From contig CAIIXF020000009.1 in the NCBI GenBank assembly GCA_903813345.2, positions 26,884,740 through 26,948,739 on the forward strand: a DNA stretch of 64,000 nt, in the 5' to 3' direction. Position 1 is the first letter of the stretch. Each line of letters begins with the position of its first letter. The stretch is from Owenia fusiformis. Its lineage: Eukaryota; Annelida; Polychaeta; Sabellida; Oweniidae. The position numbers were made by a program, and so were the translations under genes. Below, piece by piece: positions 1-64,000 of the stretch. The notes beneath the pieces were generated by a model. The model had not been told where the DNA came from and searched no databases. It was given only the letters and a program-made list of their open reading frames with translations.

Positions 1-1021
1 CATGGGTAATAAATATCTTCTTCAAGCTAAACCCACTATTTTACTAAACCCTAGCCTTTGATCAAATTTGCTCAGAGAAAATTTGATTTCTTGCTGATGA
101 GTTACAGATCTTGTTATACTTTGTTCAAGGTTTAAGTTTCCTGAATTATTAAATATTATTAAATAGACTACCTGACTTGATGTTCTTGTATTTGTGAAGT
201 ACTTTTGCTTTTCTTTATGTCTTTCTATTTACAATTTGTATTTATGGACCTTTGAAAAATATATGGTTTGAAAAAATTGCTTTTATCTGTTTAATGGGGG
301 TCCATAAAGAAGCACTCTCTTTATTGCAAATGGTTTTCAAAATGTTGTAAAATCTGGCCAAAAATTATTTCAAAATCATGCATTTTTTCACCATTCTGAG
401 CACTTTACAAGTGATTTTGGCCATAATTGCCGAGACCATAGGTAAAATAGCTAAAAGTGATAATATGGTCCCATTTCTCATCTTGACACATAAAATGCAC
501 TGTGATGTGAACAGACACACTTTTGGTTAAAAGTCATTCATATTGATGTTACTAAAAGCTACTGTACTGATCAAACATGCAATTGGTAATTCTGTAATCA
601 AAGTTGTTTCATCAAATACAAAACATACTTGAATGATTATGTAAATGATAGTAAAACCTATCTAACATGAACACCAATAGGACTGATCATGCATGAAGGG
701 GTATGGAAGTCAACCCTTTTAAATATTTTGCGTAATCAAGAATAAAACTCATATTTTGCTAACTACTCATAGAATAAAAATACAGTAAGTCCTTTCTAAA
801 CTGAACACTATACTGGGATTTGTCAAAAGTATTCAGAGGACCAGGTACTCACATTCAGTGTTTAAATATGTGAATTGATTGAAGATAACAGAATGGGAAC
901 TGAGAAAAATGTTACACTTTGAGAGATATTCAGATTAGAGACATATTAGAATGTTTTACTACACGTAACACGCAAAATAATTTTATATGTGAATATGTTT
1001 CACAATTATTTAAGCCATTTT
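1..1021. other. Gene-free AT-rich stretch
   Basis: No coding region, RNA gene or clear repeat boundary is seen. Near 783-870 a weak match to the CAGT-terminus repeat family described at 51825-52000 is visible (TACAGTAAGTCC followed by a GAACACT motif), too degraded to delimit. Confidence 0.4.
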
Positions 1022-1365
1022 ATGTCACCACCACAAATGGTGACATATTATTATATTCTCCACTTTTTTTTCTTTTTTGAATGGCACTTGGTGGTTGGTG
1101 TTCAGCATTTGTCGTTCAGCAGTTGGCAGCAGGGGTTTCAGTATAATTTCTCACAACAGGCTAAATGAAGAAAACAAGAGGCAAAATTAATGGAAATCAT
1201 AAATTTAACATTGAAAAGTTGAAAAGTCCCTGAAAACAACGGGCAATTTTGTGAAAACAACTGGAGAAAATCGCCTGTTGCCTGCTGCTAATGAAACCCC
1301 CGAGTTGGTGTTCAGTGGTTGGCATTTGTAACAAATAGCAGGTGGTTACATTTTGGATGTTAACA
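1022..1365 (+). repeat. Dispersed TGTCACCACC repeat, copy 1, split by an insertion
   Basis: The left part reads ATGTCACCACC, then a GGTGACATATT motif and a TATTCTCCACTTTTT tract. The right part has GTAACAAATAGCAGGTGGT and ends near GATGTTAACATAT. The two halves are separated by the element at 1132-1300. The same order of motifs recurs at 1764, 8477, 29251, 30326, 31193 and 35208, so this is an interspersed family. The ends are approximate and no coding capacity is visible. Confidence 0.7.
1132..1300 (-). mobile_element. GGGGTTTCA-terminus MITE inserted in another repeat
   Basis: The element begins GGGGTTTCA and ends TGAAACCCC, a short terminal inverted repeat. The interior has CTCACAACAGGC, TGGAAATCAT and CAGGCGATTTTC-type motifs (here as reverse complement). 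The same interior appears in opposite orientation at 29818-30003 and, degraded, at 37808-37945. It interrupts the repeat at 1022-1365, which dates it as the younger insertion. It is non-autonomous and has no transposase. Confidence 0.6.
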
Positions 1366-1763
1366 TATAGACATATAAGCGTTCATACTGTTTATAAGCT
1401 GTTCTGTTCTCTGGTTATCGAAGTTATGAATTACCAATACGGGTGCTCTATTGAGTCAAAACCCCAGAGGACTCATCACCAAGACAACTATAAACAATCC
1501 AGATTTTACAGATGTATTATTGATAGCTTTAGATCTCAACAAGTTGAGTGCCTATATTACGTGCTACTGTAAGACCTCATATTTTTGTCTGATATTTTAA
1601 GTTTAATTTTTGGACTTTGCATGTAGTTTATAGTAATTTAGTTTGCTGTTTCAGTATTTTTCTCCATTGAACTCCGCAAAAACATTCATAATACTTCATT
1701 TTTAAGACATTTGTTTATTAAAGTCACAGTATTTCTCAATAGGTTAGTTTATAATTTTTATTT

Positions 1764-1875
1764 CACCACCACTACTAATGGCAGGAGTAATTATTATAGT
1801 GTTCATCAGTATTTGGTGTCTGTAACACATGTATCAAATGGCAGGTGGTGACATTTTGCATGTTAATGCCTTGTA
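1764..1875 (+). repeat. Dispersed TGTCACCACC repeat, copy 2
   Basis: It starts TTTCACCACCACTAC and ends with TGGCAGGTGGTGACATTTTG, then CATGTTAATGCCTTG. The central part is shorter than in the copies at 8477 and 35208. Confidence 0.65.
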
Positions 1876-4800
1876 GATTTTTGAAAGGGTATAGCATCCA
1901 GTTGTTTTAATTGAAGGAAAACAACGTCATAGCAGCTAAATGCTTATTTTGAATCCAATTTAGAATTTCCTCTATAACAACTGGTACTGATGTTGTTCCA
2001 TGGGCTATTATGTGTAATTTATAATTATTGTTTAGTTTCCTGTTGATAAATATTTGCATACTTAACAGCTATTTTGAAGCCATCTGTCAGATCAATACTT
2101 TTGTAATGCCTACTTGGAACTTCCTGTACTGATATCGTTGCACTAGTGGAACTATATTCAAGCTTATTGAGCGAGATTTCATTGTCATACTGCACTGGTT
2201 TTAATAATTCATAAATAGCCTTATACATATTAAAAATCATTTTTCATAAGATGTATCAAAGTCATTCTATTTAGCTGATGAATTTATCCTTAGAATTGTT
2301 TAAGGTCAATTTCTTTTTCCTTTTTTTCAAAAAGGGGATTGTTTTCAAGATTATATTGCAGAAGTAGTCTGGAAATAACAGAAAAGGGGAAGGAGGGTAG
2401 TTTCAATTTTTTTTACTGGTAGTATACCTGAAAATAACTGAATTAATGGCATGTTAATTACATGTAGTATTGCGTATAGTACAAATAAACGCAAAAATTC
2501 AGTATTTAGATTTATTTCTCTGATGATAAGATATTCCCAAATGTACACATATCATAGTTGTTTTCTTTCAACTTTATATTGAGTGTCAAAGCAGAAAGCA
2601 AATTGCAATGAAACAAATAATTTATAGACAAGTAATCTGACTTTTTCCATAAGTTAGTTCACTAAGGAAGTCCCCATGGAAACATCGCTTTAGCAGTGAT
2701 ATTGGCTCTGGAACATTTACCTTACAAAGTATTTCATTGAGTTAAACACATTTCTCGTTATTCCTTCTTAATTACCTAAAATATGTTATTTTTATCTATT
2801 TTAAATCACACATATCTGGTATACATCTCTTATTATGTGATAATATTATTATTCCTTGTTTTTGCTTGATATTTCATTGAAGGAAATTCATGACTTGTGA
2901 AACCTTGTTTTGTAAGATATGCATAGAGAAGTGATGACATTAGGCCTATTGTGAAGTTATATGATAGGGCCACAAGGGACTCCATTTGATTCTTAGCTAA
3001 CCTTTATTACAAATTGAGTATGATTTTGCCAATTTACAAAAATGTCAGACTGACAAATCTGATTTTCATGCCTGAATTTTCAGTGGAATCAATATCATTT
3101 TGAACTGAATCACAAATTACATATGAGAGGTTTTATAAAAAAAGCATAAAAACAAAAATGTCTTTCAAGCATTAAAACAACTGTTAAAAAAATCTATATT
3201 TTAGAGCATAGGACTTAAAAACAATTTCTGACAATTTCTTGATTAAATCTTTGTTTCAGTGAAGCTTTCACATAAACCAGCTTTAACAAGCTGTATTTTA
3301 CAATGAATATGTTAATCCCTATACTGTATCATGAAACATTAAAATATTCTTGTTTTCCCTATGAAAATACCACGTGCAGTATGGCAAGTGATTTTAAACG
3401 GTTATATCTTTCACCATGAGTACTTTCTGGGCATAAATACAGTGGTTTTTGTTAAAACAATATGTTTTCTTTCAAGTGAAGTACCCATGATGATAAAAAT
3501 ATAAATCAAACAATTCGAAAAATTATGTATATGGACCCCATTTTTCAAAATATTGAACCTATTTACGCAAAAAATTATCTTCTTTTTCTGATTTTTATTG
3601 AATGAAAATATTATTCAACAAGGGGTCTAAGACATATTCAAAAATAGAATGGTATTGAAAGTGTACATTCTCAAATTCATTTCGTTCGTTGCGTACCTTC
3701 ACTACCTCTCTGACGTTGTTAAAATAGTTCTAAAATTCCCGGGGCACGATCTTAGAAAGCTTCAGAAATTAGTACGATCTGTAATACTTTATCGACAACA
3801 CCGAAACTTTGATATAACATAAATTATAACGTTTACAAATGATTTTACCATCGGAATTGGTAATCTATGTTGTACCTGATGTGTTTTTAGGTAAAAATCT
3901 CCGCGGAGCATTAAATTGTAAAATGTCAAGATCGATAATCACTGGGATCAACATTACTACACGTTTTCAAGATGGCGGTGTCAAAATTTTCTGAAAACGC
4001 TTCAAATAATATTAAGTTAATTTCTGGCAAGTTCACCAATATCATAACTTGTTATCTAGTAACAAGATAGAGAAATATGTAAGAAATTCAATGTTATCGA
4101 TTAAGACATCACATCGACATGTGGTATTCGTTACGAATTACTTAATATTTTTCTTGTAAACTACATTAGAAATAAACATTTTATAAAATATAACGAATGA
4201 AATCAGTAGCAAACGCAAAGAAATATTTTTTTTGAAGCAGGTCAAAATATTTAGAAGGGTAAATTTTGCGTGAATTTAAAGAACTGCATGAGGTAAGGCA
4301 CAGGAGGTACGGATTGCACTGGATGAAAGGCTCAGAGATTGGAAAGTGTTGTTTTGAAGATATCAATGTTCGATGACCAAAATTATGCTGAAAACAATGG
4401 ATAGCACGAGTTTTCCCTATGGGAAAATAACATGGGATATGTGGTTTTTAACTTTAACTAATTTCAATACCCATCCCCTTTTCAGAAATTGTCAATATTA
4501 TAGTGTAGAGGAGACTTTCGATATGTTTAAATTGAGAAAAACAAGATCCTCTTTTTAGAAAATAAGCCTAACATTTTTCAAAAAGTGCCAAGGTGGGGTC
4601 CTAATCAATAATTTTTCAGAGAGTTGGATTGATATTTTATTATCATGGGGAGTTCTTTTCTGCTTGTATGTATTAAAATGTCCTGGCAATAATAGATGTT
4701 TAAAACTCTCCCCCCTCCCCACTAGCCAAAAGCAAAAACTATTTCGATAGCTTTTCACTATTCTGAGCATTTTTAAGTGGTCTTGGGCCAAAAGTGTTAA

Positions 4801-4982
4801 ATGTAAACCTCCCTGGAATATTTTAAGAAATGAACCAGCCCCTTCCTTTGGCAAAAATGGCTACGAGCCTGGTTCTGGTCAAGTCGCCCATATTTGTAAT
4901 ATTGGGGTACATTCCTCAAATCAATAGCAGGACAAAGGAACCAATACAAGACTTAAATGTTCCCTCTTGCATATTTATTTAT
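1876..4982. other. Gene-free AT-rich stretch
   Basis: Only short chance open frames are seen. None has a recognisable domain or credible flanking splice sites. At 3660-3690 a short sequence including CATTTCGTTCGTTGC recurs at 18122-18138, a hint of a dispersed repeat. Confidence 0.4.
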
Positions 4983-5426
4983 CAGGCCTCGAAATTAGCA
5001 TTGCTAAGGTAGCGATTTGCTACCTGTTTTACCCAAAACACTACTTGTTATTTCCTCCAGTTAGGTATCTTCACTAGTTCCTCATCTAATTACTCTCCAT
5101 GCAAAAATGCATGGATTCCATTGATTTGCTGATCTTTGTTGTTTCTTGTTTGAACTGACTCACAATTTTTACAATTGAACGAAAGCAGACCAATCATAAT
5201 CGACTTCAGTTTTACTATACATAAAATGTACTATGCAAATCATCACAGTGAATCATAATAATATCGGGGTAAGTATAAGTATATCTAATTATTGCGCTGG
5301 TAAGTCATAAGAATAAAAATCACTCTCATCAAAATCATCACTACTTGCTTGTCTCAAATAGCTACCTGGAAAATTCACTAAGTAGTGAAACAACTACCTG
5401 ATTGAAAAAGTTAAGCGCGAGGCCTG
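4983..5426. mobile_element. CAGGCCTCG-terminus MITE
   Basis: The element begins CAGGCCTCGAAATTAGC and ends GCGCGAGGCCTG, an imperfect inverted repeat. GCTACCTG motifs occur near both ends. TTTAT flanks it on both sides, consistent with a 5-bp target duplication. It is about 444 bp, non-coding and non-autonomous. Confidence 0.6.
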
Positions 5427-6204
5427 TTTATGATTTAATTATGATTTCATTTCGCCTTATCATACATGTGACATCACTTTACTTACGAGGCAATCAATTA
5501 TTCAGAAAGTACATAAAAATTAACATGCCATTAGGTATTAGATTAGCAGCTGATTTGTAGAGGTTGATGGATGGGGATTTAGAGATCAAATCTGATGTTT
5601 TTCTGATTGATCATTTGTCAATGGATTAATCCCTTTTTTATCATGTATCATTCCATAATCAATTAATCATTAAGGTCGTCCACATTTTATTTCCTTACCT
5701 TCGGGTTTTATTGACTTTTTACTCAGGTTACTCTGGTTTAGTGGCTTATATTATAACAGCTATAACGCCATCAGCAAAACCAGCAAATGACTTTCGTAAA
5801 TTACGTATATGATTATTATGAATATATGATACAAAATTAAGAAGTGAAATGATGAAATCTTATAGATATATGGGGTTATTACCCAAGATGATTTGACATG
5901 GTGTTCAATATTTAATGCCAACTTGTTACTTGTAATCAATAGAAGTAATGTTACTCTCGAACATTCACTTGTCATCATAAACTTTGAAGCAATTGTTGTC
6001 ATGTAACAATCAGTCCCTGTTCGATTATGTAGTCAATTTTATTGGCCTTTTACAGAAAGTCATTGGCCTTATATAACAATCTTCTTGAGCTAAGCTACAA
6101 GCTACAATAATGTGTAGGCTTGTTATTGAATGCTTGTATTGTCAGATTTAGAATTGAATGTGTTAAAAACAATTGTAAAAATTAAAAGTACATCATATCG
6201 AACG
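5427..6204. other. Gene-free stretch
   Basis: Nothing recognisable on either strand. Confidence 0.35.
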
Positions 6205-6832
6205 GTAAAATATAATATCTGATAACCGTAAGTTCATTCATTATGAACAATAAGTTGACGTAAAAATTTTGATAAAAATAAAACTCGTAGTGACGTCCTG
6301 TTGTTTTTGTTCTGGGTTTCTAACATTCAAAGCTGCAAGACAAATCTATACTACCATATCTACTGAGATATATTCTATAGTTCTAGTCTACCTTCTGATC
6401 TTCAAAATTTTTATGATTATGATTTTTAATGGAATATCTGATAACGATTAAGATCATTCATTATGAACAATAAGATGACGTAAAAATTTTGATAAAAAAA
6501 AGTTATAGCGATGTCCTGTTGTTCTTGTACTGTGTTTCTGACATTCAAAACTGCAGAGCAAATCTATAGTACCATATCTATAGATAGTCTACCTTCTGAG
6601 GTTAAAATTTTTAAATTGGACTATCTGATAGTGATTAAGCTCATTCATTATTAACAATAAATTGATGTATCAATTTTATAAAGATAAAACTCATAGTGAT
6701 GTCCTGTTGTTATTGTACTGAGTTTTTGACATTTAACACTGTAGGATGAATCTATACGACCATATCTACTGGGATTCTAGCTATATTCTACCTTCTAAGG
6801 TTCCACAATTTTAAAATTGGATTTACTTTGAT
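6205..6832. repeat. Three tandem copies of a unit of about 200 bp
   Basis: Each unit contains ATCTGATA, TCATTCATTAT.AACAATAA, GTCCTGTTGTT, ACATTCAAA, ACCATATCTA and TCTACCTTCTGA in the same order. Copies start near 6215, 6432 and 6622. They have diverged by substitutions and small indels, so the amplification is not recent. It is non-coding. Confidence 0.75.
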
Positions 6833-8476
6833 ATAAATTTTTAACTTTTTAGAAATGGTGAAAAATTTCATATTTAAACTCTAAAACTTTAAAACATCAA
6901 AAAAATGTTTGTATTTAAAATTAACATTAATTATTATTATTATGATATAGGACTGGGATATATACAGCTGCACACAGTTCAAAATATTCATGCATATTTC
7001 TTAGCATGCTGAGGGTCAGAGCCCTGGGAGCCATACTCCCAGGGTTCTTTACTAAACAAACTTTCAGTTCCTGAAAAACACTTTTCTCATATTTCAGATA
7101 TAATGAAACTACCTGTTAGTTTATCGATCATTGTAGAATACAATTATTCTCCTCACTGAATAACCTTGGTCATTACAGCTTCGTTTGGACAACTGAAAAA
7201 ATCACCAAAGACTAATTGCCTTATATGGATTTTTCCAAGAATGATGCGGTAATACATAAGGAGAAACGGAAAGCCCTGATAAAATCATTTTAGATCAAAC
7301 GCAGGTACATTATGTACTCTTCTATACATAACAGATAATGGAAATCAATGCTGGCCTGTGCTCAATAGATCATCTGCTCATTTTTATTTCTCTCAATTTC
7401 TCTCTAAAATTTGAAAAAACTGTCTGATGTTTGGATATTTCTACACAATTAAGCCTATCCTCTTCCGTTTTATCATAATTTTTCCCAATCCCTGTCATTT
7501 CTTTTCAATTTTATATCACTTTTCAAATAATTGCCGTTAAGTTGTATGAAAGGATGTAGATAACAATGTTGAAACCATGTGTAGTGACAGGCAATAGCAA
7601 CCTGATATAATAAGCGACCCCTCCTTTGTTCCAAGATATGATTATTCCTGGAGTGATTATTAATATTCCATTTTTCCATAAAAGATTATTCGATTTTCGA
7701 TTTTGCTTGTGTAATAGCAACAGGGATATCTGTTACATTACTTTGTGTGAATTACCAGGTCATGAAATAAGTTCCTTCACTCTGGTGATAACGTGAAACA
7801 AATAAAACTCCCCCATGAAAATAAAATGGAAGGTAGAAGATATTTTTTTCTTGCATGTCAAATACATCTTCAGATTTTATATTATAAGTAGATACGTTTT
7901 GTCTGAAACATTGTTATTTTTACCAATCCTATAGACGAAAATATTTTTTTATGATAATGAATTCAATTTATGCCATCTATTGACCATTTCCCACATCTGC
8001 TGTGATGTTTTTTTTTCTCTGGTATCAGGTGTTAGCGTGATGCAGCATACATTAGCTAATTTTTCTCTTTGCATTGTATTCTATTATAAGTTACCTATGC
8101 ATGTACCATTAGAAAAAATATCAGATAGTTGTGTTTAGAATTATTAGGAACTTACAGTAAAATAGTGAAGATAAAGTCTGAATCAATGGTCTTATTTTAA
8201 AAAAATGAAGAAAATCAAGTTGGTATCTTTAGTGTTAGTGTAGAATGGAATATTGTGTTTTGTAAAAGATGCTGTATATTAAGTTAATACATTGCATTGT
8301 TGGTTTAATAACAGTACAGAGCACCTATAGAAGGCATTAGAAATGTACAAATTGCGAGTTGCCATGGTAATAGGATGTACTGTGTTAAAGGATGTAGTAT
8401 TCCTGTCAACCTTCCTTGCAATTATTGAATGTAAATAATACTGAGTTCTCTGATTATAATCAGAACTATGCATTTT
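6833..8476. other. Gene-free stretch with one short hairpin
   Basis: A perfect stem around CCCTGGGAGCCATACTCCCAGGG-like sequence occurs at 7022-7045. No gene is seen elsewhere. Two overlapping short frames on the minus strand at 7473-7720 have no recognisable features. Confidence 0.35.
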
Positions 8477-8607
8477 ATGTCACCACCTAAAGTGGTAACA
8501 TATTGTTATATTCTCCAACTTTTTTGTTGATGGTGTCCGATGGCTGGTCTTTGGGGTTAGGTAACAAATGGCAGATGTTTAACAAAATGCATGTTAATGC
8601 CTTGTTA
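8477..8607 (+). repeat. Dispersed TGTCACCACC repeat, copy 3
   Basis: ATGTCACCACCTAAAGTGG at the left, a TTCTCCAACTTTTTTG tract, GGTAACAAATGGCAG, and an end at CATGTTAATGCCTTGTTA. About 131 bp; one of the better preserved copies. Confidence 0.7.
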
Positions 8608-9198
8608 TAATTTTATTCATATCAGCATTATTTATACATTAGTGTAATGATAATGATTAATATATGACCATCTTTGCAAATTAGTGATACCCTTTTCCCT
8701 ATTGGTTCACATGTTGATGCTCCCCTCTGACACAAATGAAAATGATTTTACTGGTTTGAAGCTCATAAGATCTGATCTCAAGTATAGCTCACGCGGCAAT
8801 AATACCCAAGTCACATTTTATTCATCATTGGGTACCCAACTGATTAAGTATTTTGTTCAATACTCAGAGTATACTTTTGAACAAAATACTCAATATGCTG
8901 GGCGCTGGCAGATGGATCGGAGCAAATGTGACTCTGGCATTATTTTGGGCATGCTGGGTAAATTACTTGGTGGCCATTTTGAATTTTTCAAAAAGTGTGA
9001 TATTCATCACTGTGTGTCGATCTTGTTTCTAATTGCCTAAAAACAATGTTGGAACAAATTTTATGCCCTGCATAAATTTTGTTCAAATCTTATTCTGAAA
9101 AAGTAGGATCCTTATATTCTCACTTTTTGATCTATTCTCAAAACAAAAACGAGGCTGTTATGAATTGACTCCCAATATGGACATTTGCTCTGAATATT
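8608..9198. other. Gene-free stretch with an unsupported open frame
   Basis: A 118-codon frame lies at 8684-9040 on the + strand. I recognise no domain, and no splice context or second exon supports it. A local inverted repeat, AGTATTTTGTTCAA at 8847 against TTGAACAAAATACT near 8876, falls inside it, which argues for non-coding repeat DNA. Confidence 0.35.
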
Positions 9199-9888
9199 AA
9201 CCTTTACCATGCTGCCTTATTTCAGCAAATATATCCCACGCAACTGGCTTATTTTTCAAAGAGTGCAAAAAATGATTAAATAATTAATATCTCAATAACT
9301 ACTGAATGAATCTGGATAAAATTTTCACAAAGGGAAGATACAGTGGCCTGGCTCATGAAAAAAATGTTCTCATGAATTTATTCGTACATTAACACGACTG
9401 GGCATAAATATACCATGAATACTCCTCCGGAATCCGCCGCTCCGCCTCTTCGTCTGGTCAGAATCCAAATCTGAATTTGCAGCGATCGAATGTTCAATTT
9501 TTCAATTCAGAAAATATTCTAGTTTCTATTTTCGATGACCGTTATCGGCTTCCAAGAGCCTAAAGAGCTTGAAATCGTAATCCATTTCCTCCACATTTTA
9601 GTTGTGATCGTATTTGTCCGCCATTTTGTACGATTCGTTCACTAAAAACGACTAAAACACTGTTTAAATTGATGAATTGAGAATTATTTTTCGAAATATC
9701 GCCATTTCTAGGTCAACAGGAAGTCATGTTAGGCACTGAATAAATCGGGCAATCTAATTGGACAATACGAATGGCGCGAAAAAGTAAAGTTTTTAAAAGT
9801 TTGAAATCGGGCGTACGGGTCCGCCGGCAGTTGTGAGAGACATTTTAGTCTCGGCGGACTCGTCCGCCGGCAGCACGCTAAAGGTTAA
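9199..9888. mobile_element. AACCTTTA-terminus element with a GC-rich right part
   Basis: It begins AACCTTTACCATGCTGCC and ends GGCAGCACGCTAAAGGTT, an imperfect inverted repeat of 18 bp. The right third has repeated TCCGCCGGCAG words in both orientations and is clearly richer in GC than its surroundings. It has no coding capacity. Ends are inferred only from the inverted match. Confidence 0.5.
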
Positions 9889-10410
9889 ATAAAACGAAAA
9901 TGAGGGTCTGACTTTCTAAGATTTTCAGAAACCATCAGCTGATTTTTTTATTTTAATTGGCGCTTGAATCAATGAAAAGTTCTCAATATGTTTTTGCAAG
10001 ATGAGTAGGAAAACACTATTCTCATCTTCCATCTGCATGATGATATAATCTTCTCTTTTCAAATAACACAGAGTGCAAGCCATATTGATATTGTAAGTAA
10101 CCTTTACTACAATATATCTCTCCGTTATCTTAATTGCTTTTTTTCTTGGTGAATGGCATATATATAGCCAGTATATAGACTGTGGGAAACTGAACAGTAT
10201 TGTATCTTTCCTAGATAGCATAGAAATATATGTTGCTCCTATAAAAATGCTTGTACAATTGAAATACATATAAAATATATTGATAAATGCTATAGATACA
10301 CATGCATAGAATGATATATGGAGATTATACTATAATTGGGTTCAAAGAAGAACAAATGATAATTTAGATTATGTAAACTTTAGATTTTCTCCAAAATTCC
10401 AAGAGTTTAC
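9889..10410. other. Gene-free stretch
   Basis: A minus-strand frame of 114 codons (9925-10269) is present but shows no domain, signal or splice support. Nothing else seen. Confidence 0.35.
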
Positions 10411-11886
10411 ATATCGTCCCTTCACTATTACAAGGTTCTAACTACCAATCTGGGTCAAATGCATGTGAAAGTGGATTCCCCATAAATTCACCATGCTCTT
10501 TCCAAAGATTAAGTTTATAAAGCCTTATCTCCAACAGAAATAGGAGATTTATAATGCAAAAGGGTTCTCTGTCCTTCATTTGAAAAAGTTCATTACTGCT
10601 ACATGGTTCTATCTCTTAAGATAAAACTTTTTAACATTCAATGTCTTGATTCAAATTGGAGGAACCATTTTACATTTAACGACATAGTATATCCAGTGTG
10701 AGACAAAATGCCAACCACCCACATAATGTTGCATAACTTTTTTATCTGCATAAATTCTGACTTGTCCTTTTGATAGTAAAACTTTACTCCATGGAGCAGC
10801 TCCAGAGGAAGTTTCAGATTACTAGCTGAATTAGATGCACCTTTATGAGCACAAGATGTGTGGTCTTTTCCTTTGCTGGCACGCCTGGATTTTACACAAA
10901 AATGCCACCCACCTTTTGTAACAGAATTTTGTAAAAATGTTATACATTGTATAATGACATGTCATGTTCGATCTGGATAGATAAAAGGTCACCCTTCGCA
11001 ATAGTGTGGCTTGCTTCTTTAATATAGCTTCATCTAATTGACAAGCATTGTATTCCAGGGTAATAAATAGGGGTTATGCACTGGGAGGTTTTGGATACAG
11101 GGAATATCCCGAGGGATATACAATATATCTTCCCAAGGGACCGAAGGGACCAAGGGAAGATATATTGTATATCCCAAGGGATATTTCATGTATCCAAACC
11201 GACCGTGCATAACTGTTGTATTCCATACCTGATGAGGTTTGAAATAATAAGCATGTATCCCATATGCTCTGGTGTTTTTACTTGCAAAATATGTTATCAT
11301 TTTAAAAAAAATCTTTTCCAAATTTGTTTTCAATTTTTTTCAAAAATGAAAAAAAATTCCAAAATTTTTTGATATATTTTTTCAAAATTTTTTTACATTA
11401 TTTTTTGCACAATTTTTTTCACATTTTTATTTTAAAATTTTCCCGAATTTATTTTTAATTTTTTTTTACCATTTCTTACAAAAAAAATTTTCGAGCGGGA
11501 CATACGATTTATATGTCCCGGAGCTCCGTTGGAGCGGGACATACGAAAAATATTTGCCCGGGTATGGAATATATTCCCATTTGATATGTCCCTGAAACCT
11601 CATCAGGTATGGAATACAAGGTTCTATCTCCATCATTTAAACTCATTGTTGTGTTACAGATGCAAAAGGTTCTATTTCCAAAACCATTTTCTTTAAAAAG
11701 TAGCCTTAAACAATTTCTTGCCATCCTGATCAGGAATGATTCATCTTGGCTATATGATGCATAAGCATTCAGGTCAACATTATATTTTACTGTATCACAA
11801 AGATAGAGGAACCTAAATGCTTGTTCTCTGTTTTCTCAAATATGGTACAAGTGGACATAGAACCTTTTAATAGTCGAGGGACGATA
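10411..11886. mobile_element. TIR element of about 1.5 kb with a nested hairpin element
   Basis: Left end ATATCGTCCCTTCACTATTA followed by CAAGGTTCTA. The right end is its reverse complement with about three mismatches (TAGAACCTTTTAATAGTCGA then GGGACGATAT), a 30-bp terminal inverted repeat. GGTTCTATCTC-type words recur inside. No transposase is visible. The mosaic at 11048-11620 sits inside it and looks like a later insertion. Confidence 0.6.
11048..11620. mobile_element. Hairpin-rich mosaic element, copy A
   Basis: Positions 11048-11226 form a near-complete hairpin. The arms carry GGTTATGCACTGGGAGGTTT against its counterpart CGACCGTGCATAAC, and the centre is AGGGACCGAAGGGACCAAGG. The segment GTATTCCATACCTGATGAGG at 11219-11238 is repeated inverted at 11598-11618. 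The right part has two GAGCGGGACATACGA words. The AT-rich middle is low complexity. A second element with the same plan lies at 42505-43147. No protein is encoded. Confidence 0.65.
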
Positions 11887-14317
11887 TGGTATGCTCATTA
11901 ATCTGGAGAACATATAAGATGATAACATTTATCTATTTGTTCTACTCAATCTATATGTACATGTATCATTTTAAAGAATTCACAAATTTTAGATTATGAA
12001 TGATTTTATTTTTGGTAAAAAGTACATTCATCTGTCAATTATAAATGTTGACCCTAATATTTCTGAGTTTACAAAAACTTCATATAATCAGAGAGTATAA
12101 AGCAATTGACATCCTGTTCTGCAAGAGATCTCCTGATAAGTTCATTTTGTTTGTTCTGCATCAGTAAGAGTAAAAGCGTAATTATATAATCTGTAGCAGG
12201 GTAAGAGAAATTTGATTATATGAAGAATTATTGAATGATCTGTATAATAGCTACCTTAAATTTTTTTTGATTTTTTTTGATTTGTGCTATAAGATAAGAT
12301 AAATTGTATACCTCAAGGGAAACAATTAGCACTGGTCTGTTGTTATAAATTGCAAAGTTCAAAGAAAATGCTAAGGTTTAAGTAATGATCTTCTATAAAT
12401 AGTTTGCCATTTTACATCATTAAGTAACCTGCATATAGTCTTTTTAGAGAGCTGCATCGTCATAAATGGCCGAAGAATTTTCTTGCTTCCAGATGTTTCC
12501 GATTATGCATTGTTCTTTTTTTTATTAATTAGATATATGGGGTATGCATGGAATTTGGACCTTTAGGTTTTTAAACCTTATGCTACTCAGGAGTTCGTTT
12601 TTTGGTACAATTGTTATGACGAACAATGACTTACAAACAAATCATATGTTAGGACAGTTCTTAAAATGGTCCCCCAATAGACGATGTGAGTAGAAAGAAT
12701 CTTGATTTGAATATTCAGAATTCAGTCAAAGTGATGTCATATTTGAGATCTACATTAAAGTACATCTAGAAATATGGTTTCGACTTATCATACTTTGAAA
12801 ATTTAATTATTTGGGAAAATGTGACTTCTAGTTTGGGGTTGATTCCTAATAGACCTCATGTTACAAAATCACAAAAAGTGAAATATGTTTTATTGTATTG
12901 GAAAGATAACATTTTCTTTTACCGGACATATTTTGATTTGCAACATATGGATTATATGAAAATTGAACCACTAGAACAGATGTGATTTAAGTTAAAGGGA
13001 ACTTTCTACTACACCTGCCATGTTATCTGACCCGAACGAGCCACCTGGTGGTGAAACTGGTAACTACCTACTCGCATCTGTATTATTTATGACATTATTT
13101 CAATTATTTCTTATTAAATGCAGTGTATCATAACCAGAAATACCATACTTATGATATTTATAAACAATTTAATATTATAAAAAGGGTTATATAACTTAAT
13201 GAATTCAAATATGTTCAAATTAGTTTTTACATTCTAAAGTCCCTTATCTCCCTTTATTGTATAGAATCGTTAGAAAATTATGCAAATCTTTCACATTTGT
13301 TATAAGAACAATATGTTCATTTATGTAATAGAAGACATTCTTACCGACTTACCGGAGAATAACATTGACCTCTTTAATCATGCTTTTACCTTTTATGATT
13401 GGCTTAAAATCTTTGCTTCGAACTATATCAAAAATGAAGTCAATATATGAAAGCTGGTAAGGATATAGATCGTGTATCTTTATGTTTTTTTAATCTGAAA
13501 GGAAAAAGAATTTAGCAAATGGAATTGCATTCTTGGGTTACCTAGTAAACTCAAGGAGGTTGGAGGAAGGAAATATAACTTTACCTGTTGGTTAAATGTG
13601 AACATGTTTCTTTTGAAAATCAAGTATAGGATAAAAAGAAGCAGAATATACTAGGAATTAAATATTAAGACATGTTGATAAGGCTTTAAATTGCAGTAAT
13701 GTGAGACAGTTAGGGTTTTCATGAATATTTTGTAGGGAATGTAAAATAAGCTAGATAAGTGAATATAATATGTTTATCGCCAAGGTAGATAGCTGGTTAG
13801 ATTCCTTACTATGCATACAGGTGTTCACTCATCAACATCTGCTCTACTCTGTTTTCTGTAAGGTCAAGGATGAATGTTGATTTAGTATGGAGATGGAAAA
13901 AGGGAGGGGGGCTCGAGAAAATTAGGGGAGGCTGGAGGGGGCTATATGTCTTATAAGCATTTGTTTTAATCTCACTATATTCTTTCTATAAGAATATTTT
14001 TATTAAGAAAATATGTAATATACATTGAAAACCCACCTCTTAAGTGCGCTCCCAGATACAACATATTCTGATGAAAGATGCCCCGAATGAGCTGAGGTAG
14101 AATTATGAGATGCAAAATTTGAAGAACTTTGGGGTATTCATTCAGATTAGATCCAGGGATTAGATTTAGATTGTTAGTTTTTATTGTTTTTTATTTATGT
14201 TTAGTTTTGGGGAACCTGCATGGTCCAGAATATTCTTTTCATGTCTATTGATCAAACTCGAGAAAAGTACTTTACTCAATAATTGTTGTTCAGTTGTTTC
14301 TCTTTACCTTGAAGTAT
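11887..14317. other. Gene-free AT-rich stretch
   Basis: No gene, RNA or delimited repeat was recognised. A purine-rich patch (GGGAGGGGGGCTCGAG) lies near 13902-13918. Confidence 0.35.
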
Positions 14318-14400
14318 TATAAACACCCCGACATTTGAACTCGGAATCCTACAAATACTCGGACTTCAGCAAACATGAGGTTTGGGCAAATTAGGTTCAA

Positions 14401-14680
14401 TTCTTATGCCGGGCATAAGAGTAGATCTGTTCTTATGCCCGGCATAAGAGAAGATCTGTTCTTATGCCCGGCATAAGAGAAGATCTGTTCTTATGCCCGG
14501 CATAAGAGAAGATCTGTTCTTATGCCCGGCATAAGAGAAGATCTGTTCTTATGCCCGGCATAAGATTAGATCTGTTCTTATGCCCGGCATAAGAGTAGAT
14601 CTGCTCTTATGCCCGGCATAGGAGTAGATCTGTTCTTTAGTCGGCATATATAGAAGATCTGTCCTTATGCTTTGCAAAAG
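14401..14680. repeat. 29-bp palindromic minisatellite, left arm
   Basis: Nine full units start at 14401 and every 29 bp to 14633, with a decayed tenth. Each holds the near-perfect palindrome CTTATGCCCGGCATAAG followed by a GATCTG spacer. The first unit has GCCGGGC where most have GCCCGGC. The last two units have degraded palindromes. Confidence 0.9.
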
Positions 14681-15240
14681 ATAAACACGCTCACAAATTT
14701 GTTATATATTTTTACCAGTATTGGTCATTATTTCAATGCTCTGATAGATTTTGTACACCAGTACAGCAGTAAATAACAAAGAAATTTTGTATTTATTTAT
14801 AACAGTTCACTTTATATTCATTTGATTTAATCAATATATCACTGTATATGTATTCTTTTGAAGTTAGTATAGATAATTATAATGGTGTTTGAATTTTTCG
14901 TCAATTAATTTATTTTGCTAAGTTGGTTTTGACTTTAATGTATTGTCAGTAGCACTGTGTTATGGAGCTTCAAATGTAATTTCAATTCTCTGTTGACTTG
15001 AAGGATCCATAGATCTGTAGATTTGCAGAGCCTTTACGACAACATTTTACTTGAAGTTGTAATCCAGATGTAACCATCCATAGTAGCCATCCTTAGGTCA
15101 TAGTCATAGGAGGAATTTTAGGCTTATTCATATAAAGTCCCTTTCCAAGTGATTTCCAAATTGATTGAATTAGATGATGTGGAGTCAGGACATCAAATGG
15201 TAGATGTAATCAATGTAATTGACTGTACATAGTACAATAA

Positions 15241-16484
15241 TTGGTATGCACATTGTACATATACATGCACTGTGTAGCCAGTGTGCAGCACAGCAAAAGT
15301 TTCCTTTGTTTATGTTGGTATTACCATTTACCATGGTCCTCAGAATGTAAACACCAATATCGGTCCATCCATGTGAAGAGGGTGTACTAGCCTATTGCCT
15401 ATAGTCGCTACAGTCACAAAGAACAACATGATGATGGAACGGAACAGTTTAGGCCCAGATCTGCAGAGTCGTATGGTGTAGGGAGCCAAGGGGTAAGTAC
15501 ATTTTCAGCAACTGCCTAAATTGCAATACATCTGTTGTGTCTGTAGTGTTGGCACCTTTCTGCTTTTCCAACATTCTGAAAATGACAAACTAATTTTCAG
15601 AAATGTACAATGTAGGCCTAACTTAGATCTAGTCACAAAATGTCTGTTCCTATCCTTGTCATATGAATTCAAAATGAAATTTGTGTTAGGCTATCCTAAT
15701 CTTCATACTGTAACTGTATTACTGAGAGACAGAGACTTAATTTTGTAATTTTGTGCTCCAAAGACAGTCATGAATTTATTTTAAGCTTTGATATTAAATT
15801 GGCATGATTGAGGATTGATTTACAAATTACATTATTTTAAATATTTTCTACTTCTACACAGGCTTATTACTTGTTTGAAATCAAAAACAATCATGAAAAC
15901 ATACCCAGAATTCTGCAACAAATTTGTTCCAAATTACATCAGCCAGTTGATATTTTGCTTCTTCCATTTTTCTGTGCTGTCTGCTAAATATTTTGACCTT
16001 GGTTGCCATGACACATGTTTGTTTATATGTTTGTTTGATGACATCAGATTCTAAGAATTCTCTATCTTGAACTTTCTCTGCTTGTCATATGGTTGGTTGC
16101 CATGACACAAGAAGATTTGTTTACATTGACCTGGCTTTGACCCTGTTTGTTTGATGAGTCATAATTCATAATTCATCAGAAGACATCTAGGCTCACACAC
16201 TGACAGACTGACACACAGCCTTGACAGAAAATCTTTGTTGGAAAAGTGTCCTAGGCAATTGATTTGAATACTTGTAGATCTTTCTTTGGCAGATTGATAT
16301 GTAAGTACATGTATAGATCTATTATTGAAATAATGTTCATATTTTATAAATGCTCAAATAATAATTTTAAATGAAATTCATAGAAAACAGAGAGATGAAA
16401 TGTGAATGTTTCACCATTTTTCCTCAAATGGAACAAGTGACTTGACTGATGATTTCAGATTTGGCTTTGATTTGTCATTTGAGT
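15241..16484. other. Interior of the giant foldback element, no gene recognised
   Basis: A donor-like site (GGGGTAAGTACA) occurs at 15489-15500 after a short frame, but the frame closes in TAG before it and no partner exon was found. CCTTGGTTGCCATGACACA-like words recur at 15998 and 16093, a local duplication. Confidence 0.35.
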
Positions 16485-16823
16485 TACTGTAAAACGGGTA
16501 ATTTTGACACCGGGAAATTTTAGCGATTTTTCAATTTTAGGGGGTTTTAGCGCGGGAAATTTTAGCGAAATCCTTCAGATACTGAAAGAAATATACGATT
16601 TAAAAATATTTATCTTTTTCAAATTACAAACCGGAAGTCGAGCACTGAACGAAAAGCTCCTTAAATACTAGTATTCATGTAGTTTCCCGGGAATTTGCAA
16701 ATTTTAGCGCCCGGTTTATTTTAACCCCGATTTATTTTAGCGAATTGAATTTTTAGCGACACTATAGCGATCGCTAACAATCGCTAACAATTACCCCTCG
16801 CTAACAATAGCCGTTTTACAGTA
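16485..16823. mobile_element. TACTGTAAAACGG-terminus MITE, complete copy
   Basis: Begins TACTGTAAAACGGGTA and ends CCGTTTTACAGTA. The interior is rich in TTTTAGCG and GCGGGAAATTTTAGCG words in both orientations and ends with CGCTAACAATCGCTAACAA. It is 339 bp and non-coding. A longer, right-truncated relative is at 18272-18808. Confidence 0.8.
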
Positions 16824-17213
16824 TTTCTAAATTAGAGATGATGTTCATTAGTTTATTGTGTTCAATACAAATGTGGGTTTATTTCTAGGGGGGAGTAGGT
16901 GGTAAAGCAAGAGTTAATAATTGGTCATATTTAATTTTTTCTTATGTAAATACTTTTTCCTCTAAATTTGAAAGTGTATGTAATGAGTCTACATTAAGAG
17001 AAATGGTCCTATCACCGCATGGGTAGGGGAAATGGTCCTAATTATTGCACAATTGTCCTAAATAGCTAAAATATGCACCCACCATCTTTTAAACCAGTGT
17101 TACGAAAAACAGTTCTAATACCATTACTCCCAATCTTCATGATTTATTCAATTTAAAGGTGTTATAACCAAGCCATGACGCACATTGTAAAGTTTTCCTG
17201 CGTCAATGTGTAT

Positions 17214-17509
17214 CAGTGGCGTAGCGTGGGTATTTTTGAGTGTACGCCACGAGGGAGCGAAGCGAACGATCTTTGAGGGGGGTTTGGGGATGGGTCCTCC
17301 CCCAAGAAAATTTGAAAATGAGATTGCAGTTGAAGCGTTCTGGGGCGTTTCAAAATACGAAATTCCGACGAAATGGACTAATGACATTTAAATTATTGGT
17401 CATTTTATCCATATTTAAAGTGTGAGGCAATTCAATTTAAAAATCAACTTTTCTCTAAATTTTGAGAGTACGCCATGGCGTTTTATGCGTATATGACGCT
17501 ACGCCATTG
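17214..17509. mobile_element. CAGTGGCGTAGCG-terminus MITE
   Basis: Begins CAGTGGCGTAGCG and ends CGCTACGCCATTG, inverted. TGTAT flanks both ends, consistent with a 5-bp target duplication. The interior has GAGGGAGCGAAGCGAACGA and C/G-rich words. About 296 bp, non-autonomous. Confidence 0.75.
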
Positions 17510-17589
17510 TGTATCTATCTGCATGTAACCTTTGGAGACAATGTAAACGCAACTAAATTGATAGACAAATTAGCGATCAAATCAAAAAA

Positions 17590-19370
17590 AAGTTAAGGAC
17601 CGGTCTTTTTCCTCATAGGTTTACATGTTAAACCCCATGTCTGTTTGAACTCTTATTTTCAAAGCCTGAAACGAAAGAAAAATTGATAATGTAAATGGAA
17701 ATGTACCTTGACTCTATTCTCTATATTTCAGAAAATTTTCAATTCAATCTCCGTTTCAATAAGTCAAAAATTGATGTCAAATTTGAGGAATTTAATAAAA
17801 ATGGCAGGACCTTACTTCCTGCGAAAGCTATTTGGATTTTGATATAATAGCTTTCCCACGGAGCATTTGGACAGCTCAATGATCGTGACCTTTGAAATCG
17901 AATTAAGTCGATCCGCGGCTTACTTTTGGTCTCTAACTGTGTCTTACATCAGTATCATCAATCCGTGTAAGTATTGGAGCGCTGGAGTACTTCTTTTTCG
18001 ATCAAGACTTGTAATTGTTAGTCGAGTAAATCGTTTTACTGCCAAATTCCAATATGGCGGTTTCTGCTCGGACATTTTCGTAAATCTCCGGAGGTTGTCC
18101 GAACCTAACTTATTCTCAAAATTCATTTCGTTCGTTGCTATACCCTGATACCTGCACATATTATTTTCTGGTACAAAATAAAGTATGAAGGCATGTGTCA
18201 ATTTCCTTGCTTTTTTCAGGAAAGTATCATTACATTTCCAGCCCGCCTTAATAAATGTTTTACCGTATATATACTGTAAAACGGGTAATTTTGACACCAA
18301 GAAATTTTAGCGATTTTTCAATTTTAGGGGGTTTAAGCGCGGGAAATCTTAGCGAAATGAAGATTAATCTTTAAAAAATAAAATTAGCGAAATGCATTAG
18401 AAGTTTTATCATTTATGGCAGAAGAATGAATAATGGACATGACAGAGGAATTATCAAAATGTAAGACTTCTAACGCACATGGTATTGGTCCAAACTACTG
18501 TAATCTCATCTGACTAATCACAAAATAACGGTAGCATTTAAAATCGTTGATTGGATGGCTATATATATTTATCCTTCAGATATTGAAAGAAACAAACGAT
18601 TTAAAAATATTTACCTTTTTCAAACTACAAACCGGAAGTCGAGCACTGAACGAAAAGCTCCTTAAATACTAGTATTCATGTAGCTTTCTGGGAATTTGCA
18701 ATTTTAGCGCCCGGTTTATTTTAACCCCTGTTTATTTTAACCCCGGTTTATTTTAGCGAATTGAATTTTTAGCGAAACTATAGCGATCGCTAACAATCGC
18801 TAACAATGGGGTAGGTGTAAATTTTTTCCAAACAAATGCGTGATATATACACATATTTTGTACAAAATGCGTGACATAAACATGCAATCGCGTGCAAAGA
18901 CCGAACGGAATGCGTTCGCTTTTTTTCGCCGTTCGGTATTTTACCGTTTCAGAATTTCACAAAAAAAACGATTTTTAAAAATATCAACAAAATGCGTGAT
19001 AACTGATATGCGTGATATTTGATCACACACGCTAAATTGATACGGTAACGTGATTTCTATTTTCCCAGCAAATGCATGACAATCACGCCTAATGCGTGAA
19101 GGTTGACAGGGCAGTTAACCCACCATTTCTCTATAGTTAACATGGGTTCTTCCATTTTTAAAAATTCTTCAACTTTGACATCAATTTTTGACATATTGTA
19201 ATTGAGAGATTAAATTGAAATTTCCTGAAATACAGTATAGAAAATAGAGTCGAGGTACATATCCATTTACAATATCAGTTTTTCTTTCGTTTCCGGCTTA
19301 GAAAATTGAGTTTTAAGATACATTGGGTTTAACATGTAAAGTTGTAAACCTATGAGAAAATGAAGTAAGA
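17590..19370. repeat. Inverted repeat pair enclosing the second TACTGT MITE
   Basis: About 17590-17810 (CCTCATAGGTTTACATG, GAAAGAAAAATTGATAATG, GTCAAAAATTGATGTCAAA) matches 19150-19370 in reverse orientation with moderate divergence. Between the arms lie the sequence with AATATGGCGGTTTCTG, the MITE copy at 18272 and AATGCGTGATA-type repeats near 18836-19095. This looks like an older foldback-type element that has since been invaded. Confidence 0.55.
18272..18808. mobile_element. TACTGTAAAACGG-terminus MITE, right-truncated copy
   Basis: It starts as the copy at 16485 and matches it in blocks, but about 215 bp of extra sequence sits between GCGAAAT and CCTTCAGATA (about 18359-18575). It stops after CGCTAACAATCGCTAACAATG without the right terminal repeat. 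Confidence 0.65.
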
Positions 19371-19439
19371 CACAATAAGTTAAATATATATCATTTTGAA
19401 GGGCTACACCCATACTTTATGTTTTTTGTAAAAAATGTG

Positions 19440-20512
19440 AATATGCAAATGAGATGTGTCATTGTGACGTCATAATTCAAGATGGCACAATTGAATTTTT
19501 TACAAAGTGTAATTTTTTATTGAGACTTCCATTTAAAAATCTGTATTGACAGAATTATAGGTCTTTTTTATATGCTGATTTCAGAGGTATGTGCACCATA
19601 TGGCATAACTCCTACAAATAATTTTTTAGATCATCGATACCAATTTTTCGTGGCCTCTCCAGCTTGGGACTGCTGTAACTTTGTAAATACTTCAGTACTT
19701 AACGAAAATTCATGAACTTTTTTTAAAATGTTTGTACAGGCTTCAAGATTACAGAAATTGATAAATCATGTATTTTTATCAGGGGTCCCTTAGAGACCCT
19801 TAATAAAAAAATCGTCACTCCTGTGAAATTTTGCTTTATTGTTTTTCTAAGGGGTCTCCAGGGGTCCCATTTTGATAAAACTGCAAGAATAATGCATTTT
19901 CTAAAAGTATGGACCAGTAGTAACATCAAAAGGTTGTTTTAATCTGACAATGCCCTGCAAATTTATAGGTACTTGTATCTATTGCGAAAAACGATAAAAT
20001 CCCATGTTACAACACCATAGGGATTTTCCGGGAATGTTCAGTCTCGGAAAATTGCTCATCAGATTTCCTCTAAATTCGCACACATGATAGAGGATATCAA
20101 GTTCTAGAGCTGAATAACGTTTGGGCGGCCATCTTGTTTTCTGGCGGCCATTTTGAAGGTTTTTCGGAAAATCTTTACATCGCCATTTCAGGAAAACCAC
20201 TCAGTGGATTTTCTCCAATTTCGCACACATGATAGAGGCAACAGCATATTAAATTTGAACCAAATCCATCCACTAGTATTTGAATTATCAAAGATTTTTT
20301 TTTTCTTCGATAAATGGCTGCCATTTTGAATTAAGCGGCCATATTGATTCTCGAGCAAAGGTCCTACACCCATAAGGCATCAGCCTATAAAATTTGATTA
20401 AAATCCATTGAACCGGTATTTGAGTTATTGCCCGGACACACATACGGACGGACGAATGGACGGCTTTTCTATATCCCCCTCGAACTTCGTTCAGTGGGAT
20501 AATTATACTGAA
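19440..20512 (+). repeat. Dispersed repeat ending in GACGGACGAATGGACGG
   Basis: The stretch has repeated GGCCATTTTGAA / GGCCATATTG words, two TCGCACACATGATAGAGG motifs (20078 and 20221), and ends CATACGGACGGACGAATGGA then a CCCCCTCGAACTTCGTTC motif. Such GGACGGAC tails are common at the ends of invertebrate interspersed repeats. That comparison is from general knowledge; no family is assigned. Confidence 0.45.
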
Positions 20513-20815
20513 TCTACAGTATTACTTTTATTGTTTAAATACAAATAAGAAGTACAATATAATATCTCATAATAAATAATGGTTCAGTATAGTCTATACG
20601 AGGGTATATCATAAAGTTCTCGTAATATCTCTCTTAATTTTTTATTTTTCAATTATTCTAATGTATTTTTCACAGAATGTCTGAATGTGTAGTATAGAAT
20701 GGTGTATTTATGTATCAAAAAATATTTGGTATATTATTTAAGAAATTGTTGCCATAGTAACCAGAAATCTAGGCACCCGGGGCAAATAAAAAATCCTGCA
20801 AGAATAGCCCCTAAC

Positions 20816-20852
20816 CATGGGCTTTCAATTCTAGTTGAAAGCCCATGCCCTA
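20816..20852. repeat. Short hairpin CATGGGCTTTCAA
   Basis: CCATGGGCTTTCAATTCTAG is followed at once by its reverse complement TTGAAAGCCCATG. The same word pair occurs at 48269-48297 and a single copy near 30860, so it is a dispersed short inverted repeat. Confidence 0.6.
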
Positions 20853-21126
20853 ACTAGCATAAGTTATCAAATAAACTATGAAACTATTCTAATACTGAAA
20901 TTATTCTTGACTGTTTTGAACAATTATAATATAATGGTCATGTGAATTGTGTGATCTCATAATGGATAATTGTAATGCTTCATTAGAAGTGATGTTAGAC
21001 ACTACAACCGTTTTATCAAATATTCCAAGGAAAGTCAATTTTCCCCCTGTAGTCCGCGACCGCACCCCCTCTGACACCCCCCAAAAAAATTTTGGAAAAA
21101 AAGAAAGCACCAAATGATCTTAAAAT

Positions 21127-21968
21127 TGTAAAAATGGACTGTAACAAATACCCAGATTTATTGCTTTCTAAAAGAAATAATTTTTTGATATCACTTTTTA
21201 TGCCCAGCATAAAAAGTGATGTCCCATTTTATGCTGGCATAAAAAGTGATATCCCATTTTATGCTTGCATAAAAAGTGATGTCCCATTTTATGCTGAGCA
21301 TAAAAGAGATACCCCATTTCTCTGCTGGTATTATTTAGGAAGTGATGTTTAATGGTAGTTCAAGATTTAAGACCCATCATTCTGGCACAGATTGCTGAAC
21401 TAATGTTAGTTAAGAATTCCTAATAGAATTAAGAATTATTAGCTGAAACAGTTGTTTTGCCCTGGCAAACAATTTTCCAACTTGTGTTTCAACTTCATTT
21501 CTGTCTATTTGTAGACAGTCTGTGATGTCATCAACAATCATCACAATGGAAACAAGATAATTCATGATGACATCACAAAGCATCTCTGTCATAGATAGAA
21601 CTCTGCCACATTTCTTAGAAATCAAACTACTATGTGACATCATAGATAATCTCACTGTCACAGATAGAATTCAACTGATTCCCATTGTGAAGATTGATGA
21701 TGACATCACAGACTGTAAACACATATAGACAGAAATGAATTTCAAATGCGTATTGGGATATTGTTTGCTAGGGCCAACACAACAGTTTCAGCTATTAATT
21801 CTTAATTCTATTAGGAATTTTTAACTAACATTAGTTCAGCAGTCTATGTCAGAATGATGGGTCTTAAATCTTGAACTACCTTTAAACATCACTTCCTAAA
21901 TAATACCAGCAGATTACTCTTTTTAAAAACCAACAAATCCGGGTATTTGTTATACAGTCCATTTTTAT
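21127..21968. mobile_element. Small foldback element, almost entirely one hairpin
   Basis: AATGGACTGTAACAAATACC at the left pairs with its complement near 21938-21960. The pairing continues through GGAAGTGATGTTTAA, CTAATGTTAGTTAAGAATTC and CAGTCTGTGATGTCATCA to a centre near 21560-21620, giving arms of about 400 bp. The left arm holds four units of 30 bp (about 21197-21315) with the palindrome TTTTATGC..GCATAAAA. The right arm has lost this array. No coding capacity. Confidence 0.75.
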
Positions 21969-22058
21969 ATAATCCACTATTTAGGGAAGTAGGCCATCCC
22001 TCACACCCCCACAAAACAATTGAAAAGTTCTGAATTTATTTTATGTATTGTCTCAGAC

Positions 22059-22363
22059 CAAGGAGGATTGGCTCCCAGGATCAAAACTCGATATTTTCCA
22101 ACAATGAAAACGTCGAAATGTCGTTATTTTCTGAAATTAAAACCGACTATAAATTCAAAATAAACAGTTCAAAAGATTCGAACCAATATCTCGATCGTTT
22201 CTTGTGAGTTTTGGAATTTTTCGTTTGGAAATAAGACCAAAATTCACGATTTAAATGTTGAAGTGAACAAAATGGCGGCTGTTTGAATTCGAATTTTGTA
22301 TTACGACATACCCATATATGGGACAGAATATCGGTGGTGCACTCTGGGAGCCAATCCTCCTTG
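22059..22363. mobile_element. 305-bp MITE with 9-bp target duplication
   Basis: Terminal inverted repeats CAAGGAGGATTGGCTCCCAG and CTGGGAGCCAATCCTCCTTG are perfect over 20 bp. GTCTCAGAC occurs immediately before (22050-22058) and after (22364-22372). The neighbouring tandem unit has the uninterrupted site TATTGTCTCAGACACTTTT near 22650. A 9-bp duplication is typical of Mutator-like elements, so that class is inferred. Non-autonomous. Confidence 0.85.
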
Positions 22364-23480
22364 GTCTCAGACACTTTAAAAGTGCCCAGACATCATCAAA
22401 TAGCTCCTTGATATAGTCAATGTTTCTGGGGGACTAATACTTGCTCCCCCTCTGTCATCCTCACCCCACCTCCCCCTCGGACACCCCCCCCCCTAAAAAA
22501 AAATTTCATCTTTTTTATTGACTCATACACTTTGAAAGTGTCCAGAAAGCACCAAATAGCATCTTAAAATTGTATAATTTTCTAGGGGGAGTGGGCCACC
22601 CCTCACACCCCCACAAAACAAATGAAAAGTTCTGAATTTATTTTATGTATTGTCTCAGACACTTTTAAAGTGCCCAGACATCATCAAATAGCTCCTTGAT
22701 ATAGTCAATGTTTCTGGGGAACTAACACTTGCTCCCCTTCTGTCATTCTCATCCCACATCCCCCTCGCCCCCCCCCCCCCCCCCCCCCCCTTGGACACCC
22801 CCCCCCTCCCCAGAAAGCACCAAATAGCATCTTAAAATTGTTGAATTTTCTAAGGAAGTAGGCCAACCCTCACATCCCCCACAAAACAATTGACAAAAAT
22901 TTTGAATTTATTTCATGTATTGTCTCAAGACACATCTTAGGTGCCCAGACTTCATCAAATAGCACCTTATATGGTCAATGTTTCTGGGGACAGATATGGG
23001 GGACAAACACTTGCTCCCCCCTCTGGCAGCCAAACCCTACCTCCCGCTTTGGCACCCCAGCCCACTTTGACATCCCCAAGATTTGAAAAAATTATGATTG
23101 TTGTTCATTTTTTTATTGACTCATACACTTTAAAAGTGCCCAGAAAGCACCAAATATCATCTTAAAATTGTAAAATCTTCTAGGAGAGTTGGGCACCCAT
23201 CACCCTCACCCTTTTATCCTCTTTGACACCCCTTTGATTAATATACTTTGAAAGTGCACACTCACACCCCCCCCCCCACAAAACAATTGGGAATGTTTTG
23301 AAGTTGCATTTGTTAATGTTAAACACTTTAAAAGTGCTCAGAAATCACCAAGTGACATAATGAAATCATAAATAATTCTGACACCGCATCCCAAAAACTA
23401 AAGCATTAATTTACTCAAACACATTAAAAGTGCTCAGAATTAACCAGACAGCATTGGATTAGTAAAATTTTCCTGTGCTG

Positions 23481-24589
23481 CCCACTCGCTCCTCTAAAAA
23501 GAAAATTATTAAAAATCTGAATTTCTTCTAATTGATTCTATTGCCTTCTAGCACACCCTCCCTATTCCAATGTTTCTCCTAATTGCTCATACAATATTTA
23601 GTCTAAAAACAATATGAAAACAATAAAATACTACAAAATAGGCTGAGTGGCGTTAATATAAAGAGTAACTGACCCCCCCCTGACTTACGCGATTTGATTT
23701 ACGCGGAAAAATGACAATTTTATTTTCTCTTTATTAAAAATCGCAACCACTTGGAGAAAAGTGTCTTACGGGCCTGTAGTTTATCTTAAATATGTTTAGA
23801 CCACAGGCACAAATAGGGGGATAATTTTGTTGATATCTTTGCAACATATTTGCTTTAGAACATCTTTAATATGAGCAAAGGATTTTTCGAACTTAACTTA
23901 CTTTTTTATGAGTATCATGCGGGGCCTGGATATATACCGTGATAAGAAAATGAGAAAAATATTGACAATTTTGCCACCTGAGTGAATATCACTTTTATTA
24001 TCTGACATCACACATTTTTGAGAATGCCTTAAGAGTAAATGTATGGTTTGAGTGATTATGTCAATATAATGAACTTTTCTTATTTTTCAGTGTTTGCTGA
24101 AGATGTTCCCTGTTGTGCAAGTACCTGTACAAATCATGACATTACCACACAATCAACTAAAATGACATTGGAACTCCGCCATCAGCTAGGCCTATTGTGA
24201 ATGTGGCTAAGAAGAACAGCAAACATTGACTGTGTTGACTTATTTAACCAGGCTAAATTAACTTGCCCTGCAAAGTTCCTGATAAAAATACATGTGTGAA
24301 TTAGAAGACCCAGCCAAGATAATGAATATATGAAAATACAATGTACCCCAGAAGCGTCTCATCTTCAAATCTCACAATGTCCATGAAGTGATTATCCTCT
24401 CGGCTATTTGTGACAAAATGATGCAGTAATGGAATCAGAGCCTTATTATTCAATGCTGATATCAAGAAACCCAAGTAACTGTGACTATGCTCTAAATGGC
24501 AAAGAAACAGTAACAGCAGATGAAGAATAAAAATCAGTGACGCAACAAACACTGTTGACTATGATTATGAATGTTAACACAACTGTAAT
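23481..24589. other. Interior of the giant foldback element, no gene recognised
   Basis: No exon, RNA or repeat boundary was recognised. The short frame at 24301-24552 (minus) has no domain. Confidence 0.35.
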
Positions 24590-25141
24590 CAGTCAAATGA
24601 AACTTTATACATTGTGATACAAGACTATAACTCCATCTCATCCAATCAATTTGTCATAGCGAAAATCCCTAGTAAGGGATTTTACATGAAAAAGCCAAAC
24701 CCTAAAATCCTTCATGATTCATATGACTATGAGCTAAGGATGGCTACTACATCAGAGTATTGAAATGACAATTGAAACTCCTTATAATACAGTAAATAAT
24801 ACTAGACTATTGGGATTCAAGTCAAAACCACCTTGACAAAAAATTCAAACACCAAATAAAATAACTTCAGCAGTTAGTATTACAGTAATATATTAATAAA
24901 ATTAAATACATGAAGTATTATTTGAATATAACATGAACTATTATAAATAAATACAATGTTTCTTTGTTATTTACTGCTGTGCTGGTGTACAAAATCTATC
25001 AGAGCATTGAAGTAATGAACAATACTGGTAAAAAATTGACATAATTTTCCCTCTATTTTCATTCCTGTTATGATGATATTTGTAACAAATTTGTGGCTGC
25101 GTATACTTGAAGTGAACAAATCTACTCTCATTGTCTTTTGC

Positions 25142-25446
25142 ATTTAGCATAAGGACAGATCTTCTATTTATGCCGACAAAAGAACAGATCTACTCTTATG
25201 CCGGGCATAAGAACAGATCTGCTCTTATGCCGGGCATAAGAACAGATCTTCTCTTATGCCAGGCATAAGAACAGATCTTCTCTTATGCCGGGCATAAGAA
25301 CAGATCTTCTCTTATGCCGGGCATAAGAACAGATCTTCTCTTATGCCGGGCATAAGAACAGATCTACTCTTATGCCCGGCATAAGAACAGATCTACTCTT
25401 ATGCCCGGCATAAGAACAGATCTACTCTTATGCCCGGCATAAGAAT
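25142..25446. repeat. 29-bp palindromic minisatellite, right arm
   Basis: About ten units, the reverse complement of the array at 14401-14680, with ACAGATCT spacers and TTATGCCCGGCATAAGA cores. The leftmost two units are degraded, mirroring the decay at the inner end of the left array. Confidence 0.9.
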
Positions 25447-25528
25447 TGAACCTAATTTGCCCAAACCTCATGTTTGCTGAAGTCCGAGTATTTGTAGGAT
25501 TCCGAGTTCAAATGTCGGGGTGTTTATA

Positions 25529-27475
25529 GTTATAGGAGCATACATATCTTTTCTTAGGTTTTGCCATTGAATTGTTCTAAAAAAAGTCTTATGTTTCTGC
25601 TACCCTGTATGGAAAGTCCAATTAAAACTATTGAAGATGAATCTCTCTTTTAAAAAGCGAAGCAAAGGGTAAGAACCAAAGGGTATGTTTCTGCATTTCT
25701 ATACAACCAATGTCGAGTAGAGAATTCAGAGAATTTGGTAAGATTCTCAATAATATCTCAAAGACTATAAGACTCTTGCTAAAAAGGGAAATTGTATCTA
25801 TTGTCACTGTGGCTGCATTTCAATATGATAATTTGATTGAGTTTCCTCTTCATTTCTTCATATTTCATTCTTTGCTTTCCTTGCTAATTCCCCTCATAAT
25901 TCGAATATTCATAATATTTCTGTCATGCAGCTCTTGCGCAGGCATGTATGATAGGAATTCCCTGGACTCTATAACCAGATGCAGATACTCTTTAAAGATT
26001 GAACTAATTTTATCAGCTCATTTGTTATGAATAGCAGCAGACTGCAATAATCACCTATAAGATATCTCCATCAGCATTTTACCTTGCCATATTGAAGTAT
26101 GGCATATGATGATCTTCTTGTCTTTCATCAAATTCTAGGCTCTTTCCCCAATTTGTGTTAGAGTGACTCTCAGATCATATGGGTACAGACGCTTGATTAT
26201 TTATTATTTTCTTGCATTTCTGCACCATTGGTTTTATTCTCACATGCAGTTTTGATGAAAAGAAAAGAGTTTAAAAAAAGATCTAAGAAACCTAAAATCT
26301 GAGCTATGAAATTGAGGTGAACCTGTATACAGGGGTGGCTTGGCTTATGCGAGGCGGGGGTGGGGGTGTAAACCAAATAGAAGTAGGTTACCATACACTG
26401 ATATCTGAAACAGATGCTAGCACAGGTGATAAGTGAACAGGTTAAAATACATTTGCAGCTGCTTCATACATTCCATTTTACATAAGGTATATACCCCTTT
26501 GAAGCCATTCAGATTTTACGATTTTGAATTTGAAGGCTCTGTAAATACAGAATATTTACAGTAGTTTGACAGAAGACCCAATCACTATTTTGCTCAGCAG
26601 TATTTCTTTAATATATAGAATAAGTATTAGTCAGGAGAATAAATTATAACATATATTTTGGTGAACAATATAAACTGTACCACAGTATTTTGGTTAGAGG
26701 TATAAATTGTTACATAGAATTTCAGCAGAATAAATACACTATGTTAGCAGAATAAATTGTAACCTTTACATGCATATATATTATGCTCTCATTCCATTGG
26801 GAAATAAGTACATAGGTAAAAGTAATTCAATTAATATCTCATCTCATGTCAGTGTATTTATTAATGTCTTTAGGGATAAAGTTGAGAATAGATGCACTGT
26901 AGTCGATACAAAATGGTTGAGTCTCTAATGTTTGAACATCAGCGATCTCATTAGGTAATATATCGCTACACATGATGATGATATAATTTCCGGTAATCTG
27001 ACTTGCCCTATTGTGATGTCAATATGCATTATTTATATGTTATCTGGATGTGACATACTGACATCATTTGTATTGCTCATTAACATCCAAATCTTCATTT
27101 TTATGAAAACTTTTTGATAATTTCCCGTAAAATATAGAAATTATGCCTGAGAAAGGATATATTTTATACAGCTGTAAAACACATACTTTCTCAGGTAAGG
27201 CTTGCCATGTATAATATAATTGATACATATTAAATAAGAATGCATTGTAAGCCATTGGAAAGCATCTATCTTAAACCATTGGAAAGCATATGATATCTTA
27301 GACCATTGGAAAGCATATATCTTACCATAACTATTGAATCTCTTTTAATCTATGGAATCCTGCATAGTTCCCCTAAACAGATCTATTATTGAAACAAGTG
27401 TTTGAAAACTGGCAGTTATTTACTTTTGTAAACTCATTGAATAAAATACAAAAACATATTTATTCTTTGTTTCAG
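25529..27475. other. Gene-free stretch before the first channel exon
   Basis: No channel exon was found here. A 106-codon frame at 25710-26030 is unsupported. Three copies of a 25-bp word CCATTGGAAAGCATAT.TCTTA lie at 27251-27324. The sequence just before 27476 (TTCTTTGTTTCAG) is a good splice acceptor. Confidence 0.5.
27251..27324. repeat. Three tandem copies of a 24-27-bp word
   Basis: CCATTGGAAAGCATCTATCT, CCATTGGAAAGCATATGATA and CCATTGGAAAGCATATATCT occur in succession about 150 bp upstream of the S1 exon. Confidence 0.8.
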
Positions 27476-27549
27476 GTTGTGTTTGTATTTTTCCTGAGCA
27501 TTGCCTCGCTGATCATATACTTCATCGATGCATCACAGTGGCCCCCTGA
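27476..27549 (+). CDS. KCNMA1: BK channel exon: S1 segment
   Basis: Reads VVFVFFLSIASLIIYFIDAS then QWPP plus two bases of a Glu codon. This is the S1 transmembrane helix and the start of the S1-S2 linker. The YFIDAS ending is characteristic of Slo1 S1. The acceptor is TTTGTTTCAG and the donor GA/GTAAGT. The exon enters in phase 0, so the missing upstream exon should end on a complete codon, normally Gly-Arg. No such exon was recognised in the preceding 27 kb. Length 74 nt; completes its last codon with the first base of the exon at 30617. Confidence 0.9.
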
Positions 27550-28745
27550 GTAAGTACAGTATTTCTCCTTTTGTAAATTGGTCACATCATTTCTTGGTTT
27601 GATCAGTGCAAGTTTGAGTAGACATTACATCTTATAGGTAGATGATATTATAGTCTTGCTTCAAGACTGTGGACTCCCTACCCCCCTCCCTTATCTGTAC
27701 TTCACCAAGAGAAGGTGTGTAGTTGAAGGGGTGGTGCTCACAAGGGCTTATAGCTAGACTTGATATTACCAAAAAATTGTAGATGATTCCTAAGCTAAAA
27801 AGGTAAAGATAAAAGAATGAAGGCTATAGGTGTGACTGAATGAATTGTCGTGTCCGATCTCTACATGGGTAGACTGACTTTCACATACGCCCTAATAGTA
27901 CAAGATTGCATTGTGTGTTTTCATTTAATATTCTATAGCTTGTTGAGTTCCTCCACAGTGAATATTTGAATATAATAGGAAGAACACAATAATCATAAAT
28001 GAAATCGGGAGGTTGGATTTCTGAAAATCAATATACAAGTATATACATGTACCAAGCCTTATTTGTTTCATTGTTGATTTCTGTCTGTATACTTCACCTT
28101 GCTCTTCGTGCAATTCTTTCATGAAGAGCGTATTGTAGCATATTGATTGCATGAAAACAAAAGAGTAGAGTTATGTATATTTACAAAGCTGAGTAGTGGT
28201 ATGAAGGAGAGTAACAATTCAGCCAATTTATAAAAAGTTACAAATATTGTATACCATATTTTTTCTCTAATAAGTACACAGTGTGGTTTCCAGGGTCATA
28301 GCCATTACAACCTGTAAATATGTTACATTGAAAAAAAAATATGGTACATGACATACATGACATGTATATAACATATATAACATAAGCAAAATGATAATTT
28401 CGATATTTACTAAATGTTTCATGATCTATTTATTTGTACAAACTTTTAAGTGGCACTGGCCAATAAAGAATTTCTCGAGCAGATTATATCCTGTATTTCA
28501 CTTCTAATCATTTAATAACTTTTATTATCGTATGATCTGTAAAATGAAGCCCTCTCATTGGTCAGTTCTTGTGCTGTATCAATCTGTATAGCTACTGAGA
28601 TTGTCCCCATTGATCATCTCTGTAGCAAAACAGAAAATATTGGTACGGAGGGGACAATCTGAGTAGCAATACAGAGAATACAGAATATTTCCTAGGGATT
28701 ATCTCCTAAGTTAAATGTTTTGGCCTAGGATCACACAATAAAAAC

Positions 28746-28900
28746 ATTATAGAATGATTTGAAGTGCAATTAGTCTAAATACCGAATATATTCTGCTCTT
28801 GATATTTTGTATTGGCACTCGACTTCGTCTCGTTCGAACACAGAATTTCTCAAGCAGAATATATCCTGTATTGCACTTCAAATCATTCAATAACTTATAA
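28746..28900. repeat. Hairpin repeat of about 155 bp
   Basis: ATAGAATGATTTGAAGTGCA at the left pairs with TGCACTTCAAATCATTCAAT at the right. The centre contains GGCACTCGACTTCGTCTCG. A partial direct copy of the right arm (TTTCTCGAGCAGATTATATC and following) is at 28470-28522, so the family has been active here twice. Confidence 0.6.
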
Positions 28901-29250
28901 TATTGTTCAGGACAAATTCTCATTTTGTAATTTCATCATACAAAGTCTGCTACTGACATTTGGTATAGAAATTGCATGATTTGTACCCAAATGGATAATT
29001 TGGTAACTGTTTAACTGCAGCCTGTATAATGAAGACCAAGCTATATATTAGGCAACAAGTTACAAATAATTTGTAAGTGAGATCATTGGTATCAGAGGAA
29101 TCAGTGTTATATAATTTGTTAATCTATTTTCCCATAAATGAATATATTAAGTGTATAGGTTAATTTATACATGACATAAACAGCAGACTTATATCAAAAA
29201 GTAATTCAGATGTAAATGTACTATTTAATATTTTTAATACTTTTGTTTTT

Positions 29251-29356
29251 ACCAAAAGTGGTGACATATTTTTATAGTCTCCAATTTTTTCATAGACAAT
29301 GTTTGATATCTGTAACAAATAGCAGGTGGTGACATTTAGCATGTTAATGCCTTGTT
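29251..29356 (+). repeat. Dispersed TGTCACCACC repeat, copy 4
   Basis: Begins ACCAAAAGTGGTGACATA, has TATAGTCTCCAATTTTTTC and TGTAACAAATAGCAGGTGG, and ends CATGTTAATGCCTTG. The extreme left end is lost. Confidence 0.65.
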
Positions 29357-29817
29357 TCAATTTGAGAAATTCAACTGAATTTTTAAGAAAAAAGGCAATA
29401 AAAGGCAGAATTCAGAGTAGAATATTATTATATTTTCTTGGCAACAATTCACATACAACCATCTTTCAGTTGTCTTAAGCTAAATATATAATAGGTAAAC
29501 GATGCAATTATTTTTAAAATAAGCAATATTAATCACAACTCTTAACAGGTGTATTGGTTCATAACTGTCTGATATAATGGCACAAGTGGCCCTAAAACTA
29601 AAACAATTTATAAAAAAAGATTATACTAAAAGAAAGACAATGATATGCCAAAAAGCTGTTATTAGAGTAGGTTACCAATTTGTAAGCAATCATACATTTA
29701 CAATTTTTACAAAATTCTATAATTCTCTCATCCAATCAGATTGTAGCAAAGCTGTGCTTTAATTCTAGATAGATTTATTATGCAATCTGCATCCAGGAAT
29801 TTACATGATATTACAGG

Positions 29818-30003
29818 GGTTTCATTAGCAGCAGGGAACAGGCGATTTTCACCGGTTGTTTTCACAAAATCGTCTGTTGTTTTTAGGGACTTTAAAACTT
29901 TTCCATGTTAAATTCACGAGACTTCCATTAATTTTGCCCGTTGTTTTTTATTTATTTAGCCTTAAAAAATTAGCCTGTTGTGAGGAATTCTAGTGAAACC
30001 TTT
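29818..30003 (+). mobile_element. GGGGTTTCA-terminus MITE, second copy
   Basis: Begins GGGGTTTCATTAGCAGCAGG and ends CTAGTGAAACC. The interior, in the opposite orientation, matches the element at 1132-1300 (CAGGCGATTTTC, GTTGTTTTCACAAAATCG, CTTCCATTAATTTTGCC, GCCTGTTGTGAGG). About 186 bp. Confidence 0.6.
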
Positions 30004-30325
30004 GTATTATGCTGTCACATCCAGGCCTCTGTCTTAAGATGGCCACTAATGAATTTTTTAGTAGAATGACAGCACGTTGGTTCTTTCATGTGGCTCTATC
30101 TCCCATTCTTTCAGGATCGTTTTTCTTCATTTTATGTTTGAATCAGAATGAATGATGAAAGGCCATCCAAAATATAGTGAAATTCTACACTTTTTAGACA
30201 TAATGTCAGAACAAATGTACTTACCATTGGCTCATGCTTTGTAAAACATTCTGTCTAACGCATGCTAAATTTAACCGAATGACCATTATTTATTCGTTAA
30301 TCAAATAAATGTCATCTGATTTTTC

Positions 30326-30594
30326 TGTCGCCACCCAAAGCAATGACATATTGTCAGTCTCACAACTTTTTATGGCACCCTAAGGTGCTATATTTTGCCG
30401 GGCGGGCGGGCGTCCCGAATAATCTTGTCTACGGATTTCCAGCCAAACTGTTTGAGGGATTCATTTGAAATTCTCAGGGATGTTTCTACCTATGAAAGTT
30501 TATTTCGTTTATGGCGGTTGGACCGGGTTGGTATTCATCATCCGTAACACAATGTCTGTAACAAATAGCATTTTGCATGTCCATGCCTTGTTTT
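30326..30594 (+). repeat. Dispersed TGTCACCACC repeat, copy 5, abutting the S2 exon
   Basis: TGTCGCCACCCAAAGC at the left and TGTAACAAATAGCATTTTGC, then CATGTCCATGCCTTGTTT, at the right. It is longer than other copies because about 120 bp of unrelated sequence (GGCACCCTAAGGTGC hairpin, then GGCGGGCGGGCG) lies in the middle. Only 22 bp separate it from the exon, so its right end lies next to or within the branch point region. Confidence 0.6.
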
Positions 30595-30616
30595 ATTTAA
30601 TTTTCTTTATTTCTAG

Positions 30617-30713
30617 GGCCCAGATAGAGACATGTGTAGAATGGGATAAGAGCATCACTCAACAAGTAGATTTAGCATTCAACATATTCTTCATGATATA
30701 TTTCTTCATACGG
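30617..30713 (+). CDS. KCNMA1: BK channel exon: S1-S2 linker and S2
   Basis: After completing Glu, it reads AQIETCVEWDKSITQQVDLA and FNIFFMIYFFIR. The QQVDLAFN..F..YFFIR part is the S2 helix of Slo1 channels. It keeps the S2 aspartate and the terminal arginine (D153 and R167 in mammalian Slo1 numbering), which take part in voltage sensing. Acceptor ATTTCTAG, donor CGG/GTAAGT; 97 nt, ending in phase 0. The cysteine in ETC matches that of other invertebrate Slo1 proteins. Confidence 0.92.
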
Positions 30714-31192
30714 GTAAGTCTTCACTTTTAAATGCTTACAAAGACTATTGTAATTAACTATATACGCTGCAGTTAAGTCTTTTTTAATCAAGTGTATGCA
30801 ATATGCAAAGCTTTAAAAGGGTATATACTATAAACTGTAAATTACCAAAATCATGAGTGTTGAAAGCCCATGGTTGCAATCATCATTTCACTCGACTTAA
30901 GAATAAATTTTTGATGAAGGCTAACTTTGCAAAAGATCTGAAAAATGATTATACCATTTGCTTAAATTAGATAAATGAAAGGGAGTTGGAACTCTGTTTG
31001 CCCCACCAAAGTTTGCATCGATAAACAAATGCTGCAGTTTATGTATCAGAGCTGACCCTTTACAAGATCTATAGCTTTGCCTGCCCTCTTTCAATTAGAA
31101 GAATTACTTCAATCTAGCTTATCCAATCAGATTCAGAAAATCATGATATAATAATATCTCCCTATAATTAACTCCTACTCCTAAACATTCAG

Positions 31193-31307
31193 AGTATAGT
31201 CTCCAACTTTTTGGGGGATGGAGTTCCTTGGTCAGGATTCTGGATTAACGTATGTAACAAATTGTTACAACTTCCAATAACTGACATTGTCATGTTAATG
31301 CCTGATT
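31193..31307 (+). repeat. Dispersed TGTCACCACC repeat, copy 6, degraded
   Basis: Only the TATAGTCTCCAACTTTTTGG tract, a GTAACAAATTGTTAC stretch and the CATGTTAATGCCT end are recognisable. Confidence 0.5.
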
Positions 31308-32205
31308 ATAAAGGGCACTTAGATCTTTTTTGACATCATAAAGAATCTATCAGCATCAGAACTAAAAATCATCACTCATAGTCAGAGGTTGGGTTCTTCT
31401 ACCCAATGAGGATCAAGGCCAGGGTAACCAGAGAGATGCTTGCTATCTAATTTATACACCTAGTAAAACACATTTTATGATTATTGCATGCTGAGTTGTA
31501 TATATTTAGCTTTGCTTTTATCTTGATAGTTATTTGAGCTCCTAAAGCACCTGTACCCAGGATAGACCTGATTTATTTGACAGGCAATATAGGGCTATGA
31601 TATCACTCTGAACTTGTTTTGTTTCACATTTCAATCTATAGGCTCAATACCAAAATTTCCCTTTGCATCCAGTTAACAAGAAATTTGTATGTAAAACTAA
31701 TTAACTTGACAGATTCACTGGTCCCCATCTGATTAAAAAGACGTAAAAACAGATGAACTTCCGTCGGAGCAAATTTTCATTTCCATCCTTTTCACCAAGA
31801 TGGAGGTCGAATTTTACCTGTTTGTTGATAGTAGCAGTGTGTTTGTACTACTCCAAAACCTGAATAGTATACCTATGCAAATGAAATTGTATTTTAGGTC
31901 ACTTTCTTTAGACCTGGTACCTGTGGGTAGTACATAATCCCATGTGAAAGTATCTCATTAGCACGATATTTCAATAAAAAATATTATATTCTGCGAATCT
32001 ATGCCATCCAAATTGTTTATGAAATATGCCATTTTGATTCATATAAAATAATGTGATAAGCACCGTGATTTAAATTACCATACATAGCAGGAATTATTTG
32101 TTTTTTGTATTTGTTACTTGTGTGTATTCATAACATTTTCAATGATTTGTCTGTGACATAGTAGATGTGGTTTGAAGTCTTGGTATATTAGTTGGATGAT
32201 CAGAT

Positions 32206-33235
32206 GTTAGCATGTAGATCTATGAAGTCAAACATTTTAACACATAGATCAATGTAGTCAAACATGTTAACTTATAGATCACTGAAGTCAAATATGTTAA
32301 CATGTAGATCAATGAAGTCAAATATGTTAATATTTAGATCAATGAAGTCAAACATTTTAACATGTAGATCAATAAAGTCAAACATTGTAACATGGAGGTC
32401 ACTAAAGTCAAGCATGTTAACATGTAGATCAATGAAGTCGAATATGATAACATGTAGATCAATGTTTTGAACCATGTTAACATGTAGATCAAACTAGCCA
32501 AACATGTTAACATGTAGATCAATGAAGTCAAATATTTTAAAAGTTAGATCAATGAAGACATTTTAACATGTGGATCAATGAAGTCAAACATGTTAACATG
32601 TAGATCAATGTTGTGAACCATGTTAACATGTAGATCTATGAAGTCAAACATGTTAACATGTAGATCAATGTTGTGAACCATGTTAACATATAGATCAAAG
32701 AAGCCAAACATGTTAACATGTGGATCAATGAACTCAAACATGTTAACATGTAGATCAATGAAGTCAAACATGTCAACATGTAGATCAATGAAGTTAAATG
32801 TTTTAACACACAGATCAATAGAGTAACATTTTGACTTGTAGATCAATGAAGTCAAATATGTTAAAATGTAGATCAATGAAGACATTTTAACATGTGGATC
32901 AATGAAGTAAAACATGTTAACATGTAGATCAATGTTGTGAACCATGTTAACATGTAGATCAATGAAGTCAAACATGTTAACATGTAGATCAATGTTGTGA
33001 ACCATGTTAACATGTAGATCAAAGAAGCCAAACATGTTAACATGTGGATCAATAAACTCAAACATGTTAACATGTAGATCAATGAAGTCAAACATGTCAA
33101 CATGTAGATCAATGAAGTTAAACATTTTAACACACAGATCAATGGAGTAACATTTTGACTTGTAGATCAATGAAGTCAAACATTTTAACATGGAGATCAA
33201 TGAAGTCAAACATGTTGATCAAAGGAAATTAGAAG
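32206..33235. repeat. 30-bp minisatellite with a palindromic core
   Basis: About 34 units related to AACATGTTAACATGTAGATC then AATGAAGTCA. Most units contain the perfect 14-bp palindrome ACATGTTAACATGT. Some are 27 bp. A higher-order block of about 324 bp is repeated (GAAGACATTTTAACATGTGG at 32554 and 32878). Because the unit is a multiple of three, long open frames run through on both strands; these are artefacts. One stray unit lies at 33292-33313. Confidence 0.92.
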
Positions 33236-33313
33236 AACAGTGTACCCTTCATTAGATTGCAAGCCCAATAGAAGTTTACAAAATGGTATATATGTTAACA
33301 TGTAGATCAATCT

Positions 33314-35207
33314 CGTATTTATTTGTTTAAGACATATCACTTGCCAAAATTTAATAGAAAATGTGAAGAATAGTTAAAGTTGCACATTCACACCAGTCAC
33401 ACTTTATATCACAAATATCAAATGCCATTTCAATTTTACCTAAAGCCCATATGCAACAGAGTATTCAACTACTGCTATCTAAATCCTATGAGGACCTTGT
33501 GAAGATTCTGATTGTATTCAGTCACATAATTGGAAAGTCAGACTAAATTAAACAAGAGAAAAATGACACTGCACAATCGGTTTTAAAGGATCTTGCTCTA
33601 ATAACATGCCAGTAATTTACACTTGATTGCCGCAATCTTTAAAATCCAGATGCTTAATTTCTGGCGGAGGACAATCATCGGAGTAATTTAAGGCTATTTG
33701 ATGCAATTGCCTAATTCCAAGGAATTTGAATCTATAGTTGAAAAAATACAAGGTTCTCCAACTGTAGGCCTCCCCACCTTTATAGTTACTTCGTCCTTTG
33801 GTTCTCTTTGAGCTCTTCGTATATAAGTCCTATTTCCTGTCTAAATTTGCCTTATTTAAGGATAAATGACTTCCGCGATATTTTACTTACGGGAGTAGAA
33901 TCAAAGCTCATCCAATCAGAATAATCAATGACAACATAGCCATTAGTTTCATCGCAAGATTATTGCTCTATTTCGATTTTCTGTCTCGTCCATCAGTTTC
34001 AGATCACTTGATAAAGCCTGTTTCATCACACGCAATCTGTTTGTGTTCCACCTGAGATTTAGCAGCTTGATTCTGTGATGATATTTCTATATGATTCATC
34101 ATGGGCGTGGGGCCATTGATTCATGAAATCTAAAGATTAATAGAATAGGCTTATGGTAAGGGTCAGGCAGACTGTGATTCTTTTCCTGCCATTAAAAACA
34201 CAATTTACTCAATTGAAAACTGAATTCATAAAATTAAATCACAAATTATATACAAGGCTTATGATATAAAGGGAAAAAAAACATTTTATTTTTTTGTTTC
34301 CTGGCGTACAATGAAAAATCATTTGATATCTTTTATATAACATTTTAAAGCTTACTAAAAGAACATGGCTGAGATAATTTGTCTGTTTATAAAAACATAG
34401 CTTGGTGTCAGTTCTAAAATCAAATGAAAATGAAAATAATTCTCGAGCCTTAAATATATTTTAGTGTTTGACCGTTCATAAAAGCATGCCTGCAAAATAG
34501 ACAGAATGCTTGGAGAATTTGGCAAGAAAGTACAACAAATCTGCAAGATAATTTTTTTTGTGAGAAGTTGTAAAATTAAACTACTTTATGAATAGGTGCA
34601 ACATCATCAATGTGCAAAAGTCAAAGGTGAAATTATCATCATATTTATATATGAACAAAATAGGTGTATAATGGGTTATACCAACAAAGTATCACTTGAA
34701 TGTTACTTTGTAAGGATCAATTCCATTAATTTCTGGGTCAGGCATAGCAACAGGGGTATGAATTGACATCAGTATTCCATCAGTTGATGCTGAGAACTCA
34801 CTTCTAACCCCATCAATCAAGACTTAATGTCATGTATTTCTCATAACATAGTTTGATTTAATTACTTTAATGTTACATGCCATGCACTTATATGTGTTAG
34901 TTTCACAGATATTGTCAATTCATTACATGCATGCTTCTAATAAAAATTGGGCCGTATTTTCTGTGGAGCAAGGAAATCTAAAAACTTCTTGTTTCACAAC
35001 ACCTATCAATTTCTATGTCTGTTCTATTGAAAGGTAGTCTTACAATAATATGTGGTGCTTATGATTTAAGGCATAGTTCTAGTGTTACCTAGCAACACTC
35101 AAGTAGAATTTCATCTGAAGCATAAAACTCTGAAAGACTTCATCATTTGGACATTTATTGGTTTTTGATTTAACTTCATCTGATTAAGGTAGATGAATCA
35201 ATTTTTA
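33314..35207. other. Intron stretch without recognised content
   Basis: No exon, RNA or delimited repeat was recognised on either strand. Confidence 0.35.
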
Positions 35208-35340
35208 TATCACTACCACAATTGCTGACATATTGTTATAGTCTCCAACTTTTTTGGACTGTGTTTGGCGATCGGCATTTTGACATTTAGTGGCTTTAAC
35301 AAATGGCAGGTGGTGACATTTTGTATGTTAATGCCTTGTT
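35208..35340 (+). repeat. Dispersed TGTCACCACC repeat, copy 7
   Basis: ATATCACTACCACAATTG at the left, TATAGTCTCCAACTTTTTTG in the middle, AACAAATGGCAGGTGGTGAC and ATGTTAATGCCTTGTT at the right. One of the fullest copies. Confidence 0.7.
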
Positions 35341-35472
35341 AAGTGTTATTGCCTCCAGTTTTGATCTTCATTAAAGTTTTGATCGATAGATGCCATGCAT
35401 ATATGGTCTAGGAGTTTATAGGGGCATTCATAAAACTAGACAGTCTTATGCCCCCTCACACTGCCTTACAAG

Positions 35473-35733
35473 CACAGTGAAACTTGTATATAGTGAACAC
35501 CTATGTTGTGTTCACTAGAGTAAGGTGTTCACTACAGTGAGGCGATCTTATACAAAAGTCAGTAGAACATACACTTATAAGAGGTGTTTACTAGACACAG
35601 GTGTTCACTTAAAAAACTAAAAACCACACATTAAGAAATGGCCCCTTTGTAACTGGTGTCTTCCTGAGATTTTAACTTCAAGCCTGTCGTATTGTTTTCA
35701 TCAAGGGTGTTCACCTTGACAGTTACACCTGTT
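35473..35733. mobile_element. CAGT-terminus MITE family, copy
   Basis: ACAGTGAAACTTGTATATAG at the left with several GTGTTCACT and GTGAACACC words, and a right end near GACAGTTACACCTGT. The family is defined by the better copy at 51825-52000. The borders here are approximate. Confidence 0.45.
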
Positions 35734-38700
35734 TTAAAGGGTTCCGATTAGCATCCCGTATAAAAACAATATGGCGGCTCCAGGCGAATCAACTGGATCA
35801 GTCCATTTTTAAGAAATAAGGGGAGTTCTGTAAAATCCAGTTCATTGAAATTGTCTTTGAGATAAAGTAATCCTTTTATAATGATTTTGAAAACGTTATC
35901 CAAAGAGTGATTGTGTTCAAAGAATACATGTACAACAGCCAATATAAATCCTTGTATTAGAAACCGGTTTGTCTTGCTTTGTTTCATTTGTAGGATATTT
36001 CATATGCCAAGCTGTGTGCTATTACGTTATGGGGAAATTTAGATGCCAATTTTTCCTTATTATACACAAATAGAAGATCTTGAAACTTCACCCATAAATG
36101 TGGAATTGATTTGTCAAAATAAAAATCACCCTTTTATAAATGTGTGACGATCTATAATATACTTATGCTATATAACAGTTAGAGGTGTTGACACAACGAC
36201 CTCGAGCCTGTGAACCCTTGAGTATTATTCCGGGATCGGGCCTTTTATACTAAACGGTGAGCAACACCAGAAACGAGCGTTCGATTTGCTAAACGATATG
36301 CGTCACCCTTTAACAATGTGTATTTTACCCAGAATTAAGCCAACCTGTGTCTCATTATTCAGTATGTTCCCATTCAAGAGATTTTCAAGATGTTTTCAGG
36401 AGTGAATGTTTAAGCATATTTCCTTCCAAACATATTTGTATCTCATTGGATGTATTCTGATGGTGTTAAAGCATATCTTTGGAGGAAATCCTTTACAACT
36501 ACATTTACTTAGTATTATATGCATTAGAATAGTTTTTTTATTTATCTAAGATAGGGACATAAAAATATTTTGTTCAAGATTCACCCCAGATAAAAAAAAA
36601 GTACAAAAACACTTTTTATTACAAAGAATGTTTTTATTTATTCGATTGTTAAACAACAGTGTAAGTTTCATTCCAGCAGTGTTGCATATTGCAATAGAAA
36701 TTTAACATATTTACACATGCTTTTTACATGACTGTATGGAATAATTCAGTTCAGTTCTTGCTAAACACAGAAGTCACGATTTTCTTATTTAATAGAATCA
36801 TTTAACAGTCATGTATCTGCCTGTTTTTCTATAATTGTCAGATCTTAAGACAAGAGGTAATGTTCAGTGTCCTATACAAACTAATGTCATTACACATACC
36901 CAACAAACATTGATCATTTTTAATATTTTCATGGATATATTACAGCTGTACGAAGCAAGCTTTTGCCAAGGGGGGAGGGTTACTTTTCAAAAAATTCCAA
37001 GGGGTTCACACACATTTGACAACTTTGGCCTAAAATCAATTGACAAATGCTCAGAATGGTAAAAAAAATGCATGGTTTTGAAAGATTTTGGCCAGGCTCA
37101 AACACCCCTAAACCCAAAGCCACCCCCCCCCCCCCTACCCCCTCCTCCCCTGGCTATGGGCCTGTATGAAAAATACATTTGAGGCACTGCAGTATGTAAT
37201 AGGGTATAGTTATACCACATTGAGCAACTCATAATACATGTATATCATTTAGTCTGTTCATTAAATTCATAGAATAAATCAATAGATTAATGTCATCACC
37301 CAGACTATGAGCAGTAAAAGTATACTTGACATTTGATTCAATGCGTTGTATTCATCCTTAATTGATTATTCTACCTTAAGATTTCTAACAGTCCTTTTAA
37401 CATGCATTATTGCATAATGAATATTACAAGCAATGTCTAGACTATTGATAAAAGTAAATAACATGTACCACATTTTTACAAAAAGTAACAGCATATCTAC
37501 TTAACAAAGTAAGTCATAGGAACGTTTACAAGGGGCTTACAAGCATTGGATATATCAGGACTGTAACAATTTCACCATGTACTGGTATTACACTTAAAAT
37601 AGATAGCCTACACTTGCAATCAAGACAACATTATATCCACAATCCAGATCTGTTCAAACAGTGATTACAGCATCATGATACACCATGGCATCTCATTTCT
37701 TCTCAGCCCATGTTTCAAGTGAAACAGAAAGATGCTATGAGTATCAGAATGTGATAACAGCAAGATGAAGCATCTTTGTGACCTTCCTATATTAGATACA
37801 TGTATGGGGTTTCATTGGTAGCATGCACAGCGAAGTCTCTCAATATGTATTTTTTATTACCAGAATCGCTTGTTGTTTTCAGGAAAATTGCAAATGTTTC
37901 CATGTTCTAATTATAATTTCCAATGGTTTTCTTTATTGCTTTCATTCATTTTGTTAGCGATTCAAATGAAGTACCTATGATATTAAATTTTATGAATCTT
38001 TCACCAGATGTAATATTTGGAATTAAACATGGAAAAAATAAGTAGATTAATAAATAAATAACCCTTGCAGTTCCCAAGCAGATTATACAAGCTACAGTAC
38101 AGCACAGTACGTAGAACACTACAGTACACAGTACAGTACAATTTAAAAGTATAGTACAGTACACAGAACAGTACAGTATTTTGAAATGCTGTCATTATTT
38201 CATTTTCACACATTCTACATTATGATACTTAGTAAAGACAATAAACACTATAGTAAAAAATATAGTATTATGATTAGAAGAACAATTATTTTCAATATAA
38301 AAAATGTAACGTTTAAAATAATACTATTGGTAGTTCAGTATGGGATACGACCCACTAAAACATGGCTGACAATTTTAGTACAACAAGCTAATGTGAATAA
38401 CTAACAGAGATGAGTATTATCCAAAATAAGTAATTATAATATCTATTCATCAATTATGTAACTGCTCATTTTTTCATGAGGAGTTTGGACATAATCCAAT
38501 TAGAAATAAAGTTTCTCCTTATAAGCGTATGGTTTACTAGCCCAACCAGATTACTACCATTAATATAATATATAACAAGTCCTCTAGTATACAAGTAAAA
38601 TGGTGGTAAGTTATTTCTAGATTCTAAACACCAAAGGGGAGTCTAAAGGTACCAACCCATAGTGTGTACCATATTTAAAAGTAAATGTTACTGATACTGC

Positions 38701-39024
38701 AATTTTTTTTAATCAATGGCACCTAATTTAATTAACTAACCAATTATATAAAGGATCACCAATTCAAGTCCTCACTAGCTTTAACTACATAATATCTCGT
38801 CGTATACTGCTTTTTTCACAAAAAATCCCCAAATTGAATATACATGTCATTGTAAATATGGCAAATTGAAAAAAATTTTATTTTTTCAGTGTACCATTTA
38901 GCGATTTCTAAAGGTGCAAAATGCACGAGTGAATATGTATATGTAGCTGAATGTGAACCAAATGCCGATCTACTAATAAATACATGCGCATCATTATGTA
39001 TTCTATCATATTGCTTTGTTGGTG
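35734..39024. other. Intron stretch, no gene recognised
   Basis: Holds a degraded GGGGTTTCA-type repeat (37808-37945), a C tract (37120-37152) and an ACAGTA-rich microsatellite-like patch (38093-38177). An 85-bp sequence at 37683-37770 has an inverted relative at 53108-53190. The minus-strand frame at 35748-35987 has no recognised domain. Confidence 0.4.
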
Positions 39025-39168
39025 TCACCAGTTAGAGTCTTTCATGTCTCTTTCAAGTCTCTCCATCATATCTGTATGGTCAATCCTCTTGAATACACTC
39101 TTCAGTTCATCTACTAGGATACTATTGATCATATCACATTGGGTTTTGCCTGACTGTTGGAGAATGAC
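39025..39168 (-). CDS. LRR-death gene, last coding exon
   Basis: Reads VILQQSGKTQCDMINSILVD and continues to a KDSNW C-terminus and TGA at 39027-39025. It supplies the last helices of the death domain and a charged tail. The acceptor on the minus strand is TTGATTGCAG, entering in phase 0 after the Lys codon that ends the preceding exon. 48 codons including the stop. The 5' two thirds of this exon and the acceptor lie inside a 99-bp tandem duplication. The outer copy of the acceptor would give VILQ then a stop. Confidence 0.75.
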   Translation of the reverse strand, partial: VILQQSGKTQCDMINSILVDELKSVFKRIDHTDMMERLERDMKDSNW

Positions 39169-39303
39169 CTGCAATCAAATAAGATGCAACATTGAACCTT
39201 TTATTTCATCTACTAGGATACTATTGATCATATCACATTGGGTTTTGCCTGACTATTGGAGAATGACCTGCAATCAACTAAGATGCAACATTGATCCTTT
39301 TAT
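39106..39303. repeat. 99-bp tandem duplication copying a splice acceptor
   Basis: Positions 39106-39204 and 39205-39303 are nearly identical direct copies, differing at a handful of positions. Ten bases of a further start (TTCATCTACT) follow at 39304. Each copy contains, on the minus strand, TTGATTGCAG/GTCATTCTCCAA. The inner copy continues CAG (Gln) and the outer one TAG (stop). Confidence 0.92.
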
Positions 39304-39626
39304 TTCATCTACTGTAAGGGACTGTCATTCATATAAAGGAAGATCTAACCTGACTTCATATATGGATTAATCAAACTGTATTAATTATGAAATTATGTTT
39401 TCTAAAATGGAATAATTTTTTGAGGGTCTGTTGTTTTTTATTTAGTTTATGTCTCCATAATAATTCTATCAATTTACAATAAGTCTATACCAAATTGCTA
39501 TAATCATTAAATGCCTAGTCTGTTTCTTAGAATAACCTTATTATCTATGAGCGGCTATGTATGGGGACAGTTATTATGATACACCTTTACTTTATATTGT
39601 ATTGCAACAAAGAAATACTGAAATAC

Positions 39627-39835
39627 CTTAAACCAAGGTTCATTGTCACATTTGCTGAGTTGGCCATCTCTCCAAGCACGTATCATATTACAAATCTGCG
39701 CTTTTACATCCCCTGGGTAGTTCATTTGGAATTGTTGCACTTGGTCATGTGAAAAATTCAGTTCTGATGCAAGTTGAGTCCACCAGAATCCAATGTTCCC
39801 CGCAAGGTCCCATAGATATTTATCAGTCAGAAGTC
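39627..39835 (-). CDS. LRR-death gene, exon with death domain core
   Basis: Starts by completing a Gly codon and reads LLTDKYLWDLAGNIGFWWTQ, then LASELNFSHDQVQQFQ, YPGDVKAQICNMIRAWRDG and EPWFK. The pattern W..LA..L......I/V..F....P.....Q....I..W is that of a death domain, a six-helix protein interaction fold used in apoptotic and innate immune signalling. Acceptor TTTAAAG, donor AAG/GTATTT; 209 nt, phase 1 in, phase 0 out. The fit to the family is by pattern only. A partner protein cannot be inferred. Confidence 0.8.
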
Positions 39836-40162
39836 CTTTAAATAAAGATTAATATGATTCAGAATTTAAAAGATATCATTAAGAGCTAGAAAGCAAATAC
39901 TTGACTCACTTGACAATTTGGAAAACACTGTATTTGTATAGTATATAACACATATAATCTATTTGTAAAAAGAACTTGAAACAAATCATAAAATCATTGT
40001 GAGGTTTTCGCCATTTTGAACATTTCTTAGTTAGAATAGACTACATTAGACTTTTACAGCTTGTTGAAAAACACCTGGGGTGAGCATTGGGTTGTGCATT
40101 AGATCTAAGACATGAAGCATGGACATAATAGTATTACAATTATGAGTAATAACAGTACTAAC

Positions 40163-41324
40163 CAAATCTTGCTGGTTCAGTCTGTTTATTAGTAAGTCTA
40201 CAACGTTCTAGTAATTCGTTGAGATCATCTGGGTTTTCACGCATCCTTCTCAGGTACATGCTGATTTGTTTTGAGCCCTTCTCACAAATAGCTTTTGGGG
40301 GAAACATGAAGTCATTCCCATCTAAGTAGAGGCCATCACTTTGGATGGATTGTGAAGCTGTAGAGTCTGAATATTTCAAAGCATCTAGATTATCGATTTC
40401 AACAGGAAGGGCTTTAAGTTGGTTATTTCGAATTGATAATGTTGAGATGTTCTTTAGGCAGCAGAGTTCATCGGGAAGACTTTTCAATTGATTATTGGCG
40501 ATTCTGAACATCTGGAGGTTCGTTAGGTTTTTGATGTCACTGCCAATAGCCTCAATCTGATTTCCACTTAGTATGAGCGTGATCAAACTGGTCATTTTAT
40601 AGAGGCATGGCGAAAATTCTTTCAGCATGTTTGCACTCAGATCAAGTATTCGTAATTTAGACAATTTGTGGAAGTTACTCGGGAGATCCTTTATTGAATT
40701 TTCTGATAGGTACAGTTCGGTTAAGTTACTGCAGAACGTCCCAAGTTCAAATGGGATATCATATAGTCTGTGTTTATCTGCCAAATTCAGAGGGCTTATT
40801 GAAGGGGAAATTCTCTGTTGTTTCATACTAAGCACCTCAAGTTTCTTGCAGTGTAGGATAGCCATGGGAAAATTAACCATGCGATTTCTGTCCAAAATCA
40901 ATGTCTCAAGGTTAGGGAGCTCAGCAATACATGATGGCAAATCATGGATTTCATTATCTGTGACATCAATTTCCTCTAATGCTGTATCACGCTGCGGGTC
41001 AATACAAACAGACTCCAAATATTGCCTGGTCACTTTGTACTTTTTGCTTCCGGGGCAGTAGTCTGAGCTTCTTCGTTGTTCCATGAATCTACCTAGAACA
41101 TTTGGAATGTCCACTTTTAGTAATGGTTCATTATGGGAGTTATCAGGCACAGTCTGGACATGTGGAGGGCTGGCAGGCTCTTCCAGGAACACCCCTGGGG
41201 TACTAGCATTAGAGCTAGATGTTGGAGATGAAGACTCAAGTTCCTTTAAGTCTAGAGGTTCAATTAGGGAATGGGGCTGCATTGGGGTTTTCTGGAAAGG
41301 CTCGGGTGGTGGCCAGTCTGCCAT
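40163..41324 (-). CDS. LRR-death gene, first coding exon with leucine-rich repeats
   Basis: 387 codons plus one base. Residues 1-70 are rich in Pro and Ser (MADWPPPEPFQ..., probably disordered). Residues about 113-345 hold leucine-rich repeats of the L..L.L..N.L..LP type, for example LPNLETLILDRNRMVNFP and KLRILDLSANMLKEF, with one irregular insert near MKQQRISPSISPLNL. A charged helical stretch (ISMYLRRMRENPDDLNELLE) leads to the death domain. I chose the Met at 41324, because an acceptor (TTTTTAATTCAG) at 41330-41341 puts the upstream in-frame Met in the intron. The complete protein would be about 504 residues. LRR plus death domain resembles PIDD-like and other invertebrate LRR-death proteins; orthology is not established. 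Confidence 0.85.
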
Positions 41325-42100
41325 GATTCCTGAATTAAAAACCACATGTGCACTAGTGATTTTACAGTTGGAGATTTAACGTTCAATTTAAATAAGATTA
41401 CAATACTAAATATTTACACAGGGTGTTCTTTTGTCGTTTGTAAAAATCATAAAATCATAATCATAAAAAATCATTAATGCCATTGTGACAACATTCCATG
41501 TTTAACTTATTTATTTAGATATGGACCAGCACTAGTTGATTGCAGTTTCATTTCGAGCATTTGCCTAGATTTTGTTATACTGTACAGGGTTCTCACCAAG
41601 AAATGTTTAGACCCCAGATCTTTCGCAGTATCGCGACTGCTTTTCCCCCATGTGGGATCAGAGGTATACTTTTCAAAATAATACTAAATTTTTAAAGGTT
41701 TCTGACTTCCTAATCCTTGTTTATATCCAGTTAAGAGTTTTACCGCAAATAATGTGACAAAAATGTAAAATTAAACTCCAGAAAAAACACTTTAGACTCT
41801 GGAAAAGCTATTAGACATAGCCTAGTGAAAACCCTACTAAGCTTACTACTACTTTTTCCTAAGCTGCTATGACTTGAAAGAAACTACAATCAACTCTGTT
41901 GGTCCACATCAAAATAAAATAAATGCACCACATGAAATGTTGTCAAAAATCAGTATAATGGTAATTAGCTAGGTAATTATGTATCCAAATGATTACTTAT
42001 ATGTGACATTATATAAATGAGATAAAAGGAACATTCCTACCTGAGTACTTTATGTCCTAGAAGTAATAAATGTTTCAAAGAAACTTATCTACCAGGAAGT
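41325..42100 (-). other. Probable 5' untranslated intron of the LRR-death gene
   Basis: On the minus strand the exon begins at 41329 after TTTTTAATTCAG, only five bases before the start codon, so a non-coding 5' exon is expected. A donor-like TACTCAG/GTAGGAAT lies at 42042-42043 and could end it. This is inference from splice sites alone. Confidence 0.35.
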
Positions 42101-42357
42101 AAAAAGTTTTTCAGGAAGTACTCTTCAAAATTAGAGGATGACACACCACAAATAATATGTGATGGTACTTTCGGTTTCTGTTCTGGATATGAGCTTTATG
42201 AGCAGGTTTTATCCTCTTTAGAGTCAACGTTTAGAAGCTACAATCAAAAGTTATCAACTCATTATTATCTATTAAGAGGAGATAAGTGGTATAAACTCAG
42301 AATTAACTTGTTTTTATTGATTATTTCAATATGAATTCACAGCATTGTAATTATCTA

Positions 42358-42500
42358 CAGTGAAACTAGTAAAGTGGAACACCTTTAGAAATAAAACACC
42401 TCTGTAAGTGGAACACTTTCAGAATCACAAAACCAACTGACATAATGTTTAAATGAACCTCTACAAATGGAACACCTTCCGAGTGGACAATGTTTTAAAG
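42358..42500. mobile_element. CAGT-terminus MITE family, truncated copy
   Basis: ACAGTGAAACTAGTAAAGTG followed by GGAACACC words; resembles the copy at 43340-43515. The right end is lost. Confidence 0.5.
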
Positions 42501-42504
42501 GAAT

Positions 42505-43147
42505 GAATATATAAGGGAGCGGAATGGATATATTATATCTGCCCGCATTTATATCCTGCCCGCCCCTCAGATATGATATGTATTCCCGGGTGATATCTAC
42601 CTCAACCCCACTCAATTATGAGATACATAAGGGTTATGTACTGGGAGGTTTTGGATACAGGGTTTATCCTAAGGGAAATATGTGTATCTCACGAGGGACC
42701 GCAGGGACCGAGGGAGATACACATATTTCCCGCGGGATAAACACTGTATCCAAAACCGACCGTACATAACTGGTGTATCTCATACTTGAGTGGGTGTGGG
42801 GTAGATATAACCGTTACCACCTTTTTTAAATGACAAGATAGGCCTATACTCAATTTATATTGAATCAATCTATGCTCAATTTATATTTAACATTTTCATA
42901 ATATTCCTTCAGTTCAATACAATAGAATTGTAATATTTAAACTTTTTGAAAAAATTTAAACTTCTGAAATTAAAATTTTAAAACTTTTTTCAACTTTTGA
43001 AAAAATTCCCAGGAGCGGGATGGATATATTATATCTGCCCGCATTTTGCCTAGAGCGGGACATCTAAAATATATCCTGCCCGCTCCTCAGATATGATATA
43101 TATTCCCGGGTGATATCTACCCCAAACCCACTCGAGTATGAAATACA
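42505..43147. mobile_element. Hairpin-rich mosaic element, copy B
   Basis: Positions 42612-42785 form a hairpin with arms of about 75 bp: GGTTATGTACTGGGAGGTTT against its counterpart before CGACCGTACATAAC, centre CGAGGGACCGCAGGGACCGA. A block with TGGATATATTATATCTGCCC and TTCCCGGGTGATATCTACC occurs before it (42522-42610) and again after it (43018-43140). The plan matches copy A at 11048-11620, but the flanking words differ (GTATCTCATACTTGAGTGGG instead of GTATTCCATACCTGATGAGG). It ends about 57 bp before the S3 exon. Confidence 0.6.
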
Positions 43148-43204
43148 CATGTTTATCAAAAAATGATAAAATACTAATGAATTCAAATATATTTCTTTTT
43201 TCAG

Positions 43205-43316
43205 TTTGTAGCAGCTGCAGACAAATTCTGGTTTCTACTGGAGCTTTTCTCATTTGTTGATTACTTCACAATTCCTCCTTCATTTGTGGCCATCTATCTC
43301 AATAGGAACTGGTTAG
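43205..43316 (+). CDS. KCNMA1: BK channel exon: S2-S3 loop and S3
   Basis: Reads [20 protein letters not shown] and [17 protein letters not shown] plus one base of Gly. This is the S3 helix with the [10 protein letters not shown] motif shared by invertebrate Slo1. The S3 aspartate of the voltage sensor (D186) is kept. The position of mammalian N172, which contributes to the Mg2+ site, is alanine here (Ser in insects). Acceptor TTTTTTCAG, donor G/GTAAGT; 112 nt. Confidence 0.93.
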
Positions 43317-43339
43317 GTAAGTTTTGTGTGTTTAACATA

Positions 43340-43515
43340 TACAGTGGAACCTGTAAAGTGGAACACCTCGAGAAGTGAAACACCTCTGTTAGTGAAATAC
43401 TTTTCAGAGTCCCAAGACCAAATGACTTAATGTTAAATAAACTGCTATAACTGGAATACCTCCCAAGTAGAACACATTTTAGAGGTACCAAAGGTGTTCC
43501 ACTTAGACAGGTCTG
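43340..43515. mobile_element. CAGT-terminus MITE family, copy in the S3-S4 intron
   Basis: ACAGTGGAACCTGTAAAGTG at the left and GTTCCACTTAGACAGGTCTG at the right, with several GGAACACCT words between. It fills more than a third of the intron 43317-43782. Confidence 0.6.
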
Positions 43516-43782
43516 TGAGTATTATACAATTTTACAGTAGAGTCAGCTATCCCCAATAATATACAGCACCATTGTCATATCAAATGAAGCAATTTTCTAA
43601 AAATTGGAAATTTCATATATAATTCCAAATTTATATATTCATAAATGGAGAAATTTTCACTCATACTTAACATTAAGTTTTGAAGCCGTATTGTGAATAC
43701 TGTATATTATTAAATAATGGTACTGGATTATTCTCAACAAATGTTCTTAATATTTTATAGCTTTGTTATTTTATTGCCTTAG

Positions 43783-43934
43783 GTCTAAGATTCACAAGGG
43801 TGTTGAGGCTTCTCTCCATACCTGATGTATTGCAGTACCTGAATATACTGCGGACAAGTAACTACATACGTCTTACTCAGCTACTTGCAAACTTCATGTG
43901 CCTCTGGCTGACCGCAGCTGGCTTTATACATCTG
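43783..43934 (+). CDS. KCNMA1: BK channel exon: S4 voltage sensor and S5
   Basis: Reads [38 protein letters not shown] and [13 protein letters not shown] (first Gly shared with the previous exon). The S4 arginines at mammalian 207, 210 and 213 are all present, and Asp replaces E219. The S5 end [10 protein letters not shown] is almost invariant in Slo1. Acceptor TTGCCTTAG, donor CTG/GTGGGT (GTGGGT is weaker than the other donors). 152 nt, phase 1 in, phase 0 out. It must join either alternative pore exon. Confidence 0.95.
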
Positions 43935-45750
43935 GTGGGTACTAATGTCATCTTCTTTGCCTTGTCTGGTATGTTTCATGCTATCACCTGAATTCAATTG
44001 TCCAAAATTCTGTGCAAAGTTGATCTTAATTCTTTAAAAACGGTGAAAATAAGCCTTTTTGTATTTATGGCATTAAACCACCTCATATGAGACAATTTTT
44101 GAAATTAAGTCAAATTGAACATTGACACTGATTTTGAGATTGTTTTATGTTGAATTATTTAATTTTGAACTAGATAGGTTACTAGGATTCGGGATATTTT
44201 CTTCTACAGGCTTTCTTTGAATTTGTTAGTATTTGATTGATACGTGTAATGATAATCAAAGCCAAATTTCTTGAGAAATATTTCCTTTTGTTACGTGTGT
44301 ATGTGTATTGATCTTTTTATCAAACGTAGTTGCTTCATACATGTTTGTTTGTCCATTTTCTCCCTAATAAGGAAATACATGTAAGGGTGGATGCAACGCC
44401 ACCTATTCTTACTCTGCCTCTGCACATGAGGCAAGGGAGGCATTTGCATTGCAAACATTTTACGGAAATGATCAAATTTATTCAGCATTTTTCAAAGCCA
44501 AAATAAGAGAAAATGGAAAATTGGATGGAGTGGAATAGATCCATTTGTTATTTTTTGTTTATCATTGATCATATATAATCCATAAAACACTTGTTACATT
44601 GTATTTGTTTTAATGATTTGCTAGGTTACTATCGATGCATAATATTCGCTTTTAATATCATGATAAATGATTTCTGTTGAAATATTTATACCTTTCATAA
44701 TACAAGAATTCCTTTTGATGCATAAGCTAATAATTTCCTTTGTTTGTATCCAGGGGAATGTACTCCAATATTAATCAGTGGAGCATACTGATCCAGGTTG
44801 CAACGGCAAAACAAAATATCATTATCAGCAAATACATGTTCACTTTCAATCAGTGAACATTGTATGTATCAAAATTAATCTACAAATGGAGACTATAAAT
44901 AATATGAAATAATATGAAATTATAAATTCATTAGTTTTAGTGCATTTATAACCTCAGTGATAGATTATAAAAGATACTGTTACATATTATTATGAAACCC
45001 AGGTTTAAACAGTGCTTTCCAAAGTATGAAACATAAGGAATTGAAGGTTATACACTAAATTTTATTGTCAACTGCTAATATTACCTACAACCATCCTTGT
45101 GAACAAAACACGTCTGACATTTTAGGAGAGAAAAATTTCCTCAAATAATTTTTTTCACACTACTAAAAACAGTATCTTATATCCCAACCATTAAATGAAA
45201 GCTGATAATATGTTAAATTTAATGCATAATGTTTGTGATAGTGCCTAATAAAATAACTTAAAATTTTGACATTTAGCTTGTATTCGCAAATGTAAGTAGA
45301 AGCTATCGGATAAACCTGTAAGTTTTCATAAATTAACTTGTCATTTTGAAGTTGTAATTACGAAAAACCCATCAGTCGATGAACAGTGATCACATGACCC
45401 TTATGCCAATGAAAGGATCGATTTCGATAAAGCTGCTGGTGGAATTGGTAAACAGAACATAGGTCATCGTTACCTGCTAAATAGGCAGATTAACATATTA
45501 TTTAGGCCAGCGACTGGGTTTGAAGCGGTAGCTGGTAGCTAACAAGAAGCATGGCAGGTACTAAGTACTATTCGTAAGTAATGAGTTTGCCCTCAAACTG
45601 CAATCAACCCGATAGCCGGTAGCCGTTATTTGCATTCGCGAATACAAGCTTAGTTAGACTTTATTGTGTTTATGTTTTACAGGAAAAAACTCGTAAACTT
45701 ACAAGAAATATTTATATTTTGTTTATATTAGTCTTTGAATTTTACACCAG
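43935..45750 (+). other. Intron before the pore exon pair
   Basis: No further S4-S5 copy or other exon was found. The MITE at 45275-45650 occupies its last part. Confidence 0.6.
45275..45650. mobile_element. AGCTTGTATTCGC-terminus MITE next to pore exon A1
   Basis: Begins AGCTTGTATTCGCAAATGTA and ends TTTGCATTCGCGAATACAAG then CT, an inverted repeat of about 35 bp that continues into GCTATCGG/CCGATAGC-type words. 376 bp, ending 100 bp before the exon. Relatives are clustered at 56255-57030. Confidence 0.7.
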
Positions 45751-45927
45751 CTTGAAAATTCTGGAGACCCATGGCGTTCAATAGAGGATAGTAATGCGGA
45801 GCGAATAGACATGTTTGATTGTTTGTACTATTCAGTGGTTACCATGTCAACCGTTGGATATGGCGATTTTTATCCCAAAACAATCCTTGGCAAGTGTTTC
45901 GCTATCGTATTTATCATATTTGGATTT
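45751..45927 (+). CDS. KCNMA1: BK channel alternative pore exon A1
   Basis: 59 codons: [20 protein letters not shown], then [20 protein letters not shown] and YPKTILGKCFAIVFIIFGF. It encodes turret, pore helix, selectivity filter TVGYGD and most of S6. Acceptor TTTTACACCAG, donor TTT/GTAAGT, phase 0 on both sides. The turret is two residues longer than in exon A2 and human Slo1. Tyr sits at the position of Y294, the external TEA determinant. The first hinge glycine of S6 (G310) is Phe. About 30 of 57 aligned residues match exon A2. It is intact, and nothing suggests a pseudo-exon. Confidence 0.9.
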
Positions 45928-47278
45928 GTAAGTTTGATGGAGGGTCGACACGAACTGCACATATATATGTATATATTTGTATATATTTATGTATAAATAC
46001 AAATTATATACCATAAATCACATATATGAATCGTGTACATAAACATTGACCCTTTGAAAGACCTTGACCTTTCCCATTACTCTTGAAATCAGATTGACCC
46101 TATACTTTCTGCCAATAAGACTTACCTAAAGTTTATATTCAACTTGCTTCCATAAATAGATGATAGAGATCATACTGTAATTTTATATATCAAAATGTTC
46201 ATCCCATAATCAAATATTTTGTACATGATTGATATACTTTTCCTGAAAAGAGGTAGCTCTGTATTCCCATGATGCACTGTATGAGAGCATTTAATCATGG
46301 TTGTGAATCACCTCTTGTGCTCTTGCAACAAGCCAGCCCTATTTTGATTAATAATTCACAAATTACCTAATTGATTAATTAATTAATCTTTTAGACCTGC
46401 TTATTAATTAATTAATAATAAATTAAGTAAAAGATTTAATTAAGTAAATGCACCTATCCCAGTTATATAAATCGGAACTCATTTGTGATAATGGATGAAT
46501 GGCTTGGTGCCGGGAGATGTAATATTTCTCTTTTTCACTTTCAATTTTAAAGTAAGGCAGTCACATCCAGGACAAATGCACCTAACTTATCACTTTTCTA
46601 CATTTTCAGATTCACTAATCATCGAGGCCAGTTTCCTGAATGTATCTTAGATTTACCATTCAAGAATTCACAAATTAAAATTGTAAATCATAGATACACT
46701 CCATACTAATATGATACTGTCACTGTTCTATGAGGAAATGTCCCATTAGTCATGTTCCAGAAATAATGCAATGTTAATTGAGAAAGTCGGAATCAGCTAA
46801 AGTCAAGAACACAAGCAATAAACATTCATGGATAAGTCTTGTATCTACCGCATTCGACTCCCTTAAATACCTCACCTGGAGTAGAGAGGAGGTTTGATGC
46901 GAGACGTTGGTTGTTATTAAAATATAATCAATCCATTGTGTTCCCTCACCCTCATTCTCTCTATCACAGATACAGATATTAAGATCAGGGGCGCAAGCAC
47001 ATTCTCCAAATACAGGGATCCAGACATCATCCAACACATTCTTTTCTTCTTCTGGAAGATCAAGGTACAATTTCTGGAGGCCTGTGTTTGGAGGATGGCT
47101 GAAGCATGGTGCACGACTTAAGAATCTGCATGATTCAGAAAGTTAAAACGAGAAATAGAGTGGAAAAAGCATGACATTTGATTGGCATTTCCTCATAGAA
47201 TAATTTATCATTTTTCTACTTTAGTACAACAAACAATGTATCTCTCTTCATATCATTATCACACTTTTTCAAACTTAG
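45928..47278 (+). other. Intron between alternative pore exons
   Basis: Contains the minus-strand candidate exon at 46877-47116 and an ATTAATTAATTAA palindromic patch near 46370-46425. No third pore exon: no other TVGYGD-coding sequence was found. Confidence 0.6.
46877..47116 (-). CDS. Unrecognised antisense exon-like open segment
   Basis: On the minus strand an open frame from RAPCFSHPPNTGLQK through LYLDLPEEEKNVLDDVWIPV, ECACAPDLNICICDRENEGE and TQWIDYILITTNVSHQTSSL ends LQ at a strong donor (CAG/GTGAGG at 46876). An acceptor-like CTTAAG precedes 47116. The composition looks protein-like, but I do not recognise the family and found no partner exon nearby. It could be a captured exon of another gene, a nested gene, or chance. 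It lies between the two alternative pore exons. Confidence 0.3.
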
Positions 47279-47449
47279 GTTGAAAATTCGGGAGATCCAT
47301 GGCGAAATTTCGACAACCCGCAAGCCATAACATTCTGGGACTGTTGTTATTTTGGCCTGGTTACCATGTCAACCGTGGGCTATGGAGATATCTCAACAAA
47401 AACAGTCCTCGGCAAACTATTCATGTGTTTCTTCATTGTAGGAGGTTTG
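47279..47449 (+). CDS. KCNMA1: BK channel alternative pore exon A2
   Basis: 57 codons: [39 protein letters not shown] and [18 protein letters not shown]. Same length and border as the single pore exon of human Slo1 and closer to it than A1 in turret and S6 (both hinge glycines kept). The residue at the Y294 position is Ser and the preceding one Ile, so external TEA block should be weak. The acceptor is AAACTTAG with a modest pyrimidine tract; donor TTG/GTAAGT. Phase 0 on both sides. Probably the default form. Confidence 0.93.
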
Positions 47450-49055
47450 GTAAGTATGATTTTGATAAAAAAAAACAGTCTTTATTTGATTTAATTAATC
47501 GTAATTAATATCTAATTGTTGCTTTATCATAAGAATGACATTTGTTTAATAAAAATCTTGCAACATTTTAAATTTGCTAAGTGCAATTAGTAGAAGTTTA
47601 AAATCATATAGAAATTTATTTAAATGTATATTCTGTCATTGATATTTTTTGCTTAATTTACATGTCATTTCACTGCTTCACTGCTTTTAGATGTTAGGTT
47701 TCACACTGCACTGCAGTTCTGATTAAGACCATCATATTTAAACCTCCATTTGAAGACCAATTTGATTCACGTGCTGGGTTTTGCACCATTTTAAACATAA
47801 TTATAACAGAGTCAAGAGTAAGGAAATATTTTCCACAAAGTATAATGTGTCATACACTAAATATGGGTTGAGAAAATGTGTGTTGTTTATAATTCTGTAC
47901 TTAAATTAAATGTCAGAAGAATATTGGATTCAAATTCCCTTTAGGCTACTTGATGATTATTCTAGAACTTAGAAAATACATTTTGAGTACTATATTAAAG
48001 GTGCTGCAAAAACCAATTCAGAGTCAAATGGTCTTTAAATAATATCTGTTCATGTAGTGTTTGATAAAAAGTCTATAAACTCTATGTAATATTACATTAG
48101 TTTATCTTCATAAAAACTTATAAATCAACATAATGATTCATATTGATTACAACAAGGCATACGACCAAAATTGATAGAGGAAACATGTACTCATTGTATT
48201 TAAATACATGTAATATATTCTCCAATTAACCTTGGTGAATCTTTCAACCTCTGAAAGGATTGTATTATACCATGGGCTTCTCTTGAAAGCCCATGGTGAT
48301 ACCTTTTGCAGGTGGGGAGCATGTTTATACTAATAATTCTGCTTGCTACCAGATTTTCTCAAATATGTCCTCTTGTATTATTACGGCTATTTAATAAAAA
48401 AAATATTTTCAAAATATCAAATACCATGGAAAAATTACTGATTTTTTTGGTCAGGGAATTCGTTCGAAGAGACAATTTTCCAAAAACTGGGTTATGACTT
48501 TCAAAAGATGTTCAAGTTGACATTTATATAGGTCTTAAACAATGACATTGTGACCACCTAGAATTGTAACAATGCTAAAAATGTGCCTTACTGAATTATT
48601 CATCCAGGGTATTTATTAGCAACAGGGGATTTAGGTATATTATTTTTCTTTTCAATTTTACCAGCCTTCACTATGAGTAAAATTTTTTTTGATTGGTTGT
48701 TACATTCATTCAGGATCCCCTTTTTGAGAAAATCTGGTATATATTATGTTTTAATATTAATATATTACTATAGAAGAATAGATATACTGAATGACTCATA
48801 CGATATGTATAGATAACATGTTTTGAATGTAGATATTAGCAAATAAATTGAAGGTTCCATTTAGACTTAGCAAGCATGTAATAATATTAAATGCTGATCA
48901 TCTTTTGGCTTTTAACGTAGCATATTGGTAGATCAGTACAGAATTACGTATCAATTTTATAAGCATGGTGTTTTGTATGTAGATTGGTATGTAGATTGGT
49001 GATATGTTGTTTGTATAGAGAGATCTTTCCTGTAGTAAAAACCTTCCCATTTTAG
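47450..49055 (+). other. Intron between pore and S6-end exons
   Basis: A CCATGGGCTT...AAGCCCATGG hairpin lies at 48269-48297. Nothing else recognised. Confidence 0.5.
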
Positions 49056-49147
49056 GCTATGTTTGCCAGCTCGATTCCAGAAATCTTGGAGATTCTAGGA
49101 AATCGGCAAAAATATGGTGGATCGTACAAAAAGGAGACAGGCAAGAG
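49056..49147 (+). CDS. KCNMA1: BK channel alternative S6-end/linker exon B1
   Basis: [20 protein letters not shown] then [10 protein letters not shown] and two bases of Arg. It encodes the cytoplasmic end of S6 and the linker to RCK1. It keeps F315, P320 and both glutamates of the inner charge ring (E321, E324). Acceptor CCCATTTTAG, donor AG/GTACAG; 92 nt, phase 0 in, phase 2 out. Closest to canonical Slo1, so probably the default form. Confidence 0.92.
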
Positions 49148-49222
49148 GTACAGTGATTTCTGCGTCACGTCACGCAATCGTTATTCACTCTGTTTTACTT
49201 TGTATTCATCTGTTCTCTTCAG
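49148..49222 (+). other. 75-nt spacer between exons B1 and B2
   Basis: The spacer has a pyrimidine tract (TTCATCTGTTCTCTTCAG) directly before B2. At 75 nt it may be too short for the B1 donor and B2 acceptor to be joined efficiently, which would help keep the two exons exclusive. That mechanism is inference. Confidence 0.6.
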
Positions 49223-49314
49223 GCTCTCTTCACAAGTTCATTGCCAGAGATAATGAATATACTTGCCCAAAGACAAAAATACGGGGGCACTTTTAGAAAG
49301 GAAGCTGGAAAAAG
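49223..49314 (+). CDS. KCNMA1: BK channel alternative S6-end/linker exon B2
   Basis: [20 protein letters not shown] then [10 protein letters not shown] and two bases of Arg. Same 92-nt length and phases as B1; 19 of 30 complete residues match. F315, P320 and E321 are kept, but Asn replaces E324 and Thr replaces A316. The lost glutamate is half of the ring of negative charge that raises BK conductance, so this form should pass less outward current. Acceptor GTTCTCTTCAG, donor AG/GTATAA. Confidence 0.92.
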
Positions 49315-52300
49315 GTATAATCCTGCACTCGCTGGGGGCAGCGCTACCACCATTTGCCATTTTGTTAACTTTTTGAAATGTACCATGTTTTCCCCCTGAT
49401 ATTTGTCATGTTTATTTTGCCATTCTGTTTCTTGTCATGGCGGGAGCCGTCATGACATGTGCATGAATTTTATCCACCATTTAAAAGCTGCTCGTAATTT
49501 GTAATGCTGCCTCGATTTGTTTCATTCATATATTTTATTCAGACTTGGAATGTTATACTATTATATTAATATAATTATTATATTAATATTTATTATTTTA
49601 TTCTAATATTATTATCAAAAAGTTAGCTCAGATACTATATTGAAATCTTTTGAGAAGTCATGAAATTGTTTTATGATAAAAAATAAATAAAAAAAAACTT
49701 CAATATATATGTAACCTATTTTTGAAATCCAAAAGTATTTACGTAACTTTATGGCAAATGGTTGTAAGATCGGCTTTACCCACTGTGCTGAGAGGATTTT
49801 GCATGGCTGTATAGAGGCAAAATAGCAAGAGGCCACTCAAATACAACCAACTGTTTCACATTATTCTAGAAATGGTGGACATAGTTTATTGTAGTGAAGC
49901 ACTGATAAATGGGATGGAGTTAAAAGGTGCAATTAAAATAAAATATGGCCGCCATATCTTCATATCATGTAAATGTGGTTAACTTTTGATGCTGGAATGT
50001 ATGTTGAACTTTCTTGCAAATCACTAATCATAGGTGATCACAGTGGTTAATACATATAATACATACATCTTCATTACTTCAAATATCTAAAATATTATGT
50101 CAAAAGTCATACCACCTTTATATTTCGTGAAACAGGATGAGGGGATTTACACCAATTTTCGGAATTTGAAAATGAGATTTTTTACACAAATGAATTTCTC
50201 ATAAAATATCAAATTGTTCACCCCCTTGTCTGGTTATTTGTTGAGGGCTTTGTGTATCAGGATATAGTGGTTTTAGCCCCTCCCATTTCATTCGACCTTA
50301 TCGCCCGATTAGTAACATTTAACTACTCTTTTCTATCCTTTCTTATTTATTCTCTCTGGATTTTTGTTCAAGTTTTAGCTGTGCATTAAACTTAATTTAC
50401 TATATATAGTTCATTGTAAACATTGTTGAAGACGGGTATAGTTTTTCCATGTGTATTTTATAGTTTTTGCAATTCACTGTATATTGTATTTGGAGTGTGT
50501 GAGTCACTATACAGTAGTAAGCCATTATTTGAAATACCTCAGGGAGAGACATTAAGATTCTGGATTAGAATTATTCGAAATTTTGGACTTGGATTCCAAG
50601 GGGGATCAGATAATATAAGCTTCCATCCAGAATGTAATAAACTGTGTTTTTGGCCTAACCATTCTTCCCCTATACATCATGCTAACTTTGTATCTGAAAC
50701 ATTCCTTTCAGAAAAAATGGGTTAGTTTTGATATGATATATTGCGGGATCTGGGTTACCTTGTTTGGAGAAAAAATGTTCTGATCACGGAAAAATGTTAG
50801 ATCCTATCATTAGCTACCTATAGCTAAGTATATAAGTCAAAGTCCAAAACTAGCATCCTCCTAAGCATTTATCCAGAATCCGTACCTCCTTCTTCCCCCT
50901 GCTATAACCAATTTGGAAGCCACCGATTAAACTGAATCACGTGATCTAATTATGCACAATGACTTATACATGATTTATGTCGCAGTGTTGCGACAGCCAA
51001 TCAGATTGGGGATTCTTAAACGGGGAAATGCTGACTGCTTATCGCAGGGGGTAAAAAGAAAGAATATATTCTGGATTTTGAAGCCCAGTGACCAGAGGAT
51101 GAAAAAAAGATTTTCATGGAAAAGCTATATCAGTCTATACTGTACTTAATTTTTTATACTGTAAAATGTTAGAAGACATACTATATAATATATTTTGATA
51201 TAGAAATATAAATGTATAGAGATAGGCTCTAGGCTAATAGCTAAACTAGGTTTTTTTGTAGGAAAATACATGTGTTGTACAATTCATGTCATATTGACAC
51301 AATCAAGTACCAAATACATGTACACAATTATCCTATTTTCAGTAGAATGTATAGTTTAGGGATGGTATTCAATATTGTCTATAGTTGTAGATAATGAATT
51401 CAGGTTTGTTAGGGCAAGGGATGGATGAAGAGTTTTTGAGTGAACTTTTTCATTTTCTAGTTAGATTCAAATAAACTGTTAATAACATTATTTTTTAATT
51501 TTATCATATGTAATGTAAGGGGGGGTAAAAGTATGACAACTTTACTTGTTTTCTACAACTCCTCATGTTAAATCCGAAGTAATGTTATTTGATAAATATA
51601 GGATCTCATATTTTCATTATTTTCATTTAGAAGCCTATGATTTATGTATTCCAATGGGAAATTGAAAAAAAGCTAGTTTCACTGAGTTTTGATGAGGAAA
51701 GCTTTTAACAAATGAAATTGTTATCAATTTAATATAAAATATGCCATTGCCATGGATACAAAATACAAACCATCAAAAATAAAGCAACAACCATGGAAAC
51801 ATATTGATTAATTTCAAAATATAATACAGTAAAACCTGTATATCTGAACACCCCTGTAATCCAAACACCTCTCAATATGAACACTTTCAGTCCCAATTTT
51901 GTAATGTCCCAAATGACTCTGCTGTTCAAGAAGTCTTTAAATGTGAACACCTGTCATTCTGAATACTCAGAGGTATTCGGATTACACAGGTTTTACTGTA
52001 GATGATTTATATTTCAGGTATTGTTTAATTTGTAGGTATATTGTGGTTTGTGATTACATTTTCTATAAATAAATCAAATTGGCAAAATAACAGGCATCTT
52101 GCATTTGCATAATGTCAGATTTATAGGGGATATCTCATGACTTTGAAGGATAATTGTACATGATATGTTCTACTGACATCATCCTCAGAACAGCTGTAAA
52201 ATCCATAGATAAATATATGTATAGAAATTGCCTTAAATTATACATGAAAGTACTTTCTACACTGCAACAATCTTTTTCAGTATTTATATATCCATATTTG

Positions 52301-52355
52301 AGAAACATTTAAATAACCTTATTCTGAAAATCACCATTATATTCTTATATTTCAG
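49315..52355 (+). other. Intron before the RCK1 exon
   Basis: AT repeats near 49555-49615. A CAGT-type MITE at 51825-52000. The 100-codon frame at 50423-50725 has no recognised domain. Confidence 0.5.
51825..52000. mobile_element. CAGT-terminus MITE family, best copy
   Basis: Begins TACAGTAAAACCTGTATATC and ends CACAGGTTTTACTGTA, a terminal inverted repeat of about 15 bp. The interior has repeated GAACACC words. 176 bp, non-coding. Relatives are at 35473, 42358 and 43340. Confidence 0.75.
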
Positions 52356-52466
52356 ACACATTGTGGTTTGTGGGCATATTACATACGACTCTGTCTCAAA
52401 CTTCCTCAGCGATTTCCTACACAAAGACCGGGAAGACGTAGATGTGGAAATAATTTTCATGCATAA
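52356..52466 (+). CDS. KCNMA1: BK channel exon: start of RCK1
   Basis: After completing Arg it reads [20 protein letters not shown], then [16 protein letters not shown] and two bases of Lys. This is the first beta strand and helix of the RCK1 Rossmann fold. The aspartates matching D362 and D367 of the RCK1 calcium site are present, as is E374 of the Mg2+ site. Acceptor TTATATTTCAG, donor AA/GTAAGA; 111 nt, phase 2 on both sides. An inverted repeat arm begins 36 nt after its donor. Confidence 0.94.
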
Positions 52467-52501
52467 GTAAGAACTTTGTTATCGCATTTTTCACAAAAGT
52501 T

Positions 52502-52810
52502 TGAAAGGATGATTCTCGGTTTGGAGAACGAAGTTCATCACTCTAATTGAGCGCTATCCCTGCTTCGGACAAATTTGATTTTTTTACATAATATAGATTT
52601 GAATGTCTTCTTTTGAATAGACATAAATTAATTTGGGTAATACTTCTAGATTTTCCATAAAAAATTACTAGTGAACCACCCAACGTCGCTTCTATGATTC
52701 GTACCACTTTTTTAACTTGATGTATTGCATATTTTCGTGGGTCGATTTAAAAAAAATACAAACGACGTATACATGAATATGTCATAAGCATATCGTGAGA
52801 TAATTGTTAG
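52502..52810. repeat. Left arm of a 300-bp inverted repeat
   Basis: GATGATTCTCGGTTTGGAGA, GAAGTTCATCACTCTAATTG, ACCACCCAACGTCGCTTCTA and GTACCACTTTTTTAACTTGA are found as reverse complements, in reverse order, at 58480-58778. The two arms are about 90 percent alike by eye and enclose about 5.7 kb of a single intron. Confidence 0.85.
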
Positions 52811-55800
52811 ATTAGGTTTGCTATAAGTGACTTTAAAACAAAAAAATAAAAAACATTAGTTCACGTGTTAAAGTTCCATTGACCGTGACATCAAGGAAAA
52901 TTGAGCTTTTTGTCATCAGACATCTTTATAGATGGAACTAGCTATGTACTACATTTTCAAATACACTCACATAGAACATATCTAAGATGTTCTTTTTATC
53001 GATGAAAAGATTCTTACATTCGGAAGTTACATTAAAATATCAATTGCAATAGCCGCCTGTTTTTAACATCCCTTTGTCACTCATCCCTTAATTATCTCTG
53101 TGTATCCATTCTGATACTCATAGCATCTTTCTGTTTCACCTGAAACATCTCAGGGCTGAGAAGAAATGAGATGTCATGGTTTATCATGATGCTGTGTATC
53201 TTATACTTGTGTGTGTTCGATTTTGATAGCACCCGAGTGCAACCTAAGGAGCACATACAATACATTTTGTGTATGCCCAGTCTGGTCTTATATCTGCCTG
53301 CTCCGAGGAATTTTGGTGGCGATTTTTTGATTTTTGTAATAGCCTACTACATAGCATCTCTTGTGCGCGTAAATCCCAATGTTTTGAAATAGAAAATAGA
53401 GACTCGATTCTATATCGATAGTTTCACAGATGAGGGTAGCGAATGGGCGCAGCTTTGACGATCAACGAATGATATAACGATATCACGGATTTCACCGAAT
53501 GTTATATTCATCCCTAAATAGCTTATTTATTTAGTCTTAAGATCCTTGTGATGTTTCTATTCATTGCAGTGACTCTGAAATTGCTGTGCCAGATATTACG
53601 TCACAGCGACTCATTTTCCAACATTTAAGCATTTAACTAAATAATTGAAATATAATTATTAAAGAATGAGGACCTTGTGTTTCACTCTGGACGAGGGGGG
53701 CCATGTCTCGGCTAGTTGTGCATTAACGTTTGATACCCTTTTGTGGATAAAAATAATGAATATATGTTAACGTAGCACTAAGCAGATACTTTTAAAGAAT
53801 ATAGTTACACTTAAAGAATAGGTCCAACGAATATATATTGAATATAGGACTCGTTTGATGAACGATCGTTGTAATAATTCTAATAAACCTATAGAAATGA
53901 ATCAACGATTAAAGTGCTTAATTCGGTAATTTCTGTTTATTTTTTCTCACTGCAGTAGATTAAACAGATATTGGTAAGTAAAAATAGTATTCCAACAGAC
54001 TCTTAACTCATTCTATTTGTTCATTAGTGGCAAAATAAGATTTCCCGGTAAAAAACATGACGTCACGAACAGAACCGGTTATGGATTTTTATCGGCAATG
54101 CGTTATGCAACTCGAATGTAAATTCAAAAGTGTTCATGTTATACCGTGTTCTGATTGGCCAGAAAGGAGTTACACTTACCGAAATCACCTCATGGTTCAA
54201 TGCCTTTTGGTTACAAAATTTTAGACGCCTTATGTTAGGTAATACTATCAACTGAGCGTGTTTATTTTCTATATTGTGTTCTGACTGGCCAGAAAGTAAT
54301 TCTGCATGACTAGCTATGTGAAAACGTACCGCTGGGTCGGAGGCTCTAATTTAGGTATTATTTTTTTTGGTTTATCGGAGGAAAAAACGTGACTCCAAAG
54401 TAGTCATCTCTGAATCAATTCCTCACTTCAATGAATGCAGTTGCAATCAATTACACTAACACTTTATAAGCACGTTCGGAGATTATGAACTCCAACAACA
54501 TATTCTAAACCCGTCCTGTTCGTGATGTCATGATAGAGATTTGAAATTGTGTTCCCGATTTTGAACATTAAATTTCACATTTATAAAAATGTTTACAAGA
54601 ACGGTTACTGGTTCGACATGTTAGTGGTATTTAGAACGTGTATAAACTGTATTTTGACCCCATGAGCATCGAACAGACACTTTAAGTTAATTGAAAGACT
54701 TCGTGTTCAAGTTAGCTGAATTTCGTGTAACTTAACTCTGTTATGTTTCTAGATTTTACTTGTGGAGAACAGAAATCATTATCACAATCGTATTTTAAGG
54801 CAAATAGGCCATGCATATGCTTTGAGTTACACGGTGAATGATCAAATTAACATATTTTGGATGTTGAATTTCATTTCAAGTTCATTCGAATTTTACGCAT
54901 TATCCAATAAAATTAATGTATACTGTCTAGGCTGAGACTAACATATATATGTTATTTAATGTATTTAATATACAGGATATATCTGAGAAGGTTATACATG
55001 TATAATATATCTACAAGAGGAACAGTGGGGACCGAGGGTTGATATATTACCTTTACCTGTCGAAAATCGGGCATTTAATAACTGATTTATTTGTAAATTA
55101 TGAGGATAAGATACGCATTGAATGTAAGTTATTGAGGTGTTAGAAAAACAAACTTACAAACAAACCACCGAGTTTAGACATATTATTACATGTATTGTCC
55201 TATTATCAAATCATATATTGTGTTCTATTTCTAAAACGTTAACAGTTTATGGTGTACAATAAAACTATTACTATGAACCACTTTGATACATTTAGACATA
55301 AAATATCAAGTTACTCATCAGCCAACAAATCACAAAATATCGAAAAATACGAGGTACTTGTTCACTCAAATCTTGCAGTCAATTGGTAATGTATGTTATA
55401 TAAATAGTATATAACATATATAATGTATATTATATAAATAGTTCGCAAAGTAAATGAGCAAAAGCGTAACATTTGTATGTAGCATGCTTCATAAAACAAG
55501 TCAGCGTGCATTTTGTTCCTGGCACTGATTGGTTAATAAGTGAATACAATTCGTTGAATGCACGATGCACTCACAAGATTAGCAGCTGGGAAAGGCTATT
55601 CAACAAAAAGTACGCTTTCGTACTCATAAAAGGATTACCCTTTTACAACTTTGACAACTTTGAAGCATGAACTTAGAAATGTACTTACTGTTACTGTTAC
55701 CCTGTGGATCCCAGGGTTTTGATATGTTCTGCGAAGTCATGCAAAGAAAGACCATATAGTCCATTTGTCATTTTCTGAACGTATGAATATTTAAAAGTAT

Positions 55801-56254
55801 GATGTTTTTCTGTGTAAATACTATCATTAGGGATTATTGGAGTGATTTAGCTGGGTTGCCAAAAAATAACTTTGGGGAAAATTTTGGTATCTATTACCAT
55901 AGTAACATACCAGGTATATGGTGGTATCCCAACGCTAAGTCAATAGTCAACGCCATGTTAAGCGATTGCACCCCTCCCTAATCAGCCTATATAATTTTTT
56001 CCCCAAACAAACTTTTTCGGCAACTCAGTTAAATCACTTTAGAAAACCCTTATTATCATAAATCGACCATAAAACATCGTACTTTTAACAAATTCTAGGT
56101 TCACTTTTGGATGTATAGGGGTGACAAATGGACTAATATACTAAAAGTATATGCCAGCTAGTCATATCTGTGACACTTTTGTATGATATGTATTCCACTT
56201 TGAACCACCATCTATTTCAATATTGTGAAAATATATATTTCCCAAATTATAAAA

Positions 56255-57030
56255 TAAATGATCTTGTATTCGCGAATGCCACTAACGCAATTCATTAAAA
56301 TATGAATGGAATATTGGCAGGTACTTTTAATATTTAAATGAGTTGCCCATAGAAAAGTATGTTAATCCGGTAGATGAAATCTTTCATTCCCAAACCATAG
56401 TCTTAGCTTATATTTGCGAATGCAAATAACGCCTTTCGGCTACCGGATTAACCTTCTATTTCACTGGAGACCCATGTAAATACGAATAGTACCTGCCACT
56501 ATTCCATTCACATTTAAATGAGTTAGTCATAGAATACTGGGTTAATCAGGTAACCGAGATGCGTTAGTTGCATTCGCGAATATAAGGTTAGAGTCCATTT
56601 CACTGTTTTATTGCGTCAGTAGAACCCCAAAAATAAGAAATCGGGAGACCATTGTGCAATAATATATGGAAAAGTAGATTCATATTGTACATGAATGACA
56701 TTTGTATATTTCAGATTTTCTCGTTTTTTGTGCAATAAGACTGTGACCTCTTGTAATTTGAAGAATTTCAGCCATGTTAATCTTATTGAAAATAACATGG
56801 CAGAGAAGCATCCATATATAAGAGGCCACACACTTTATAAGCCAAACTAGAAGCAATCCAAGATATACAAATGTCATTCATGTACAATAGGAACATATTT
56901 TTCCATATATTATTGCATGATGATATTGTGATTTCTTATTTTTTAGGTTTTACTGACGCAATTCAACAGTGAAATGGACTAGCTTGTATTCACGAATGCA
57001 AGAAACGCCTGTCGGCTACCGGATTAAACT
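56255..57030. repeat. Cluster of AGCTTGTATTCGC-type elements forming a hairpin
   Basis: Words such as CTTATATTTGCGAATGCAAA and CGGCTACCGGATTAA recur at 56258, 56405, 56570 and 56985 in both orientations. Positions 56560-56720 and 56860-57030 are inverted copies (TCCATTTCACTG, GCAATAATATATGGAAAA, TACATGAATGACATTTGTAT), giving arms of about 160 bp. Borders of single elements are unclear. Confidence 0.6.
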
Positions 57031-58479
57031 ACCTTTGCAATCGTCGGTATTTTAGCGCGGAGATAAATGTTCAATATGACATAAATATTTGATATGACAT
57101 CGATGAATACTTTCATCATTCTGGTGGAAATGTCTACCAAACTCCCCTCCCTTGTTCCCCTTCCCCCAAGTAACTTGTTAAGCTAAGTTCACACCAACGG
57201 CGCTTTGATGGCGCTTTTAAGCGGCGTGCAAAGCATAATCAACTGATGTGAATTTCTGAAAATTGTGAATTAAGCTTACATCGAAAAAGCTAAAAATCCT
57301 TTGTTCATGTCACTAAAGGTTCGAAAACGTTATTACATTTTCCAGTTACTTTAGTTACCACAGTTATCCAAGGCTATTTGGGCAAATAAAATCCGTAGTT
57401 TGAGTGATCAATTCACGCTCAGCGATACTGCATGAGGGACATGAAAAGTTGTTTATTTTCCAATAAATCCTGCCATCATTTGGTACATCAAAGAACCTGA
57501 TTATTGGCTAGATAAAATGATGTCAAAGGTTGTAGGTAGCAATATGTCCATAACAAAGGATTAACTTATTGCTGAAATTGAAAAAGAACAACCCATGCCA
57601 TCATCAATCTAGCAAATCCAAAATGACTAATGACTCTGTTTAATGGTAACTGAAAAAAGACTGGAAACTTTTATTATATATAGCAACATACTGAACATAA
57701 TCGATGGTTTCATTTTGGCAATCGAGGTTTTATTACAGATTCTTATATGATAAACCAAACAACTTTTACATTTACCAGTCGCTTATGGTAATTAGCCTTA
57801 CATTTCTAGGTATACGTTTTATCGCAATCGTGTCAAAATATAAATTGTATTGATAAACAGAAAAGAACACAAAAAATCATATACGGGCGCCATTTTTCTA
57901 AGGTGTTTCTAAGTGTTGTTTAATCTCTCTAGACTATCTCTCATCAACGGCTTATTGGAGATTGGTTGAACAATGAACGTGTTATTTATAGCTATAATAA
58001 CCACGTTGATCGATGCTTGGGCGAATTTTAAGGTTTAAATCAGGAAGAGAGAGGTAGAAAGAGGCGTAATCTTGTGGCAAGTTCCTCACCTCCTACGCAC
58101 TGAATTGTGTTTCGATTCCCTATATATTGTATAGATTCATCAGGCAGTTTTCAGTGTATTATAAGCAGAAAATCCCCATCGACCACGTAATCACGTGGTA
58201 GGATAGAAGTGATATAAATACACCCTCTCCAGCTCACAGCAATTGACTAGCTTATATTCACCACTAGCATAGTTCATAGCAAGTGGTGACATCTAATTAA
58301 TAGATGATTAATCAATTTTATATATGACTTGTAAAATGCCAAAAATCTGAAGTCGCTCTTTTGAGAGGCCCTCTATTGGATGAATGTGTATAAAATGTCA
58401 GAGAATATCTCGAAAATGGGACACGATTTAAGAATGAATTATTTTCGAATGTTTCTTAAAAACATATTGAAAGGATTTT

Positions 58480-58778
58480 TTCATGATATGCTCATGACAT
58501 ATCCCTGTACGCTTTGTTTGTCTTTTTTCTCAAATTGACCCACGGAAATATGCAATACATCAAGTTAAAAAAGTGGTACGAATCATAAAAGCGACGTTGG
58601 ATGGTTCACTAGTAATTTTTTGATGGAAAATCTAGAAATATTACCCAAATTAATTTAAGACTATTCAAAAGAAGACATTCAAATCTATATTATGTAAAAA
58701 AATCAAATTGGTCAGAAGCAGGGATAACGCTCAATTAGAGTGATGAACTTCGTTCTCCAAACCGAGAATCATCCTTTA
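58480..58778. repeat. Right arm of the 300-bp inverted repeat
   Basis: Reverse complement of 52502-52810. It ends at TCTCCAAACCGAGAATCATC, matching the outermost bases of the left arm. No transposase lies between the arms. Confidence 0.85.
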
Positions 58779-60650
58779 CAGATCTATTGTAAATGTTTCT
58801 GTCCAAATTTTGGTGAGTTGCCTGATTCATTAGTAAATTCAGCCAACAAAAAGACATCCAGGTTATGCCATTTGTTCACTGGGGTAACTGATTCTTAGCC
58901 GTCCATTACGTATATACATGTACTAAAGCTTTAAGAAAACCTTGAGTCTTTATCTTTGTTACTATGAATCCAGAACATCGATCAGTCAAGGGAAAGGGGT
59001 CTAGTGTAAATTGCTTACTTCTGATATCTTTACTCATCCTTCCTCTTTTAGAATAAAACTGATTAAGGTTTTTATTGATGTTTGGCATTGCAGCCTTCTT
59101 AGTCTAAGATGTTTAATTCTCATGTCAAATAGCGGGGGCTTTATGCTTATTCAAGTCCATTGCACTTTTCTAATTGAACAATTAAAAGGAAAATAACCAA
59201 TCATAGTTTGTAGATCTGTGTTTCTGTAAATAGATCTGTTCATTTCAAATAGTTATGATTTTCTAAAAAAAACACTGAAATGGTTGAATTCTACACAATG
59301 TTAATCTTTACTCAATAGAATGTCGCATTTTTCAAAAATAATTATGATAGACTAATAAATCCAGGGCTCATTTTTGGAATGGGAGTAACCTTCCATGATA
59401 TAAAGGTAGGCCCTGGTGAATAACTTTGACATGTTTGAGAGTTTGTAACTGGCATTAAAAAGAAATCTTCTAGGACCTCCTTAACAACACTAAACAATGG
59501 TTTAGGGGTGTTGTCAAAGTATCTTCATTTGTGGAAGATGAAATTTTGTAAGAGAAGAGGGAGTGAATGACAGTTAATTAAATGTAAAATATTGTTTTTT
59601 GGCATTCTCATACTTCTCACATCTTTCTGTTTTTAAACTAGCAAAATGCTCTGATTTCGATTGGCAAATTGATTGATCTGATATCATCTGCTGGAAGGGG
59701 TGCAATTTTCTAAGTGTAATTGCTTTCATATATCAAATCAAGACAAAATATCTCCATTATGGTAATCAGAGGCTTTTAAAGCAATCTGATTGGTGGAGAC
59801 CCACTACAGTCCTTGTCTTCCCATCATACTCCTGGTCCCTTAATCTCTGTTATTGCTTATCTGGTCGTCTTCATTCTGGGAAAACTGTACTGGGCCAAAA
59901 TTAGTCTTAACAATGTCTATAACTTCTAAAAAGGAACTGATAGAAATCTGGAAACTTTTATGATAGATTTTTTTATATTACATTTGTAATAAGTAAATCA
60001 GCTGATTAGGATATCTTCCACAACTGAAGATATTTGGACATGATCCCTTGTATAACAGCAAGGAGGTGGATTTTATATTTCTGTTGATACTTAATATTTC
60101 TGCTCCTGTAATTTGTCATCGAATGTTGCACATTCTGTGAAAATTTCAATGGAATATATTGAAAACCCCAAATTACAGAGATTAATTAATATGATAACTT
60201 TTTGACCACCCCTTGTATATTACCTCTCAATTCATTCCTCCTACTAAATTTGAAAATGATATAATATGTGTGTGATTCCGGTTTTCCAATTATTAACTAC
60301 TTGTTTTTCTAATTACAATGCTTTGTTTGTGGACCTAACTATTTATCTTTATTTTTCTTTATCTTGATCAGTGCTTTAAAAATATGATTTGATAGTTTTA
60401 GTGGTGTATGTTAAAGAATATTTTGTATGGCTGCTCTAGTTTATTAATTTTGGAGAAATCTTATAATAAAAGGAACATCAAAATATTGATAAATTTTATT
60501 AATTATGCTTTCAACAATCTTAAATTTTTAGTAATCTTGGTCAACAGGAAAAACATTGATTTTTGTAAAAACATAGTTTTGACGAAGTAAATGCAGCCCA
60601 AACTAATCCATTGTCGCTACTGTAGGTGCATGTACCATGGTTTATTCTAG
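58779..60650. other. Intron end without recognised content
   Basis: No exon or repeat was delimited. The last bases before 60651 (TGGTTTATTCTAG) make a usable acceptor. Confidence 0.4.
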
Positions 60651-60756
60651 ATTTCTCCCAGATCTTGCGCTTGAGGGCTTGTTCAAACGCCACTTTACCC
60701 AAGTCTCATTTTTCCAAGGGACCGTAATGGACTCAAATGACCTAGAAAGAGTTTGT
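60651..60756 (+). CDS. KCNMA1: BK channel alternative RCK1 exon C1
   Basis: The frame is too short to stand out alone. After completing Lys it reads [20 protein letters not shown] then [15 protein letters not shown]. This is the second strand-helix unit of RCK1 (human [18 protein letters not shown]). 106 nt, phase 2 in, phase 0 out, donor TGT/GTGAGT. Q397 is kept; Ser replaces E399 of the Mg2+ site. 19 of 35 residues match exon C2. Its sequence is nearer to canonical Slo1 than C2. Confidence 0.9.
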
Positions 60757-62064
60757 GTGAGTACCCCATCTAAAAACGCTAATATTACAATATGAATATG
60801 CATTTCTGGAGTGTCGATACTAGATCTGGATTTCAAATTTCAATTGAATGTCTTGACGTTAACCTTTTGTACAATGGCCCATATTTCCCTGATAATGTCC
60901 CGTTGGACTTCTACATTAATGAATATGTTAAAGCAATATTTGTGAGAAGTTCAACATAAAAATGAGACTCCGCTGGAAGCCAACAATGTTATCAGCAATT
61001 TTAGAGACTAACAGCAAACGTTTTGTTAGGTCTTTGAATCCCCCGTCAAAATGCACCAAGAATGTTTAGATAAAGGTGGAAAATACATAATACTGGATAA
61101 CAGTAGTAATGTCAAATGATTAAATAATGTTACAGTACTAATCTCTTTGCTGTTGTGGTACATAATTTGATGCATAATAGCAACAGACGACGGAGCGTCA
61201 AGATGATATGAACAGGAGAAAAGAATTATAAAATATAATTGTGATGCTGCTCCACATACCCGCGACTCCTGTTCCCATAACAACCATAACTTTTTTATTT
61301 TGAAACAATTTGTCGTGACAGTTGCAGGCTAAATTGTTACAATGTCATTCTACAATCTGTAGCAATTTCATCTCACAACAGGTAAATCTGTAGCAATTTC
61401 ATCTCACAACAGGTAAATCTAATGAAATTAGAGCATTTGTATCTTTACTTTCCGGACACCCTGTATGTCATTCTCAAAATATATGTAGTGTGCAAAAAGT
61501 GTCCTTATCCCAAACAGTACTTTAACCTTAGCATTATCGGTTAAATATATGAGGAATGCATATTCATATCAAGCAGATCGTGTAAATTGTTATAATATAT
61601 AGCTGTCATAGCTGACTAACATTTGTACTATTCTAATAAATTGTTTTAATTTGTTGACTTATGTTAATTGCTGTGTTATGAATGTTTTTATACTAAAACC
61701 ATTGCCCAGGATAGGGATGCGTGCAAGGATGCTGTTATTGCAAAAACCATCTTTATGCCTTTTTGTTTGGGTCAGCAGGCCAATTGTGTCCCAATATTAG
61801 AGTTTTGTCATCGATTTTGGAGTTAAGGAGAGAAATGTCTAGCAAATCAAAAACTCAATTATCAATTAAAATCATACAAAGTGAGTGTAAAGTGGTTTTT
61901 GCAGTAACAGTGATGCAACTGTGCATGTTGTCGAAATTGTATTTTATTCACTTGTTATTTCAGGATGCGTATGTTTGGTGTGGTTGTGACTAACATTTAA
62001 AACTCGTTTTCACAAATTTGTTTAATTGAACTTGTACACTGACTGAATTCAATTTGATTTTTAG
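60757..62064 (+). other. Intron between alternative RCK1 exons
   Basis: A 31-bp direct repeat (CTGTAGCAATTTCATCTCAC and the following 11 bases) is tandemly duplicated at 61357-61418. No third copy of the exon was seen (no LFKRH-coding sequence). Confidence 0.5.
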
Positions 62065-62170
62065 AAAACTACCAAATCTAGCACTAGAGGCACTATTTAA
62101 ACGCCATATTTGTCAGACCCGATTTTTTACTGGTTCTGAAATGGAGAATCATGATTTACAAAGGATTGCT
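62065..62170 (+). CDS. KCNMA1: BK channel alternative RCK1 exon C2
   Basis: After completing Lys it reads KLPNLALEALFKRHICQTRF then FTGSEMENHDLQRIA. Same 106-nt length, phases and position as C1. The acceptor is ATTTGATTTTTAG and the donor GCT/GTAAGT. Q397 is kept, but Arg replaces E399, a charge reversal at the Mg2+ coordination site facing the voltage sensor. FKRH is invariant in both forms. Intact with strong splice sites. Confidence 0.92.
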
Positions 62171-63521
62171 GTAAGTATTACGTGAAATATCTAGTTGACA
62201 CCCCTACAGTGTCGTCTGCTATGAAAATAGACTGATCCAGATTGCTTGGATGGGTAACTCCATTTGTAGGTTAGGGGAGTCAGGAGGTAGCACCGCACAG
62301 CTAACAGCTAACTTACCTTAGATACTACTAACAGTAATGAACCTTTAGAATTTAGATGGGAAATTATTATGAACCTTGGCTGTGCCAGGAATTTTTTATA
62401 GAATAATGTTGATTTTTCATCTAAATTAATTGTAGAATATCCACCCAGTATCTAATCGCCTGGCTCTTAATTTGGTGACTGAATAATCAAAATGGTTAGA
62501 TTATTCAATTTTTGGAGCACGTGCTGATAATATTACAATACAATACACCAACTACATTATTTTGTTAAATACTTTTACTTTTTTGTTAAACTGTTATATT
62601 TTTGCAGTATCATCGTAATTGCCATCATTGACAAAATGCTGACTTTCCCTTTTTTTCCTTGTTTTAACATTTAACAAACATTAAGTTGCATCCCATTTCT
62701 TGTTTTAGTCATTAACGATAAATATGCACATAAAAAGCTTATTGTGTATGAAGCTTTCTGACAAAGCATTACTTATACAGCAATGCTCTTACATTGCCCA
62801 TACTACCAGCTTTTTAATTCCCTTTACCTGATTCTGTGCATATTTTAAATTCAGTAACAAATGAAATAGCTTTTACGGTACTTTTCATTCTGTAGTAGCT
62901 ACTTGATTTTATCGTAATATTTATTATTATTTTTTGCAATATTTTTTTTTAAATTGTGCTTAGTATATTGAACTTATTTAATGTTATTTTACGAATAGAC
63001 ATTGGTTGTAAAATATACAATTAAGAAAAATATGCATACATGTACGTTTAAATGATTTTACTCTACAGATCAATATTTCAAAGGAATGTCTAGAACCAGT
63101 TTTATATTTATCCTTCAAAGCTTAAAACTGTATATCAGTTATAACATTACCATTCTGCTTTCATTTTTAGGTTGTCATAGATCAACTACAAATGATTTTA
63201 GGTATACATACCCATGCCTTTGATTATTTGGACAACACCCACTGGTGGATACAGAAGGCAACAAGGGGGGCCCATATTTCAAATCAGAAAAAAAAAATTG
63301 GTCCCCTAAATCCCAAAATTGGGCCCAAATTTTGAAAATTTAAGGCCAATTTTTTTGATAATTTGACTTACAAAGGCCCAAAAAGGCCAAGCAATGCCTT
63401 AAAAGGCCCACTAATTAAGGCCCTACAAAATATATGAGCCCACCCAATGGGGGCCCATTAGCTCGCCAGTGACACCCATGATATAAAATAATCCCAATCT
63501 TTTGTGTTGATCGTTCTGTAG
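62171..63521 (+). other. Intron with a GGGCCC-rich repeat before the next exon
   Basis: Positions 63225-63475 carry repeated GGCCCA and AAGGCC words bounded by CACCCACTGG at the left and CCAGTGACACCC at the right, probably a degraded TIR element. It ends about 45 bp before the exon. Nothing else recognised. Confidence 0.5.
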
Positions 63522-63674
63522 GTAAGGACAAGTGACAGGTGTCTACTGTTGACCAATAACAATGTTGAGGATGTTGATGAGGAGGACGGCACTAATATAA
63601 TGCGAGTCTGCTACATGAAGGACTTCTGTAAGCAGATACGCATCACAGTACAACTTCTACAGGCTGAGTCTAAG
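63522..63674 (+). CDS. KCNMA1: BK channel exon: RCK1 middle part
   Basis: 51 codons: VRTSDRCLLLTNNNVEDVDE, EDGTNIMRVCYMKDFCKQIR and ITVQLLQAESK. It matches the Slo1 RCK1 stretch around ANKYC.DPD.ED..NIMRV.S.K...  and IQLLQYHNK. EDGTNIMRV and QLLQ are conserved, but the ANKYC motif is replaced by TNNNV, so this part is fast evolving. Acceptor TTCTGTAG, donor AAG/GTGAAA (a weak donor); phase 0 on both sides. The next expected exon (LLNIPSW...) was not identified in the remaining 326 bp. Confidence 0.85.
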
Positions 63675-63689
63675 GTGAAACTGCATGTG

Positions 63690-63965
63690 CCAGGGTCACT
63701 TGGAAAAGCACAATCACCCACATTTTGATTTCAGGACATGACAAGGATATGTATTCTGAGTATGGGCAAGGCTCAGGGTATTATCGAAGTTACATGTAAT
63801 GGTGTCACCTGGAATAGCACATTCACCCACATTTTGAATTTAGGATGTGGTACCATGGATTGGTATTCTGAAGTCTGAGGGGGCAAGGCTAGAAGCACTT
63901 GGAAGTCAATTGGAAAAGCACATTCACCAATATTTTATTTTGCAGGATTTTGCACCATCGAAAAT
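63690..63965. repeat. Three tandem units of about 110-125 bp at the window end
   Basis: Each unit has CACTTGGAAAAGCACA-type sequence, TTCACCCACATTTTGA and a CAG/GA or TAG/GA acceptor-like junction (63734, 63843 and 63945). The third junction precedes a frame that is open to the window edge, but its phase does not fit the exon at 63522, so no exon is called. Confidence 0.6.
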
Positions 63966-64000
63966 TGCTGGAGGCCATTGATGATGATTTTATACAACTT

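Follow-up and report, generated by a model that had tools for sequence, protein, structure and literature searches.

The Slo1 gene (BK channel alpha subunit) of the annelid Owenia fusiformis, within which the 64,000-nucleotide stretch of DNA analysed here (the window) lies, raises the question of how many exons of its channel core are doubled, whether both copies are maintained and whether splicing chooses between them. In the account that we consider probable, the pore exon, the S6-end exon and two successive RCK1 exons would each have undergone tandem duplication, most likely independently of one another, both copies of each would have been retained, and splicing would most likely put one member of each pair into each mRNA. 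Choosing one member from each of four pairs would give up to 16 channel cores.

Gene identity and layout

In Pfam both isoform cores score above cut-off for the families PF07885, PF00520, PF22614 and PF03493, as befits a channel with a K+ selectivity filter and with Slo RCK and BK_channel_a domains, and the calcium bowl in RCK2 was found downstream as a 34-residue stretch of the same Slo1 gene. The only annotated Owenia protein compared, P0002 (the representative of a cluster with 5 sequences), carries a hydrophobic stretch, REWWVFLGSSLITFAAWVIVVLIW, ahead of S1, where S0 lies. No exon encoding this stretch was detected within the window or the 40 kb downstream, so it presumably lies upstream. 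The exons of the core are listed in Table 1.

Table 1. Single-copy exons and tandem exon pairs of the Owenia Slo1 core (window positions unless a contig is named; conserved and divergent refer to the two copies of a pair)
Exon	Position	Strand	Length, phase	Remarks
S1, single copy	27476..27549	+		cag/GTTGTG..CCTGA/gtaagt; 100% match to P0002
S1-S2 loop and S2, single copy	30617..30713	+		ctag/GGCCCA..TACGG/gtaagt; same residues in P0002
S2-S3, single copy	43205..43316	+
S4-S5, single copy	43783..43934	+
Pore A (pA), divergent	45751..45927	+	177 nt, phase 0/0	STVGYGDFYPKT; turret of 32 residues; Pfam Ion_trans_2 3e-17; missing from P0002
Pore B (pB), conserved	47279..47449	+	171 nt, phase 0/0	present in P0002
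S6-end A (6A), conserved	49056..49147	+	92 nt	PEILEILGN; present in P0002
S6-end B (6B), divergent	49223..49314	+	92 nt	PEIMNILAQ
RCK1 start, single copy	52356..52466	+		HIVVCGH
RCK1 2A, conserved	60651..60756	+	106 nt	present in P0002
RCK1 2B, divergent	62065..62170	+	106 nt
RCK1 3A, divergent, fourth pair	63522..63674	+	153 nt, phase 0/0
RCK1 3B, conserved, fourth pair	L009:866-1018 (G000:C9:26949605-26949757)		153 nt, phase 0/0	present in P0002

Four tandem exon pairs

An earlier sequence-only reading of this DNA had described three consecutive tandem pairs at the pore, the S6-end and RCK1, allowing eight cores. Its six exons are all present in Table 1; every exon of the pairs is preceded by AG and followed by GT, and the phases match within pairs. 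The number of pairs has to be raised to four, and that of cores to 16, by a further RCK1 pair whose second member starts 866 bases beyond the end of the window. The third pair, taken at that time for the first RCK1 helix, codes instead for human residues ~381-415 and lies after the first RCK1 strand-helix unit, which is a single exon (at 52356 in Table 1). The two S6-end copies are separated by an intron of just 75 nt.

Amino-acid identity within the pairs is 32/57 for the pore (56%), 19/30 for the S6-end (63%) and 19/35 for the second RCK1 exon (54%), in good agreement with the earlier estimate of about 53-63%, and 22/51 for the fourth pair. Scored against the conserved copy, the second copies reach 70.5 (pore), 46.6 (S6-end) and 45.1 bits (second RCK1 exon). 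When the 104-kb gene region was shuffled 50 times with its dinucleotides preserved, the best matches did not exceed 25.8, 22.3 and 23.1 bits, respectively, so that a chance origin of the second copies is excluded.

All 16 single-copy combinations are open from S1 through the modelled part of RCK1. At the S6-end and second RCK1 pairs, inclusion of both copies or of neither leads to a frameshift and an early stop, by which exclusive choice would be enforced. At the pore and fourth pairs double inclusion or skipping stays in frame; here we infer that the choice is exclusive as well. P0002 carries one member per pair (pB, 6A, 2A and 3B), each divergent copy being cleanly left out. Mutually exclusive exons, the use envisaged in the earlier reading, are the best reading of the pairs, with the divergent copies presumably spliced into mRNA. 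Competing base-pairing between introns is unsupported as the exclusion mechanism: in 24 end-to-end pairings (22 of them distinct, as the 75-nt S6 intron provides both its ends), each compared with 15 shuffles, no signal was found, the z-scores ranging from -2.0, the strongest, to +2.3.

Residues exchanged between the copies

Both pores keep the filter motif TVGYGD, and the changes surround it. Pore A has a longer turret, and its filter is followed by a proline, as is found in non-Slo K+ channels. From the conserved to the divergent copy the exchanges are, in human numbering, S294Y and T295P in the pore, E324N at the S6-end, and in RCK1 serine to arginine at residue 399 and aspartate for the highly conserved Asn449. 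We take S294/T295 to belong to the outer mouth, 324 to the inner charge ring and 399 to the Mg2+ site; these positions and N449 coincide with or adjoin sites examined in mammalian BK channels. Swaps between conserved and divergent copies would tune the channel. We lean towards the view that the choice of selectivity-filter exon, together with the three further pairs, lets the outer mouth, the charge ring, residue 399 and N449 vary independently across the 16 cores. Pore A has also lost a diglycine hinge, but this is not regarded as meaningful because G310 is present in just 15 of 80 distinct relatives.

The all-divergent core is still recognised by Pfam as a Slo RCK domain (2e-27), and its best structure matches are 5tj6, followed by slowpoke isoform J (7pxe), with E-values of 9e-133 or less.

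Selection on the copies and age of the pairs

In the four pairs pooled, 81 codons keep position 2 and change position 3, versus 14 with the reverse pattern (p=6e-13). On the divergent branch, with the paralogue C11 as outgroup, 29 of 143 second positions have changed compared to 44 of 73 third positions (p=7e-9), and the other three paralogue outgroups agree (C1 without the S6-end site). Second codon positions are kept far better than third positions in both copies, which indicates that each was under protein selection. By this measure conserved and divergent copies alike were constrained at the protein level over their history as a whole, and the former proposal of old duplications kept by selection is borne out. 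The rates differ, since second-position change with C11 amounts to 20% in the divergent versus 5% in the conserved copies, so the divergent copies evolve faster. Similarly, core residues absent from the compared relatives number 34/211 in the divergent and 10/211 in the conserved set.

In trees built on 31-57 columns, a sister relationship of the copies within Owenia is rejected for none of the pairs, with p-AU values of 0.46 (pore), 0.13 (fourth pair), 0.73 (second RCK1 exon) and 0.82 (S6-end, 31 columns). These short trees do not date the duplications and would also be compatible with an origin in common with the vertebrate or arthropod pairs. The alternative pore may be older than Owenia, as suggested by protein P0139, which comes nearest to a nemertean in S2-S5 and resembles pore A in its extended turret and in the proline following its filter. 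P0139 is not claimed as a proven pore-A orthologue: at the pore it shows the same 53-54% identity to pA, to pB and to Lineus, it joins pA with a support of 63/80 and a long-branch warning, and a pore identity as low as this recurs in 4 of 320 further protein pairs with comparable S2-S5 identity.

Alternative explanations

The most serious alternative is that the divergent copies serve no lasting function, being relics or exons that are rarely spliced in, and that the normal product is the conserved channel alone. The composition of P0002, which contains the conserved set only, would fit, as would the faster change of the divergent copies at positions 1 and 2 and their higher number of residues unseen in relatives. 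Furthermore, protein searches yielded no close relative of pore A: among 5.8 billion proteins, at lengths of ~500-1590, there were 4 candidates with 2 matches, both 53% identical, and a short-fragment search gave 98 matches among 151 candidates, none exceeding 53% over the full query. Against this, none of the four divergent copies has lost its open frame, phase or splice sites, even though the copies of a pair agree at only 23-46% of third codon positions, and the excess of third- over second-position change on the divergent branch holds with all four outgroups. This alternative appears unlikely. Considerably less probable still is non-exclusive splicing, by which some mRNAs would contain two pore exons or two fourth-pair exons, or lack them altogether, and so encode unusual subunits. 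The reading frame at these two pairs would permit it, and no intron pairing signal that would enforce exclusion was found. Such a product is opposed by the single member per pair in P0002, by the frameshift on double inclusion at the S6-end and second RCK1 pairs and by the tetramer, which presumably would not fit two successive pores or none.

That the pairs result from an assembly artefact, in which two genes (the possibility singled out in the earlier reading) or two haplotypes were merged, is hardly credible and was rejected. Its sole footing is that the genome holds four further Slo1-like genes. These are single-copy at every site recognised, and 15 of 15 searched pore, S6-end and second and third RCK1 exons of the paralogues give one match in their own locus; in genome-wide pore searches two strong Slo-type pores were found at the window gene only, and one at other Slo-type loci (strong matches only). 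Moreover, the pairs are interspersed with exons that occur once (S4-S5, the exon at 52356 and R4), the window contains no N and lies on a 38.9-Mb contig, and the copies are 43-63% identical and therefore too divergent for haplotypes. Tandem duplication with one member per pair spliced is thus preferred over these alternatives.

Comparison with known channel genes

Doubled exons at the S6-end have precedents. The alternative exon 9 (e9alt) of mammalian KCNMA1 was reportedly described by Soom et al. in 2008. Exon 9 and e9alt are mutually exclusive at the S6-end, according to PMC11758846. By-eye comparison with P0103 and P0115, models from a bird and a fish in which both vertebrate versions appear, places e9alt at the same exon as the Owenia S6-end pair (end of S6 to C-linker), and the acidic residue at 324 is lost in the alternative copy of each, being replaced by Ala in these models and by Asn in Owenia 6B. 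KCNMA1 has one pair only, whereas Owenia Slo1 has four. Arthropod slo models contain two versions of the S6-end exon (three in Danaus) and two of the RCK1 exon of the third Owenia pair. A later RCK1 exon is also tandem in arthropods but present as one copy in Owenia, and no fetched arthropod model has two pores or two fourth exons.

Doubling is consequently not new in position at the S6-end (mammalian alternative exon 9, arthropod models) or at the third site (arthropod models). Of the 149 fetched proteins that match the pore, none has it doubled; the fourth exon is doubled in 1 of 148, where an error in the model is the probable cause. Neither was found for Slo1 in the open-licence literature (the Fodor and Aldrich 2009 review being outside this scope), consistent with the earlier suggestion that a Slo1 gene with a choice of selectivity-filter exons may be new.

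In another channel family, NALCN, the tandem, mutually exclusive exons 15a/15b and 31a/31b span the pore, with 15a/15b found in lophotrochozoans including annelids (PMC3557258, in part). There the filter residue itself swaps between E and K, in contrast to the unchanged filter of Owenia Slo1. In Brugia malayi, slo-1a and slo-1f differ by an alternative RCK1 exon whose effect on drug sensitivity was tested; this is a different exon (exon 14) from those doubled in Owenia, and an alternative pore is not described in the portion of PMC6779273 considered. More generally, ion channels are enriched in tandem duplicated exon events, distinct ones being present in the human, fly and worm KCNMA1 orthologues (PMC9741552, in part).

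The annelid thus joins the lineages in which Slo1 exons were duplicated, some of its doubled exons being those doubled in vertebrates and arthropods too. BK splice variation is known near the gate and near the calcium sensor, and variation of the pore exon is unreported in the open-licence literature. If true, the second pore exon and the four swaps would constitute a natural experiment on conductance, inactivation and divalent sensitivity, acting at the outer mouth, the charge ring and RCK1.

Gene identity and extent

The window (G000:C9:26884740-26948739, in an assembly of 498 Mb) lies within a gene whose nearest full-length database protein, the BK channel P0002 of the annelid Owenia fusiformis, matches it segment after segment in an exon-to-protein mapping. 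Two exons, that of S1-S2 and one of RCK1, do not appear in the mapping list, which stops at 70% identity, but their residues can be read in P0002 itself. A calcium bowl, as in true Slo1, is encoded as well, and the gene extends at least 30 kb beyond the window end. Since P0002 residues 1-105 and S0 were found neither in the window nor in the next 40 kb downstream, the first exons presumably lie upstream of the window. Antisense within the Slo1 intron 30714-43204 there is an open frame of 405 residues with leucine-rich repeats (Pfam LRR_8, 1.7e-22).

Four exon pairs

Re-examination of the sequence confirmed as real the six exons at three sites proposed in the sequence-only reading, whose three pairs are all present; its count was short, as the 40 kb retrieved downstream revealed a fourth pair, RCK1-3.

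Location of the exon pairs and of further features (window coordinates unless a stretch outside it, L0xx, is named)
Feature	Location	Intron between members (nt)	Identity at codon positions 1/2/3
Pore A / B	45751-45927 / 47279-47449	1351	.67/.79/.42
S6-end A / B	49056-49147 / 49223-49314	75	.70/.90/.23
RCK1-2A / 2B	60651-60756 / 62065-62170	1308	.57/.74/.46
RCK1-3A / 3B	63522-63674 / L009:866-1018 (outside the window)	1191	.53/.69/.37
Leucine-rich-repeat open frame	40161-41375, minus strand
Slo1-like gene C5a	L013-L016
Slo1-like gene C11	L021-L023
C11 82-bp repeat	L022:5620-7256
Slo1-like gene C5b	L024-L026
Slo1-like gene C1	L027-L028
C3 pore segment matches	L018 ~3751-5150

The queries comprised 24 exons or parts of exons from the gene itself, the linker exons around 75, 81 and 85 kb excepted. 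By this search, doubling within the gene is confined to these four sites, which account for eight queries; the other 16 give one in-gene match apiece at E up to 0.01. Comparison with ten relatives identifies pore B, S6-end A, RCK1-2A and RCK1-3B as the conserved members, and P0002 is composed of the same four. The divergent copy precedes the conserved one at the pore and RCK1-3 sites and follows it at the S6-end and RCK1-2 sites, which argues for separate single-exon duplications and not for one duplicated block.

From S1 through the modelled part of RCK1 the frame is open in all 16 combinations taking one member per pair. Use of both members or neither causes a frameshift and an early stop at the S6-end (92 nt) or RCK1-2 (106 nt) pair, and no frameshift at the pore (177/171 nt) and fourth (153 nt) pairs.

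The exon pairs are neither chance matches nor artefacts. When the 104-kb region was shuffled 50 times and queried with the conserved members, the best match reached at most 25.8, 22.3, 23.1 and 23.1 bits for pore, S6-end, RCK1-2 and RCK1-3, respectively, versus 70.5, 46.6, 45.1 and 49.7 bits for the real partner copies. Across the genome, 8 places match pore B and 17 match pore A; two are in the window gene and one in each of four other Slo1-like loci, the remaining weaker places being outside this tally. An assembly merger of two separate genes, which the sequence-only reading had named as a possible source of the second copies, was not borne out, the pore, S6-end, RCK1-2 and RCK1-3 exons of these four genes being single in 15 of 15 cases, each searched in its own locus (the S6-end exon was not recognised in the C1 locus). 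The first RCK1 exon of C11 is likewise single in its own locus.

The four further genes share 25-70% identity with human Slo1, depending on the piece matched. A calcium bowl match is present in C5a and a weak one in C5b; none was found in the retrieved stretches of C11 and C1. C11 also contains 19.9 copies of an 82-bp unit similar to the start of its own S1-S2 exon, a minisatellite that may have arisen from the exon edge. At the C3 locus, whose gene looks Slo2-like, one pore segment is matched five times, four of them at ~112 bp spacing.

Selection on the copies

Over the four pairs pooled, position 2 is kept and position 3 changed in 81 codons and the reverse holds in 14 (p=6e-13; pair by pair 3e-6 for pore, 6e-6 for S6-end, 0.015 for RCK1-2 and 0.004 for RCK1-3). 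With branch polarity set by the four paralogues, changed second versus third positions on the divergent branch amount to 29/143 versus 44/73 (C11 as outgroup), 25/127 versus 32/59 (C5a), 17/96 versus 33/53 (C1) and 25/127 versus 35/63 (C5b). On the conserved branch, too, second positions changed less than third; with C11, 20% of second positions changed on the divergent versus 5% on the conserved branch. The lower rate at second positions shows long protein constraint on the divergent copies in the past, but more relaxed than on the conserved ones. The earlier suggestion that the copies were kept by selection is thus upheld for past history on both branches.

Residue differences between the copies

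Residues are numbered as in human Slo1, with the positions checked; frequencies refer to distinct relatives, P0002 among them. From conserved to divergent copy, residue 294 changes from S to Y (Y in 50/80 relatives), 295 from T to P (P in 1/80, namely the Slo1 fragment P0139), 324 from E to N (E or D in 87/92) and 449 from N to D (N in 77/78). Residue 399 is S in RCK1-2A and R in RCK1-2B (window 60651-62170), and E in 89/98 relatives. The Mg2+-site glutamate is therefore absent from both Owenia copies; as the conserved copy already lacks E399, the known Mg2+ site is neither gained nor lost through this swap.

Of these positions, 294 determines external TEA sensitivity, E324 raises conductance and N449 contacts the calcium bowl. 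Y294 mutations are reported to cause, in some cases, atypical inactivation when external K+ is low (PMC12962649); E321/E324 are placed at the cytosolic entrance of the pore, and Mg2+ is described as bound by E374/E399 (PMC12416887, PMC12733198). Functional effects of the swaps are predictions.

Precedents and relatives

The mammalian slo1 alternative exon 9 is termed mutually exclusive in the title of Soom et al. 2008 (cited in PMC11758846, PMC7371421), and both vertebrate S6-end versions are present in tandem in bird and fish models (P0103, P0115). According to a survey (PMC9741552), the KCNMA1 orthologues of human, fly and worm have distinct tandem-exon events. Among 220 retrieved proteins, doubling was seen at S6-end in 14/159, RCK1-2 in 6/176, a later RCK1 exon (R5) in 2/136, RCK1-3 in 1/148 and the pore in 0/149; these counts are not frequencies, because the proteins were selected for resembling the divergent isoform and pairs are visible only where a gene model wrongly retained both members. 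The S6-end, RCK1-2 and RCK1-3 counts include P0001 (Globodera), in which an entire block is repeated with identical residues, probably a gene-model error. An Owenia isoform with the divergent exons was not among the matches listed in three protein searches.

Alternative pore exons have a precedent in NALCN (PMC3557258), which belongs to another channel family. In line with the earlier suggestion that alternative Slo1 filter exons may be new, no report of them was found in the open-licence literature.

P0139, a 265-residue fragment from a contig of 1762 bp, is closest in S2-S5 to the nemertean Lineus among the compared proteins (0.78 identity), while its pore is only 0.54 identical to Lineus. 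The P0139 turret, like that of pore A, is 32 residues long, compared with 29 or 30 in the other 143 Slo-type pores; this count takes in the conserved Owenia pore and three of the paralogues and leaves out C5a, whose turret is shortened. Both P0139 and pore A also carry Pro at 295, found in no other of 142 Slo-type proteins. In a pore tree the two group together (support 63/80, with a long-branch warning). The P0139 pore may represent the pore A exon type in a second phylum, or the resemblance may be convergent.

The four pairs are real and selected and, judged from sequence, are best read as mutually exclusive exons of one Slo1 gene. Known themes recur at two of these four positions, and the pore and RCK1-3 pairs appear to be new.
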